64,000 bases of DNA, taken from assembly GCA_015956445.1 (NCBI GenBank), contig WIUZ02000016.1, forward strand, positions 372,001 to 436,000, given 5' to 3'. Each line of letters starts with the position of its first letter. The stretch's first letter is position 1. The position numbers and the translations under genes are program-made. Origin of the DNA: Thelephora terrestris (Eukaryota > Basidiomycota > Agaricomycetes > Thelephorales > Thelephoraceae). The notes beneath the pieces are model-generated. The model made no database searches. It was not told where the DNA came from and saw only the letters and a program-made list of their open reading frames with translations. This document shows, piece after piece, positions 1-64,000 of this stretch.

Positions 1-684
1 GCCCCTATTTCTTTTTGGACTAGTGTCATCTTTACCCCTATGTTTCATGCGGACATTTCTTATCTCTTATGCAATCCTTCACACACTAGTAAGGCCCTTT
101 GTCCTTTATTCTCCCACGCGTCATATTTGTTCGCTTCCCTTACTTAGTGTTCTCACACTCCTTATCTCCCTTTGTTCTGGCTTGATAAGGGTATATTAGG
201 GTATTGACGTCATGGCCACTTCTTTAGTATAAGTAGCAACTGTGGCTGTATTGTAGTACCTTAGTTTTGTTACCTCAGGAAATCCTCTGCCCTTCTCAGC
301 CCAGTTGCAGTTAAGGACAAGTCAGAGTTTCTTGTTTGAACACAAGGCATCCCCCATCTGCTCTCCCTCCCGCTCTGCGCGTCAACTGCGCCTTGTAACT
401 ATAGAACCCCAGTGTTCATCATATAGAATACCTCAAGCGTCCAGTCGATCACCTGGTGGAGTTATCAATCCTGTTGTAGGGATAAACCCTTGCTTGGTAA
501 ACCGAATGGAGTACGGTTTAGGTTGGGTTTCCCTTTAGGATTTTGACCTGACTTGTAGTGGCCTCGGACAACCTACCGGAAGAATAGAGAAGTGATCTTT
601 CTCTCACAAGCTAGTTGGACTAGTGAGCACTCTGTGGAGTCGGCTCAGTGCACTGGTAGTTGTTGGGGTAGAGTGGCCCTGACA
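1..684 (+). mobile_element. Element A: right end of a TG..CA solo-LTR-like element
   Basis: This is the right-hand part of the family that recurs complete as B, C and D; the window edge cuts off the left part. It ends in GGCCCTGACA, and the following five bases (ataag) would be its target duplication. It holds a TGACGTCA box at 205-212 and a TATA-like TATAAG at 228-233, followed by about 450 bases to the end, which is the layout expected of a U3-R-U5 LTR end. It is nearly identical to the matching part of C, so it is young. It sits inside the KDZ transposase gene to its right. Confidence 0.75.
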
Positions 685-689
685 ATAAG

Positions 690-2200
690 AGATGACCAAA
701 ATCTCATTTTTAGATTTCATACCTCTGATGTCAGGCCCTTCGAGGCACATTCGGCCAAATGTGTTTTTAGTATGGCATCTGAGATCATATACGCGAGACC
801 GTTGGAAAGGGGGGGATCCGAGAAACCACGCTCCTTCTGCTTGAGTTTGAAATTTGCGTCCATAGACAGATACAATGTATTAACCCAGCTGAAAGATAGT
901 CAGTCCACTACCTGGCACGCATTGGCCACAAATGCACCCACTGATCGACGGAATTGGTGACCAGGTTCTTTCCTGGGTGGGGGCAAGCGGGACAGTCAAT
1001 CGCGAGAGAACCGGGGGCAAGGGCATTGAACCGGCCGTCAATGTGGGCTCCACCCCCACGATGAACACGCCGTAAGTCAACCCACATGCAGGATGCGAAG
1101 GCAAGGTCGTTGTAGCTGTACTGTTGTAATATGAGCACACGAACGATTGTCATTAAAGTTGAACTTACAATCGGGGGACTGAGACCTGAGGCGTTGTGGA
1201 TAGATATGAGGGTTGCGTAGACATCATAGAGGTTAATCTTGCTTCGGGTCTGGAGTTTGTGAAGGAAATCCAGGAGGCGAAATGTAAACGCAGTGCCTGG
1301 CTGTTTCAATGTTGCAGGGAACCATCTCATGCGAAGAAGTTGAACACGAGGCGGTCGTTGTCTTCCAGGCTCCCTGCAGGAGCAGTAGCGGATGCAGACG
1401 GTTGTAATGCCCAAAACATCAAAGAGGGTGAGGTCCATAGCGGCGGGAGGCATTGCACAGGTTTCACCGGGACGGTGGCCGAGCTGATACGTTGCACCAA
1501 GATCATGCAACGTGATCCTGGTGAAGAACTCGCCTGTCCATTTCTAAAAATAGCCGTCAGGTTGAAGGTGGGGTCCGGACGAAGGCGAGTGTATCACCTG
1601 AATATTGTGCAATGGATCTGATTGGTGGGTGATGGTGGTACAGCGTTGGCAGAGCATGTGCCTGAAGAAACAGTCAAGGCAACGGTAGATCGTGTTCAGT
1701 TCTAAGCACAGTTCACAAGGTGGGGGGTCAGGCAACCCCATGAGGCCCTTGTGTCTAGCCAGCTCATCTGTAAATTCATCCCTGTACTTTGACCATTCTT
1801 CTATTTGTGTCTAGGGTATTGTTAGGAATAGAGGTAGAGAACGTCGTCACAGATGGAGGGAACATACCAATACCGAACGACTTGGGCCTTTCCGCTCATG
1901 GTTGCGTGTTGCTGGTAACAATACCACTCCTTCGGTGTCAGAATAAATGTTGTCATCACACTTGAGGGGATCAGGGACAACGTCCACAAGCTGTGGAGTG
2001 GAAGGGAGAGGGATGCAGACGGGTTTGGAAGTTGTGTGGATGCGCTTGTTGTGGCGGGTGACTGTAACCTCATGGACAAGCTCGTCTTCATTGAGCAGGA
2101 TACCGGTCAGGATGTTGGGACCACCCCGTTTGTGTTTGCTCTTCTGCTTGGAAGCGGAGGGCTTGTGGATGTGTCAGCGATGGAAAGAGGGATGATGGGC
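690..2200 (-). pseudogene. KDZ transposase with CxC2 cysteine cluster, 5' part only
   Basis: On the minus strand the N-terminal part of a Kyakuja-Dileera-Zisupton transposase is spread over several exons. A basic N-terminal stretch lies near 2190-1880. A cysteine cluster near 1740-1600 (C-x2-C, YRCLDC, C-x2-CT..H then PLH) matches the CxC2 domain known from basidiomycete KDZ proteins. A LG..YQLGH..GE.C segment follows, then RVQLLRMRWFPAT and TFRLLDFLHKL near 1400-1250, CPACPHPG near 970, and MDANFKLKQ near 860, which is where the catalytic KDZ domain usually starts. Soon after, the gene is cut by element A, so the DDE core is not in view. Family membership rests on motif recognition. Confidence 0.8.
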
Positions 2201-2936
2201 ACACAATTTGTGGGTGTACATACCATCACAGTGCCCGGAAATTATCTCCAAAGAACCTATGTGGGGCAAAAATGAAGGGAGAATATTAAGTAATGTATCC
2301 CCTAGATCTACGCAAGACGAGAGAACTGACCCCAGCAGCGACTGGAGTTGTGTTTCGTGGCACTGGTAAAGAGGGAAGAATGCATGTGATCGGCGCAAAC
2401 GAAGGAAATGCTAAGTCATCATGATTGCTGGTGGCGCCAAGCACTCCTCGCTCTTGTAGGCTTTCCTCAGTGCCCTCAATTCGTTACTAGAGTAGCTGTA
2501 CAAAATCCTGTAATTACTGAAGCAAGCCACAAACACCTCCAAGTAACATCTGGCCACTTACAGTGTCTGATCTCAGTCCAGATGACCGATGCTTCATTCA
2601 CCTGGACATCCCTGGAAACTGCCATCCAGAGATCCTTGTGTGTTACGTTCAACGAGACCATTGCTGGGCCTTGGACGTCACAATCCTTTACTATTCATGT
2701 GATGTATTTGGACGACAACACCACAAGCTTCAGGACTCCTGGTCTCACGGCGATAACCTATGAGTGTGGTCGGAATCACAGATGCACAAATGCACACCAC
2801 CTGTGGCTTTGAAGACCATCGAGACCCAGCCTCGTCAAACGACAAAATCCCAGTCTACTCATACGATAAGGTGTGGCCACACTATAAGCCATAGGGTTTC
2901 CTGGGCTCACAACGACAATCCGTGAACCACATGGTA
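2201..2936. other. Non-coding stretch between KDZ 5' end and element H
   Basis: I see no supported gene here. It presumably holds the upstream region and perhaps the terminal part of the KDZ transposon. It was continuous with 8466 onward before element H inserted. Short open frames on both strands have no recognisable content. Confidence 0.4.
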
Positions 2937-2956
2937 TGTCAGGGTTGAAGGCCTAC

Positions 2957-3580
2957 TTACTGTTTGTGGGGCGCTAGAGGATTAGCGGGATGGGGTGTGT
3001 CGGGACGAGGTTTGAGGAAGGGGGTTCCTGGAGTAGAAACGAGGGGAGGTGGAATATCAAGGGCGAGTGGTGACTTGAATTGGTATGGGTGAACAGGTGA
3101 GTTGTAGTCGCTGCAAAATTCACTTAGATGTTGAATAAATGGTTCGAAGTCTTGGTCGCTGAGTCGTTCGAAACTAGTGAGATAATCTATAACAGCAAAA
3201 GGGAGATCAGTTGGTATGTCCCACCAGAGGACAATGATAGCTGGGCAGTGAGTGTGAACGTTGGTAGTAAGATGAATACAAGGGGTAGGGAAGTAAAAGG
3301 TGGGACTAATACTGAAGTAGACAGTGGCTAGCACGCTCTCAGTGAAGTCGGATCTCCAGAGGAATTGGTGATCAGCCCCGAGTAAGAATGGGGGTGTGGT
3401 AACACCGGCGTCGAGGGCGGCGAAGGGTCGATAATAGGGATGATGAGATAATAGACCAGAGGTTCCATTAATTTGGAGACTCCTGATGAGTTTATACTCC
3501 CAGATGGATCGTCGGGCGTCAGGGATAACCGGACGTTGGATAGGACTAGTAGAGGGGAAGGGGTTAGGGGCACTGAACAT
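2957..3580 (-). CDS. ORF in element H, outward side (unknown function)
   Basis: This open frame of about 200 codons lies downstream of the TATA box at 3729-3736. It starts MFSAPNPFPS and ends in a proline-rich tail (PHPANPLAPHKQ). The same protein is encoded on the plus strand of element G (35459-36081) with the same order of blocks, for example HCPAIIVLWW, LTSFERLSDQDFEPF and SPLALDIPPP. I do not recognise a domain. The conservation between two independent copies argues that it was under selection or was copied recently. Confidence 0.55.
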   Translation of the reverse strand: MFSAPNPFPSTSPIQRPVIPDARRSIWEYKLIRSLQINGTSGLLSHHPYYRPFAALDAGVTTPPFLLGADHQFLWRSDFTESVLATVYFSISPTFYFPTPCIHLTTNVHTHCPAIIVLWWDIPTDLPFAVIDYLTSFERLSDQDFEPFIQHLSEFCSDYNSPVHPYQFKSPLALDIPPPLVSTPGTPFLKPRPDTPHPANPLAPHKQ

Positions 3581-4184
3581 ACACTGGCAGGAGAATTCCT
3601 GCTAAATGAGTTAGATAAAGAGCAATGCGTGAGGAGAATTCCCCAGCTTACTTTATTTGATTGAGCAGTTGGTAGACAAATACAGAAGAGATTGAGAATG
3701 GGGAAAAGAAAGGAGTGAACGCCCTTCCTTATATACCCAATCCTCTACATGCTTAGTAATTGTATCATGAGTCAAGCAACGATTAACATGGTCTGTGCGT
3801 AGTTTAGGGCAGGGCGGATGAGTCAGAAAAGTGGGACTTAGGACGACTGATGGTAAATACAAATAGGGGAACAATAGGAGATGAGTCAACGGGAGCGCAA
3901 TGGGGATTTCTCACGTTTCATGGTAGTAGTAGAAGGATGATGGGGATTTCCCATGATTGATGGGGATTTCTCCCAGAATTGATGGGATCGATTGGGGCTG
4001 AGGGTTCGTTTATCCTTTTTAGGATAACAATGAATAATGGTGCATTGTCGTTACCTTTTCGAGTGTCCCATTAATCCAGGTGTTATATAGTCTGTGGGAT
4101 CTCTTGGTCTTTTCCCCCATCGTCTCTCTTCCACTCTTACCAAATCCACAACAACTCTCCTCTCCTAAACAACCTTTCAATACT

Positions 4185-4947
4185 ATGTCTCTCAACGCTG
4201 CTGCCACCCCCTTTGTCTCTGCCTCCCCTTATGAGGCCGCCACCTCCTACAACGTTGAACAACACTTGTACGACACCCCTGCCAACATCGCCCATGACAA
4301 CAAGATCACCGTGGACTTCTTAACCACTCACCACGCCCCTCCTCAGTTCTGGGATCAAGCTGGGTATGAAGATCCCAACAGGACCGTTATGCGAGCTCCC
4401 GGCGTTTCCCCCTTGTTGGACGCCATGGAGCGAGAGAGGGAGGACAGGATCAGGAAGTTGGAGAAGCGATTGGATGTACTGTACGTGGTCGTGAACAGTC
4501 TTAACGAAGACTTTACTCATTTTGCTTTGGAACATTGGGGACCCTTCCAGGCATCTCTCTTCCGATATTTCGGACACCAATGTCATGGGGCCTACTGCAC
4601 CGACCCTCCCCAGTCCTCCCCCGTCGTCCCTCCGACTCCGCCAGGATTGAGGGGTTCCTCTCCCTCAATCCCCCTCTTGGAGTCCTGCTCCAACTCTTCA
4701 GATGGTGGAGAGGATGCAGAAGAAGTTGCGCAAGAGTCCGATGACTCGTTCTGGACAGCGGTGTCACCCATCGAGCAAGGCTCGCCAGGTTCAAATGCGG
4801 CTGAAGTTGGAAGTGGCGAGTTTGCAGGAGAAGTATGGGTTCGATCTAGTTCGTGAAGGGTTAGACTCAGTGAGGAGGGATCTGTTCAATGGGTTGGAGC
4901 ATGATGTCTTGGGGTGTCGGGACTGCTGGGTAGACCCGGCTTCAAGG
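4185..4947 (+). CDS. ORF in element H, inner side (unknown function, coiled coil)
   Basis: The frame starts MSLNAAATPF and contains VEQHLYDTPANIAHDN, a short charged heptad-like segment (REREDRIRKLEKRLDVLYVVV) and a CHGAYC motif followed by a proline- and serine-rich tail. The same protein lies on the minus strand of element G. In H it is interrupted by element B at 4948. The two genes of H are divergently arranged around 3740-4180. Function is unknown; nothing in it resembles Gag, a protease, reverse transcriptase or integrase. Confidence 0.55.
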
Positions 4948-5131
4948 TGTCAGGAACATGGTATTTTTAAACTTTTTATAACACACTCTTTCTTCGAACT
5001 CTTCTTACCACTTCTTATGTTTTGAATGCTTCACATGCCTTATCCTTCACACCAATCATTCGAAACACACAAATGCGCATACATTCACGGCAATACGGAA
5101 CAACTGGCTATACAATGCTTATACAACGTCC

Positions 5132-6869
5132 TCAAAAGTCGACTCTATCTACGGCAGGCCTCATGGTCATCAAGCGTCCATCCCGGAGATCGTAGTGCTG
5201 GCCCCTCCTCGCAAGAACCTCCCCGAACATGGCGTCACCATCTTCGGCACTCAGCTGAACGACGAGTTCAAGCCGATAGGAAGAGATGCCTTCGAGCGGA
5301 CCGATCAGCCTCCCAGATGTCACCGAACTCTGGAACACCTGGTCCCACATCTCCATCACCGGGTGACTGCTCTGCAGCACTATCGACGTAGTCGAAGAGC
5401 GACCCTCCGTCTCCCTCGTCACACCCCTGGGTGGGATCCTCTCTTGCGAGTCGAAGCTCGTGGCGAAGCTGGATCTCCGACTCGACCTGTCGGTAGGGAC
5501 GGTGGACCCGATGGCGGAACTCTCGTCCCCCACCTCGACCAGACTGGTCACCATCCGACTCAACTGGACGCGGATATGGGTTAGCCGAAGGAGCCATGCG
5601 ATGAGCAAGGCGGCGTCGAGAGCGTTTGCAACGCTGCCCCTTGATCACCGGACGTACCTCGATGGCCCTCGGAACATCTTCGGCCCGGTCGACCTCCATA
5701 ACCTCATCCTCGATCTTGACCAGCTGACTGATCGGCAGCAACGGGCAACGCCGACAGTTCTCCTTGTCGGACTCGGCCAAAGTAGAAGCCGGAGCAGGAG
5801 TCGGGACGGGAACCGCGTTCTCGATCGGAGGCGTCGCATAGGACGACGGGTTAGGCGATGGGAGTACCACCTCGTCGGCGTACTCCAATTCGAACGGAAC
5901 GTCGGCAGTTCCCTGACCGACCAACTTCGGACCCTCCTTGCAGTTACAGGTCTTATCCTGCAAGGACGCAACCTGCGCCGTCAACACAGCCACCACGTCC
6001 TCGAGCTGTTCCGTCTAGAAGAACCTCTCAGTCATTGCATAAACCTGCAAAGGCTGAAAGTACCTTTTCATCCCTTCTAGCCAACGCCCCCTTGATGTTG
6101 TTGTCCCTGACCTTCAGTCCGGCGATCAACTCTTGATGGTTGGCGACCATAGCCTCCAACGCCTCGTTTGTCCCCTGCTGGAAGGCGGCCAGAGTCTCCT
6201 TCATCTGAAGACCCTCCGCCGACAGACGAAGGACGTCTGCCTTCGCTTCCTTCACCTCACGCTCCAATCGTTCCACCTAGGCAGTTTGGTTAGTCGAGAG
6301 TCATACTCGAATATCCAAACGGAGAACCTACCTTGTTCTCTCCCTCCCGAACGAGCGACCATAATAACGAGGTAGCGGCGGTGGCATGACGGACGGCCCG
6401 AGGAACGGTTGCCCCGTGCTCCAACAGGTCCTGATCGTAGATCCCCCTCTGCAGGGTGTACCAGAGCTCCTTCTTGATTGGGTGCTCCAGCTCTCCGAAC
6501 CTACCCCTCATTCGGAAGACCACCTTCTCGGCGATCATGGTGTGGACCCAGAGCTCATCATCCCAGGTCAATCCCATCAAATGAGGGATCGTCTCCCTGA
6601 GACGTTCGGCGTCCACCTGCTGGACGACCTCCAAGATCTAGAAGCCGTTAGCTGGACATCAACGCCCGAAAGAACGAAACCTCTACCTAGAGGAAGGCGT
6701 TAGTGCTATCACAAGAAGCTCTAGTTCTCCCCCATACCTGATCATCCGTGGTATAGGGAGTACCAGCTGCGCAGGCATAGGTCTTGCGGGCGGCGACACG
6801 ACGGTCGATACGAGAGATGGTAGAGTTGCTGGTGGCGACTTTGTAGGTGTAGTTGTTGGGGAAAGACAT
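5132..6869 (-). CDS. Antisense gene inside element B (unknown function)
   Basis: Several coding blocks on the minus strand are separated by short gaps. In order they give an N-terminal piece MSFPNNYTYKVATSNS, a block with LTWDDELW, FGELEHPIKKELWYTLQ and a coiled-coil block (REVKEAKADVLRLSAEG), then a cysteine pair (CNCKEG) and a long acidic, proline-rich and arginine-rich tail. Elements C and D carry the same gene, nearly identical in D. A diverged relative with the same block order is in elements E and F. I recognise no catalytic domain. A DNA- or RNA-binding or structural role is possible but unproven. Confidence 0.55.
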
Positions 6870-7766
6870 GTTATGGTAAGATGATGGGGAAGTTGCTGGT
6901 GTTGCTGATCAAGGATGGCTCCAAGAAGACGTCCTTCTTATAGCCTAGATCGGTGATCCTTCACGTGACCTACCTCGACGAAACTCATTGGTCCGGGTCA
7001 CATCAACTTCCGCCCCTGTACCATCATCGTTGGCTTACTACATCAAGCTGACACCTCGGCCCGCGGGACGGCCTTGGAAGAACTTCGTTCCGGAACGCCT
7101 AGAACGCGCGCGCACTAAAAATAGGTCTCAAGACCCTGATGACCCCTTTATGACATCACGAACCCCTTTTACGACCCCTCATGACTTTACGATTACGATC
7201 AACCCTGGACCCTGATCACACACGTGGACAGTCACATCACAGTCTCCTAACCGGAGGAAGGACTCGCCGCTATTCGGAAGCATTGCCTTAGGATTCTTCT
7301 GGTTAGCCCAGCGCATGTGGAGTAGCCGTTAGCGTGAAACGCCGGCGAATCTGTAATCCCTTATGTCCCATGAGTCTAGGCCCTCGCTCCTCATGTTCGG
7401 ACGCACGATAAGGTTGCCACTAGTCCGTGATGCTGTTACCGCCTACAGACAACAAGGGATGCTGCATGGTCTCTATCTTTGGCCTCTCCAAAGGAAGCAT
7501 CCAAGAAGATTCTCACCTAGCCCTTGGGTGTGATCCCCAGGTACGAACTTTCATGACCCCATGCCCCTCTTTCTTTTAGGACTAGTGTTATCTTTACCCC
7601 TATGTTTCATGCGGACATTCGTTATCTTTTATGCAATCCTTCACACGCTAGTAAGGCCCTTTGTCCTTTATTCTCCCACGCGTCATATTTGCTCGCTTCC
7701 CTTACTTAGCGTTCACACACTCCTTATCTCCCTTTGTTCGGACTTGATAAGGGTATATTAGGGTAT

Positions 7767-7796
7767 TGACGTCATGGCCACTCCTTTGGTATAAGT
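7767..7796 (+). promoter_or_regulatory. TGACGTCA box plus TATA box of element B
   Basis: A perfect CRE/ATF-type palindrome TGACGTCA (7767-7774) lies 15 bases before TATAAG (7790-7795), pointing towards the right end of the element. The pair is conserved in A (205-233), C (13220-13248) and, inverted, D (16737-16765). It would start a transcript that leaves the element at its right end, as an LTR promoter does, opposite to the antisense gene. Confidence 0.6.
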
Positions 7797-8460
7797 AGCA
7801 ACTGTGGCTGTATCGTAGTACCTTAGTTTTGTTACCTCAGGAAATCCTCTGCCCTTCTCAGCCCAGTTGCAGTTAAGGACAAGTCAGAGTTTCTTGTTTG
7901 ATCCAAGACATCCCCCATCTGCTCTCCCTCCCGCTCTGCGCGTCAACTGCGCCTCGTAACTATAGAACCCCAGCGTTCAACTTATAGAACACCTCGAGCG
8001 TCCAGTCGATCACCTGGTGGAGTCATCAATCCTGTTGTAGAGATAAACCCTTGTCTGTTAAACCGAACGAAGTACGGTTTAGGTTGGGTTTCTCTTTAGG
8101 ATTTCGACCTGACTTGTAGTGACCTCGGACAACCTACCGGAAGAATAGAGACGTGATCGTTCTCTCACAAGCTAGTTGGACTAGTGAGTACTCTGCGGAG
8201 TCGGCTCAGTGCACTGGTAGTTGTTGGGGTAGAGTGGCCCTGACACAAGGGATTATTCTTACTGTCCTCAATCGGTATACAATCCCTTTCACTTCGCTCA
8301 TCGTTGTCCGATAGATCAGGACTGCGCTTGTAAGGTAGATCCTTTCCTTCTGGTTTAGCTTTATCTTTGTTCCTCCTTGTATTATTACTAGTGTTGTGAA
8401 TAAGACCAATGTCTTGAATGATCTGTGTGATCTTGGTTAATATGTCACGCGTTTGTGACA

Positions 8461-8919
8461 GGGTAAGTTTCTCACTCCTCGCAATTAACACTCATGAAAG
8501 CAAATGAGTTTCAATGTTGTTCAATGAAACCTGGGTCTGTTCATATGGTACATGTGATACTACTGAGCTAAAAGTCATTGTAACTCTGTATCTTATGACA
8601 ACAACCCACGAATGTAGCCAGAACCACAGATATCAAGTTGTCCTCAACACGATCAGTGCGATGCAGCCATCTTGGACCACCCAGGACACGACAGCACACT
8701 CTCGTTTGCACTGATCTGTGATTAAACCCAGATCATAGCTCGTTGGTTGTCTGCAATTCCTGATTTTCACCGCCTCTCTTTTTGTATAGTTGTGTTCCAC
8801 CCCACTTGATGTACCCTTCATTTCAGTCACGAGTAATTTTCCTTACTCACTCATGTGCGCGTGACTCAATGTGATCAAGATAGGGCTGAAAACCAAGAAA
8901 AGTAATCAACGCTAGATGT
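8461..8919. other. Non-coding stretch between element H and gene J
   Basis: No supported gene is seen. It includes the 3' flank of gene J, which ends at 8920. Confidence 0.4.
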
Positions 8920-9191
8920 CTACTCGTATCCGCACTCCCATTCGTCTTCCTCTATCAAATTCTTTGGCAGCTTCTGGTTCACCAACTGGACCTTGCCCTT
9001 CAACAAACAAACCTGATATGCAACGATCGCTTCTTCCTTGGAATGATATGACTGATGGATGGCCTTGGAGACACCTTGCGTTGCTTCAGCAACATGACTC
9101 CTGTGCACGTATGTCAGGAGACACAACGAATGAGGGTGGGCTGACTTACCAGGCGGCAAAAATCCCAATAGCCCTGCCCTTCGAGACGTAG

Positions 9192-9342
9192 CATTAGAAA
9201 AGGTGGTGCCAGCTTATTTCACTTATTTGTGATTATTCAATCTTATTTGTGACAGGATTCTGGACCTAGATCAAATAATCTCGAAATAATCAAAATAAGG
9301 TGCAATAATCGACAAATAACACAGCTGCCACCTTTTCTGATG
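9192..9342. mobile_element. Small MITE in gene J
   Basis: A 151-base element with inverted ends CATYAGAAAAGGTGG, followed by related GCCAGCT/GCAGCTG sequence, flanked by TAG on both sides (9189-9191 and 9343-9345). Its removal with one TAG restores the viroplasmin motif of J, which proves the boundaries. It carries no coding capacity. The 3-base TSD fits a CACTA- or Harbinger-type mobiliser. Confidence 0.8.
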
Positions 9343-9577
9343 TAGTACCACTTGCGACCAGAATTGCGCTCGGGTGGAGCATGGACAAGAGTGTCAGGAA
9401 CATGGTATTTTTAAACTTCTTATAACACGCTCTTTCTTCAAACTCTTCTTACCATTTCTTATGTTTGAATACTTTACACTCCTTATCCTTCACACCAACC
9501 ATTCAAACACACACAACGCACATACATTCACGGCAAAACGGAGCTACATGGCTATACTAATGCTTATAAAATGTTCT

Positions 9578-12315
9578 TCAAAAGTCGACTCTATCTACGG
9601 CAGGCCTCATGGTCATCAGTGTTCCATCCTGGAGATCGAAGGACTGGCCCCTCCTCGCAAGGATCTCTCCAAACATGGCGTCCCCGTCCTCTGCACTCAA
9701 CTGAACGTCTAGTTCAAGCCTATACAAAGAGATGCCTTCGAGCGGACCGATCAGCCTCCCAGATGTCACCGAACTGCGGAACACGTGGTCCCACATTTCC
9801 ATCACCGGGTGACTGCTCGGCAGCGCTGTCGACGTAGTCGAAGAGAGACCCTCCATCTCCCTCATCGGAGGCCTGGTCGGGGTCCTGTATTGCGAGTCAA
9901 GTGAGGTGCCTATGCTGGACCTGCGACTCGACCTGTTGGTTGGGACGGTTGACCTGATATCGGAATCCTCCTCCCTCGCCTCGACCAGACTGGTCACCAT
10001 CCGACTCAACTGGTTGAGGGTAAGGGTTAGCCGAAGGAGCCATGCGATGAGCAAGATGGCGTCGAGAGTGTTTGCAACGTTGCCCCTTAGTCACCGGATG
10101 TACCTCCACGAACTGTGGAACATCTTTGGCCCGGTTAACGACCATGACCTCATCCTCGATCTTCACCAACTGACTGATCGGCTGCAGCGGGCAACGACAA
10201 CAGTTCTCCTTGTCGGACTCGGCCAAAGTAGAAGCCGGAGCCGGAGTCGGGACGGGAACCATGTTCTCTACTGGAGGCGTGGCGTAGGACGACGGGTTAG
10301 GCGACGGGAGTACCACCTCGTCAGCGTACTCCAATTCGAACGGAACGTCGGCTGTTCCCTGTCCAACCAACACAGGACCTTCCTTGCAGTTGCAGGTCTT
10401 ATCCTGCAAGGACTCGACCTGCGCCGTCAACACGGACACCAGATCCTCGAGCTCCTCGATCTAGAAGGAAGTCCTTCAGTCATTGCATAAACCTGCAAAG
10501 GCTGAAAGAACCTTAACGCTGTCAACCCCGATCTTCTTTGAGTGCCTATCCAGGCGATCATCCCTGGTATCCAGGGCCTTCCTGATGTTGACGTCCTGAA
10601 CCTTCAGCCCGGCGACTAGCTCCTGATGGTTGGCAACCATCGCCGCCAATGCCTCGTTTGTCCCCTGCTGGAAGGCGGCCATAGTCTCCTTCATCAAGAG
10701 ACCCTCTGCAGACAGACGAAGGATGTCTGCTTTCGCCTCCGTCACCTCGCACTCTAAATGTTCAACCTAGGCAGTTTGGTTAGTCGAGAGTCATACTCGA
10801 ATATCCAAACGGAAAACCTACCCGGCTTTCCCCCTCCCGAACGAGCGACCACAAGAGAGTGGTGGAAGCGGTGGCATGGCGGACAGCCCGAGGAACAGTT
10901 GCCCCGTGCTCCAACAGATCCTGATCGTAGATCCCCCTCTGCAGGGTGTACCAGAGCTCCTTCTTGATCGGATGCTCCAGTTCCCCGAACCTACCCCTCA
11001 TCTCACTGGGGACAAGGGGTCAAATACCTGGTGGGTACATGCTGAACACATTGTGATCACAGTCAACAAGTGACTGCAATGTGCCCAGTGGGGGAAATTT
11101 TAATACATTCAAAATGTGCCTGGCCATGTGAGTCCAATGTGCCCAGTGGACACATTTTGATTGTGATCACAATGTACCTATCAATGTGATCTCAATGTGC
11201 CCACTGGGGACATTTTGGTTGTGATCACAATGTACACATCAATGTGAACTCAATGTGCCTGCTGTGCACATTTTAATTTCTTTCACAATGTTCCCATCAA
11301 TGTGTTCAAAATGTACCCAGCTCATTGAATAATAGTTTCTTTCAAAATGTTGTCCACAATGTGTCCAGCATGTGGCTGAGCCACTCATTCAAAATTCTTT
11401 CAAAGATTATCCAGTGATGTGTCCATAATGTCCCCAGGGGGTTCTTTTTGAAGTAATCACAATGTAATCTCAATATTGTTCAATTTCACCATGAACTTTC
11501 AAAGAAATCACTATGTGTATGGCTGTATACATTCTAGACACATCACTGGATACTTTGTGAAAGAAGTTTGAATGAGTGGCTCAGCCACATGCTGGACACA
11601 TTGTGGACAATATTGTGAAAGAAACTATTATGTAATGAGCTGGGTAAATTGTGAACACATTGATGGGAACATTGTGAAAGAAATTAAAATGTGCACAGCA
11701 GGCACATTGAGTTCACATTGATGTGTACATTGTGATCACAACCAAAATGTCCCCAGTGGGCACATTGAGATCACATTGATAGGTACATTGTGATCACAAT
11801 CAAAATGTGTCCACTGGGCACATTGGACTCACATGGCCAGGCACATTTTGAATGTATTAAAATTTCCCCCACTGAGCACATTGCGGTCACTTGTTGACTG
11901 TGATCACAATGTGTTCAGCATGTACCCACCAGGTATTTGACCCCTTGTCCCCAGTGTCTGGAAGATCACCTTCTCGGCGATCATCGACCGGGCCCGGGGC
12001 TCGTCGTCCCGGGTCAACCCCATCAAATGTGGGATCGTCTCCCTGAGACGTTCGGTGTCCACCTGCTTGACGACCTCCAAGATCTAGAAATCGTTAGCTC
12101 GACATCTACGCCAAAGAACATACGACCTCTACCTAGAGGAAGGAGTTAGTGCAAACACAAGAAGCTCTAGCTCTCCCCCATACCTGTTCATCAGTGGTAT
12201 AGGGAACCCCCACCTCATTGGCGTAGGTCTCACAGTTGGCTGCACGGCAGTCGATGCGGGAAATGGTGGAGATGCCGTTGGTGACTTTGTAGGTATGGTT
12301 GTTGGGAAAGGACAT
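9578..12315 (-). CDS. Antisense gene inside element C, interrupted by a MITE
   Basis: This is the same antisense gene as in elements B and D, with the same N-terminal, LELEHPIKKELW-type, coiled-coil and cysteine/arginine-rich blocks. The MITE at 11004-11956 lies inside its second block, so this copy is very likely silent. Sequence differences from B and D are scattered, which shows that C belongs to a slightly older sub-lineage. Function is unknown. Confidence 0.5.
11001..11959. mobile_element. Foldback MITE 1 (11004-11956), CACTG tips, TSD tct
   Basis: A 953-base near-palindrome with tips CACTGGGGACAAGGGG, flanked by tct on both sides. Its two arms mirror each other over almost their whole length around about 11480. 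The interior is built from repeats of CAATGTG, CACATTG and TGTGATCACA. There is no ORF. The CACTG tips and 3-base duplication place it with CACTA-type elements. Confidence 0.85.
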
Positions 12316-13219
12316 TTTGATAAGATGATGGGGAAGTTGCTGGTGTTGCTGATCAAGGATGGCTCCAAGAAGACGTCCTTCTTATAACCTAGATCGGTGA
12401 TCCTTCACGTGACCTACCTCGACGAACCTCATTGGTCCGGGTCACATCAACTTCTGCCACTGTACCATCATTGTTGGCTTACTACATCAAGCTGACACCT
12501 CGGCCCGCGGGACGGCCTTGGAAGAACTTTGTTCCGGAATGCCTAGAACACGCGCGCCCTAAAAATAGGTCTCATGACCTTGGCGACCCCTTTACGAACC
12601 CCTTTACGACCCTGATGACTCATTTATGACATCACGATAACGACCAACCCTGGACCCTGATCACACACGTGGACAGTCACATCACAGTCTCCTAACCGGA
12701 GGAAGGAATCGCCGTTAATCACTAGGAGTGCCTTAGACTCCTTTTGGTTAGTCAAGCGAATGTGGAAGTAGCCGTTAGCGTGAAACGCCGGCGAAGCATG
12801 TAATCCCTCATGTCCCATGAGTCTAGGCCTGACCTCCTCATGTTCGGACGTACGTTGAGGTTGCCACTAGTCCGTGATGCTGTTACCGCCTACAGACAAC
12901 AAGGGATGATGCATGGTCCCTTATCTCGGAGCCGCTCGAAAATTGCACGGAGCAATGAGAGGTTTCCACCTGACCCTTGGGTGTGATCCCCAGGTACGAA
13001 CTTTCATGACCCCATGCTCCTATTTCTTTTAGGACTAGTGTTATCTTTACCCCTATGTTTCATGCGGACATTTCTTATCTCTTATGCAATCCTTCACACA
13101 CTAGTAAGGCCCTTTGTCCTTTATTCTCCCACGCGTCATATTTGTTCGCTTCCCTTACTTAGTGTTCTCACACTCCTTATCTCCCTTTGTTCTGGCTTGA
13201 TAAGGGTATATTAGGGTAT

Positions 13220-13248
13220 TGACGTCATGGCCACTCCTTTAGTATAAG
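13220..13248 (+). promoter_or_regulatory. TGACGTCA box plus TATA box of element C
   Basis: TGACGTCA at 13220-13227 and TATAAG at 13243-13248, the same spacing as in B, pointing to the right end of C. Confidence 0.55.
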
Positions 13249-14557
13249 TAGCAACTGTGGCTGTATTGTAGTACCTTAGTTTTGTTACCTCAGGAAATCC
13301 TCTGCCCTTCTCAGCCCAGTTGCAGTTAAGGACAAGTCAGAGTTTCTTGTTTGAACACAAGGCATCCCCCATCTGCTCTCCCTCCCGCTCTGCGCGTCAA
13401 CTGCGCCTTGTAACTATAGAACCCCAGTGTTCATCATATAGAATACCTCAAGCGTCCAGTCGATCACCTGGTGGAGTCATCAATCCTGTTGTAGGGATAA
13501 ACCCTTGCTTGGTAAACCGAACGAAGTACGGTTTAGGTTGAGTTTCCCTTTAGGATTTTGACCTGACTTGTAGTGGCCTCGGACAACCTACCGGAAGAAT
13601 AGAGACGTGATTGTTCTCTCACAAGCTAGTTGGACTAGTGAGTACTCTGCGGAGTCGGCTCAGTGCACTGGTAGTGTTGGGGTAGAGTGGCCCTGACAAA
13701 GAGTTCTGACTACGTGCTGCAGGTTCGCGAGCCGGATGAACGGTAATTCGCCGAGATAGTTGGGGTCAGCTCGGATCTTAGACTTTACGAGCTCAAACTC
13801 TGAAACAATAAGCACCAATGGCGTGACTTTCAGAAATAACTCACCATGCTTCAACAGAGTTGACTCGTTGACCTCTATCGCCAAGAGATCAGGATGGATG
13901 CCAAGTGCTCTAGGCATTCCCCCGCCGGCCGGGAGTGGACTTGACAATGGCAACAGGGAAGCAGTCACGCCACTGCAGTGGTTACGAGTGGAATGTCTGG
14001 GTTCCCTGTGTGGTGTCAGCAGGAGATTGTGAGTGGACAGCAGCTGATCCGATGTCTGGGACACCGCAGAAATGGTGGGGGTAGGGGACGGAACACTGCG
14101 TTTGCTGTGCACTGGTGAACTGCTGAGAGCATCTGCTGTCTGGTTGGACCGGAGCCGAGCGGAGGTCGTAGAAGGGGTGGGCCATGGAGAAAATTCAATG
14201 CCTTCATCAATGGAGGAACCATTGGCTGGTTCGTAAACCGCTGTGGCATGGTGTCTGGTGTCACTAATCACAGGGCCAATAGTGAGGGTGGGTCAGTGGG
14301 AGAAAGTTTGAAACGGAGTACCTGTGATTCGCGTGGGATGGTGCCTTGCAACGCGGAGAAGCGACGTCAGAAATTTGGGAGGATCCCGCAGGAGAATCCT
14401 GCCACAAATTCATCGACCCCAGCATGAGCGGCGAGAGAAGCTCGGGGGCGGGTGGTTGCCGTAGATCAATGCTACCTGAAGGTGGAGTTGAGATGTTGGT
14501 CAAACTTCTGGGTAGGAGGTCAGTCTGCAGGACATATAAAAATAAAAAATCTCTCAC

Positions 14558-15033
14558 GAAGCCCCCCCCTGGTTGACGTATTTTTCAAAATATTCCTTCG
14601 CTTTAGATAGCGTTAACGAAATGAGAAGAAAGATAAAAAATAATTTGAATGACCTTTCTCGGGGCCACCGGAAACCAGGAGGAGCCAGGAAAGAGCATCT
14701 ATGATATCTTTGTCCATGGATAAGCGCAAGGGAGACGTGGCATGGGAAACGTGCCAAACCCTGCCCTTGGCTGCCAGCAGGGGCGCTAATCACCCATCAG
14801 GCATAAAACGGAGCATCGCCATCAATATCCCTCATTGATCGCCTCCTTCTTAACCACTGGCATTGAGCTACCGCTAATCGACCGCCTTCAAAATGGAAAG
14901 TTCCACGGTGGAACCAACAGACATCTCGCGGAATTTAAGCTGTTCCGAGGATACCCTCCTGTTCCACGCTGCTTTCCCTTGCTTCTCATCTTTCTCCTGC
15001 CTACTTTTCTTTCCTGCCACTCTTATCTCAGAG
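14558..15033. promoter_or_regulatory. Shared upstream region of divergent genes J and K
   Basis: Genes J (minus) and K (plus) face away from each other across this stretch. Part of it may hold an unrecognised first exon of J: a probable splice acceptor (ctgcag) for J lies at about 14527. I see no clear TATA box. Confidence 0.35.
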
Positions 15034-16736
15034 ATGGGACGACCTCGATGGACTACGCCCGAACAACTCGCCTTTCTCGAGTCCTTCCTTCACCTGCTCC
15101 CACAAGTTAAAGGGTCTACTGGGCTTACCACGCTGTACTCGCAAGTCTACGACGCCTTCCTGCAGAAGTGGGACCCAGCACCTCTCAAACCAGACCCCAA
15201 GCTATCTCCCGAGGCTCTTGAGGCTGCAGTGAAAACAAGGCTGCATAGCGTAAGTCTTTTTTTTGGTTCTTTATGCTCGTGTACTCACAGATCTTTAGCG
15301 CATCGCCTACTGGTATGGATGCGAGCGACAGGCCGCCATGAAGGGGCTGCCGTACTCGAAACCAGCACCTCGTGTCCTCGACTTATCCGGCAAGTCACGG
15401 CATAAGAAGTCCCCCTATCAACCTCACCAGGCATTCTCCATCCTACACTGGCAACCAGCGGGCTCCTCACTCCATGGTGAGGTCGAGGACCTCTGGGCCC
15501 AACAGCTCGAACCTTCTGTGCACCAAATGCTCAAGCCGTTCCTCAGCGAAACTGCCAAGTCCTCATCCACGACTTCGGAGAAGCTACTATTCCACATGGC
15601 CGTCATGCACTGGAAGTGCAGCCTCTTGTCTCCGGATGAGCGCACTGAGCTTAACAGCTGGATCAACCACCAAAAAATTCAAAGGAGGCAGCTCGAACCC
15701 TTCCATGGTCAGTGGAAGCTGGCGAACATGGAGACGATCTATTCACTGAGAACTCTTATGTGCAACGGTTAGTTTCCGCACCCTTTGTTGACAGCGGACA
15801 CTGAACTCACTATCTTATAGCTCTATTGACAACCTGGCGACCACGGTACAGACGGCCATTGAGGAGATCGAGCGGCAAACTGGCTGGAAGGCAATGGTCA
15901 TCCTCGGCGGTCTCAAACCGGGTGCAGGAGGAATTACCAGTCACCTGTAAGCCTCACCACCGTCTCTCGTGCCCCAACCCTTCTAACCCTTGCATAGATA
16001 CGAGACTGGGAAGTCTAGAAATACTGAACAGTTGTTCCGTGAAGCCCACCCTGAAGTCGTGACTGTGTGCACAATGTTTCACGAGTGGCTACGTACAGTA
16101 TACAGTACATAATTTTATTGTCTCTAGAGACTCTTCACTGACCGTTTTACCCCAGGTGACGAGGAGAAAAAGCAATGCTCCTTGCAGGGTGCCATCTCTC
16201 TTCTTTCCATGGCCTCGCCCCCTCTTTTGGACCTAACCGCTATGGGGACCAAAGACGCCAGCTTCTCGCTCCACCTTGCAGACACCTGTCAGGGCCACTC
16301 TACCCCAACAACTACCAGTGCACTGAGCCGACTCCGCAGAGTACTCACTAGTCCAACTAGCTTGTGAGAGAACGATCACGTCTCTATTCTTCCGGTAGGT
16401 TGTCCGAGGTCACTACAAGTCAGGTCGAAATCCTAAAGAGAAACCCAACCTAAACCGTACTTCGTTCGGTTTAACAGACAAGGGTTTATCTCTACAACAG
16501 GATTGATGACTCCACCAGGTGATCGACTGGACGCTCGAGGTGTTCTATAAGTTGAACGCTGGGGTTCTATAGTTACGAGGCGCAGTTGACGCGCAGAGCG
16601 GGAGGGAGAGCAGATGGGGGATGTCTTGGATCAAACAAGAAACTCTGACTTGTCCTTAACTGCAACTGGGCTGAGAAGGGCAGAGGATTTCCTGAGGTAA
16701 CAAAACTAAGGTACTACAATACAGCCACAGTTGCTA

Positions 16737-16765
16737 CTTATACTAAAGGAGTGGCCATGACGTCA
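16737..16765 (-). promoter_or_regulatory. TGACGTCA box plus TATA box of element D
   Basis: The mirror image of the box pair in B: TGACGTCA at 16758-16765 and CTTATA (TATAAG on the minus strand) at 16737-16742, directed to the left end of D. Confidence 0.55.
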
Positions 16766-17664
16766 ATACCCTAATATACCCTTATCAAGTCCGAACAAAG
16801 GGAGATAAGGAGTGTGAGAACGCTAAATAAGGGAAGCGAACAAATATGACGCGTGGGAGAATAAAGGACAAAGGGCCTTACTAGCGTGTGAAGGATTGCA
16901 TAAAAGATAAGAGATGTCTGCATGAAACATAGGGGTAAAGATAACACTAGTCCTAAAAGAAAGAGGGGCATGGGGTCATGAAAGTTCGTACCTGGGGATC
17001 ACACCCAAGGGTCAGGTGGCAATCTCCCTTTACATAGTTGTACCAGCGGATTCGGGAGTAGAGCCATGCAAACATCCCTTGTTGTCTGTAGGCGGTAACA
17101 GCATCACGGACTAGTGGCAACCTCAACGTACGTCCGAACATGAGGAGGTCGGGCCTAGACTCATGGGACATGAGGGATTACAGATTTGCCGGCGTTTCAC
17201 GCTAACGGCTACTCCACATGCGCTGGGCTAACCAGAAGGATCCTAAGGCGATACTTCCGAATAGCGGCGAGTCCTTCCTCCGGTTAGGAGACTGTGATGT
17301 GACTGTCCACGTGTGTGATCAGGGTCCAGGGTTGATCGTAATCGTAAAGTCATGAGGGGTCGTAAAAGGGGTTCGTGATGTCATAAAGGGGTCATCAGGG
17401 TCTTGAGACCTATTTTTAGTGCGCGCGCGTTCTAGGCGTTCCGGAACGAAGTTCTTCCAAGGCCGTCCCGCGGGCCGAGGTGTCAGCTTGATGTAGTAAG
17501 CCAACGATGATGGTACAGGGGCGGAAGTTGATGTGACCCGGACCAATGAGTTTCGTCGAGGTAGGTCACGTGAAGGATCACCGATCTAGGCTATAAGAAG
17601 GACGTCTTCTTGGAGCCATCCTTGATCAGCAACACCAGCAACTTCCCCATCATCTTACCATAAC

Positions 17665-19405
17665 ATGTCTTTCCCCAACAACTACACCTACAAAGTCGCC
17701 ACCAGCAACTCCACCATCTCCCGTATCGACCGTCGTATCGCCGCCCGCAAGTCCTACGCCTGTGCAGCAGGTACCCCTTATACCACGGATGATCAGGTAT
17801 GGGGGAGAGCTAGGGCTTCTTGTATTAGCACTAACGCCTTCCTCTAGGTAGAGGTTTCGTTCTTTTGGGCGTTGATGTCCAGCTAACGGCTTCTAGATCT
17901 TGGAGATCGTCACGGAGGTGGACGCCGAACGTCTCAGGGAGACGATCCCTCACTTAATGGGGTTGACCTGGGACGATGAGCTCTGGGTCCGTACTATGAT
18001 CGCCGAGAAGGTGATCTTCCGGATGAGGGGTAGGTTCGGAGAGTTGGAGCATCCGATCAAGAAGGAGCTCTGGTACACCCTGCAGAGGGGGATCTACGAC
18101 CAGGACCTGTTGGAGCACGGGGCGACTGTTCCTCGGGCTGTCCGCCATGCCACTGCCGCCACCTCGTTATTGTGGTCGCTCGTTCGGGAGGGAGAGAACC
18201 GGGTAGGTTCTCTGTTTGAATATTCAAGTATGACTCTCGACTAATCCAACTGCCTAGGTTGAACGATTGGAGCGTGAGGTGAAGGAGGCGAAGGCAGACG
18301 TCCTACGTCTGTCAGCGGAGGGTCTTCAGATGAAGGAGACTCTGGCCGCCTTCCAGCAGGGGACGAACGAGGCGTTGGAGGCAATGGTCGCCAACCATCA
18401 AGAGTTGATCGCCGGGCTGAAGGTCAGGGACAACAACATCAAGGGGGCGTTGGCCAGGAGGGATGAAAAGGTAATGCCGCTTTCATCATTTGTTTAGAAT
18501 GATGGAAGCTGACATTTCCTAGACGGAACAGCTCGAGGACGTGGTGGCTGTGTTGACGGCGCAGGTCGCGTCCTTGCAGGATAAGACCTGCAACTGCAAG
18601 GAGGGTCCGAAGTTGGTTGGTCAGGGGACTGCCGACGTTCCGTTCGAGCTGGAGTACGCCGACGAGGTGGTACTCCCATCGCCTAACCCGTCGTCCTATG
18701 CGACACCTCCGGTAGAGAACGCGGTTCCTGTCCCGACTCCGGCTCCGGCTTCTACTTTGGCCGAGTCCGACAAGGAGAACTGTCGGCGTTGCCCGTTGCT
18801 GCCGATCAGTCAGCTGGTCAAGATCGAGGATGAGGTTATGGAGGTCGACCGGGCCGAAGATGTTCCGAGGGCCATCGAGGTACATCCGGTGATCAAGGGG
18901 CAGCGTTGCAAACGCTCTCGACGCCGCCTTGCTCATCGCATGGCTCCTTCGGCTAACCCATATCCGCGTCCAGTTGAGTCGGATGGTGACCAGTCTGGTC
19001 GAGGTGGGGGACGAGAGTTCCGCCATCGGGTCCACCGTCCCTACCGACAGGTCGAGTCGGAGATCCAGCTTCGCCACGAGCTTCGACTCGCAAGAGAGGA
19101 TCCCACCCAGGGGTGTGACGAGGGAGACGGAGGGTCGCTCTTCGACTACGTCGATAGTGCTGCAGAGCAGTCACCCGGTGATGGAGATGTGGGACCAGGT
19201 GTTCCAGAGTTCGGTGACATCTGGGAGGCTGATCGGTCCGCTCGAAGGCATCTCTTCCTATCGGCTTGAACTCGTCGTTCAGCTGAGTGCCGAAGATGGT
19301 GACGCCATGTTCGGGGAGGTTCTTGCGAGGAGGGGCCAGCACTACGATCTCCGGGATGGACGCTTGATGACCATGAGGCCTGCCGTAGATAGAGTCGACT
19401 TTTGA
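17665..19405 (+). CDS. Gene inside element D, antisense to its promoter (unknown function)
   Basis: The cleanest copy of the B/C/D gene, on the plus strand here. Blocks in order: MSFPNNYTYKVATSNS (17665), the LTWDDELWVRT / LEHPIKKELWYTLQRG block (17900-18200), a coiled-coil block (18267-18470), then CNCKEG and an acidic, proline-rich stretch (18541-18900) and an arginine/serine-rich tail ending near 19405. Blocks are separated by short non-coding gaps. It is unlike any LTR-retrotransposon core protein I know. Function is unknown. Confidence 0.55.
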
Positions 19406-19661
19406 GGACGTTGTATAAGCATTGTATAGCCAGTTGTTCCGTATTGCCGTGAATGTATGCGCGTTTGTGTGTTTCGAATGATTGGTGTGAAGGATAAGGA
19501 ATGTGAAGCATTCAAAACATAAGAAGTGGTAAGAAGAGTTCGAAGAAAGAGTGTGTTATAAAAAGTTTAAAAATACCATGTTCCTGACAACACCAATATT
19601 CCAACCACTCCCATGCATACCGGTGGCAACCCTCCACCCCACCCTGCAGACACCGACGGTC

Positions 19662-21033
19662 TAACACTGGGGGCAGGGGTTGGTTTACTGAGTCAGTAAA
19701 CTGTGAGTAAATTGCAAGTAAATGGAAAAAGAACCTAGTGAAATACTTGCCTGGCAAGCGCAAAGCAAATTCACGATTTACTGAGCCAATTTACCTGCAA
19801 TTTACTGGGTTCAGTATGTGCTCAGTATGTTTACAGTTTACTGGGTCATGTGACCACAGTTTCCCCATTAGGTAAACCTCGGAAAAATTCACAATTTACT
19901 GAACAAATTTACCCACAATTTACTGAGCCACTTGCCCAATCAGTATGTTTCCAATTTGCTGAGCGGTTTGATCAAAATTTACTGGACTCAGTAAACTGGA
20001 AAAAAACCAAACTGGTTTACTGACGACATCCCTGATTGGTCAATTTGAAAAATAACCGAAAATTTACCTGGACGTGTCATTGTCAGTAAACTGCAAGTTT
20101 TCTTTCAGTAAATTGCAAATACACGTCAGGTAAACTGGGAAAACACGTGACGATTTGATTGTGGTTTACTGGACTCAGTAAATCAGAAAAAAACCTAACC
20201 ATTTTACTGACGATGTACCTGATTGGCTAATTTGAAAAAAACTCGAAAATTTACCAGGACGTGTCTTTATCAGTAAACTGCAAGTTTTCTTTCAGTAAAT
20301 CGCAAATACACGTAAAGTAAACCAGAAAACACGTAAACTTTGAATTTACTTACAGTTTACACGTGTTTTCTGGTTTACTTTACGTGTATTTGCGATTTAC
20401 TGAAAGAAAACTTGCAGTTTACTGATAAAGACACGTCCTGGTAAATTTTCGAGTTTTTTTCAAATTAGCCAATCAGGTACATCGTCAGTAAAATGGTTAG
20501 GTTTTTTTCTGATTTACTGAGTCCAGTAAACCACAATCAAATCGTCACGTGTTTTCCCAGTTTACCTGACGTGTATTTGCAATTTACTGAAAGAAAACTT
20601 GCAGTTTACTGACAATGACACGTCCAGGTAAATTTTCGGTTATTTTTCAAATTGACCAATCAGGGATGTCGTCAGTAAACCAGTTTGGTTTTTTTCCAGT
20701 TTACTGAGTCCAGTAAATTTTGATCAAACCGCTCAGCAAATTGGAAACATACTGATTGGGCAAGTGGCTCAGTAAATTGTGGGTAAATTTGTTCAGTAAA
20801 TTGTGAATTTTTCCGAGGTTTACCTAATGGGGAAACTGTGGTCACATGACCCAGTAAACTGTAAACATACTGAGCACATACTGAACCCAGTAAATTGCAG
20901 GTAAATTGGCTCAGTAAATCGTGAATTTGCTTTGTGCTTGCCAGGCAAGTATTTGGCTGGGTTCTTTTTCCATATGCTTGCAATTTGCTTACAGTTTACT
21001 AACTCAGTAAACCAACCCTTGCCCCCAGTGTAA
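19662..21033. mobile_element. Foldback MITE 2 (19665-21030), CACTG tips, TSD taa
   Basis: A 1366-base near-perfect palindrome with tips CACTGGGGGCAGGGG and CCCTTGCCCCCAGTG, flanked by taa on both sides. The arms mirror each other around about 20347 with few differences. The interior is a dense array of the word TTTACTG / CAGTAAA. It has no coding capacity. It lies inside gene K. Confidence 0.88.
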
Positions 21034-21471
21034 TCACCATGGATATGGAGACCGAAGATGACTCCCCACCCTACCTTGCTGGCACGAATGATATGACCAC
21101 CGCTATGGATACCGAGGATGACGCCTCCCTACCCCACCTTGCAAACACAGACAATCCAACCTCTCCCACTGGTGCGGATGATCAACAAAGTCTCAACCTT
21201 CCTGCATCATCCCTACCACAGACTGTCAGCGTGCTGAATTTTATTCCCTTTTTAAACCATTTTCTACACCCAACTTTCGCCCACTTTCCTTACCTATACC
21301 CCTTTCCTATCTCATCGTTTTCCTTATCACGACTCACACGTCATCCGAAAGGCAAAACACAGATGATATTACAGTGGGCGGACCCACAACAAAGACACAA
21401 GACGAATGGCCAACGGAGTTGAATCCGCACCGACCCTATGGACATAGACTAACATGCACCGACTTTAGTCG

Positions 21472-23226
21472 TCAAGACCTGGTTTGCCAGTACTCCTCAG
21501 CACTGACAATCTCCTCCTCCGTCCCCTCCGAGGCACTCTCGACGACTTCCTCGTCGACCATCTCGACAACCCGAGCTTCCTCCAGACGATGAGCGACGGC
21601 CAGCTGAACCTCGGCGCGCAGGCGGTTCCTCGCTGAATCGACCGTAGTCTGATCCAGAGTCCTCTGGACTGACCAACCCTCCACTCTCTCGGTCAGTTGA
21701 GCCACCAGGCGAACGGCCTCCGCTGCACGCTGGACCGACAAGAGCGTAAGGTTCGTCAATCCGTTCACGTCGACGGATTCCGCCGGAATCAACTCGCCGC
21801 GATCCACGCGACACTGCAACATCGTTGCGTCGGAATAGGACGGTGGACTCGATGTCTCCACCCTGGCGGACAGCGTCTGGATTACTGGGACGCATGCGGT
21901 GGGCTGGACGAAGTGACCCGCGATAAGGAACCCGTCGACGAGCACGGATAGAACGTTGCCCACGCACCGGCGAGATCGACGGAGGCGGAACCGGAACGGC
22001 CACCTCGTTCTCCCCCGCATACTCCAACTCGGGAGAACTGCTAACCGGATTGACGGCCGTCTCCTCGGACGTCTCTCGAACGACCTCCTCCCCGCCATCA
22101 GTGTGCGCAGGCGTGCGGTACGACCCATCGGACGCTAAGAGGGATGTCAGTAGACAAGTCAAATATGTCAACCGGCATCCCGACCTATTGGGGAAGCCAT
22201 CCGATCCGTAATCGACTTGTCCCTGGACTCGTCGCGAACCGCAGCTACCGAACGCGTACGGCAGTGGCACAATCGCTCACTCATCGACTCGACCCGAGCG
22301 CCCAGCAACGGCAAGGTGTCATCCAACGTATCAACCTAGAAGTGGTATGAGCTCTCTTGGTTAAAAGACCAGGAGAAGTCGCACCGACCTTGGTGTCGAG
22401 CTCATTGAGAGCCCTTCGATGACGGTTGAGCCGTCGGTCGACCTCGATTAAATCTCGTTGGATGGTGTCGTCCCGTTCTTTCAAGGACTCCACCAATCGA
22501 TTGTGTTCCTCCCGCATTGCCAGCATCTCGCTCTCGAACGTCACGCGGAGCGTATCATTCATCAGGAGCAGCGTCTTCTTCATGTCCAACGCCTCCGGGT
22601 ACATCCTACGAGCGTCGTCCTTCGCTTCCTTCACCTCGCGCTTCAGCCGCTCATTCTATAAAGTCCATCAGTGTTATCCCACAAGCGGGATGCACAGATC
22701 GACTCACCGCTTTCTGTTCCGTCCTCAGAAGGAACCAAAGGCGGTGACCAACAGCAGCTGTGTAGTGTTGGGAACGAGTCGCCCCCGGCCACCTTCCTTC
22801 GCCATTTCCCAAGTCGTAGATCCCCATCCGCAGGAGCCCCCACAGCGACGAAGCCACAGGAGTCTCATACGGCATGCGTAACTCGGTGTTAAACGTTACC
22901 CCTCTCATCGACTCCTGCAGCTTGTGGTCGATCAAGTTGTGATACCACAACTCGTCGTCCATGGTCAGGTAGCTGGGAGGCTTGGCGATCGTTGCCTCCA
23001 GTTGTCGAGCATCCACCTTGTCGGCAACCGCGAAGATCTGCGAAAAGCGATGTCAGTCGACGCCAGAACCGGCGTACGCGTGACAACGCGCCTCTCGATA
23101 ACTGGGATACGCCACGTTGGCGTTCGGAAGAAAGTAGCCCTTGTTCTGCACGGACCGAGGATCAGCGGACTCGATGGTAGCGGTACTGTTCTCAGCACGG
23201 AAGACACGATCAGAGATCATTGGCAT
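21472..23226 (-). CDS. Antisense gene inside element E (relative of the B/D gene)
   Basis: Blocks on the minus strand: MPMISDRVFRAENSTATIES near 23226, a block with LTMDDELWYHNLIDHKLQ and PVASSLWGLLRMGIYD (near 23000-22650), a coiled coil (REVKEAKDDARRMYPEALDM, near 22630), and a tail with CHCR near 22230 and many acidic and arginine residues. The block order and the DDELW, LW..L..GIYD and REVKEAK motifs match the B/C/D gene, so the two families share an ancestral gene although the rest of the element differs. Function is unknown. Confidence 0.55.
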
Positions 23227-23667
23227 GGTTGGAGGAGTAGTTGGTTGGTTTGGGAAGAAGGGAGTTTGATGGATCCAACAGCCGGTTCGCGCTACGCTTT
23301 ATCCGACCATCGACAGCGCTCACGTCCTATCTGCCATTGGATCGGACCATCGTTTCACCGGTCCAGACTCCCCATACAATTCGCCCTCGACATTCAAACT
23401 CCACTCGGTCTTTTGTTGCCCCGATCGGACGAGCTGACGCGTTGTCTTCTTATTGGTCAGTCTTCGCATGTGATATTGTTCTTTGTCATTCCTTTCCCAC
23501 ACGACGTCATGACCCCTTTCTTATTCTCTCACGAACCCTGACCCCTTAGTCATTCCTTTATCATTTCTATTCCATAACCCGGGCCGCTTACTGTTTCAGC
23601 TTATTCTCGGCCCTTCTTTACTCCGAGTTATTATTAGATAGGGTTATCTATGTCCCGGCCACTCTTC

Positions 23668-23675
23668 TATATAAG
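23668..23675 (+). promoter_or_regulatory. TATA box of element E
   Basis: TATATAAG followed by about 460 bases to the right end of E. Element F has the matching box in inverted orientation at 36127-36133. Confidence 0.5.
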
Positions 23676-24178
23676 TACCAGTAGAGTAGCTGAGGACTCC
23701 CCATCTTTGATATCTCGGGAAGTCCTCTTCTCCTTGCAGCATCGGTGTATTTGCTGTAGGCCACTGAAGAGCTTATCGAGTAACTCTCTGAACACGTTCG
23801 CTCTCCTCTCTCTCTCAGCCTTGTGTCAAGAATCGGCGAACGCGCTTACGAAAAGGAGTTCCTCGCCGCTCTCTTGATCAAGCACCAGTTTGAGGCGCCA
23901 TCCTCGGGCTCTTATATCTGCCCTCCGAAGACAATAGGGATTTATCTGATAGAGGCTCGGCACTCCTGCTGTGAATTCGGACAACCTACCGGAGAACGCT
24001 CGTCCATCGCGTTTTGGACCACGTAGACTTTGGGTGGATATAGGGAAGTCGTTCCCCCTTTGCCCCATTGTTTCTTGTTGGTTGGAGTTGCGACTCGCCA
24101 ACAGCACTGGTACCTGAAGGGCGAAGAGTGGCCCTGACACAGACTATGGATCCCTCACCTTTTGACCCCACCTCCAGA

Positions 24179-24685
24179 AATCACTGGGGGCAGGGACACC
24201 TGGAATCAGTGATTACATCTTGATTACATGGTAAGTTCATGTGCACTTTTCAATGATTGTAATCGCCGATTCCAGGTTTATTACATTTCAAATGTTACCT
24301 TGACATGTAATCCAACTGTTGCCACCAACTCCATTTGAAATTTCCTCAAGATGTTCCCAAGCAATGTTTCCTGAATGTGCCCAGTGGGTACATTGTGAAA
24401 ACATCTCATGTTTTTGAGCGCATTTAAATTACATCTCGGACGATTGAAGAACATGCTGATTACATTGCAGTATCATTTTTGCCGACAGGTCAAAAGCATC
24501 CCAGAAACATTTGGTGAGAACATTTCAAATGGAATTGGTGGACATTGGTTGGATTACATGTCAAGGTAACATTTGAAATGTAATCAACCTGGAATCGGCG
24601 ATTACAATCATTGAAAAGTGCACATGAACTCACCATGTAATCAAGATGTAATCACTGATTCCAGGTGCCCCTGCTCCCAGTGAAT
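24179..24685. mobile_element. Foldback MITE 3 (24182-24682), CACTG tips, TSD aat
   Basis: A 501-base foldback element with tips CACTGGGGGCAGGG, aat on both sides, and an interior rich in GATTACAT and CATTTGAAATGTAAT-type words. It has exactly the same length as MITE 4 and is closely related to it. It lies in gene K. Confidence 0.85.
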
Positions 24686-25171
24686 ATGTCTGAAACCCCA
24701 CTGCGATTACCGTCACCATTCCTCGATGGCTCGAGCTCCAGCCCGCCGTCCGCTCCCTCGCCTGCTGCCAATTTTCTGCACGCCACTTCACCCTGCTCCT
24801 CCACACCAGCTGAGACCCCACTTGCCCAGCCGTCCTTGGAAAGTGCAGGGAATGGCACATTCAACCTGCCTGGTGTTTGCAAGGACTTTCTTTCCGAGAG
24901 TACCTGTGAATACTGGGAATCAGTTCCTGGCGGCAAGAAGTGGGTTGCAATGGTCAAAAGTTATCTGGTGCTCCAAACAATGCCTTCCTCGAATTGTGTA
25001 AGTACTATTCTAAATCATATTCTTCCATAATCAATTGACAGCTATATCTAGCAACTTGTGCGACTCTCTGTAACGTCTCGACCAGATGAGTTACAAACCT
25101 GGCTGAAATCTGGGAAGTGTTCCCTCGACTGGGTCCCCGTCATTACGGATGCCTACGACTACAGAACTTGA

Positions 25172-26208
25172 TGGGAAAAATGGTGGATGGCAGCCCAACC
25201 ACAGGAACACGATGTACGACAATGGCCACCCCCGAGGAACACCATCAGCGACGCCGGCTGGCATAGGTTTCCTGCCCATGGAAAAGATGGGCTTTTCATT
25301 GCGGTCATTGTGTTAGCTTGGTGGGCTCCCACAGTACAATCCCTCGATGAGATTGCATTCTTTGAACCAGTAGTCCTTACTCAAATAGTAATACTCTCCT
25401 TGCCAATCTCAAGGCAAGGAGTAAAAAAACTCAAGGAGAAGAGTAAAACCCTTTGGCCCCTGTGGTGGGGAGGAGTATTACTCTTCAAGGAGTCACGTGA
25501 CTTGGGTGCCGGAGATATGGGTCAGCTTGGGGTGTCACTGTTGATCATGTGACTTTTCCAAAAAAGGCAATTGTTTGACAGCTTACATAAGCAATTTTTC
25601 TGTGATTTTGACACTGGATTTTCTCAAAAAGAAAATTCCTTTTTAGGAAATTTTGATGGCCAACATAAGCAGGTCATGTGACTGAAAAAAGTGGGTGTTG
25701 CTTATGTAATCAGGTCATGTGACTGTCCAAAAAAGGAAAGTTTTGATGGCTTACATAAGCGTCTCAAAAATGCTTTTGGAGGGGTCTTTCCTAAAAAGGA
25801 AATTCCTTTTTAAAAAATATTTGATGGATTACCAAAAAAGGAAATTATATGCTAGAAAATTCGGAAAAATGCCAGAAAAATCCTAAAAAATACTGAAAAA
25901 ATTCCCACAGGTCTAGAAAGTGCCCAAAATGGTAAATCAATTCCAGAAATATTTAAAAAATTCTTTTTCTAGCTGGAAAAATCCCAAAAAAATTACCAAA
26001 AATTCCAAAATATAAATAAATATTTTATAAAAATTATTTCATTTTTTTTCGTCCATTGAATAGTCCCTAATTCCAATATTAATGTATTTTTTGCCCAAAT
26101 AATTTTTAAAAATCCCCCAAAAAATAATAAAATATTGGAAAATACAAATAAATCTATAATATTCATTATATCATGAAGTACAGACCAGTTTGTAGTCATA
26201 AACTAGCC
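25172..26208. other. K 3' remnant followed by A/T-rich low-complexity DNA
   Basis: Up to about 25370 the conserved end of gene K is still readable. From about 25380 an inverted repeat around CTCCTTGCC..GGCAAGGAG is seen, then repeats of CATGTGACT, AAAAAAGGAAA and GATGGCTTACATAAGC, then very A/T-rich sequence. No gene is supported. Confidence 0.5.
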
Positions 26209-26494
26209 CTAAACCTAGTCCTGGACCTAACCTAACCTAACCTAACCCTAACCCTAACCCTAACCCTAACCCTAACTCTAGACCTAAACCTAAACCTAAC
26301 CTAAACCTAACCTAAACCTAACCTAACCTAACCTAACCTAACCTAACTTAACCTAAACCTAAACTTAAACCCTAACCCTAACCCTAACCCTAACCCTAAA
26401 CCTAACTTGCCCTAAACCTAACCTAGCACCAAACCTAACCTGCCCTAAACCTAACCTAGCAACAAACCTAACCTAACCTAACCTAACCCAATTC
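26209..26494. repeat. Degenerate interstitial telomere-like array (CCTAAC / CCCTAA)
   Basis: About 290 bases of CCTAA, CCTAAC and CCCTAA units, including perfect runs of CCCTAA near 26246-26272 and 26372-26397, mixed with variants such as CCTAAA and CCTAGC. The fungal telomere unit is TTAGGG; the C-rich strand reading left to right is the orientation of a left chromosome end. A (CTTAT)n tract follows at 26528-26551. Confidence 0.7.
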
Positions 26495-26990
26495 TAACCT
26501 AACCTCTCCGACCTGGCCTAGTTTGGCCTTATCTTATCTTATCTTATCTTATCATGTCTTACCTAGCCTAAACCCAGCCTAGCCCAACCTGATGTAGTCC
26601 ACTTAACTTAGTCCACCACAGGCAGGTGACCCAACCTAACCTAAAGTGGTCCATCTGACCTAGCCTGATGAAAGCTGACTTGATCTTATCTAATCAGCTG
26701 TTATCTTATCTAACCTTAATTTAAATGCCCTAGCTAGCCAACATCTAACCCAACCTCACCTGGCTCACCAGCACATGACTGGGCTACAGGAACACACTGT
26801 GAGCTGCACCATTCCATATCCTGTATCCAACCGTCACTCAAGCACAACAACTGTGGTGGACCTACAAGTTAGTGGACCTACACGGCCGATCGAACTCGAT
26901 ACCAGCTGATGTCCCAGGTGACGTCTGGGGATATTCACAGGACGAGATGCTTTATTGATACATATGGATGTTACAAAAATATCAAACGAT
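26495..26990. other. Non-coding stretch, probably left terminal region of transposon I
   Basis: There is no gene. Near 26880-26900 (GGCCGATCGA on plus) it shares an inverted match (GATYGGCCGTGTA) with 33080-33100, which suggests diverged terminal inverted repeats of the element carrying the next two genes. Confidence 0.35.
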
Positions 26991-27042
26991 TTCAAATATA
27001 TCGTTGATATCTACAGTCGTATTCCAGAGATATCGGGTGATA

Positions 27043-30000
27043 CTACAACGCTGGATGTACCTCGTCTTCACTTTGCATGTCTTCGATTCCCCCCGTTGAA
27101 TTGACCGCTCGTTTCTTTCGTTCGCGCGTGTCCTTCGCCTTCTCCTTCGCCCTTGCACGCTTCTTGGGGTTTGCCTTCTGCAATTTTCTTGCCATAGTGT
27201 GGTGGAATTCCTCACGGTTATCAACATAAGGCACAGGTTCCGTGAGGTTTCGGGGCAGGACTTCACGAAGGCGCCACGCATTGTGAAGAGCGTGCAGGTT
27301 GATGAAGTATTTGTCATGGGTGGAGTGCATGATCTTCCTCTCGATCTTCGCTCTCGGTCGACCGTTCTGTGTGCTGACCTCGTCAATCTCATACGCACAC
27401 TCCCCACCTTCGCAGTCATGTTGAACATTGAAAATGAATGATACATTCTGCCAGTTGACAGCAATGAGTCATGACGCTGTGCCGGGTGACCATCCCAACT
27501 CACAGAGGGCGGTATCGCCTGGTACCTTTGATCAGAGCTTGCATGCATCGTTGGCATTCCGTACCGACGGTCCCTGGAAGCCAAGATATCAAAGACTTCC
27601 ATGATAACGTGCTCTTTGCGCGCTTTAGATGCGGCAATCTTGAAGATCCGGCCCATCATGGTGCGATGGCGGACTGACTCTTCTCCATTCGCTGAGACGT
27701 ATGTCTCTGCCTGCAACGAAACACCTGTCAGCATATCAACCTTGAGGGGACAGTAAAATGGCGCACAGATGTCGAACGACAAAAAACCCACGAGCCAACC
27801 TTGCAGACATCTCCCGATGTTGCGATGATGCTCTCGCCAATTGACAGGGTCTCGTCAGCGGTGATACCATCAGGGCGCGGTGGTGGGATGGTCCCAGAGT
27901 CAAAGAGCTCATCCCACGTGCAGTTCTTGGGCTGTCTCTTTGCAGGGACAAGCTTGACAGAGCCTATGCGAGGGACATGAGGTCAGAATGATCAACACAG
28001 TTCAACTGAGAGGCAAACTTTCCAGGTGCCAAGCCCGGCGTCTGGTTCCAACCAAGGCGTCGTCGTAGCTTTTTGTCAGAGTCGAACATTCCCCACACAG
28101 CTTTACCTGCTTGTACATATGCCTTTGAGTTCTTGTCCTGCCAAAAACCACCGCTCAAAAGATGTTTAATGCGCTCAGCCTTGCAAAGCTTGATGGCAAT
28201 GTCACGGCTCGGCGAATGGTGGTTTGACAGAATACTGCAAAGCCGCCAGATTCGGTTCCAGCCTTCGAACCCTTCGACAATATATAAACCTGGTGGACCA
28301 AATCGTAGGACGTCTTCAGGCAAGTGCGTTAGAACATGAAGTTTCATTTTGTCGATTATGCGGTTTGCGTCAATCTTCGCCCAAATATCGAGGACATTTG
28401 CGATCAGAACTTTGAGATCAGCCTGAAGAATGAACGCCAATGACTACACACAAATGGACAGTGCACCATCTTTGACTCACCAGATATTGTTCCATATTGT
28501 TGATAATAGGGTACCACAACAAAGCTCCGAGTTCGCCTGTCGCTTTCCACAGGTCAAAGACAAGGTCATTGCACATGTCTCGACGTAGATGAAAAATGGC
28601 CAGCTGCTGGATGAACTTGAACTGCCGTCCAACAAGATTGTTCTTGTATTTGATGAGGTACCGAGCATCCTCGCGTGACCCGCTTAAGCCATCTAACGAG
28701 GATGCTAAATCCATCCACAATGCAAAGAGTGTTCCCTTCCTCTCATTCCAGGCGCTGCTTGTCTTATGCCACACATACTTGTCCAGACCAAGGAGTATCG
28801 TGTGAAGCAGGTCAATCGAGGAGTCCTGATGAGGATCCAATCCTGTATGGGTTCAATCTTAGATGTGTTGTATAAGTGTCAGGCATTCAGTAGAAATAAA
28901 CGTGCCTGGGAACCCAAACAAAATGTTATAGTGATCTCCCGGGTGGAGTTCATTGCGAAGGTCTATCCCAATGAGTTCTGGGGGGGTTCTGCTGTCAGGG
29001 AGGACATAACTCTTACATGATTCTTGTGGAATTTCGTTGAACCGTTCCGGTGGTTGCTCAATCACCCATCGTCTCACCTCTGCTGAGACCTCGGAATGAA
29101 TCATCTCCTTGATTTGTTTTCGTTCATCTGGCTTCAGTTTCCCTCTGAGACGGGGGTCTTGTGTTTCAGGTTCATGGAGTCGTTGCCGCATGAGCTCAGA
29201 TGACCGTTCCAACGCACGGTCGATCCAGTATTGTGCCGTTCGATCTTTGATGCCGGTCTCGGTTTGAAGATCAGAAACCCTGCATGCGATTCCCTCACAC
29301 GCCAAATAAATCTGCTGCTTGATTATTTGCACAGTCTCTGGCACCATCCTGCGCTTTTCCCCGGGCTCAGGAGGACTCAATTAAATTATTTTTACGTTGG
29401 AGAATGTGATGACTACTCACAGCAAACAAAGCATGGTAGACGTCGTTACTCTCTTTTTGTTCCTTTGTTCCACCTGACTTATCTCGGATACAGTTCAGGT
29501 TCCCATTCCCGCCAATGCCTGATGCCGACTCTGCCTGTTGTGGGTTGTCGGCTGGTAGGTGGTGCGGGAAGATTCGAAACAAAATTTCACGTTGGAGCAG
29601 ACAATCATATGCTGGTATGTATTTCTCGTGGCCGCTGTTGGTGTGTGAGCTTACTGCGGGTTACAACAGGGGCCAAGCTTACCAGTTCTCAAGAAATGCT
29701 CGAAACTGTTCATTGGAGCTCGTGTCGGGTGATGTTGGGCAAGACCGGGCGAAAAATTGCTGTTTGAGTTTCTCGCTAGGTATATTCAAGTTCTTCATAT
29801 AAATGTTGATGTGTGGGTTGTATTGTTTACTTCGGTTTCCAGATACGTCGTCAGCCCACGGCATGACTCGGAGACTGAAGACCGGTCTGCCTTTTGCAAT
29901 GGCTCGGACTGGGTTTGGGCTAAAATCTTTTCAAATAATCAGTCATAGGTTTTGAGATATACATTGACCCGCTCACGTTGAAATCCCCCCCGTCCGAGTG

Positions 30001-31330
30001 CCTTGATCTCAGGGAAGGTCAACTGTAGGTGATCCACCGGAACGCAGATGATTTCGGACGTTCTGACCCGGTACCTCCCTCTCTATAGGCAAAGTCTCAG
30101 CACGTAGATTAAACTGACTCTCGTACAACTTACACGTTCACTGAAGTAGACAGGGTTGCCTTCGGTGTACTCCTTTTTATCGACAACAATCCATCGCTTT
30201 GGCAAGATGTACTTCCCTGCCCTGGTGCACGCAACCTCATTGACATAGAAGTGTTGCTCTGGCGAGGCTTCCCAGTCTGCCCACATTGGTGATAACTCAT
30301 CGAGAGGGACCTCGTCACGCCATTTTCCTGCCTGCCACGACTCACTGATTGAGGACGTAACCTCCGGGTATAAACACATCGAATTTCGCACATGTGGGTT
30401 GGCCCAGTCCTGTGAACTGTAAGTAGATCATTAAATTTTAACGAGAAGGATCACTGACCAGTGCTAGCAAATCTTCCGGAGCAACGGCATGGAACTTCTG
30501 TCCAAGCGCGGAGATATGCTCGCGCGGTTGAATATCCATCTCCTCCGCAAGCCTCTTTTGTGTCTCACGGAGTGCATAAAAACTCGGTGTGTCTGGTACA
30601 TCCAGTTCCTCAAGCATCCACAAAACCGTCTTCATGTGATCATCAGAGAGCCTCAGATGTGGCATGTTGTCAAGAATGTCCAAGACGAGCATCTGGTTAG
30701 TCATTTTGTAAGTGCCGAAGTATCTGATGCTTGTAATCTTTCACTGACGGTTTTCGAAGGATACGGCCAATAGTCGCCCAACCCACTGTCTTGCGTGGTC
30801 CATCCGGGCTCTTGGCTGGCAACATCACTTTCAGACTCATCTGAATGATCGGAATCAGGAGCCTCATCCCGTTCGTTTTCCGTTCGATTCCTCTCGTCGC
30901 CTGAGTCAGCCCCTGCAGAGAACTCCAACTGTTCTCCACTTTCATCGAGAAAATCGAGGCCAAGTCGACGAAAGCCTTTCAATATATTGGATGTTCCGTC
31001 GTCTGAACCGGTGGGATGGGCCGACGGAAACTCCGGCAGTGGAAGGAGGACCGAATGCGGAAGTTGGGCATGTTCAACTTGTTCCCGCGCTGATCCTTCC
31101 TCCGCCAGTTTTCGTGCACGGGTGTTCAACGAAACTCTGTGCTTCGTGGTCTGAAGGTGGGCAGTCTTATTGTTTGGGGTAAACGTCTTAGATTCGTCGT
31201 CTGACCCATACTCGATACAGACTGTGCAACAAAACCTGTCATCGGAACATTTTCCATTCCCAGATGGAATCCGTTCGAGACCTGCAAACGATAAGTCTTG
31301 ATAAGCACACGCGATGAGCATCTCACTCAC
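27043..31330 (-). CDS. Large multi-exon transposase of transposon I
   Basis: Minus-strand exons span 31330 to the stop at 27043. In order: an N-terminal cysteine/histidine segment (CCTVC..H..H), an acidic linker, LDILDNMPHLRLSDDHMK with VPDTPSFYALRETQ (about 30690-30560), a WQAGKWRDEVPLDELSPMW block (30300), MPWADDVSGNRSKQYNPHIN (29864), FRIFPHHLPADNPQQAES and GGTKEQKES (29580), PELIGIDLRNELHPGDHYN (29000), SSIDLLHTILLGLDKYVW (28820), LVGRQFKFIQQLAIFHL, a GPPGLYIVEGFEGWNRIWRL block (28300), and NVQHDCEGGECAYE near the C-terminus. This order is that of a very widespread mushroom transposase-like family, usually annotated as hypothetical. I believe it belongs near the CACTA superfamily but cannot prove it. 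It may be intact; I have not verified every splice site. Confidence 0.7.
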
Positions 31331-31396
31331 AATCTGGCAACGGTGCTCTCAGTCGACGGGATCCAAGCCGGTCAGTCATCGAAACGAAGTCCAGAA

Positions 31397-32817
31397 ATGG
31401 CGGGCTCCGGCTTTGCACCCGATCGAGTGAAGATTTGTTTGCCTCAACCTCTGGTCCCCACTTCCACTCCCCCCCCCTCTGCGAAGATGAGCAGCTTCCT
31501 CAACGACATCATTTCTGACACTTCCAATACCTCATTGACACTACCAATGCAACAGAACACCTCAACGACCTCAGGTGGTGATGGTGAACTGTCGTCAGAT
31601 ACCGAGCCTGAGGGGTTGCAAGATAGCACTGAAAACCGGGACGTCCAACATCAAGCCAGCACCCAGAACTCTCGTGATGCAATCGCTGCGTTCACCATCA
31701 ACACCGCACGTAACCTTCGGCTCACCACCAATGGGGAAAATTCGCTCATCCGGTTTAGTCAGGTATTACCTTTTTTTCCCAGGTACTCACAACTTTGACG
31801 TAGTGCATTGAGCTTGATACGAGGTCAGCCCTAATCTACCAGCAAGCCACACTCATCAAAATGAGTGAGGCTTACTCCCGCCTCGAGTCTGCAGCAATGG
31901 AGGGATCACAGACGGGTGAAAAGCTGGACCTACCGAAAAAGATAAAGGTACCCAGCTGCAATTACCTGTAGTAGACTGCTGAGACGATTGCTTTTAGGAC
32001 GAAATAGATTACCGTGCGAGGCTCGTCATTGTGTCTCCCAGCTTATCACGATATCGAGCCTTGGGAAAGGACTTGAAAACAGGCCCAGGAGTAATCGTCC
32101 TTGTGAGTTCCCCTTTTTCGTGGTGGATGTCCAACTAAACGAGCCGCACTTTGAGAAATGGCTCCGTACCAAGTCGGGAATCAACAAGAAATACTTGGAA
32201 GGCGAGGCGTACCAAGTCCTTCGATCAAAGATCAAGGCGTTGTGCCGATACGCACGTTCTGAAGTGAAAGACGTGGTAAGCGTTTGTGTTTTGCCGTTCA
32301 TTACTTGCTAATCGCCCGGCAGATCCGCCATGCTGTCGAAGAAAGGCTCCATATCACCGTTCTCCTCAAGGAAATGGCAAAGGCTTTCGAGAAGTGGTTT
32401 AGAAGTGACATGAGTGCCTCGGTGACCGTCGCTGTCCGTTTCGCGCTTCTTGTGAGTGCCGCGTTGTCATCCAGTCATAGATTTCACTCAATCGCCACCT
32501 TCAGCGACAAGTTTATGACAAAGATCCCTCGGATACCTTCTGGACGTCCGTTGACAAGACGCTTACTGACATCCGTCAGAATGCTGCATCGGGCAATGGT
32601 TTAAGTGCCTCTGAGTGAGTCCGCAGCAAATCCTATCTTTGTGTGTACCTGATCGTGCAATAGGATCCTCGTCAAATGCCTGGACGCCGATGAGCAAAAT
32701 TACCCTCCAAGCACAGGCTCTGCTTCTGCACAGACTGCCTTGGCAAGTGTACAGCAGTCCGAGGACCAGTTGTCAATGGACGAATTTGTTTCGACCTCAG
32801 ACGCTTCCGTTGAATAA
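31397..32817 (+). CDS. Accessory gene of transposon I (unknown function)
   Basis: A multi-exon plus-strand gene divergent from the transposase. Exon 1 (MAGSGFAPD; alternative start MSSFLND at 31487) ends at 31762. Later exons give LDTRSALIYQQATLIKMSEA, YRARLVIVSPSLSRYRALG, NEPHFEKWLRTKSGINKKYL, EERLHITVLLKEMAKAFEKW and a C-terminal acidic/serine tail (DEFVSTSDASVE, stop 32815-32817). Four or more introns have GT-AG ends. A charged helical protein with no recognised domain; by position it could be the regulatory or DNA-binding partner of the transposase, as two-gene transposons often have. That role is inferred only from the arrangement. Confidence 0.6.
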
Positions 32818-33187
32818 CTTCCCATACTCTCATAAACTTGTACTTCATGACATGCATAATTGATATGACTCTTGGTTCTCTCGCCCAACGGTAGCAAGTG
32901 TATTGGGGTGGAAGGCTGGATCGCAAGGGCGGTTGGTCGAAAAACGTATGATATCTACGGACGTCTACCGTGTCGCGTGATATCTTATAACAGTAAGTTA
33001 ATCGTCAACAGATATCGATCCCTCGGGATTCCTCATATCAGGCGATGTCCACATTCAACATCACCCCGAGCATCAGATCCGATTGGCCGTGTACAAGCCC
33101 ACAGACCCACAACTGTAGACTGCTCACTCAGTATAGACATCTGTTATTCAACCTCACCAATGTACCACCCTCATTCTGTGTTCTGTG
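32818..33187. other. Right subterminal region of transposon I and flank
   Basis: Non-coding. It carries TGATATC-containing words (32950-33040) that mirror the left side, and the GATTGGCCGTGTA match. Confidence 0.4.
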
Positions 33188-33348
33188 CCAGTCCACAACT
33201 TCACCACAACTCAGGTTCAACCACCTGGCTGAGCCTGCACACCAGATTGACATAGACTACCAGTTATGCATCTATGGATTTATAGGCCTGAAAGCACACA
33301 GGTCCAGCCAGGTAGCTAAACTTGAGTTGTGGTGAAGTTGTGGACTGG
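33188..33348. mobile_element. Small MITE bordering element F
   Basis: A 161-base element with inverted ends CCAGTCCACAACTTCACCAC continuing to AACTCA, then a shorter match CCACCTGGCTG / CAGCCAGGTAG. Its right end coincides with the start of element F, whose flank actgg is the last five bases of this MITE. Target duplication cannot be checked because F hides the right flank. Confidence 0.7.
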
Positions 33349-33898
33349 TGTCAGGGCCACTCTTCGCCCTTCAGGTACCAGTGCTGTTGGTGAGTTGCAA
33401 CTCCAACCAACAAGAGTCAATGGGGCAAAGGGGGAACGACTTCCCTATATCCACCCAAAGTCTACATGGTCCAAAACACGATGGACGAGCGTTCTCCGGT
33501 AGGTTGTCCAAATTCACAGCAGGAGTGCCGAGCCTCTATCTGACAAATCCCTATCGTCGTCTGAGGGCAGATGTAAGAGCCCGAGGATGGCGCCTCAAAC
33601 TGGTGCTTGATCAAGAGAGCGACGAGGAACTCCTTTTCGTAAGCGCGTTTGCCGATTCTTGATACAAGGCCAAGAGAGAGAGGAGAGCGAACGTGTTCAA
33701 AGAGGTACTCGATAAGCTCTTCAGTGGCCTACAGCAAATACACCGATGCTGCAAGGAGAAGAGGACTTCCCGAGATATCAAAGATGGGGAATCTGTCACG
33801 AACACGTGACATGTTATTCAAAATCACACAGATCATTCGAGACATTGGTCTTATTCGCAGAAATAAAAGTACAAGGAAAGCTAACCAATACTACAAAC

Positions 33899-34796
33899 TT
33901 AAACAAGAACAAACGGATCCACGTCACAAGGACAGTCCTGAGGATACGGACAACGATGAGCGAAGTGATGGGGGTTATGGACGCTCTGAGGACAATAAGA
34001 ATACACCCGAGTTACCGGGTCTTGCCAACACTCCCTGCATCCCAACGCATCGTGGAACAAACTATCATGCATCTCCCGCTTCACGTCCGTCAATGCCGCA
34101 CTCACTAATGCGAACCCATAACGGTCTTGGAGACCCGCTACCTCCACTTTCAGCTTCATTCGAACCTGACGTGACTTGTCGGAGGGACGACAGCGTTGAC
34201 CAGTACGAGTCATCGGATTCCTGCGCTCTTTCTTCTTCTGGGTCCTCACCACCATCTGACGACTCGGAACAGGACTCCAAGGAGGGGATTGAGGGAGAGG
34301 AACCCCCTGATCGTGAAGGTGGCGGAGGGATGATGGGGGAGTGAGGAGCTGCGTCGGTGCAGTAAGCTCCGTGGCATCGATGGCCGAAGTACCGGAGGAG
34401 AGATTCCTGGAAAGGTTTCCAATTTTCCAAGGCAAAGTGAGAGAAGTCGTCATTGAGACTGTTGACAACGACATACATGACATCCATCCTCTTCTCCAAC
34501 TTCAAGATCCTATCCTCTCTCTCTTGTTCCATCGCGTCTTGCATGGGGGTAACCCCAGGAGCCCACCTTCGAGTCTTGTTGGGGTCTTCGTACCCAGCCC
34601 GCTCCCAGAACTCGGCGGGAGCATTGTGAGCGGTCAAGAAATCCACCGCCACCTGATTGTCGTGAGCGATGTTGGCGGGGGTATCATACAAGTGTTGCTC
34701 CACGTCGAAGGGAGCGTCCGCCTCAAAGGACAAAGTGAAGTCGAAGGGGGTGGCGGCAGCGTTAAGCAAGGCGTTGTTGGCAACGTAGGCCGACAT
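33899..34796 (-). CDS. Gene on the inner side of element G (unknown function)
   Basis: Starts MSAYVANNALLNAAATPF and contains VEQHLYDTPANIAHDNQV, a short charged coiled-coil segment with REDRILKLEKRMDVMYVVV, and CHGAYC, followed by a proline/serine-rich, acidic tail. It is the partner of the gene at 4185 in element H. The part 33899-34100 reads in a second frame, so exact coding limits are uncertain. No catalytic domain recognised. Confidence 0.55.
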
Positions 34797-35303
34797 AGTA
34801 GTAGAGGGTGTTTTAGAGAAAGGGGTGGTAATGGTAATTGTGGGAGAGGAAAAGAGACGATGGGAAAAGAAACCTATAATCCCCCTGGATTATATACGAC
34901 TGATTCAATAGGAAGCCAAAAGGGGAAGACAATGAATCATTGCCCATTTAAGTCCCAATTAGGATAAACGAACCCTTAACCCCAATCGCGATCCCATCAA
35001 ATCCTGAGAAATCCCCATCGATCAGGAGAAATCCCCATCAATCTTCTATTGCTACCATGAAACAAGGGAAATCCCCATTGATCATGAGAAATCCCCACTA
35101 GCCTTCTATTACCACCATGAAACGTGAGAAATCCCCCATTGTGCTTCTAATGACTCATTCGCTATTAATCCCATCTCGTTTCGTTATTTGCCGTTCTAAA
35201 AGTCCCACCTTGCTAACTCACTTACCCTGCCCTAAACTACGCACAGACCCTGTTGACTCCTGTTTAGCTCGTTGTAGAATAATGACTCCTGTAGAGGATT
35301 GGG

Positions 35304-35311
35304 TATATAAG
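35304..35311 (+). promoter_or_regulatory. TATA box of element G
   Basis: TATATAAG upstream of the outward gene at 35459; an AATAAA lies at 35381-35386. The equivalent in element H is at 3729-3736 on the minus strand. Confidence 0.5.
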
Positions 35312-35458
35312 AAGGAGCGTTCGCTCCTTTCTTTTCCCCATTCTCAATCTCTTCTGTACTCCTCTACCCACAACGTGAATAAACAAAGTAAGCTGAGGAA
35401 TCTTCCTCACGTCTTATTCCTTCTAACACATTCTAGCAGGAATTCTCCTGCCAGTGTA

Positions 35459-36081
35459 TGTTCAGCGCCCCCAACCCCTTTCCCTCTACAAGTCCAATCC
35501 AGCGACCAGTCGTCCCCGACGCTAGGAGATCTATCTGGGAGTATAAACTCATCAGAAGTCTCCAAGTAAACCGAACCACCGGTTTACTCACTCACTTCCC
35601 CTATTATTGACCCTTTGCGGCCCTTGACGCCGGAGTCACCACTCCCCCCTTTTTATTGGGTGCGGACCATCAGTTCCTTTGGAACTCAGACCTGACCAAT
35701 AGCGTCTTAGCGATGGTCTATTTTAGTATAAGTCCAGCATTCTACTTCCCCAATCCCCGTGTTCACCTTACCACTAACATCCATACCCACTCCCCTGCTA
35801 TTATCGTTCTTTGGTGGGAGGTACCAACTGAATTACCTTATTCGGTTATAGAATATCTCGTCAACTTCGAACGTCTTAGTGATCAAGACTTTGAACCATT
35901 TGTGCAGCACTTAAACCAGTTCTGCCAAGACTATCACTTGCCCGTCCACCCTTATCAAACAGAGTCACCGCTCTCGCTCGATATCCCTCCTCCCCTCACC
36001 TCTACACCCGGTACCCCATTCAAACCCCGACCCGACACCCCTCACCCGTCAGCTAATCCTCTAGCGCCCCACAAACAGTAA
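35459..36081 (+). CDS. ORF on the outward side of element G (unknown function)
   Basis: Starts MFSAPNPFPSTSP-like (frame opens near 35459) and ends NPLAPHKQ just before the element end. It contains HSPAIIVLWWEVPTELPY, NFERLSDQDFEPFVQHLNQF and a PPPLTSTPGTPF tail. It matches the minus-strand ORF 2957-3580 of element H. It begins about 150 bases after the TATA box, so it would be on the main element transcript. Domain unknown. Confidence 0.55.
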
Positions 36082-36126
36082 GCAGGCCCACACCCCTGAC
36101 AGAATCCTCAGCTACTCTACTGGTAT

Positions 36127-36133
36127 CTATATA
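36127..36133 (-). promoter_or_regulatory. TATA box of element F
   Basis: CTATATA on the plus strand, the inverted counterpart of the TATA box of E, just beyond the G insertion. G therefore separates this promoter from most of its downstream region. Confidence 0.45.
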
Positions 36134-36584
36134 GGAGAGTGGCCGGGACAGAGATAATCCTATCTAATAATAACTCGGAGCAAAGAAGGGCCGAGAGTAA
36201 GCCAGAACAGTAAGCGGCCCGGAACATAGAATAGAAATAACAAAGGAATGACTAATGGGTCAGGGTTCGTGAGAAAACAAGAAAGGGGTCATGACGTTGT
36301 GTGGGAACGGAATGACAAAGGATAATATCACATGTGCAGACTGACCAATAGGAGGACGACGTGTCAGCTCGTCCGATCGGGATAACAAAAGACCGAGTGG
36401 GGCTCGAATGTCGAGGCGAATGCATGGGGAGGCTGGACCGGTGAAACAATGGACCGATCCAATGGCGAATAGGGCGCGAGCGCTGTTGGTGGTCGGATAA
36501 AGCGTAGCGCGAACCGGCCGTTGGATCCATCAAACTCCCTTCTTCCCAAATCAACATTCCCACCAACCAACTACTCATCCTATC

Positions 36585-38597
36585 ATGCCCATGATCTCCG
36601 ATCGTGTCTTCCGTGCGGAGAACAGCACTGCTACCATCGAGTCTGCGGATCCACGATCTGTAGGGAACAAGGGATACTTGCTTCCGAACGCCAATGCGGC
36701 ATACCCCAGCTATCGAGAGGCACGTTGTCACGCGCACGCCGGTTGTTGGCGTTCGACTGACATCGCTTTTGCAGATCTTCGCGGTCGCCGACAAGGTGGA
36801 TGCTCGGCAATTGGAGGCGACGATCGCTAAACCTCCCAAGTACTTGACCATGGACGACGAACTATGGTTCCACAACCTGATCAACCACAAACTGCAAGAG
36901 TCGATGCGTGGGGTGACGTTCGATACCGAGCTGCGCATGCCGTGGGAGACTCCGGTGTCATCCGCCTTGTGGGGTCTTCTACAGATGGGAATCTACGACC
37001 TAGGAAATGGCGAAGGAAGGTGGCCTGGGGCTACTCGCTCTCAACACTACACAGCAGCTGTTGGTCACCGCCTTTGGTTCCTTTTGCGGACGGAACAGAA
37101 AGCGGTGAGTCGATCTGTGCATCCCGCTTGTGGGATAACACTGATTGGCTTTGTAGAATGAACGCTTGAAGCGTGAGGTGAAGGAAGCGAAGGACGACGC
37201 TCATAGGATGTATACGGAGATGTTGGACACCAAGAAGACTCTCCTCCTGATGAACGACACGCTTCATGTGACATTCGAGAGTGAGATGCTGGCAATGCGG
37301 GAGGAACACAACCAACTGGTCGAGTCGTTGAAGGAGCAGGATGACACCATACAGAGGGACTTGATCGAGGTCGACCGACGGCTCAACCGTCATACACTGG
37401 GGGCAGGGGCACCTGGAATTGGTGATTACATCTTGATTACATGGTGAGTTCATGTGCACTTTTCAATGATTGTAATCACCAATTCCAGGTTGATTACATT
37501 TCAAATGTTACCTTGACATGTAATTTAACTGTGCCCACCAACTCCATCTGAAATTTCCTCAAAATGTTCCCAAGCAATGTTTCCTGAATGTGCCCACTGG
37601 GCACATTGTGAAAACATCTCATGTTTTTGAGCGCATTTAGATTACATCTCGGACGATTGAAGAACATGTTGACTACATTGCAGTATCATTTTTGCCGACA
37701 GGTAAAGAACATCCCAGAAACATTTGTAGAGAACATTTGAAATGTAATTGGTGGACATTGGCTGGATTACATGTCAAGGTAACATTTGAAATGTAATCAA
37801 CCTGGAATTGGTGATTACAATCATTGAAAAGTGCACATGAACTCACCATGTAATCAAGATGTAATCACTGATTCCAGGTGCCCTTGCCCCCAGTGATAGA
37901 AGGGCTTTGAACGAGCTGGACACCAAGGTTGGCGTGATGTTCCCCTGGGTTTAACTGAGGGAACTCATTCCACTTCTAGGTCGATACGTTGGATGACGCC
38001 TTGCCATTGTTGGGCGCTCGGGTCGAGTCCATGAGTGAGCGGTTGTGCCATTGCCGCACTCATTCAGTGGCGGCCGTCCGTGACGAGTCCAAGGACGAGT
38101 CGATTCCGGACAGGATGGCTTCGCCGGCCTCTGGTGGTTCGTACCACACGCTGGAGTGTACCGATGGCGGGGAGGAGGTCGTTCGTGAGACGTCCGAGGA
38201 GACGGCCGTTAACCCGGTTAGTAGTTCGCCCGAGTTGGAGTACGCAGGGGAGAACGAGGTGGCCGTTCCGGTTCCGCCTCCTTCAATCTCTCCGGTGCGT
38301 GGACAGTGTTCCATTCGTGCCCGTCAATGGGTTCCTTACAACGGTGCTCATCGTCCAGCCCATCGAATGTGCCCCAGCAATCCCAATGTCGTCTGACAGG
38401 GAGGAGACATCGAGTCCACCGTCCTATTCCGACACGACAATGTTGCAGTGTCGCCTGGATCACGGCGAGCTGATCCCGGTAGAGTCCGTCGACGTGAACG
38501 AGTTAACGAACCTTATGCTCTTGTCGGTCCTGCGTGCAGCGGAGGCCGTGCGGTTGGTGACTCAACTGACCGAGAGGGTGGAGGGCTGGTCAGCTCA
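36585..38597 (+). CDS. Gene inside element F (copy of the E gene), interrupted by MITE 4
   Basis: Plus-strand copy of the element E gene: MPMISDRVFRAENSTATIES at 36585, LTMDDELWFHNLINHKLQ and SSALWGLLQMGIYDLGNG (36770-37110), coiled coil (REVKEAKDDAHRMYTEMLDT, 37170-37390), then MITE 4, then the tail with LPLLGARVESM and CHCR (37990-38400). It stops at MITE 5. Probably silent. Function unknown. Confidence 0.5.
37392..37898. mobile_element. Foldback MITE 4 (37395-37895), CACTG tips, TSD ata
   Basis: 501 bases, tips CACTGGGGGCAGGGGC and CTTGCCCCCAGTG, flanked by ata on both sides. Close relative of MITE 3, with the same GATTACAT-rich interior. Inserted in element F. Confidence 0.85.
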
Positions 38598-38599
38598 GA

Positions 38600-39439
38600 C
38601 ACTGGGGGCAAGGGGTCACTTACCCAGTGATTACATTGTGATTACATTGTGATTTTTTAGACAATGTGTCCAGCCTGTGGCCAGGAGTTACATGTTGAGT
38701 TCTTTTACAAAGTACCCATCAATGTGACCACAATGTGGCCAGTGGGTCCATCTTGATCACTTTCACAAAGTACTCATCAGTTCGATCACAATGTGCCCTG
38801 TGGGTCCATGCAGGATACATTGTAAAAGTATCCATCAAAGTGGCCACTGGGCACTTTGTCAAAGAAACCCCTGATTTCTTTCACAATTTTGTTCACAATG
38901 TATCCTACTGGGTGCCTGAGCCACTCATTGAGAGTTCTTTCAAAAAGTGCCCAGCAATGCAACCACAATGTCCCCAGGGGGTTCTTCTTAATGTTTTCAC
39001 AATGAACTCTCAATGTGGTTGGATTTCACAACAAACTTTCAAAGAAACCATTGAGTATCTGGTTGAAAACTTTGTGGACACATTGCTGGATACTTTATGA
39101 AAGAACTCTCAATGAGTGGCTCAGGTGTATGCTGGACACATTGTAAGCAAAATTGTGAAAGAACACAGGAGTTCCTTTCACAAAGTGCCCAGTGGCCACT
39201 TTGATAGATACTTTTACAATGTATCCTGCATGGACCCACAGGGCACATTGTGATCGAACTGATGAGTACTTTGTGAAAGTGATCAAGATGGACCCACTGG
39301 CCACATTGTGGTCACATTGATGGGTACTTTGTAAAAGAACTCAACATGTAACTCCTGGCCACAGGCTGGACACATTGTCTAAAAAATCACAATGTAATCA
39401 CAATGTAATCACTGGGTAAGTGACCCCTTGCCCCCAGTG
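38600..39439. mobile_element. Foldback MITE 5 (38600-39439), CACTG tips, no target duplication
   Basis: 840 bases, tips CACTGGGGGCAAGGGG, interior words CACAATGT, CCCAGTGG and TTTGTGAAAG mirrored around about 39020. Left flank aga and right flank cca do not match, and element F ends here, so the locus was rearranged after insertion or through this palindrome. Confidence 0.8.
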
Positions 39440-42400
39440 CCACCAGCCTCGTCTTCCACTCCACGCCCGTCGTCTTTTTGTCCGGTGTCTACTTTGGGGG
39501 TTCATACCCATTCACGTACTGAGGGGAAACGAGTGGTACAACTGACCTGGAAGGCACAGGCGGCCGAGTAGCTTGCTTTTATATACGTATCACCTTTGCC
39601 CTCGCGCTTCATCTGTAAGGCGAACAAGTTTCTTGGTCCCGAGTCAATCTATAGATAACACAAAGCCATGTTTTTGATAAATTTTGCGACCTCCTGTGAG
39701 AGGTGAAAATACAGTCTTATTTTCTTGCCCCCTTGCCCCGAACTTGAAGAATGAGGGACCGTGGGAATTTGTCCTTGGCAGTGCACTGCGTGTCACTTCC
39801 GGCCCAGCAGGATGTGGACTTAGAGATAACAACTGTGGCTGAGCTGAAAAGCTGCGCTCCACTCAATTTAGACACTACATTAATAGACAAAATACACCGT
39901 AAAGTGAGATATTTTAAATTACAAGTCCCAGGGCATGATTTTCCGGGGTAATCTACCCGGGTTGACTAGAAATTCAACCTCGCGCATTTGGCCAAAAGAA
40001 CGATGGGATGCAGAGAAGAATGAACATTATTTGGACGTCCAAGAGCGCCAACGGAACGGACGCGATCCCGGATCCCAGTGCACAATTTTCTGGGCTGCCC
40101 CACCCGGGATGGCATGACCTGAACCACCCCCGTTTCGGCTGAAAACCGACGGGAGGGAAAGCCGTTCTTGAGCTCGGCTCACTACCCAAAGGGAAGAGCA
40201 AACGCACTGTCATAGCACCCACAATTTTCCTTTTTTTTTCCTGTTGGTGCCAAGCGCCCGAACCCGGAAAGGGGATATTTTGCAGCGCGCAGCTGCTGGT
40301 TTCATTTTTTTCTGTATATACATTTAATGTTGAGCAGGTAGGGTATAATACTATACTACTACATGGATACTCTAATCCTTACCTGAAGGGGAGAGGTTTA
40401 TAGATGCTAGTGGGAGAGAGAGAGAGAGAAGCGATTGATTGGATCTATCTACACATGAGGGTATATATATCTATCTACTCTATTGGGGTCACATCTATAC
40501 AGTGTGACTGATGCAGGGTCTGTGCGGCGGCTTAAGGCACACGCGCGTCATACCGGTCGATCGGATCACTGATGTGATACCGTCCCTTCGGGTCGCTTTG
40601 ATCAGCGCTCTCCGGCATCGGCTCTCGCTTGAAGCGGTGGAGCCGGTTGACCCGTTGCCAGGCATAGACCTCCGGTTCAACATTTAATAGACATATATGT
40701 ATCTATACTACAGGCAATGCTAGTAATCAAACCCAGGAGGGAGGGACCCAGCAAGGGAGGGAAGCAGGCGGAAGGCGGGAGGGGAGGATTGACAGCGGAG
40801 GGATTGATGGCAGAAGGGCGGGAGGATTGATGGAGGGGGCGGGAAATCGACGGGAGGAAGGTGAGGGATTGATGGAAGGCCCCCACGAGTGCTCCTCCAG
40901 GGAATAATCGAGGACGGGACGCCATCAACCACGAGGGAAGGAGGAGGCACGGAATGTGTCAAAATTGGGTTTGAGGCGCCAGAGGGGATCCGTGACATGT
41001 CCTGACATGTCCCGATCATGGTTTCGAGACATCCCGGGTCCACCATCACATGCGGTAACATACGAGGGAGTGCGGAATAGTACTATTAGTTGTACTATTA
41101 GTTTTATTGCAACTAGGGGAGGGTTAAGCTATTTGAGACTGCATCTATCATCAGCAAATCGTGGAAAGTCCGGCAATTGAATATATGGGTCTACGAGAGT
41201 CGTAGTCCGGTATATAGCCTTATAACGCATTACATAGATCGGCGCTAACGGTCACCTGGGAGGTATATAATGGCTTACAACGCATTATAATGGGTTATAA
41301 GCCCTTGTATGGGAGGTACCCTGATTACCAGACTTTCCTCAACTTGCTGATGATTTTACTAAAGCGAACAAAAAGTCCGTAGAAATAGTACAAATCATGT
41401 AAGGACTCCCGCCAAATTTGTGTGAATTGCAAGTTCGGTCTGGAGGAGAAAGCTCAGCGGCGAGCAGATACAGCCAACGGAACGTACGTTTAAGACATGG
41501 AGGGTCCTCTCGAGTTCCGACTTCCAGGTGGCGATCACACGTCTATCACCTCTCGGGTCGAGGAAACGATGGATCGCATTCCTTTTGCCCTGCTTTGCGA
41601 TTCTCCCTGGATTCCTGCCACGACCCTAAAATTAAGACCTCAGTGAGAAAATTGCTCTATTTATACGCTGTAGGTTCAGCCCACGTTGTAAGCCGCTCAA
41701 CAGCTTCAGACACTGGCCGACTGATCTGACTCATTTCCCTGCCGCTCATCCCCCGCTCAAGGCTCCCGCAGACATCGGCACAGGCTAGTCCAAGTTCAAC
41801 GTAACCGATATTGTCGACCATCGAGTCCTGTGTACATTAGCTAGCCGTCGACCGACACGGACTGGGAGGATGCGTACAGGACTCAAACCGGCCTTGGCTG
41901 ATGTAATGGGCGTTGCCTCCTTCGCGAGATCCAAGGTGCCGATGGCTGCATTCAACGATGGGAGAGCACCACCCCCTCATCCTGGCGCTGAGCCTTAACT
42001 ACAGTCATTGTCGAAAATTGTGGTGGCTGCGGCTCAGAAGCGTGTGTGGCAGGATCCGCGGAATGACCAGAACCACCAAAAACCAATGTTACAGCTGTTT
42101 TCAAAACGATAGACCGTTTTCCGTAGGATACAGCCCCAAATTCTTGTTTACCTTTTGATGGTATTGGGGCACGGCAACTGGCATCGCGGCACCTGCCGGT
42201 TGTACACAGGCCTCCAGTAGTTCGTAAATTCCCGCAGTTCCTTTGACTCTTGGTCCTCAGGGTCGCTAACAATGTCAGGGATGTATTACAATTTTTCTGG
42301 GAGGGTGAGTGAGTTACGTTGAGGGACTTGACCCGGCACTGTGCATCATGCCGGGATGCCGAGCCCCAATACCATCAAAAGGTAAACAAGAATTTGGGGC

Positions 42401-42636
42401 TGTATCCTACGGAAAACGGTCTATCGTTTTGAAAACAGCTGTAGCGGCCATCCTGGTATCCCACGCACTGCATAAAAGGACCCACTTGGTGGCAAAGCGA
42501 TTCAGCCGTCACCGGGCCGCAATGATCGAATTGGAGCCCGAATCAAACCCGAAGGCTGTTGCGAGTGGTTCTACTTGCGGGGGCCTGTCCATCGAATGTC
42601 CCTCTTTATCTCAGCATCTCAGCTTTGACTCACAGG
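39440..42636. other. Transition zone without a supported gene
   Basis: 3.2 kb between the element nest and the gene space. It holds an (AG)n tract at about 40417-40430, a short open stretch at 41499-41645 reading MEGPLEFRLPGGDHTSI and EETMDRIPFALL that may be a gene relic, and the inverted duplication at 42090-42443. No tRNA or complete gene recognised. Confidence 0.5.
42090..42443. repeat. Inverted duplication, two 87-base arms
   Basis: Arms 42090-42176 and 42357-42443 are reverse complements with one difference, separated by 180 bases. They contain ATAGACCGTTTTCCGTAGGA and CTTGTTTACCTTTTGATGG. No target duplication or coding capacity seen. It lies about 190 bases upstream of the methyltransferase start. 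Confidence 0.8.
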
Positions 42637-43751
42637 ATGGTCCACGATATCGCAAAATCCGGTTTTGGAGAGGGCACAAATGAACTCTACGATAGGTAAA
42701 CGCCCCGCCTGGTGAACCGCCATGGAATTTATAACCAGCACTTACAACCTTCGCGAAGAGCCCGACCGTCTTATCAATCATCCGCCCTGAAGCATATCCG
42801 AGATTCTATCCTACTTCCACCGCCCTTGAACATCGTAGAGTCCGTCTTGCGATGACCTTGGCAATTCTCCGGCTGGACGGGATTTACTGACCGAACCCTT
42901 GGATCAGGATCGGAGCCGGAACGGGATTGTTCACCAGGTCTCTTCTCGCTCACCCAGACTGGTCCGAGGTGAATACCATCGGGTCGTTGAAAGCGCATGA
43001 CCCCAGTTCCGGGATGCGAACCGTGTTCGTGGAGAAGACCAAAGACGATCGCGTGACAGTCGCGGAAGGGACGTTTGAAAGGGTGGATGCTGAAGATGGC
43101 TGGGCGGACCTCGTCGTAATAGCCCAGGTGAGCCTATTCAGGCCATTCGCTCGAAATCGAGGCTGAACCTCGTTGGTAGGCGTTTCATTGGTGCCCGGAT
43201 TACGAAAAGGCTGCCCAGGAACTTGCTCGAGTCCTCAAACCACAAGGCACGATAGCTTTTATTTGGAACCTAGAAGACCGGTACGTAACACACGTCCTCA
43301 CAGTCTAATCCTGAGTTGCTCATGCGTCCACTCAAGTCATACTGCAGCCTGGGTCGCAAAGGCCCGGGACGTCATTGAAGCTCATGAAGCTGGGACCCCG
43401 CAATTTCGCTTAGGCGTGTCTACCCCGTATGCTAATCCACGCTGGACTTTCCCTGACAATTCATCTCCAGGTCTTTGGCGCAGATTCTTCGATACCCCTT
43501 CATACCAGAAACATTTCAAGACTGCAGAGGAAACGAAGTGGAAATATATCCTACCCGTGACGACCGAAGGTGTCGTCACTCGTGCGCTGAGCAAGAGCTA
43601 CATCTCCGTCCTCTCCGACGAAGAGCGAGGGAAGGTGACTGACAGCCTACGAAATATTCTCGAAACCGAACAAAAATCTTGGGTAAACGAAGAAGAGGGG
43701 GTTTTTGAATATCCATATGAGACGACGGTCGTAGTAATAAACAGGAAGTGA
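42637..43751 (+). CDS. Class I SAM-dependent methyltransferase
   Basis: ATG at 42637 (MVHDIAKSGFGEGTNELYDR), stop at 43751. Exons 42637-42695, 42759-42839, 42908-43127, 43180-43280, 43348-about 43415 and 43471-43751. Motif I is VEIGAGTGLFTRSL in exon 3, preceded by ARPSYQSSALKHI, then DPSSGM (post-I), ADLVVIAQAFHW (motif II region) and LKPQGTIAFIWNLEDR (motif III). This is the layout of fungal small-molecule methyltransferases of the Methyltransf_11 type, near trans-aconitate methyltransferases; the substrate cannot be read. The intron after exon 2 starts GTCCGT, and the exon 5 donor is unclear (possibly GC-AG). It meets STT4 tail to tail with only about 40 bases between stops. Confidence 0.85.
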
Positions 43752-43794
43752 AATGACAGATGGTAGGGTAGCTGCTGTCAGAAGAACGAAATTG

Positions 43795-46700
43795 CTACTT
43801 GTAGGGAATACCTGCATTGATAGATGTGAGTCCACGCAACAAGGCATTGTAAAATGTGGTGTACCGTTTTGAAGCTAGGGGAAATTGTCAACAACGGACC
43901 GAAGAGACAGTTGTTCCCCAAACTCACTCTCTGGAATTCATCGTACGCAGTGCTCCTCATGTTCTCGTGGGCATTTTTCACAAGTGCCATCATCATCTCC
44001 GCGGCGGCCCTCTCTCCCACTCCCAACCCAAACCTATCTCTCAACCGTTTGATTGTACCCTCTCCTTTGAAAGAGGGAAGCCCAGTGTCGAGCATCAACC
44101 GAACGGTATTGATCAGTTGGTCGGCGTAAGGTCGTAAAGCGAGGAAAGCTTTGACAGTCAAATGCTGGAACATCGCGTAACCTTGCGAATTCCGACCACC
44201 CATGAGAACTACCATCTCGTGAGTGAGTTTGAATGAGCTCGGCTCAAATTTTACACCCTAATTGTCGTCAGTCGTTATAGCCAAGGAATCTTAGGACTTC
44301 AACTCACTCCAGGGCGTAGTTATCGCGAATAGAGTGGAAGATTAGTCCAAGGAACGAGAAAGCCGAAAAGAAAGACCTATCTATATCGAATAAGAACCCG
44401 AAATCTATAACGGAGGTCAACGGGCGCGAGATTGCTGGCACCAGGGGGCGGTACGTACCGATATGAACGATATGACCTTCTCCGTCTATCATGATATTTC
44501 CGTTATGCCTGTCCTTGATCTGGAGGATGTAACAAGCAACAGAGTACGCAGCCATTGACTGAATGAAGTTTAACCTCGCCCTCTGGAAGGCGATTGTATG
44601 CTCTCCGCCGTATTTGCCGACGAAGAAATCGAGTAGATCGTTGACTTTGGCCCGCCCCATTTCGTCTCTTGACGTTGAGTTCGGGACAACGTCGATGACA
44701 CCACACTACATCACAAGCGATCAGCGCGCCATTGAGGAAGAGAAGAATAGGCCCTTACGCCAGGCGCTGTTGCAGTCACTCGGTACGGGAAAAGATACAG
44801 CGTCAACCCAACGCTCTGGAAGATGTTCTTGAACATCGCAATGATTTGTAGCGCGAGCACATCTTGTCGGCAATCGTCTCCGACTTTGAAAATTGCCTGC
44901 TGCCAGACATCGTACTGACAGTGTGTCTCGTTTCTCCGCCCCTCGGCAATTGCGTCCGGATCGACATCGACCGTCGTCTTGGTCCTACGGACTTTGAATG
45001 TCGCCATGAACGGCGCCTGGGAGACATCGTTGAGTCCAAAACCCAAACATCGCCGATGTAAGAAGTGAATCACCTTGGCATGGCTCTGCAATGGGCGCCC
45101 AGACTTCCTGTCGATATCGATAACTTCACCATCTGGATTACTTGGGAGGTAAACCCCAACGTTGACCACGATCTTCGCCATCTCCTCGTCGATCTTGGCC
45201 TGGCATCAGTGAATACAAGTTAGCCATTGGTACTCAATCACACACGCCCTATGATTACCTTCTTTTCTGATTTTTCCTTCTTGATGTAAGGCTTCAGTTT
45301 ACCGGAGATGGACGTCACCTCGTGGAAGAAACCGAACTCCCGATCGTAGTAATCTCTGGCCTCTCCCGATAACGAAGCGACCACTCGGTCGATCACGTCG
45401 TCAAGTTGGGGCTTCATCGGATCCTCCTGGGAAATGACACCGTCGTTAAAACCAGAAGAACAGGAGAAAGAATGGTACGTACGACCACACCCATATCATC
45501 TTTGAAGCAATTCGCTTTCATGTTCCAGATGATCTGATGGCAAAACGTCTGCGATATCTTCGCAGTCTCAAAGATGAAATTCGAGACGTATCCTGTGAAG
45601 AGAAGAGTTGAGGCTTCGATAGAGGGTGAAAACAAGACAACGCACCAAGCTTATCGTATCGCAGGGCTTGAACAACTTGAGGAACGAAGAAGAACGTGAG
45701 ATCAACAGGATGTTGTTCCAACACACGATGCGCATATTGCAGGATGAACGGGTCATTGCGGTATCGGCGTTCGAAGAAAGAGATAGCAGTGACCGGTGGA
45801 ACCAAGGTCCACAATAGGAGGTACTGGCAAAATCAGGGCTTAGGTTGGCCATCAAAATGCGAGACAAGGATTTACCCTCAAATCACGCTGAACGGCAGAA
45901 TCAAGCTTATCCCCAACCAAAAAATCCAATGCCTCAGGAACATCAAGGCACGCAAGAGGGTTAGACCTGACGACACTAGTGACCTCGCTCTCCAGGGAGG
46001 GTACCGAGAACCGCTCTATCAAGTGAATTGCAATTCCAGGGTTCAACTGCCAGGTTTGTCTAGCGAACGTTGCCCACATCGCCTGTCGAAGGGACGTGAG
46101 CCGCCGAACCTGAAGATATCAAAAACAAACAACCTACATCGGTCATGTACTTTTCAACTGTCCCGATGTTATCGACACCGCGTTTGAGATCATTCGCTGG
46201 GTTGTTCCACACATTCAAGCGGAAGATCTCGTTCTCAACCAGCAGCCGAAGTACCTGTGCCGTGCTCTGGGCTCCGAGCTCTACCACTCGGTAAGTTCTA
46301 TAATAACCCTCGAGGTTGATGAAAACGTACGAGGTGCAGGACTCGGTGAAAGACTTGACAGGGATGGGTTGTTCCGTCCAACGTCATTGCTGAGACAAGA
46401 CAAGAACTCGGATAAGAGCTTCACGTCAGTATGGAGCTGGACCTTGTTCGCACCATACGACCACCTAGATACGAGTCAGTAAACAAACCCTTCGCGCGAG
46501 ATGCTGGTGAGCTCACAGCGGTCGGATGGAGAACCAAGCGAACGCGGCAGAGTATAAGGGATCCCGCAACGCGTCCTCGCAGTACGCATCCAAGCTCGAA
46601 CAGCGGAGAGTCTCGAAACCAAACAACAAGAACGAAAAACGGGCTTCGCGAGCAAGGGGATGTGTACTAAGAACGAAGCTGGTTAACGGACAGATAGCAT

Positions 46701-49700
46701 GGCGAATAAAGGAAACTAACCTCATGTACCGATGTGCCCGCGCAGAAATGAGGACCAACCGCTGAATGAGGAGCATAAGCCCAGGCCGTCGATACCTGGC
46801 CGCTTGGAACCGGCTAATCAACATCTGCAGAATGAGGACGTGAGGGGCCAGTAACCGCTTTGCGCTAGCCATGCCACGATCGATCTCTTCCTTGTCTGTC
46901 GGACTGTACTCGATCGGGTGGAAGAACGGATCGTCATAACTGTCAAAAAAAAACAGCCCCGTCAGCGTCCTTCGAACCCTGCAGAGATCATATGCAAGTG
47001 AAAGGTACTTGAGTGAGGTCGAGAACATGCCCCTCTCGAATCTGACCGTCGCGAGCCAAGCCGAGTTGATTTCCATCATCACCCCAATCTCGTAATCCGG
47101 CTTCTCAGAGATAATCCACGTCCACACTTCGATCCCTGCGGCGATCGCAGCCGGCGTGAAAACTTCGAAAGGTAGCGCAACGAGGTGCCTCATCAATTCG
47201 TAGTCACACTGGTTTCTCAAATTCAGCAACCGCTCAAAGTCGGATTCAGAGAGGGAGCCAACCTTTGGAGCAGATATCAACGTGGCCGCGCATCTGAACA
47301 AAAGGTGCTTGAGGTCCCGAACTGTGAGGTGACTTTCCTTCGCCCGGAGTTCACTCAACGCCTCCGCCATCCGTTTCTTAAGAGCTGAAAGCTCCGCGAT
47401 CGGGGATGTATGTGCTTGCGGTTTCTCTAGCTCATTTTGTCCTACCGCCACCTGTTGAGAAAGGGCGCGGGTTCGCTCAGAGAGAAACTCTCACCTGTCC
47501 GTCGCGATAACCTCAGCCCGGCAATCTCTCCACTAAAATACGACTTCGACGCGATCTGCGAAGCAAGAGCTTTGGTACGATCAGGCTTCCAAACAGATAT
47601 CGCCGACAGAGAACCTTTTTGCAACAAATTGGGGGTGAGCACACCCACACACGAATGCGTGCGAGGCAAAACAATGTCCTCACTAAGGTTCCGTTCGCCC
47701 GCGCTGATCTCCCTCGCAAAGCGCGCGGCCAAAGATGTACCCAACTCCGTTGCCTCGTTCGAGGAAGTCATCTGAGTGACCGCCAGATATTTCTGTAATG
47801 GAAATCCGTCAGTAGAAGCGGGAGCAATTTCCCGTGTTCCGCCTTCACCTGGAGTGTGGCCTGAAGCTCAGTAGGCGCGCGGGCCAACGCGGCATCGAAC
47901 CACGTCGTCGAATGCCGCTGTATCAAAGCGAGGATCTCGTTACGGACTTCGTAATTATCAACGAGCCACAACGTGATATCCATCCTTTCCGAATGGAACT
48001 CGTAACTCGGATTAAACTGGGAAAAAAAAATGGAAGTCGTTAGTTTATAACCCGCGGACTCTCGCAGACACAAACAATACCGTACGCACCTCGTCGTAAT
48101 GCTCGTTCTCGCATGCCTTGCGCAAGAGAGTGAGAACCTCCAGGATCGCAAACACCAGGGATGGGTTACACATCAACGATGGGAACGATGTAATCAACCT
48201 GTTCAAGTATCCCAACGCGATTTCCCTAGCTTTGTCGATCCGATGGGTAGACAACGTCAAGAGCACCCGCAACTCGCCCGAAAGCTCAGTTGGCAGAGCC
48301 TGCCGCGATGCCTTGTTATTCAACACGTTGATAGACCCCCTCATGACCTAAACAAAAAGATCAACTTTGAGGGTGATCAGGCGAAACGTCTCAATCACCA
48401 TCTCAGCGATAGATTCCATACAACCTCTCAGCAAAACATTCTTGTTCAAACCGGTGTTCGTGAAGTACGAGGGCAAAGACGAAGGGAGGCCTTGAGCGGA
48501 CCTGAAGCTCTCGAGGTCGTGCATGGTTAGCAAGAACACGACTTGACTGCTGTTCAGTGACCGGATCTCAGAAGTTCTCAGAGGAATGAGCTTCGCCAAT
48601 ATGCCTCTGTGTTTCGAAATCGCCTATAACAACCATCAGCACGCACAGATATCGACACAAACGGGAGAACTGACCGTGTGAACGTACTCCCGTCTTAGAA
48701 TGGTATTATACTCCAGTTCCCCAACGAGATCCATCCCCTCCTCAGCAACGATCGCGGGGGTTCTCGAAGCAATCTTCCTGAGGACCTGCCTTACCCAATT
48801 CATGGCGATCTGTTCTTTCTCCTCGAACATCGCAAAGTGGAACAACGAACAGAGGAACCACATGCTCCTAAACAAACCCACGAGTTCCGGAGAGGCATTT
48901 GACTGGGGATCAAAGTCCTCGTGGCTGAGAAGGGCTTCGATAGGTAACAGGAGGGAAGCAAGCTGTTCTATCATCTCCTCCGTCTTTTCCACAGGTTAGC
49001 AGGAAGATTCGATCTATCGGGCTGCCCACACACCTTCGCAGACTGAGCGGATACAGCGACATTCTGAACCGCCACACCCTTGTCCACAAACAACGTCAAA
49101 AGCTCGGTGAGGTACACCTCATACAAGTTAGGGCGCCTCTTCAGCTGCTGCGCCAACCTCGTTTGTGCGGCAAGGACCTAGCAGCGACGTCACCAATCCT
49201 TCCAAGAGTGAAACCTCCCAAAATGTGCAACATACCATATTGTTCGACAACCTCGGGTCATCCGGGTTCGCAGTCCTATTGATGGCCGAAAACGCGCGTA
49301 TGATATCGATGAACGCACTCTCTTGAGCGCAAAGCGCGAGATCGACGAGGTTGAAGGCGATCACAGCTTCGACGGTAGGTTCCGCGGTACGTAAGTATTG
49401 CAACAACATCGAAACGGTCAACCGTATCACCTAGTGCAAAGAAAACGAAACACAGTGAGACCATCACGATAAGAACGAAAAACCTGAACCATACCTCGTC
49501 CTCTTCGAATTCCACCGCCAACCGACTCACGACCGAGATCGTGCTCACAGCGATCAACCTCTTCTCTTCCTCCGTGAGTCCTCTCAAAGCAGACTCCACA
49601 GAGTGCAGCGTGGCATAGTCATTTTGGCCATCAGCCCCCCTCATCGTCTCACCCATATCATCAACTCCAGAGAATCTGCTCGTTGCCGCGATGTAATTCA

Positions 49701-51544
49701 AAAGCGAGTACGTGTGAGAGAGCATGGCATCATCCCCAGGCGAGAGCTGATCCAAGAACAAAAGGATGTCAGTGAAACGGCGGCGAGGAGGGTCGACCTC
49801 ACCACTAACCTCAATACACAACACAAGACACTTCGCCGCAGCGACGAGCGGAGACGGAGCCTGAGTCCCAAACGGAAACTCTGTCTCAAAAATTGGCTGC
49901 GGGGAAGTCACGAATCTTCGGATATGCGCAGCCATCGGATACGCGATCTTATGGAAACTTTCCAAAGCGTGAGACCATAAATTGCAAAATCCACAAGACC
50001 CCTCAAGAAGGCCACTCTCACTTTCTGACCAAGATCGCAATCGAGTTCAACGCGGCTTCCTGAACAAGGTTGTCCGTCAACGGAGTTTGGTCGCTCAGCA
50101 ACAGCTTGAGACGAGTGAACAGGTTATCGTCAAGAACGTTCAAAGCCGCAGAACAAACGGCCGAAAGTTTCTGTGACACGACCAAAAGGAAATCAGCGTT
50201 TCAGAGGCCCGTTTCGGTTCCGGAAACTCACGAGACTCTCAGACATAGTCTCAGAAGCATAGGAATCTTGCGAGGGGACGTTCTCCATCTCCTCTACCTG
50301 CACCAAAATATCGGTGAAACATTCCATCGAGAGTTCCTTGGAAGCTTCCACAGCAGCAGCGAAGCTCCTATCCGTCTTGGCAACAGTAGCAACAGACGAA
50401 CGCAAAAGACTAGCACAAGCATGGTTCGCAGCAGCAGCCTCGCTAAAATGGACATCCTCATCGCCCAGGCCAAGGGGGATCAACGCCTGAGTCAGAACCG
50501 TCCACTGAACTTCAATAACGCAACAGATGAGGAAGTACCCGCTCAAAGGGCGACCGCGAGAGACGTAACGAGCGAGCAAGGTCGTGACGAAGTGGATGGC
50601 ATCCGGGTCCGTCTCTTCGAGCTGCACGATATCGGTGACGAGACGGTTGAGAGCCTCGATGGAGTGTTGGTCGAAGAGCGGGTTGAGGTTCTTCGAGAGT
50701 TGAACCCATTGGTGAGGCGTCCATCGGTAAGTTGTGGATATCAACGCTCGATAAAAACCGTGGAACGCGGGCGCAAATTGTGTTAGGATCTCTGCGGCTA
50801 GAAACAGAAAACAAATTGCCTTCGATCCATGAGCTGGAGAACAAACAGCAGGGTTGACGTACAACCAAACGACTGGATTCTCTCAACGATGGTTGCTGAG
50901 AAGCCCAGGACGGCATTAACGATAGATTCTCCGTGTTGCGGGTAGCAGTTGGCGAGCTGGAGTAGTGAAGAGACGACGGTGTACACGAGTTGGTCTGGTA
51001 GCGCCCAATCTAGTCACGTTGGCACCCCGTCAGCGCAAGCATTAGATGACGCGAACAGCGACTACCTTCCCAAGCCAAAGACGAGTCAAAGTCGATGTGC
51101 GGCACGTCCTTGAGGATGTCAATCAGGACGGGGATCGTGTCCACGGAATGTTCGTCCGAGAGGTTAATAGCCAGCTCTGCAAACCCAATATTGCATTGCA
51201 CAGTAGCAGCGGTCTGTTCATCCCCATCCAACAAGCCCTGCATTAACACTGGGAAACGTGGAAAGGGTAAGAGAGTCGGGCCCGCACCATGAATATCCTC
51301 TCCTCTTCTTCCTCGTCATCCACCGCATCTTGCACAGATTTGTCGCGAGTCTGAACGTGAGAAGCGACGAGCCCAATGGCAGGTGCCAAATCGTTCTCGG
51401 ACGCGCGGTCCTGGCATTCTCCGATGTTTCGCGCGAGGTCCGTCAAGATGAGCTGACGGATGTTAAACTCCAAACTGCGGGCATTTTAATCAGTTTCCTA
51501 GGTCCTTTCACGAGCTCTTTGGAAAGGCGCAAGTACCAGTCCAT
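43795..51544 (-). CDS. STT4: Phosphatidylinositol 4-kinase, type III alpha (Stt4)
   Basis: A long minus-strand gene with many short introns. A tiny first exon (51544-51537, ATGGACTG) joins across a GTACTT-CGCAG intron to give [18 protein letters not shown], the usual Stt4 start. The central solenoid includes [20 protein letters not shown] (about 47130). The kinase domain near the C-terminus has [15 protein letters not shown] (44870-44830), [18 protein letters not shown] (44520-44470), DFGFLFDI split by an intron at 44400-44460, and [14 protein letters not shown]. The last exon gives GIPYK before the stop at 43795-43797. Stt4 makes PI4P at the plasma membrane and supports cell wall and actin organisation. 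It looks intact. Its start lies 462 bases from the divergent kinase gene. Confidence 0.93.
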
Positions 51545-52006
51545 AGTTTAAAAGGTTGAGGGCTAGAGGCTAGAGAGCGGTTGCAGTCGTCGGAATGCGA
51601 GAGTGCGGAGTTCACTGGCGCCCTTGACCTGACGGAAGCGCCGAGGAGTTTTGGCGATAACCACGTGCAGAACAGACGCGCGTGTGGGGGAGCGGAAAAA
51701 ACACCACGCCCATAACTCAGATTCAATGTTTGTCTCTACAGAAGTCTCTACAGGACGCGGTCGCGGGTTTTACAGCCCACACAATCGCACAGGTACATAC
51801 GGAAAGGGTCAGGCTAATCTGGCGCTACACAGAGCTGGCACGGTCAGCTTTGCTTTGTCCCGGTCCCATTGTTCCTCGTCAGTTGGCAGAGAGACACGGT
51901 GAGCCCCATAGACCTTACGATGACCCAGCTTGACCGACCCTTTCTCCCCAACCACCACCACCTTCCACGATCCCAATAATCCTAGATCTCTTTCTGAACC
52001 GAAGAT
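51545..52006. promoter_or_regulatory. Shared intergenic region STT4 / AGC-like kinase
   Basis: 462 bases between two divergent start codons, so it presumably contains both promoters. No TATA box or known operator recognised. Confidence 0.5.
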
Positions 52007-53624
52007 ATGGAAGCCCACCCAACGCCACCTCCGTCTCCGCAGAAACCTCAACCGGTAAGCTGCACGCACCACGCGTTATAATCACGTCAGAACCGCCACC
52101 GTTACTCACCCTTGTAAAAACCCCAGGACCAGAACCCGGATCCTAACCCGACCGCGAAACAAGAGTCTACGGTCGAGCCGGGCCAGATCACCTGTCCCGC
52201 AGACCTTGTCGTGGTGAGATCGCTCGGTACGCCCAGCCCCTGCAGTTCCACTCCTCCTCGCGTCGGCTCACCACGCACTCCCTCGAATTCTAGGTTCAGG
52301 AGCATGGGGCCGAGTAGTCATGGCCAAAATCGCAAACTCAACCTCCCTGGTCGCGGTGAAAGTGTTTCACAAGAAGGAATTCTCTCTGACGGGTGAGGTC
52401 CGTATCTCCCCCCCTCTCCAAACCTTATCCGAAAGGTTGCACATAAGCGCGGATTACTGAAACGCCCACATTGTGAATATGAAAAACAAGCAGATGTCCC
52501 AACACGAGCTCAACACCGAAAAGCGTCACCTGTCCCGTTTACCTTGGTCCCCGTTCCTAGCCGGAGCAGTGACCGGGGTCTCAGACCACACCAACCTCTC
52601 TCTCGTCCTCGAACTGATGCCTCACGGGAGCTTCCACCACCTAATCGACCGATTCGGACCGTTCACCCCAACCGAGGCCTGTTTCTACTATTGCAATCTC
52701 GTTTGCGCGATAGGGTTCATCCACAGCCACGGATTGGTCTCACGGGACATCAAACCCGCGAACTTTCTTGTTGGACCGGACGGATACCTGGTGATGACCG
52801 ACCTCGGGATTGCCGAACGGGCGAGAGCAGGCGGACTTTGGCAGGATATGGGAACTATCGAGTATATGGCGCCGGAACTGATCCAACAAGGTTATACGGT
52901 CGGGACAACCGTAGACTGGTGGTCCAGTGGCGTCGTGCTTTACGAAATGCTAACTCAGACGATGGTACGTTTTAACCGCCCAGTCACACGGTATCCCCGA
53001 GTCCATTGTTGTCGTATCTGAGGGAGGGTTGTTCTAACACCACGGCAAATGTGATTTGTTTTTTGCGTCTAGCCGTTCAAGGGACACAGCGAACAGTTGG
53101 TATACCACAACATTCTGATGCTGAACTACCAATGGCCGGAGAACGCAGGGTGGGGGAACGGCCTGAAGCACATAATCTCTCGACTGTTCACGTACGATCC
53201 AGAGGATCGGCTCGGATATTCCGGCACTAGCCAAGTAATGGAACATCCCTGGTTGTCTCACGTCGACTGGACCTGGATGAGGGATAGGGTATACGAGGTG
53301 CGTTCCAAACCCTAAAAGCTCTTGTTTCCCCCTTCTCGTCACGAGACGGCTCGCTCTTCTGCGATCGCTCATCCTGAACGGGGTTATCAGGCACCTTGGG
53401 TTCCGGGTGGAACGGAACCCATCGGCAAGTGGCACTCGCAAGCGATGCCCACCTCCGATTCAATGGGCGGAATGAAAGTCAGGCACCCACCTCGGCATCT
53501 TCGCCACGACCGCAGGTTCCCCGACAGAGAGTTTATTGTCAACGACCAAGATTCCGGGTTGGGATTAGAAGACGCGGATGGGTCACCGGAACCTGCGCTT
53601 TCTGCAGTCACAGATGACCCATGA
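52007..53624 (+). CDS. AGC-like serine/threonine protein kinase
   Basis: ATG 52007 (MEAHPTPPPSPQKPQP), intron from 52055, stop 53622-53624. Kinase features in order: glycine loop LGSGAWGRVVMAK, VAVKVFHKKE with the ATP-binding lysine, LVLELMPHGSFHHLI, catalytic loop SRDIKPANFL (HRD replaced by SRD), TDLGIAER (DFG replaced by DLG), GTIEYMAPELIQQGYTVGT, VDWWSSGVVLYEML as in AGC kinases, PFKGHSEQLVYHNIL, and DPEDRLGYSGTSQVMEHPWL. The tail is short and acidic, with no clear AGC hydrophobic motif. Introns near 52211-52303, 52396-52490, 52965-53073 and 53300-53389; the donor after LTGE is GTCCGT. The essential lysine and both aspartates are present, so it is probably active. The subfamily is unclear. 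Confidence 0.85.
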
Positions 53625-55235
53625 CGAATTTCATTATACCTCTGCCGCCGATGAGAAGCACTGAACACTGTGTGTTATCTCATATCTCTATATCAGATTT
53701 GCGGGTCACCTGCGGTCGCTGCTCACCCTTCGCCACGTTGTCTTTTGTGTATTGCGGGGTTCATGCTTGTTGTATTACGTACGAGCCTCGTAACGGCGAC
53801 TTGACTCTTTTTGTCCTCGGAATGAATTTTTCCGCATCAGTCCGGAAGCATAGAGTGAATGTGAATCTGCTACGAGGGAGGAGAGGGCGAGACCCCTCTC
53901 AGTCGACACGAGAAAAGCATCCGGCTCGACCTTCTGTGTGATCGACGGGATGTCTCTCTCGAGTGTGCCGAAGAATGAAGCTAGGCGAACGAAAACAATA
54001 AGAGCGGACCCTCTCCGTTAGATCCCGCAAACAGCACACAGAATGCCACGCTAGGGTCGATTCTCCTTCGAGACCAGCGCGGTCGGAATCTGTATAGATC
54101 GCCAGCCGGTGAACTAGAGAACGGTATCGAGAATCGAACGTCAGAGGACGACAACAACAAAAACAAATCAGTTTCATTATCGCCGTCAATCGTTCTCTCC
54201 GTACGCTGAAAAAGTGTCTTTTTTGTGTGCGTGATACATTGAACGGATACGGGATTTTTGTTGGAAGCCGACGAGTCTACGTTCAAGCGCTCTGACTCTG
54301 ATGGCCTTCCCTCCCTCCCCCGCGGCGGCGAGCAATGGGGGTCCAAGCGAAAAAAACAAAGTGATCTCTCTAGCTTCGTTTGGTTCCGTGATTTAGATCC
54401 CGCGTCGGCAGGGTCCAACGTCTTCGCAGGCTTGAAGACACATTGACACAATACGGTTTGGTGGATTCGGAACACACCGTTCTCTACCGAGTTCGTTTTC
54501 TCGCTTGTGGCTGAGCGTCGTACCCTCGAAAGTGGTTTCAGACAAAGCCGAGATCAGCGTCTACAAGTTTCCGGTTAGCCCAAGGTCCCGCATGACGTTT
54601 GAAGGAGGGGACCCCACGGGAGCCTTCGGCCTTCGGCTCCTCCGGTTACTTACCGAATCTCCCCAGGATACGTAAAACCACACACAGGCGAACCTTCTCG
54701 GTCATCGACGTCGGATAAGCAACCGCGCCAAAAATGAAGAAAAATAAAAAAAGCTTATTGTGACAGAACGGCGTGTCCGAAAATCACCCCACCTCGTTGC
54801 ATCTTCGTGGTCTGCAGTTGTTCCGAACGACGATAAGGAGGCAGTAGTACAGCCCCGTGCGGCGCAGAAGCGCTGATGAGCACACACTGAATAAACAGCG
54901 TCAGATTCATTTCTTCCAGGGGGGAGGGTTCCATGCCTCCAGCTTGATGCAGTCTACTTGCCGCTTTTTCGGAGCGCACGCAAGAGGTATTTTCAAAACA
55001 CCGGATGACACCCGAACAAAGTAACGATACATTCCTCGCGGTTATGTAGCCGGAGAGAAAAATAAGATTGATGTACGATTTACACAAGTGCAGCGATAGC
55101 ATGTAGGACAAGAAAAAGATAATCGACGAGGAGGGAAACCGCGCGTCCCTGTGCCAAGGCAGGGCCGCGAATGATGAAAACAAAAGAGTTACAACGATTG
55201 GAACGCGCGAGATAAGAGGCGGAGCGAAATAGGTT
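53625..55235. other. Intergenic region without supported gene
   Basis: 1.6 kb between the convergent kinase and BTB genes. Open frames on the minus strand at 53981-54475 and 54755-55183 have low-complexity, serine-rich translations and no domain; I do not call them. It may contain long 3' untranslated regions or a non-coding RNA. Confidence 0.45.
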
Positions 55236-56114
55236 TCACTGAATGGTAACTCGAAGGGGTTTGGAATTGGCCAACAGCCTCATCGCAGACATCCTCTTCG
55301 AACTCCTCCTAACCCCACACTTCCCATCCTCCGTCTCAGAACCGCCCTCGTCCTCGCCATCCGCATCCGTGTCCGGGTCGATGATCGGGCTGTCGACCGG
55401 TGAGAAGATCTCGTCCTCCTCCGAATCAGAAGACTCTGACGAATCGCTCTCGTCGCAAAGAGCACGTCTGCGAGCGTACCAGCGGCCGAGGAACTGCCGC
55501 ATGTCGTCGCGGATGTCGAGGTATTCCACGTTTCGGGCGAGTCCCTCCCACGTGACTGTTCCGTCGTTGAGCGCGAACTCGATGTCCTTCATCGAACCGT
55601 GGTACATCCAGTGAAGGAGAAGGTCGAACGAAGAGTGGTCTGGGATGGGGAGGTAGACGACGGGGTGGGAGTTGGAGGAGAGGAACTGCGGAGGTCGAGC
55701 GGCGAGGGGGGACTTGGAGGTAGAGGCGGCGGTAGATCCGCCGAAGAAGCGTCTCAGAAGACGAGATTGTGAACAGAGATAATCGATGTGGGCCTGTTGG
55801 TGATCACCGTAAGCTTCATGAAGACGAAAAAAGAAAGAGGGAATACCGACCTCGAACGACTTTCGAGAGATGGACGATCGTTTGCCTCGGGTAGAGGACT
55901 GGTGGATGACTGGATGATGGATAAGATGAGCGCCAGAACGGGACAAAGGGAAGAGGGAACCCCGCTTACCTATCGTGCAGTCAGCCGTCTCGGGCTTATT
56001 CCAGTAGTGGGGTGCGAGATGGTGGAGTCGGTTCAGGATGTACTCGTTGGGGACGCCTGCGAGGCTGGGCGGAGGGTAGGGCCTCGGGACGAAAGAGGAA
56101 GTAGAAGAGGACAT
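55236..56114 (-). CDS. BTB/POZ domain protein
   Basis: Starts MSSSTSSFVPRPYPPP at 56114 and stops at 55236. NKPETADCTI, then HQQAHIDYLCSQSRLLRRFF, HPVVYLPIPDHSSFDLLLHW and WEGLARNVEYLDIRDDMR follow the layout of fungal BTB proteins (about residues 35-200). The tail is strongly acidic (SDSSESSDSEEDE) and ends in a basic stretch. A GTAAGC at about 55968 right after TADCTI and an acceptor near 55814 suggest an intron of about 155 bases that stays open, so the 292-codon frame probably overstates the protein. BTB proteins of this kind may act in transcription control or as CUL3 adaptors; the role here is unknown. Confidence 0.75.
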   Translation of the reverse strand: MSSSTSSFVPRPYPPPSLAGVPNEYILNRLHHLAPHYWNKPETADCTIGKRGSLFPLSRSGAHLIHHPVIHQSSTRGKRSSISRKSFEVGIPSFFFRLHEAYGDHQQAHIDYLCSQSRLLRRFFGGSTAASTSKSPLAARPPQFLSSNSHPVVYLPIPDHSSFDLLLHWMYHGSMKDIEFALNDGTVTWEGLARNVEYLDIRDDMRQFLGRWYARRRALCDESDSSESSDSEEDEIFSPVDSPIIDPDTDADGEDEGGSETEDGKCGVRRSSKRMSAMRLLANSKPLRVTIQ

Positions 56115-56999
56115 GGTTATCTTGGAGTGGTAGTCAGCGGGGACGAGGAGAGAAGCCGAGGTGGGAGGGGGCCCTGATTTTAAGCAAAGACGGCCAAGGA
56201 CAAGAAGATGAGACTATTGTCCGGTTGGGTTAACTTGAGGGGGTGGGCGTGGAATTCACAGTCACCATCAATAAAAAACCGCTTGCCGACCTATCCGATC
56301 GCCCGATCGTTATTGTTTCGGCTCATCCGAACCCCCCCTTCCTTTGCAAGCATCTCTTTCTGGCTAGCCGCCCGTGTGACGCAGTTAACGGAGATGTGGA
56401 AAAAAAAGAAAAAGAAAAATCTGCTAGAAGCTCGGTCTCACCGCTGCCGTTCGGGTTTCGGCAGTTCCGACCGCAAGGCATCTGTTTTTATTTCATCATC
56501 TCTTGTCTTCACCTCGACGGAGCCTCCGCTGAAGGCACAGAACAAGACAGGTTGCACACAGGGGGGAACAGCCTTCAGATAGAATAGACTCATATCGCCG
56601 TCCTATTGTCTCCGCGCTACTCAATTGCCTCACCTCGGTGTGGAGGCGGCTCATCCCATCAGCGATTACCAATCGCACATGTTCAGATGTGGGTTCCCAC
56701 TTGTACGTTCGATGAGATAATTCCCGGTGTACTTTTTACGATAAGACCCCTTAAGACCCTCGGCCAATCGGCTAACCAGCAGAGACGCTATGAACGCTGA
56801 CCTCTCCACATCGGGATATTGGGATCGAGCCAGTGCAGCCTTGATTACCGGACCGTGCCATCTGCCAGTCTCGCAGTCCGGTGTAGAACGCAGAGCAATT
56901 CAATGAATCTCGTTTGTTGTCCTGGTGGGAAACAAATAAACCTCGTTTGCCGACATTTCACGTGACCCTAATACGTCTCGTCAACCGCAAACGACGAAC
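56115..56999. other. Intergenic region between BTB gene and DAD3
   Basis: Holds the upstream regions of two divergent genes. I see no further gene. An A-rich tract lies at 56398-56423. A tRNA-like stretch near 56819 was checked and rejected. Confidence 0.45.
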
Positions 57000-57431
57000 A
57001 TGTCTGCTCAAATCTTTGATGTCAATCCGTACGAGAACCACCCAGAGCTCACTCAGACCGAGGCTGAGGTCCTCTGGGAATACGCCAAGTTGAACCAACG
57101 GCTCAAGATCGTGAGTGTGGTCCTGACGTCCTCTTTTTCTCTCTCGCTCTAAACCGATTTCCTTTCGCAAGATGATCGCGGAGACCAAGCGACTCAGCCA
57201 AGTGCCTGAGGAGCATCTATTGAAAGACATGAGACAGGTCGAGACCAAGATGGGTTTCGTGTTGACACTCGTGAGCGCAAACCCGGTCTGCTTTCCTCCG
57301 ATCTGTGCTGATCCACTCGATTATAGTTTCAAGCCTCCGTTTGGGGCGTCATCAACGAACGAGCCGCTGCTGCAGATACACGCGACGATGAAGATCTCGA
57401 TACCACCACTGACAAGACAGTCATGCAATAA
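57000..57431 (+). CDS. DAD3: DASH complex subunit Dad3
   Basis: Exons 57000-57110, 57172-57270 and 57327-57431 give a 104-residue protein with clean GT-AG introns. It reads SAQIFDVNPYENHPELTQTE, then EVLWEYAKLNQRLKI, TKRLSQVPEEHLLKDMRQVE, KMGFVLTLFQASVWGV, with an acidic C-terminus. These are the conserved features of Dad3, a short coiled-coil subunit of the DASH/Dam1 ring that couples kinetochores to microtubules. Length is typical. The neighbouring gene runs towards it from the right. Confidence 0.92.
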
Positions 57432-57692
57432 TAATTGTCTCTCCCCCCACGCGCATATGGTTTGGGATCCGAAGGATATGTCGTCTCTTTGGAACGTGGG
57501 TCACATCCTCTGGCCTTCGGAACTCAACCGAACGTTCTCCGGCCGTGTTCTGCCCACCCTCTCTTGTTTTCGCAAAAAGCGGAGGTAGAACTAGAAGATT
57601 TCGGCTTCGGGCCTATCCCGAGCGATGCCTAGGCACGATACCGAGGCGTTCCCGAACCCTGCAAGGATCAAGGGATCATCGATAACCCGGGT

Positions 57693-58301
57693 CTAACGGG
57701 TCACCCAAGGCAACCCGACAGGCTTCCCCTCCAAACGGCCCACCACTCGGATGTCCCGCACGCGTGCCAGTGGTTGGATGGGGATCTCGATCGTCGTACC
57801 CTCCCGCATCCCTTCCGTGCGGTGTCTTTTGGATATTCCCTTGTGGGAACCTCGGGCGGTGATTGACGTTCTAGAAGGAATTTCTATTTTTTCTTTTTCA
57901 CTTATTATTTTCGAGGCTTTTGAAATTTCCCGGTTTTTTTTTGAGCCCGTGACGTCCGCTTTGGTTCTGCTTGTTTTGGTATGACCGCCTTTGGTACTTA
58001 GAGACCGGGGATTCGGGATCCCGCTCTCCTCTCGTGGAATTGCATCCGATTTTGTTTTGTTTTTTTTCGGGGGAGGGGGGCCTGTCTGATCTGGAATTCC
58101 GAGGGGGTCCTCACGATCTGGGTGATTTTCGCGCCCTTCCTTCCTTTTCTTTGACGTATCGTTGCTATGACCATCGTTTCCGAAGCCTAATCCAGCGTTT
58201 TCTATATCGCCATCATGCCTAACGTTGTCTGTCGCGTTTAGAAGCCAAGGACGGTACACAAATAAACGGCCCATGTGACACCGACGGGGCGTACATTGCA
58301 C
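57693..58301 (-). CDS. Hypothetical basic protein
   Basis: A single open frame of 202 codons, ending VGRLEGKPVGLPWVTR. It is rich in lysine, arginine and serine, with a PPPPKKNKTK stretch and likely nuclear localisation signals, and predicted to be disordered in the middle. The C-terminal part (IEIPIQPLARVRDIRVVGRL) looks more ordered. No domain recognised. The true start may be the methionine 10 codons in. It is head to head with ARPC1 (281 bases). Confidence 0.45.
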   Translation of the reverse strand: MQCTPRRCHMGRLFVYRPWLLNATDNVRHDGDIENAGLGFGNDGHSNDTSKKRKEGRENHPDREDPLGIPDQTGPPPPKKNKTKSDAIPREESGIPNPRSLSTKGGHTKTSRTKADVTGSKKNREISKASKIISEKEKIEIPSRTSITARGSHKGISKRHRTEGMREGTTIEIPIQPLARVRDIRVVGRLEGKPVGLPWVTR

Positions 58302-58582
58302 TTTTGATGCCGCACACCAAAAGACAAAAAGGAAAGAAGTTCAAAGTTGCGTTTGGGAATGCGCGCCTGAGCGACAGCGTTTTTTGTCTTTTTGTTTCCG
58401 GGAGGAGTTACTTACCGTGAGAACATCTTTCCATTTCTAAAGTTCCTTCTGGTTCTCTGTGTCACTGTCATGGTCACGCAATCACGCTTTGACCCGCCTT
58501 CGAACGACGGCCATTACGCCTTCCGATTCCTTTCACGTTATCTCTATCGCAGTAGTTGACTGATAGTCCTCTGCGTGTTATC
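58302..58582. promoter_or_regulatory. Short divergent intergenic region before ARPC1
   Basis: 281 bases between two divergent start codons; presumed shared promoter region. No box recognised. Confidence 0.4.
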
Positions 58583-60084
58583 ATGACCCCTCCCGAAGTT
58601 TACTCGCTCGCCCAAGGTCCGGTTACGGCGCACGCTTTTAATCAGGATAGATCCCGTAAGCCCCTCGATTTTTTTTGTTCGCGCAATGTTTTGAATCCAC
58701 GTGTGGGATCAGAGGTCGCGGTTAGCTTGAACTCGAAAGACGTCCAAATATTCACCAAGGCTAAAAACGACTGGAAAGCTACCGAGACTTTATCCGAGGT
58801 TCGTACCACACCCCCCTTCAGCGCTCCAAGCCGAAAGATAATTGGTCGACTGATTGATTTGTGGGGATACAGCACGACAAACTGATCACGTCTATTGACT
58901 GGGCACCTAACTCTAACAGGATCGTGACCGCCTCCCAAGATCGAAACGCGTACGTGTGGTCTCAGACGCCCGACCCCCACACCGGTCGGTCGGAATGGAA
59001 GCCGACGTTGGTGTTGCTCAACATCAATCGCGCCGCTACTTTCGTTCGTTGGAGCCCGTTCGAGAACAAGTTTGCTGTCGCTAGCGGAGCTAGGTGCGGA
59101 TTTTCGTACCGCCGTATTGGTTGATGTAATCAGAGGTGACGATTACTTGGTCGTTTAGGGCTATCGCGATCTGCTCGTTTGATGAAGAGAGTAATTGGTG
59201 GGTCTCGAAGTTGCTCAAGAAACCTATCAGGTCTACCGTCCTCTCCATCGATTGGCACCCGAACAACGTTCTGTTGGCAGCTGGAAGCGCAGACATGAAG
59301 GCTCGCGTGTTCTCTGCGTATATCAAGGATGTAGACAAGAAGTGAGCGACGCTTCTTCACCCTTCATGGAACAGCGAACTCACGGGCGTTGTACAGGCCA
59401 GCGCCGACCTTCTGGGGCGAAAAGCTTCCATTCGGCACCGTTTGTGGGGAATTCGCTAGCCCGGCTGGAGGTTGGGTGCACACCGTTTCTTTCTCTCCCT
59501 CCGGAGACGTTCTCGCATTCGCAGGTCAGTCCGCTACATTCCTTCCCCCCCGACACAATATTGAGTACGTTCCAAAAGGTCACGACAGCACCATCAGCAT
59601 CGTATATCCGGGATCTGGTCCTGCGATTCGTACTGTCAGAATCACCACCCTCCCTCTCGTTACCCTCGTATGGGCATCGGAGGATTCAATTGTGGCAGCC
59701 GGCCACGATTGCCAACCCTACGTCTTCTCTGGTAACGAAGGTGGATGGACGCTCATCGGAAGTCTCGACGACACGTCTGCTCCAAAATCTACTCTCAGTC
59801 CTTCCAGGTTCGGTCCAGGTGGACCCGGGAGGCTGAACAGTTCGGCGTTCAATACCTTCAAGAACGCTGATTCACGTGGCATCGGTGGCGGGGGCGCAAG
59901 CTCTCAAGAATCCGAGTTGCTCACGGTCCATCAGAACACCATCACGAGCGTGAGGCCTTATGAGGGAGAGAGCGGGGCGGTCACTAAGGTTAGCACGACC
60001 GGGGTCGACGGGAAGTTGGTCATTTGGAACGTCGCGACTGTGACTGCGTTGACCGCCAAGCTTGGGAGCGCCCATCTTCGTTAA
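58583..60084 (+). CDS. ARC40: Arp2/3 complex subunit 1 (ARPC1/Arc40), WD40 propeller
   Basis: ATG 58583 ([19 protein letters not shown]), stop 60082-60084. After a first intron (58656-58712) it reads [17 protein letters not shown], then [128 protein letters not shown], a loop with glycines and serines (about 59810-59910) and [15 protein letters not shown]. These are seven WD repeats in the ARPC1 order. It nucleates branched actin as part of Arp2/3 at endocytic patches. Several short introns. It looks intact. Confidence 0.92.
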
Positions 60085-63000
60085 TTTGATCGCGTTAGAT
60101 GACTTTGGTACCTTGCACAACGCACAGAGAATTCAGCAAAGTTCAGAAATAAGGTTACCGTGCTTCCGCCACTCCCCCCCTGGATTGAATCACCGGGTCC
60201 ACCGATTGTTCTGGCCAATCGGTGCAGTTTTGCGATCGACCGAGCGCCCTGAACCCAACACAACATTAACATAACAAGGAAGATCTCCATTGGGTCCCCT
60301 GAGTTTGGTCACAGCCATAACACAATGCGGGAGAGGATTTTAGAGTTTGCTAGCTTTTTTTGTGACCGCCCGGGATGTGACCTTTTGACGCACGATTGGC
60401 TCGCTTTGTCCGGATCGCGGGCGGCGTCGATCGATGACCGGCAAATTAATTTCTCCTTGTTTTAGTCCCCGGAGAGGGGGGTAGGGTCTTGTGCCGTTCT
60501 TCAAGGTTGGATCTCGCTCCCCCTCCCCCCCTCTCTCTTTCCGTTGTCTCTCTCCCCTCTCTCCTCGGAACCCGGAAGGGTCAGGATAGGGTCGAGGACG
60601 AGCTTCGTAACGATATGTGTGAAACCGATTCGTCAGTACGGTAATCCGACGTATGGCGGTGAGGTGGAGCTTGTGTGCGCGGAGCCCTCTAGATCTATCT
60701 GTGAGGAATTTGATAACGATCTCGGTCAGACCGCCGGATATAATTTCCTTGTCCTGCGCCTCGATTTTTCGGGGGTTGGAGTCCGTTGGACTATGTCGAA
60801 AACAGAAAAATGCAAATTATGACAAAGGCTTTCGGTCTTACCACCCCTTTTTTCCGTTTGTACCTTCGCACGTCGGAACCAGAAAGGGATCTTTCCTTCC
60901 CACCTGTTATTCAAACTGGAGATCCAATTGTTCGTGGGTGGAGTGGGCCTGGACTCTGGAATACACTATGGATATGCATTACTTAGCGGGTGAAGACCCT
61001 CGCGCGAAGGGGGGGTCTCACTTGCGGTGACGGTGTGAACAAGGTGAAGGAAACCCGGCTTTCGCTTGGCCCTCTCGCTTTTTGGAGTGCTGGGCGGGGG
61101 TACCACGCACCTCACCACATGACGCATGTAGGCGAGGTCGGCAGGTACGGCTCGGGTGGCCCGACAAGCTTTGCAGAGATCGTCGAATGATGCTTCCGAC
61201 TGGCACCCCGTCGGATGGGCCGAAGGAAGAACATCAGAGCGGGACTGCCGACGCCGCGTCGGCGACAACGGCAGACCCGACCTATAGCTGGATCTCTTAT
61301 TTGGTGGCCCCCCCAAGGTCCTTTGTTGAACTCAGCCCGTACAAACAACAACGGCTTGTTCACTTCGTAAGGCTTGGCTTGGACAATGTGTGGACCGTCT
61401 CATGCCAAACGTGCGTGCGCGGAACCTACCCCAAAAGTCCAGAAAAAACATCTGCGAGTACTAATCGAGATCTTTCGAAATTCCATCTGTGAAAGAAACG
61501 TTGGATTTGAATTTTGCGTGTGCCGTTCGCCGGCAGCGGTGATGCTGGTTTTGTACAAGGCTGAGAGGGGGACTAGCCTTTCTTTGACTTTTGCTGACGG
61601 ATTCGGAAGGTGGGCCTTGTGCAGCTGCTGTTTCAAACAAAGCTCGGGTTCCGCTGTGGGTCGACCTGGGGAAAGATGAGTAAGGGTACTCGGCGGCCGC
61701 CCCGCTTGTGCGGGTATAAGGCCGCCTAGTATAGGTGGAATACGCCCGCGTGTGGGCTTTGAATGCTTTGAAGGGTATCTTGTGAATATCCAAGATTGAT
61801 AGCGTCCGATACAGTTTCTCCGACCAGTTATGTAGCATGCATAACGGCGAGAGATTGAGTGTGACGAACGTCCGTCAATTTGATTTGATGATTGGGGTCA
61901 ACGTTTTCCAAGCTGATGAATCGATCTTCGGTCTACCGTTAGGGAGAAATGTCGTTGAGGCGAGAGCCTAGGATGGGCCTCTTTGGGGGGGGGGGGGGGG
62001 GGGGGGCGCCCAGTTCTCACAAACGTACTGCTGCATAATTGCGGAGCTTTTACTCAAGGTCGCAAGAGCTCGCAAATCTCATTTGCACCGTGTTGCCGAC
62101 TACCAACCTTTTCTGATAAAACGATACTACGAGGATTACATCCGCGGTCAACTTGTGGAGCAACCGCATATTCACCCCTACTCACGTCTGAACTTGAGGC
62201 TCACTCTCCGGTATCTTTGGCACGGTACCAACACCTCGTTCTCGACCTACCGTCTGGGTCTACCGGCCAACCTTTGGTCTCGGAGACCACGCTGAGCACT
62301 TTTTTTTTTGGTCGTCCAAAGCATGGGGTCAGACATGGCGTTGTGGTCAGCATCTGGGAGGAGCCGTTCCGGAGAGTCTGTTTCTTGTGGCTCTCTGGCC
62401 CGGTTTGATTGATAGTCGAGGGTGAGATGAAAATGCTGCAGCCGTTTTTCTTGTTGTTGCAGGTACGCCGCATCAGGAAAGGCGAGAACTTGTCAGAAGA
62501 AAGTTCAGCCAAGTACGCATCGACATAGCACCTCGATATCTTCCCACATTCGTGAGATCATTCCGTGTGAATGTAGGACCACGTCCCTCCTCAGTCGCAT
62601 TGCCAGTCCTGGCTGGGTCCCGAGAACACCTAATTGGTGAGTGAATCACGACAGCAGCGTCGTAGATTTAGTAGCTCGTACATCGTCTGTCGAGTATATG
62701 GTCTTAAAATGTTTTGAATAGTACTCACATCTTGATAATCATAATGTCGATGGCCTTTAGCTCCCGCTAAGTTCCGCGAGGTACATCAATTGGACCGGAA
62801 ACCATGACGCAAGGTGCAAGAGCATTGATGAACTCAACGGAGGGACTGGAAAACCACCGAAATCACAAGCACTTCAAGCTTCATGCCTGTGGCTGAATTC
62901 CAGCCCGCCCGGTTTCCCACAAACTGTTCGAACAGCCCGGCTGCCACCCCTCTTCGTCTTGAATCCTTCTCAGACCTCTTCGAAGAAATCATGCGAGGGC

Positions 63001-63735
63001 AAAGAGTGGTGGTGAGCATCATAATACAGTACGACGACCGTTCGGGTTGGGAAGACGCGTTCATCGCGAGCGCTGGCATCCGGCTATTGGCGAAAAGCAT
63101 CGGCATTGAAGCTTAAGGTGGCAAGAGTCCCATTCACCAATCCTCCCGACGCGTGAACTACGAAACATATAGGCAACTGTTGATCCGTACGCGAGAGGAA
63201 CCACGCGGGAGGTAATGAAGCCACTGCTACGGATATCAATGGATCGTGGATCCGGTGGAAAGCCAAATACTACATGCACGAGTCACCGGTGAATTGATTT
63301 CCGCACCTAAGCATGCCTTCTTCGACAGGGTAGAATCATTCAGCTGACGCGGACCTTCCCAAACGTTTCTCCTCCTTTGGGACTGCGTCCAAATGACCAT
63401 TCATTGTAGTGCGACGGAGCCCCTGAGACCCGCATAAAATAGTACATCCGGGGTCCAATGTCGGAAGTTGTGGAGGAAGGATAACGGGTCGAAGTGGTCA
63501 AGATTCGGTGGTTTACTACAGGGTGGGATGTGGGAAAGACAATTCGAGGCCGCGATCGGCAAAATCCGTTCGAGACCACGAACGCAACTCTCTCATCAGA
63601 TGGCTATGCTTATATGGGACACGCCATGACGGACACATTGGCCGCCCATCCCTAGCGTTCGAGTTTTTTCTCACAGCCCTAAGCAGGCCTAGTGGCATAC
63701 TAACTTATCTCTTCCCATCTACCGCTGTTTCGACG
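60085..63735. other. 3.6-kb stretch with no confidently assigned gene
   Basis: Some plus-strand blocks look coding but could not be linked: TYSWISYLVAPPRSFVE (from 61190), YSPLLTSELEAHSP or, in another frame, YQPFLIKRYYEDYIRGQ (62040-62300), ERRELVRRKFSQVRIDIAP with PVLAGSREHLIG (62470-62640), and EDAFIASAGIRLLAKS (63050-63110). A run of about 21 G lies at 61985-62006. One or two multi-exon genes or a relic may be present. Confidence 0.4.
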
Positions 63736-64000
63736 ATGGATACAAACACCCCGCACTCGGGAGGGCACGATGGGGGTCTTTCCTCGTTGAATGCATCTAT
63801 CGGAGCTCTGCATCTCGCAGAGCAAAACTCGAGCATCGAACCAGCCAAGACCGTTTTTGGCTCGGCCGGCGTTCTTCTGGCAACGATTAGGGTGCGTTCA
63901 CTCCCTCTGCAATGACGACCTTCTAGTTCATGTGCCATATCTAGGACTCGGGGTTAAACGAGCGAGACTACTTCAAGCTTGGTCTATCCTGCGCCGGCGT
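63736..64000 (+). CDS. Start of a conserved hypothetical gene, cut by window edge
   Basis: ATG 63736 (MDTNTPHSGGHDGGLSSLNA). Exon 1 ends at 63891; the intron with GTGCGT and CTAG ends leads to exon 2 at 63945. The protein reads AKTVFGSAGVLLATIR, then DSGLNERDYFKLGLSCAG. This start resembles a family of basidiomycete proteins of unknown function in which a short helical region precedes a longer repeat-rich part; I cannot name it. The rest lies outside the window. Confidence 0.6.

Follow-up and report, generated by a model that had tools for sequence, protein, structure and literature searches.

A predicted spliced antisense gene within the U3 of solo LTRs from a Ty3/gypsy chromovirus of Thelephora terrestris

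Introduction

In the review passages cited here, the antisense genes of long terminal repeat (LTR) elements are found for the most part in the interval from pol to the 3′ LTR. This is the position of the antisense accessory ORFs of plant Gypsy elements (Grande gene23, RIRE2, the Retand TRP28 ORFs, and PvRetro13), which these passages describe as present in most copies, served by their own promoter in Grande, and suspected to encode a nuclear regulator (PMC7264820; PMC11963269). In Botrytis cinerea, the brtn gene of Boty is an antisense gene in a fungal gypsy element with a chromodomain pol (PMC7264820; PMC4227169; PMC8365987), and it is grouped, in the passage concerned, with the ORFs between pol and the 3′ LTR (PMC7264820). 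HBZ of HTLV-1 and APH are described in the cited section as LTR-driven antisense genes with spliced and unspliced protein forms that act as nuclear regulators of the sense promoter; in the 3′ LTR, HBZ transcription starts within R and U5, and the HBZ isoforms have different N-termini (PMC10186651).

Here, we describe an LTR family, F1, recognised in a 64,000-nucleotide stretch of the Thelephora terrestris genome (the window). Like the plant Gypsy elements, F1 has an additional gene that runs antisense to gag-pol and is conserved from copy to copy, as in the aORF-3R class; unlike the plant ORFs of the internal region, this gene lies inside U3, is predicted to be spliced, and appears to code in two frames. 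Because the plant ORF lies in the internal region, a solo LTR would lack it. Boty, likened to F1 by description alone, is likewise a fungal gypsy element with a chromodomain pol and an antisense gene, but brtn lies outside the LTR and the F1 gene within it. The likeness to HBZ and APH is one of working only, without kinship shown: the F1 gene sits within U3, its predicted isoforms differ at the C-terminus, and its product has no significant bZIP match.

The sag gene of MMTV is a sense-strand superantigen gene within the LTR U3; the F1 gene shares this location, differs in strand and in the superantigen product, and is likened to sag by layout only. Tf1/sushi chromoviruses combine a chromodomain integrase with self-priming from the RNA start, as F1 seems to do, and differ from it in having, to our knowledge, short LTRs and no antisense gene. 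Within the literature covered, which takes in a minority of subscription papers and includes parts of PMC7264820, PMC10186651, PMC11963269, PMC8365987, PMC4227169, and PMC10787394, we found no description of an antisense gene that is spliced and lies within an LTR.

Identity of the element

The F1 copies of the window are as follows.

1..684, + strand: further F1 LTR, end part only, clipped by the window edge
4948..8245 (3298 bp), + strand: B, solo LTR, with the 5-bp duplication CAAGG at 4943-4947 and 8246-8250
9392..13698 (4307 bp), + strand: C, solo LTR with a nested insert; duplication AAGAG
11004-11956 (953 bp): nested insert in C
16287..19589 (3303 bp), − strand: D, solo LTR; duplication ACACC

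The initial annotation had reported TG..CA tips and distinct 5-base duplications, and these were confirmed: B, C, and D each start with TGTCAGG, end with CCTGACA, and are flanked by perfect 5-bp duplications (3/3). B and D are 96% identical across 3311 columns. Self-comparison also agrees with the statement that the two ends of each unit are not direct repeats, with no direct repeat longer than 150 bp within B or D and, in C, one only inside the nested insert. Among nine F1 copies outside the window with both ends paired, the 5-bp duplication is perfect in six, has one mismatch in one, and differs in two.

That these units are giant solo LTRs, as had been inferred, is supported by locus L039, where B's LTR unit also borders gag-pol. 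There, an LTR (63-3355) is followed by gag, a pol with a chromodomain and, from 9373, the next LTR in direct orientation; the two lie 9,310 bp apart and enclose open gag and a PR-RT-RH-IN-chromodomain pol. A pair of direct-orientation copies 4-10 kb apart around gag-pol, which had been suggested as the feature to look for, thus exists at the one full-length locus read; its second LTR was read over the first 628 bp, and the two LTRs differ at 2 sites in the 628 bp compared. Pfam places RVP_2 at 119-217 of pol, RVT_1 at 367-535, RNase H at 624-730, integrase zinc and core domains at 845-1017, and Chromo at 1218-1267, which is the Ty3 order (protease-RT-RNase H-integrase) with a chromodomain added. 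A purine-rich tract, AGGAAGAGGA / AGGAAGAGGATAA, precedes the 3′ LTR at the expected place. Internal probes of F1 located 8 gag-pol internal regions in the genome, against 443 unscored LTR candidates (40 scored per search), which suggests that most F1 copies are solo LTRs. Another pair of LTRs, about 9.4 kb apart at C3, was rejected as a full element because its 3′ member is flanked by its own perfect duplication and so is a solo copy; the LTR claim therefore rested on L039.

Three candidate sites in the LTR are as follows.

7790..7795, + strand: TATAAG, picked by eye as a candidate promoter for the element's sense strand
7824..7835, + strand: TAGTTTTGTTAC, presumed R start and self-primer, 12 nt complementary to the sequence directly after the L039 LTR
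6937..6942, − strand: TATAAG, candidate antisense promoter, 73 nt upstream of the ATG, picked by eye

The 12-nt self-primer match lies 34 nt downstream of the TATA, and none of 2000 30-mers drawn at random from the interior of L039 gave a match of at least 12; the element RNA would start near 7824 and prime itself. The block at 6870-7100, around the antisense TATAAG, is the least variable noncoding block measured (pi 0.024).

An unnamed family of DDE DNA transposons with TGTCAGG..CCTGACA inverted tips, in which the antisense gene would be the transposase or an accessory gene, had been offered as the alternative. It would account for the short inverted tips, the 5-bp duplications, and single-unit candidates in the hundreds. 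Such numbers had been named as telling against LTRs if no copy flanked gag-pol; the hundreds of candidates were indeed found, yet so were the 8 internal gag-pol regions, and units in direct orientation enclose gag-pol. Between the tips, a retroviral-type integrase is the sole transposase-like domain, the antisense gene has no transposase domain in Pfam, and the self-primer and the purine-rich tract AGGAAGAGGA stand where an LTR element expects them. We give the transposon reading practically no credence, and the gag-pol copy at L039 has already refuted it. The sequence evidence identifies units B, C, and D as solo LTRs that belong to a Ty3/gypsy chromovirus, one whose gag and pol are open at another site in the T. 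terrestris genome.

The antisense gene and its constraint

The U3 of about 2.9 kb carries an antisense gene with a TATA-like site and five predicted exons encoding 479 aa.

5132..6869, − strand: B antisense gene, exons 6869-6738, 6637-6332, 6276-6064, 6014-5658, and 5563-5132; predicted spliced product 479 aa
9578..12315, − strand: C antisense gene, exon 2 interrupted by the insert 11004-11956
17665..19405, + strand: D antisense gene, exons 17665-17796, 17897-18202, 18258-18470, 18523-18879, and 18974-19405; both isoform frames open

The coding part is confined to the LTR, where it lies on the upstream side of the presumed R, and both stop codons are in the LTR. Selection statistics were taken from 30 copies, drawn from the best-scoring 40 of 424 candidates and skewed toward B's close relatives. 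In these copies, third codon positions are 1.9-4.4 times more variable than the others, and the phase of variation tracks all five exons (MWU p between 1e-5 and 5e-20); the nine tests for a codon-phase signal made in introns 1-3 all stayed above 0.05 (lowest 0.054). For exons 1-4, pN/pS is 0.13 vs 1.31 and 2.60 in the shifted frames, and the 236 private variants (42 of them supplied by C) include 0 stops against 7.4 expected. An omega-like ratio of 0.43 for private vs 0.12 for shared variants indicates weaker constraint on the former, and the solo copies may thus be under little constraint. Taken across copies, these codon-position statistics show purifying selection on the F1 antisense gene and bear out the long multi-block antisense gene that the initial annotation had placed in U3; the ‘coiled-coil and cysteine blocks’ ascribed to it correspond to a predicted coiled coil and a C-x-C motif.

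Intron 4 and two predicted overlapping C-termini

5564..5657, − strand: intron 4 of the B antisense gene, 94 bp, GT-AG, coding if retained; retained isoform 465 aa, with its stop at 5268
5268..5563, − strand: predicted two-frame overlap region of the retained and spliced isoforms, 296 nt in 27/30 copies

Splicing of intron 4 shifts the frame, and two overlapping C-termini are therefore predicted. The intron is 94 bp long and GT-AG in all 30 F1 copies; its pN/pS in the retained frame is 0.23, and its periodicity follows that frame, a signal that is modest taken alone (p=0.005). The alternative intron of two further families, F3 and F2 (see below), is likewise constant in length and GT-AG (11/11 copies each), and the three lengths (94 bp in F1, 64 bp in F3, and 70 bp in F2) are each 1 mod 3. 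In the overlap region, where pS is low, pN/pS is 0.60 in the spliced and 0.65 in the retained frame. Stops within 5563-5366 occur in the retained frame in 5 of the 30 F1 copies and in the spliced frame in none. The basic GQRxxRxRR..AHRM segment is present only in the predicted retained isoform.

The gene might instead make a single isoform, with intron 4 never spliced and a later short intron (e.g. 5424-5370, 55 bp) switching the frame, so that no dual coding would arise. F1 does have a conserved GT..AG pair at 5424-5370 with a length of 1 mod 3, and periodicity in 5545-5366 is weak, with the interval 5455-5366 peaking in the retained phase; the intervals 5545-5456 and 5500-5411, however, peak weakly in the spliced phase. 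Further points against it are the constant overlap lengths (296 in 27/30 F1 and 396 in 11/11 F3 copies) beside introns 1-3 that vary, a retained frame open through to its own stop in 17/30 F1 and 8/11 F3 copies and also in the relatives P0076 and P0077, and the public T. terrestris gene models for F1, which, although themselves predictions, include both the retained (P0001) and the spliced form (P0007). We consider the single isoform unlikely. Under dual coding, one stretch of the F1 gene may be read in two frames to give two proteins, and both overlapping C-termini seem constrained.

Further families in the window

21224..24139, + strand: F3 solo LTR, duplication CAGAC; this LTR is also found after pol in L071-L073
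21472..23226, − strand: F3 antisense gene, exons 23226-23092, 23037-22708, 22655-22389, 22335-22185, and 22134-21968, and last exon 21903-21472
21967-21904, − strand: F3 alternative intron, 64 bp; predicted isoforms 506 aa (retained) and 493 aa (spliced)
33794..36101 (2308 bp), + strand: F2 LTR-like unit nested in an F3 copy; tips TGTCACG..CCTGACA, duplication GAATC
33899..34796, − strand: F2 antisense gene, alternative intron 34476-34407 (70 bp); predicted isoforms 243 aa (retained) and 275 aa (spliced)

The F3 and F1 antisense proteins are homologous (30% identity, E 4e-31), the retained-intron peptide included. Both overlap frames are open in 8/11 F3 copies; the first intron of the window's F3 copy is GC-AG. 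This conservation bears on the idea that the protein is dispensable and that the antisense RNA is what matters, as a non-coding regulator or silencing trigger. Antisense RNA over U3 would have complementarity to the genomic RNA at its 3′ end, and the cited parts of PMC7264820 and PMC10186651 discuss non-coding roles of antisense retroelement RNAs; codon-level selection and the F1-F3 amino-acid conservation nevertheless argue that a translated product is needed, and we regard a role of the RNA alone as very improbable.

Comparison of the F2 and F1 proteins detected no kinship. In nine judged F2 copies, the retained frame is open in all (9/9), the spliced frame to its stop in only 4/9. On its tips, duplication, and layout, F2 may be called LTR-like. 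No autonomous partner was found at the candidate loci on C6 and C59: a supposed full-length element on C6 was rejected, being nested F2 units instead, and beside a distant pol on C59 there is no F2 unit within the 4.5 kb fetched upstream.

Protein relatives and domain searches

Among the best ~8,000 candidates scored per search, the F1 protein matched 71 clusters, all from T. terrestris, and the F3 protein had 8 matches, of which 5 are from T. terrestris and 3 lie on short jgi or ena contigs. The 71 ‘hypothetical protein’ clusters sum to 257 member sequences, some of them fragments or chimeras and not necessarily distinct genes. The retained frame is kept in the relatives P0076-P0078 (57-63% identity). 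Separately, the chimeric gene models P0062 and P0026 seem to be products of nested insertions.

No Pfam match to the F1 antisense protein reached the cut-off; TRP28 is absent among the Pfam matches listed for it, and the best bZIP match, bZIP_1 (E 0.52), scored 10.9 bits, below the 27.6 cut-off. A PDB sequence search gave nothing significant, and fold searches with two AlphaFold models, both poor (pLDDT 45 and 48.5), gave no significant match. Weak coiled-coil matches in homology searches were discarded, and Rfam gave 0 matches on the window. Because there is no recognisable domain, good model, or fold match, the function of the product is a guess by analogy.

Proposed mechanism and significance

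Overall, we think it probable that F1 is a chromovirus whose LTR carries a selected U3 antisense gene with two isoforms and a product that regulates the element in trans; by analogy, regulation of the element is the most likely role of that product. The gene would be transcribed from each LTR, with both isoforms produced by intron retention. Since the gene is antisense to the element RNA, its introns would not be removed from that RNA and would survive reverse transcription, and since it sits in U3, each insertion would have two gene copies, of which LTR-LTR recombination into a solo LTR would leave one. The coiled-coil product, with the basic segment only in the retained form, would enter the nucleus and act in trans on the element, at transcription, silencing, or integration; solo LTRs would thereby keep supplying it.

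Such a product might help the element (through anti-silencing, nuclear import, or integration choice) and not restrain it. Selection is strongest on variants common to many copies, i.e. on lineages that transposed, as for a gene required for transposition, and section 5 of PMC7264820, as far as cited here, proposes likewise for antisense ORFs generally; present evidence does not discriminate help from restraint, and we hold help to be a serious possibility that falls just short of probable. Trans regulation of the element, in whichever direction, also admits a bolder extension, which we consider unlikely: solo LTRs would be up to several hundred stand-alone genes for a two-isoform trans regulator, with a dose that tracks lifetime insertions and a copy-number memory that outlives gag-pol, and the layout with a frame-switching retained intron of 1 mod 3 would have arisen, or been kept, in three families, two of LTRs and one LTR-like.

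F1 extends the few known antisense genes of LTR elements by a position (inside U3) and a form (five predicted exons, with overlapping C-termini). It explains 71 T. terrestris ‘hypothetical protein’ clusters as one LTR-borne gene and carries a warning for annotation, namely that solo LTRs this large will be called host genes. With it, the trans action of solo LTRs becomes a testable question.

Identity of the F1 elements

The window covers positions 372001-436000 of contig C8 in genome G000. Three 3.3-kb units of F1, a Ty3/gypsy chromovirus family, lie in it, each with the TGTCAGG..CCTGACA tips and perfect 5-bp duplication (3/3) that the initial annotation had described:

4948-8245: F1 LTR, element B
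9392-13698: F1 LTR, element C
16287-19589: F1 LTR, element D

Their interpretation as LTRs is borne out by L039, a locus outside the window, on contig C23, at which the same F1 unit brackets gag-pol: an LTR (63-3355) is followed by 6,017 bp of internal DNA and, from 9373, by a next LTR in direct orientation, giving a spacing of 9,310 bp, within the 4-10 kb that had been anticipated. Internally, the locus encodes gag in a frame of 681 aa that includes a zinc knuckle, and pol in one of 1,322 aa that spans protease, RT, RNase H, integrase and chromodomain. Where its LTR pair can be compared, over 628 bp of the second LTR, the two differ at 2 sites. The bracketing of gag and pol rules out the alternative of a DDE transposon family.

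Both ends of B were used as queries against the 40.6-Mb genome; each returned 443 first-look candidates, of which 40 were scored, all 40 being full-query matches, so that F1 copy number is an estimate. Target site duplications in nine further copies with both ends were perfect in six, had one mismatch in one, and differed in two. When either end of the internal DNA served as probe, the same 8 F1 regions were recovered (8/11 matches with one probe, 8/8 with the other), which, set against 443 LTR candidates, suggests that F1 consists mostly of solo LTRs. On contig C23, F1 units recur in exact 9,310-bp steps; at L039 and C23:1029462-1048481, two element bodies apparently have a common middle LTR at this same exact spacing, and the shared LTR on C23 perhaps marks a tandem made by recombination.

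Tf1/sushi-type elements are self-priming. The stretch adjoining the L039 LTR, read as its reverse complement, has 12 nt (TAGTTTTGTTAC) in common with the LTR, where they lie 34 nt downstream of a TATA-like site; none of 2000 random internal 30-mers from L039 equals this match. Such a candidate self-primer would have the expected look of Tf1/sushi-type priming, and its position would put the start of R near 7824 in B, with a U3 of about 2.88 kb.

Nested within C is a 953-bp inverted-repeat insert (11004-11956), a foldback with tips CACTGGGGACA..TGTCCCCAGTG and, by eye, a 3-bp TCT duplication, which we take to resemble a small CACTA-type element; a partial relative occupies roughly 38600-39440. 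The stretch separating D from the F3 LTR contains, at 19664-21031, a near-perfect 1.37 kb palindrome (97.7% self-complementary) with internal 187-bp repeats, and 26225-26505 is a contig-internal, telomere-like (CCTAA)n array.

The antisense gene of F1

In B, the antisense gene is predicted to run from an ATG at 6869 to 5132:

6869-6738, minus strand: exon 1
6637-6332, minus strand: exon 2
6276-6064, minus strand: exon 3
6014-5658, minus strand: exon 4
5563-5132, minus strand: exon 5

The predicted introns (100, 55, 49 and 94 bp) are GT-AG. TATAAG occurs 73 nt upstream of the ATG, within 6870-7100, the region of lowest diversity (pi 0.024) among the noncoding regions measured (7700-8245 being outside coverage).

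The alignment comprises 33 copies (B, C, D, L039 and 29 further loci); 30 of them span >90% of the gene, and the other three (L042, L062 and L065) were excluded. The loci were drawn from the 40 best of 424 candidates, a bias to B's near relatives, and this ascertainment favours close, probably young copies.

Diversity at codon positions 1/2/3 in the F1 antisense gene
Exon 1:.064/.065/.260
Exon 2:.076/.028/.169
Exon 3:.057/.023/.173
Exon 4:.053/.031/.186
Exon 5:.051/.050/.095

Diversity at third codon positions is 1.9 to 4.4 times that at the other two (p between 1e-5 and 5e-20), and in a sliding window the variation peak switches to the predicted phase at every intron; within introns 1-3, none of nine tests for phase fell below 0.05 (lowest 0.054). 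Over exons 1-4, pN/pS is 0.13, compared with 1.31 and 2.60 for identical sites in shifted frames; on the sense strand the ratio is 1.12, 0.23 or 2.85 according to frame, and coinciding wobble columns presumably explain the low value. GT-AG is conserved in 29/30 copies at intron 1 and in 30/30 at introns 2-4. If C is counted without its insert, 23/30 copies keep the spliced frame open throughout, so that 22/30 are truly uninterrupted; the frame that retains intron 4 is open in 17/30.

Intron 4 and the overlapping frames

Unlike introns 1-3, which vary in length, intron 4 measures 94 bp in all 30 copies. Read in exon 4's frame, its diversity by codon position is.051/.056/.174 (p 0.005), its pN/pS is 0.23, and stops occur in 3/30 copies versus 30/30 in each other frame; by these measures it behaves like coding sequence in that frame. 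Most of the public gene models examined splice it, and P0001 keeps it.

Removal of intron 4 shifts the frame, so that 5563-5268 is readable in two ways. There, pN/pS is 0.60 in the spliced and 0.65 in the retained frame, and synonymous change runs at roughly a third of its level in exons 1-4; beyond the retained stop, where the spliced frame runs alone, pN/pS is back to 0.15. The simplest reading of these patterns is overlapping constraint on both frames. A later short intron might instead account for the frame change, and its phase match is not bad in every window, but overall it fits the phases more poorly than overlap does. No copy (0/30) has a spliced-frame stop in the overlap, whereas retained-frame stops occur in 5/30 copies in 5563-5366 and in 1/30 in 5365-5269, so the retained form is less strictly kept.

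Antisense genes in F3 and F2

Two further families have units in the window:

21224-24139: F3 unit, duplication CAGAC
33348 to about 38593: second F3 copy, interrupted
33794-36101: F2 unit, duplication GAATC
2937-4947 plus 8246-8460: F2 unit disrupted by B

The second F3 copy is broken by the F2 unit and by a 0.5-kb foldback (37395-37896) that recurs at 24182-24683. At three loci (L071-L073) the F3 LTR comes after a pol whose integrase part is 71% identical at the amino-acid level, and on C23 two same-direction F3 units 8,758 bp apart flank that pol. The F3 and F1 antisense proteins match over most of their length (30% identity, E 4e-31), including the coiled coil, the C-x-C motif and the retained-intron peptide (GQR..R..R..RPAHRM.PS), and the first intron is at the matching place. 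Phase tracks exons in F3 too (12 copies). With the partial L080 set aside, the last intron is 64 bp and GT-AG in 11/11 copies, the overlap is 396 bp in 11/11, and both isoform frames are open in 8/11; intron 1 is GC-AG in three copies. Three proteins encoded on short jgi or ena contigs, probably metagenomes, are 57-63% identical; all of them preserve the retained frame, and two end at the same C-terminus.

The F2 antisense protein had no kinship with that of F1 detectable in sequence comparison, and no copy around gag-pol was found among the F2 copies examined. Its gene likewise changes frame (11 copies), at a GT-AG segment that measures 70 bp in 11/11, and it has a stretch in which variation is lowest at the codon position under constraint from both frames. 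Of nine judged copies, all nine have an open retained frame and only four a spliced frame that reaches its stop. L082 and L086, truncated during extraction, were left out of this count; L091 had also lost its start and L087 its end. The frame-switching segments of F1 (94 bp), F3 (64 bp) and F2 (70 bp) each have a length that leaves a remainder of 1 on division by 3.

At 2937-8460, B sits within the F2 unit's antisense gene, an LTR-into-LTR nesting; at L070 (G000:C6:151700-158400) multiple F2 units are nested, one within another's antisense gene. Two public models, P0062 and P0026, have the appearance of chimeras derived from nests of this kind.

Product, inheritance and selection

Both the coiled-coil and the cysteine blocks claimed initially hold up: a coil is predicted, confidently in the second structure model at about residues 160-260 (structure models are poor outside it), and there is a C-x-C. 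The protein also has acidic stretches, proline-rich stretches and a basic segment confined to the retained form. Taken together, these features suggest that it is a nuclear factor that dimerises and has two outputs; similar proposals exist for other antisense retroelement proteins.

In the reviews consulted, antisense ORFs lie mainly between pol and the 3' LTR (PMC7264820; PMC11963269), whereas that of F1 lies inside U3; HBZ is expressed from the 3' LTR, through its R and U5 regions (PMC10186651). The literature searched, as partly available, yielded no description of an antisense gene that is spliced, read in two frames and located within an LTR.

Genomic RNA would span R of the 5' LTR to R of the 3' LTR, and the antisense gene would therefore be carried once, inside the 3' U3. 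From this anatomy, its introns would be invisible on the genomic-RNA strand and restored in both new LTRs; their presence in the aligned copies is consistent with survival through the RNA stage. LTR recombination would then delete gag-pol and leave the antisense gene.

The omega-like ratio is graded: it is 0.12 where at least 4 copies share a variant, 0.23 where 2-3 do, and 0.43 for private variants. The 236 private variants in exons 1-4 (42 from C) include no stops against 7.4 expected (p 5e-4). The gradation and the missing stops would place constraint chiefly along transposing lineages, and perhaps on resident copies too.
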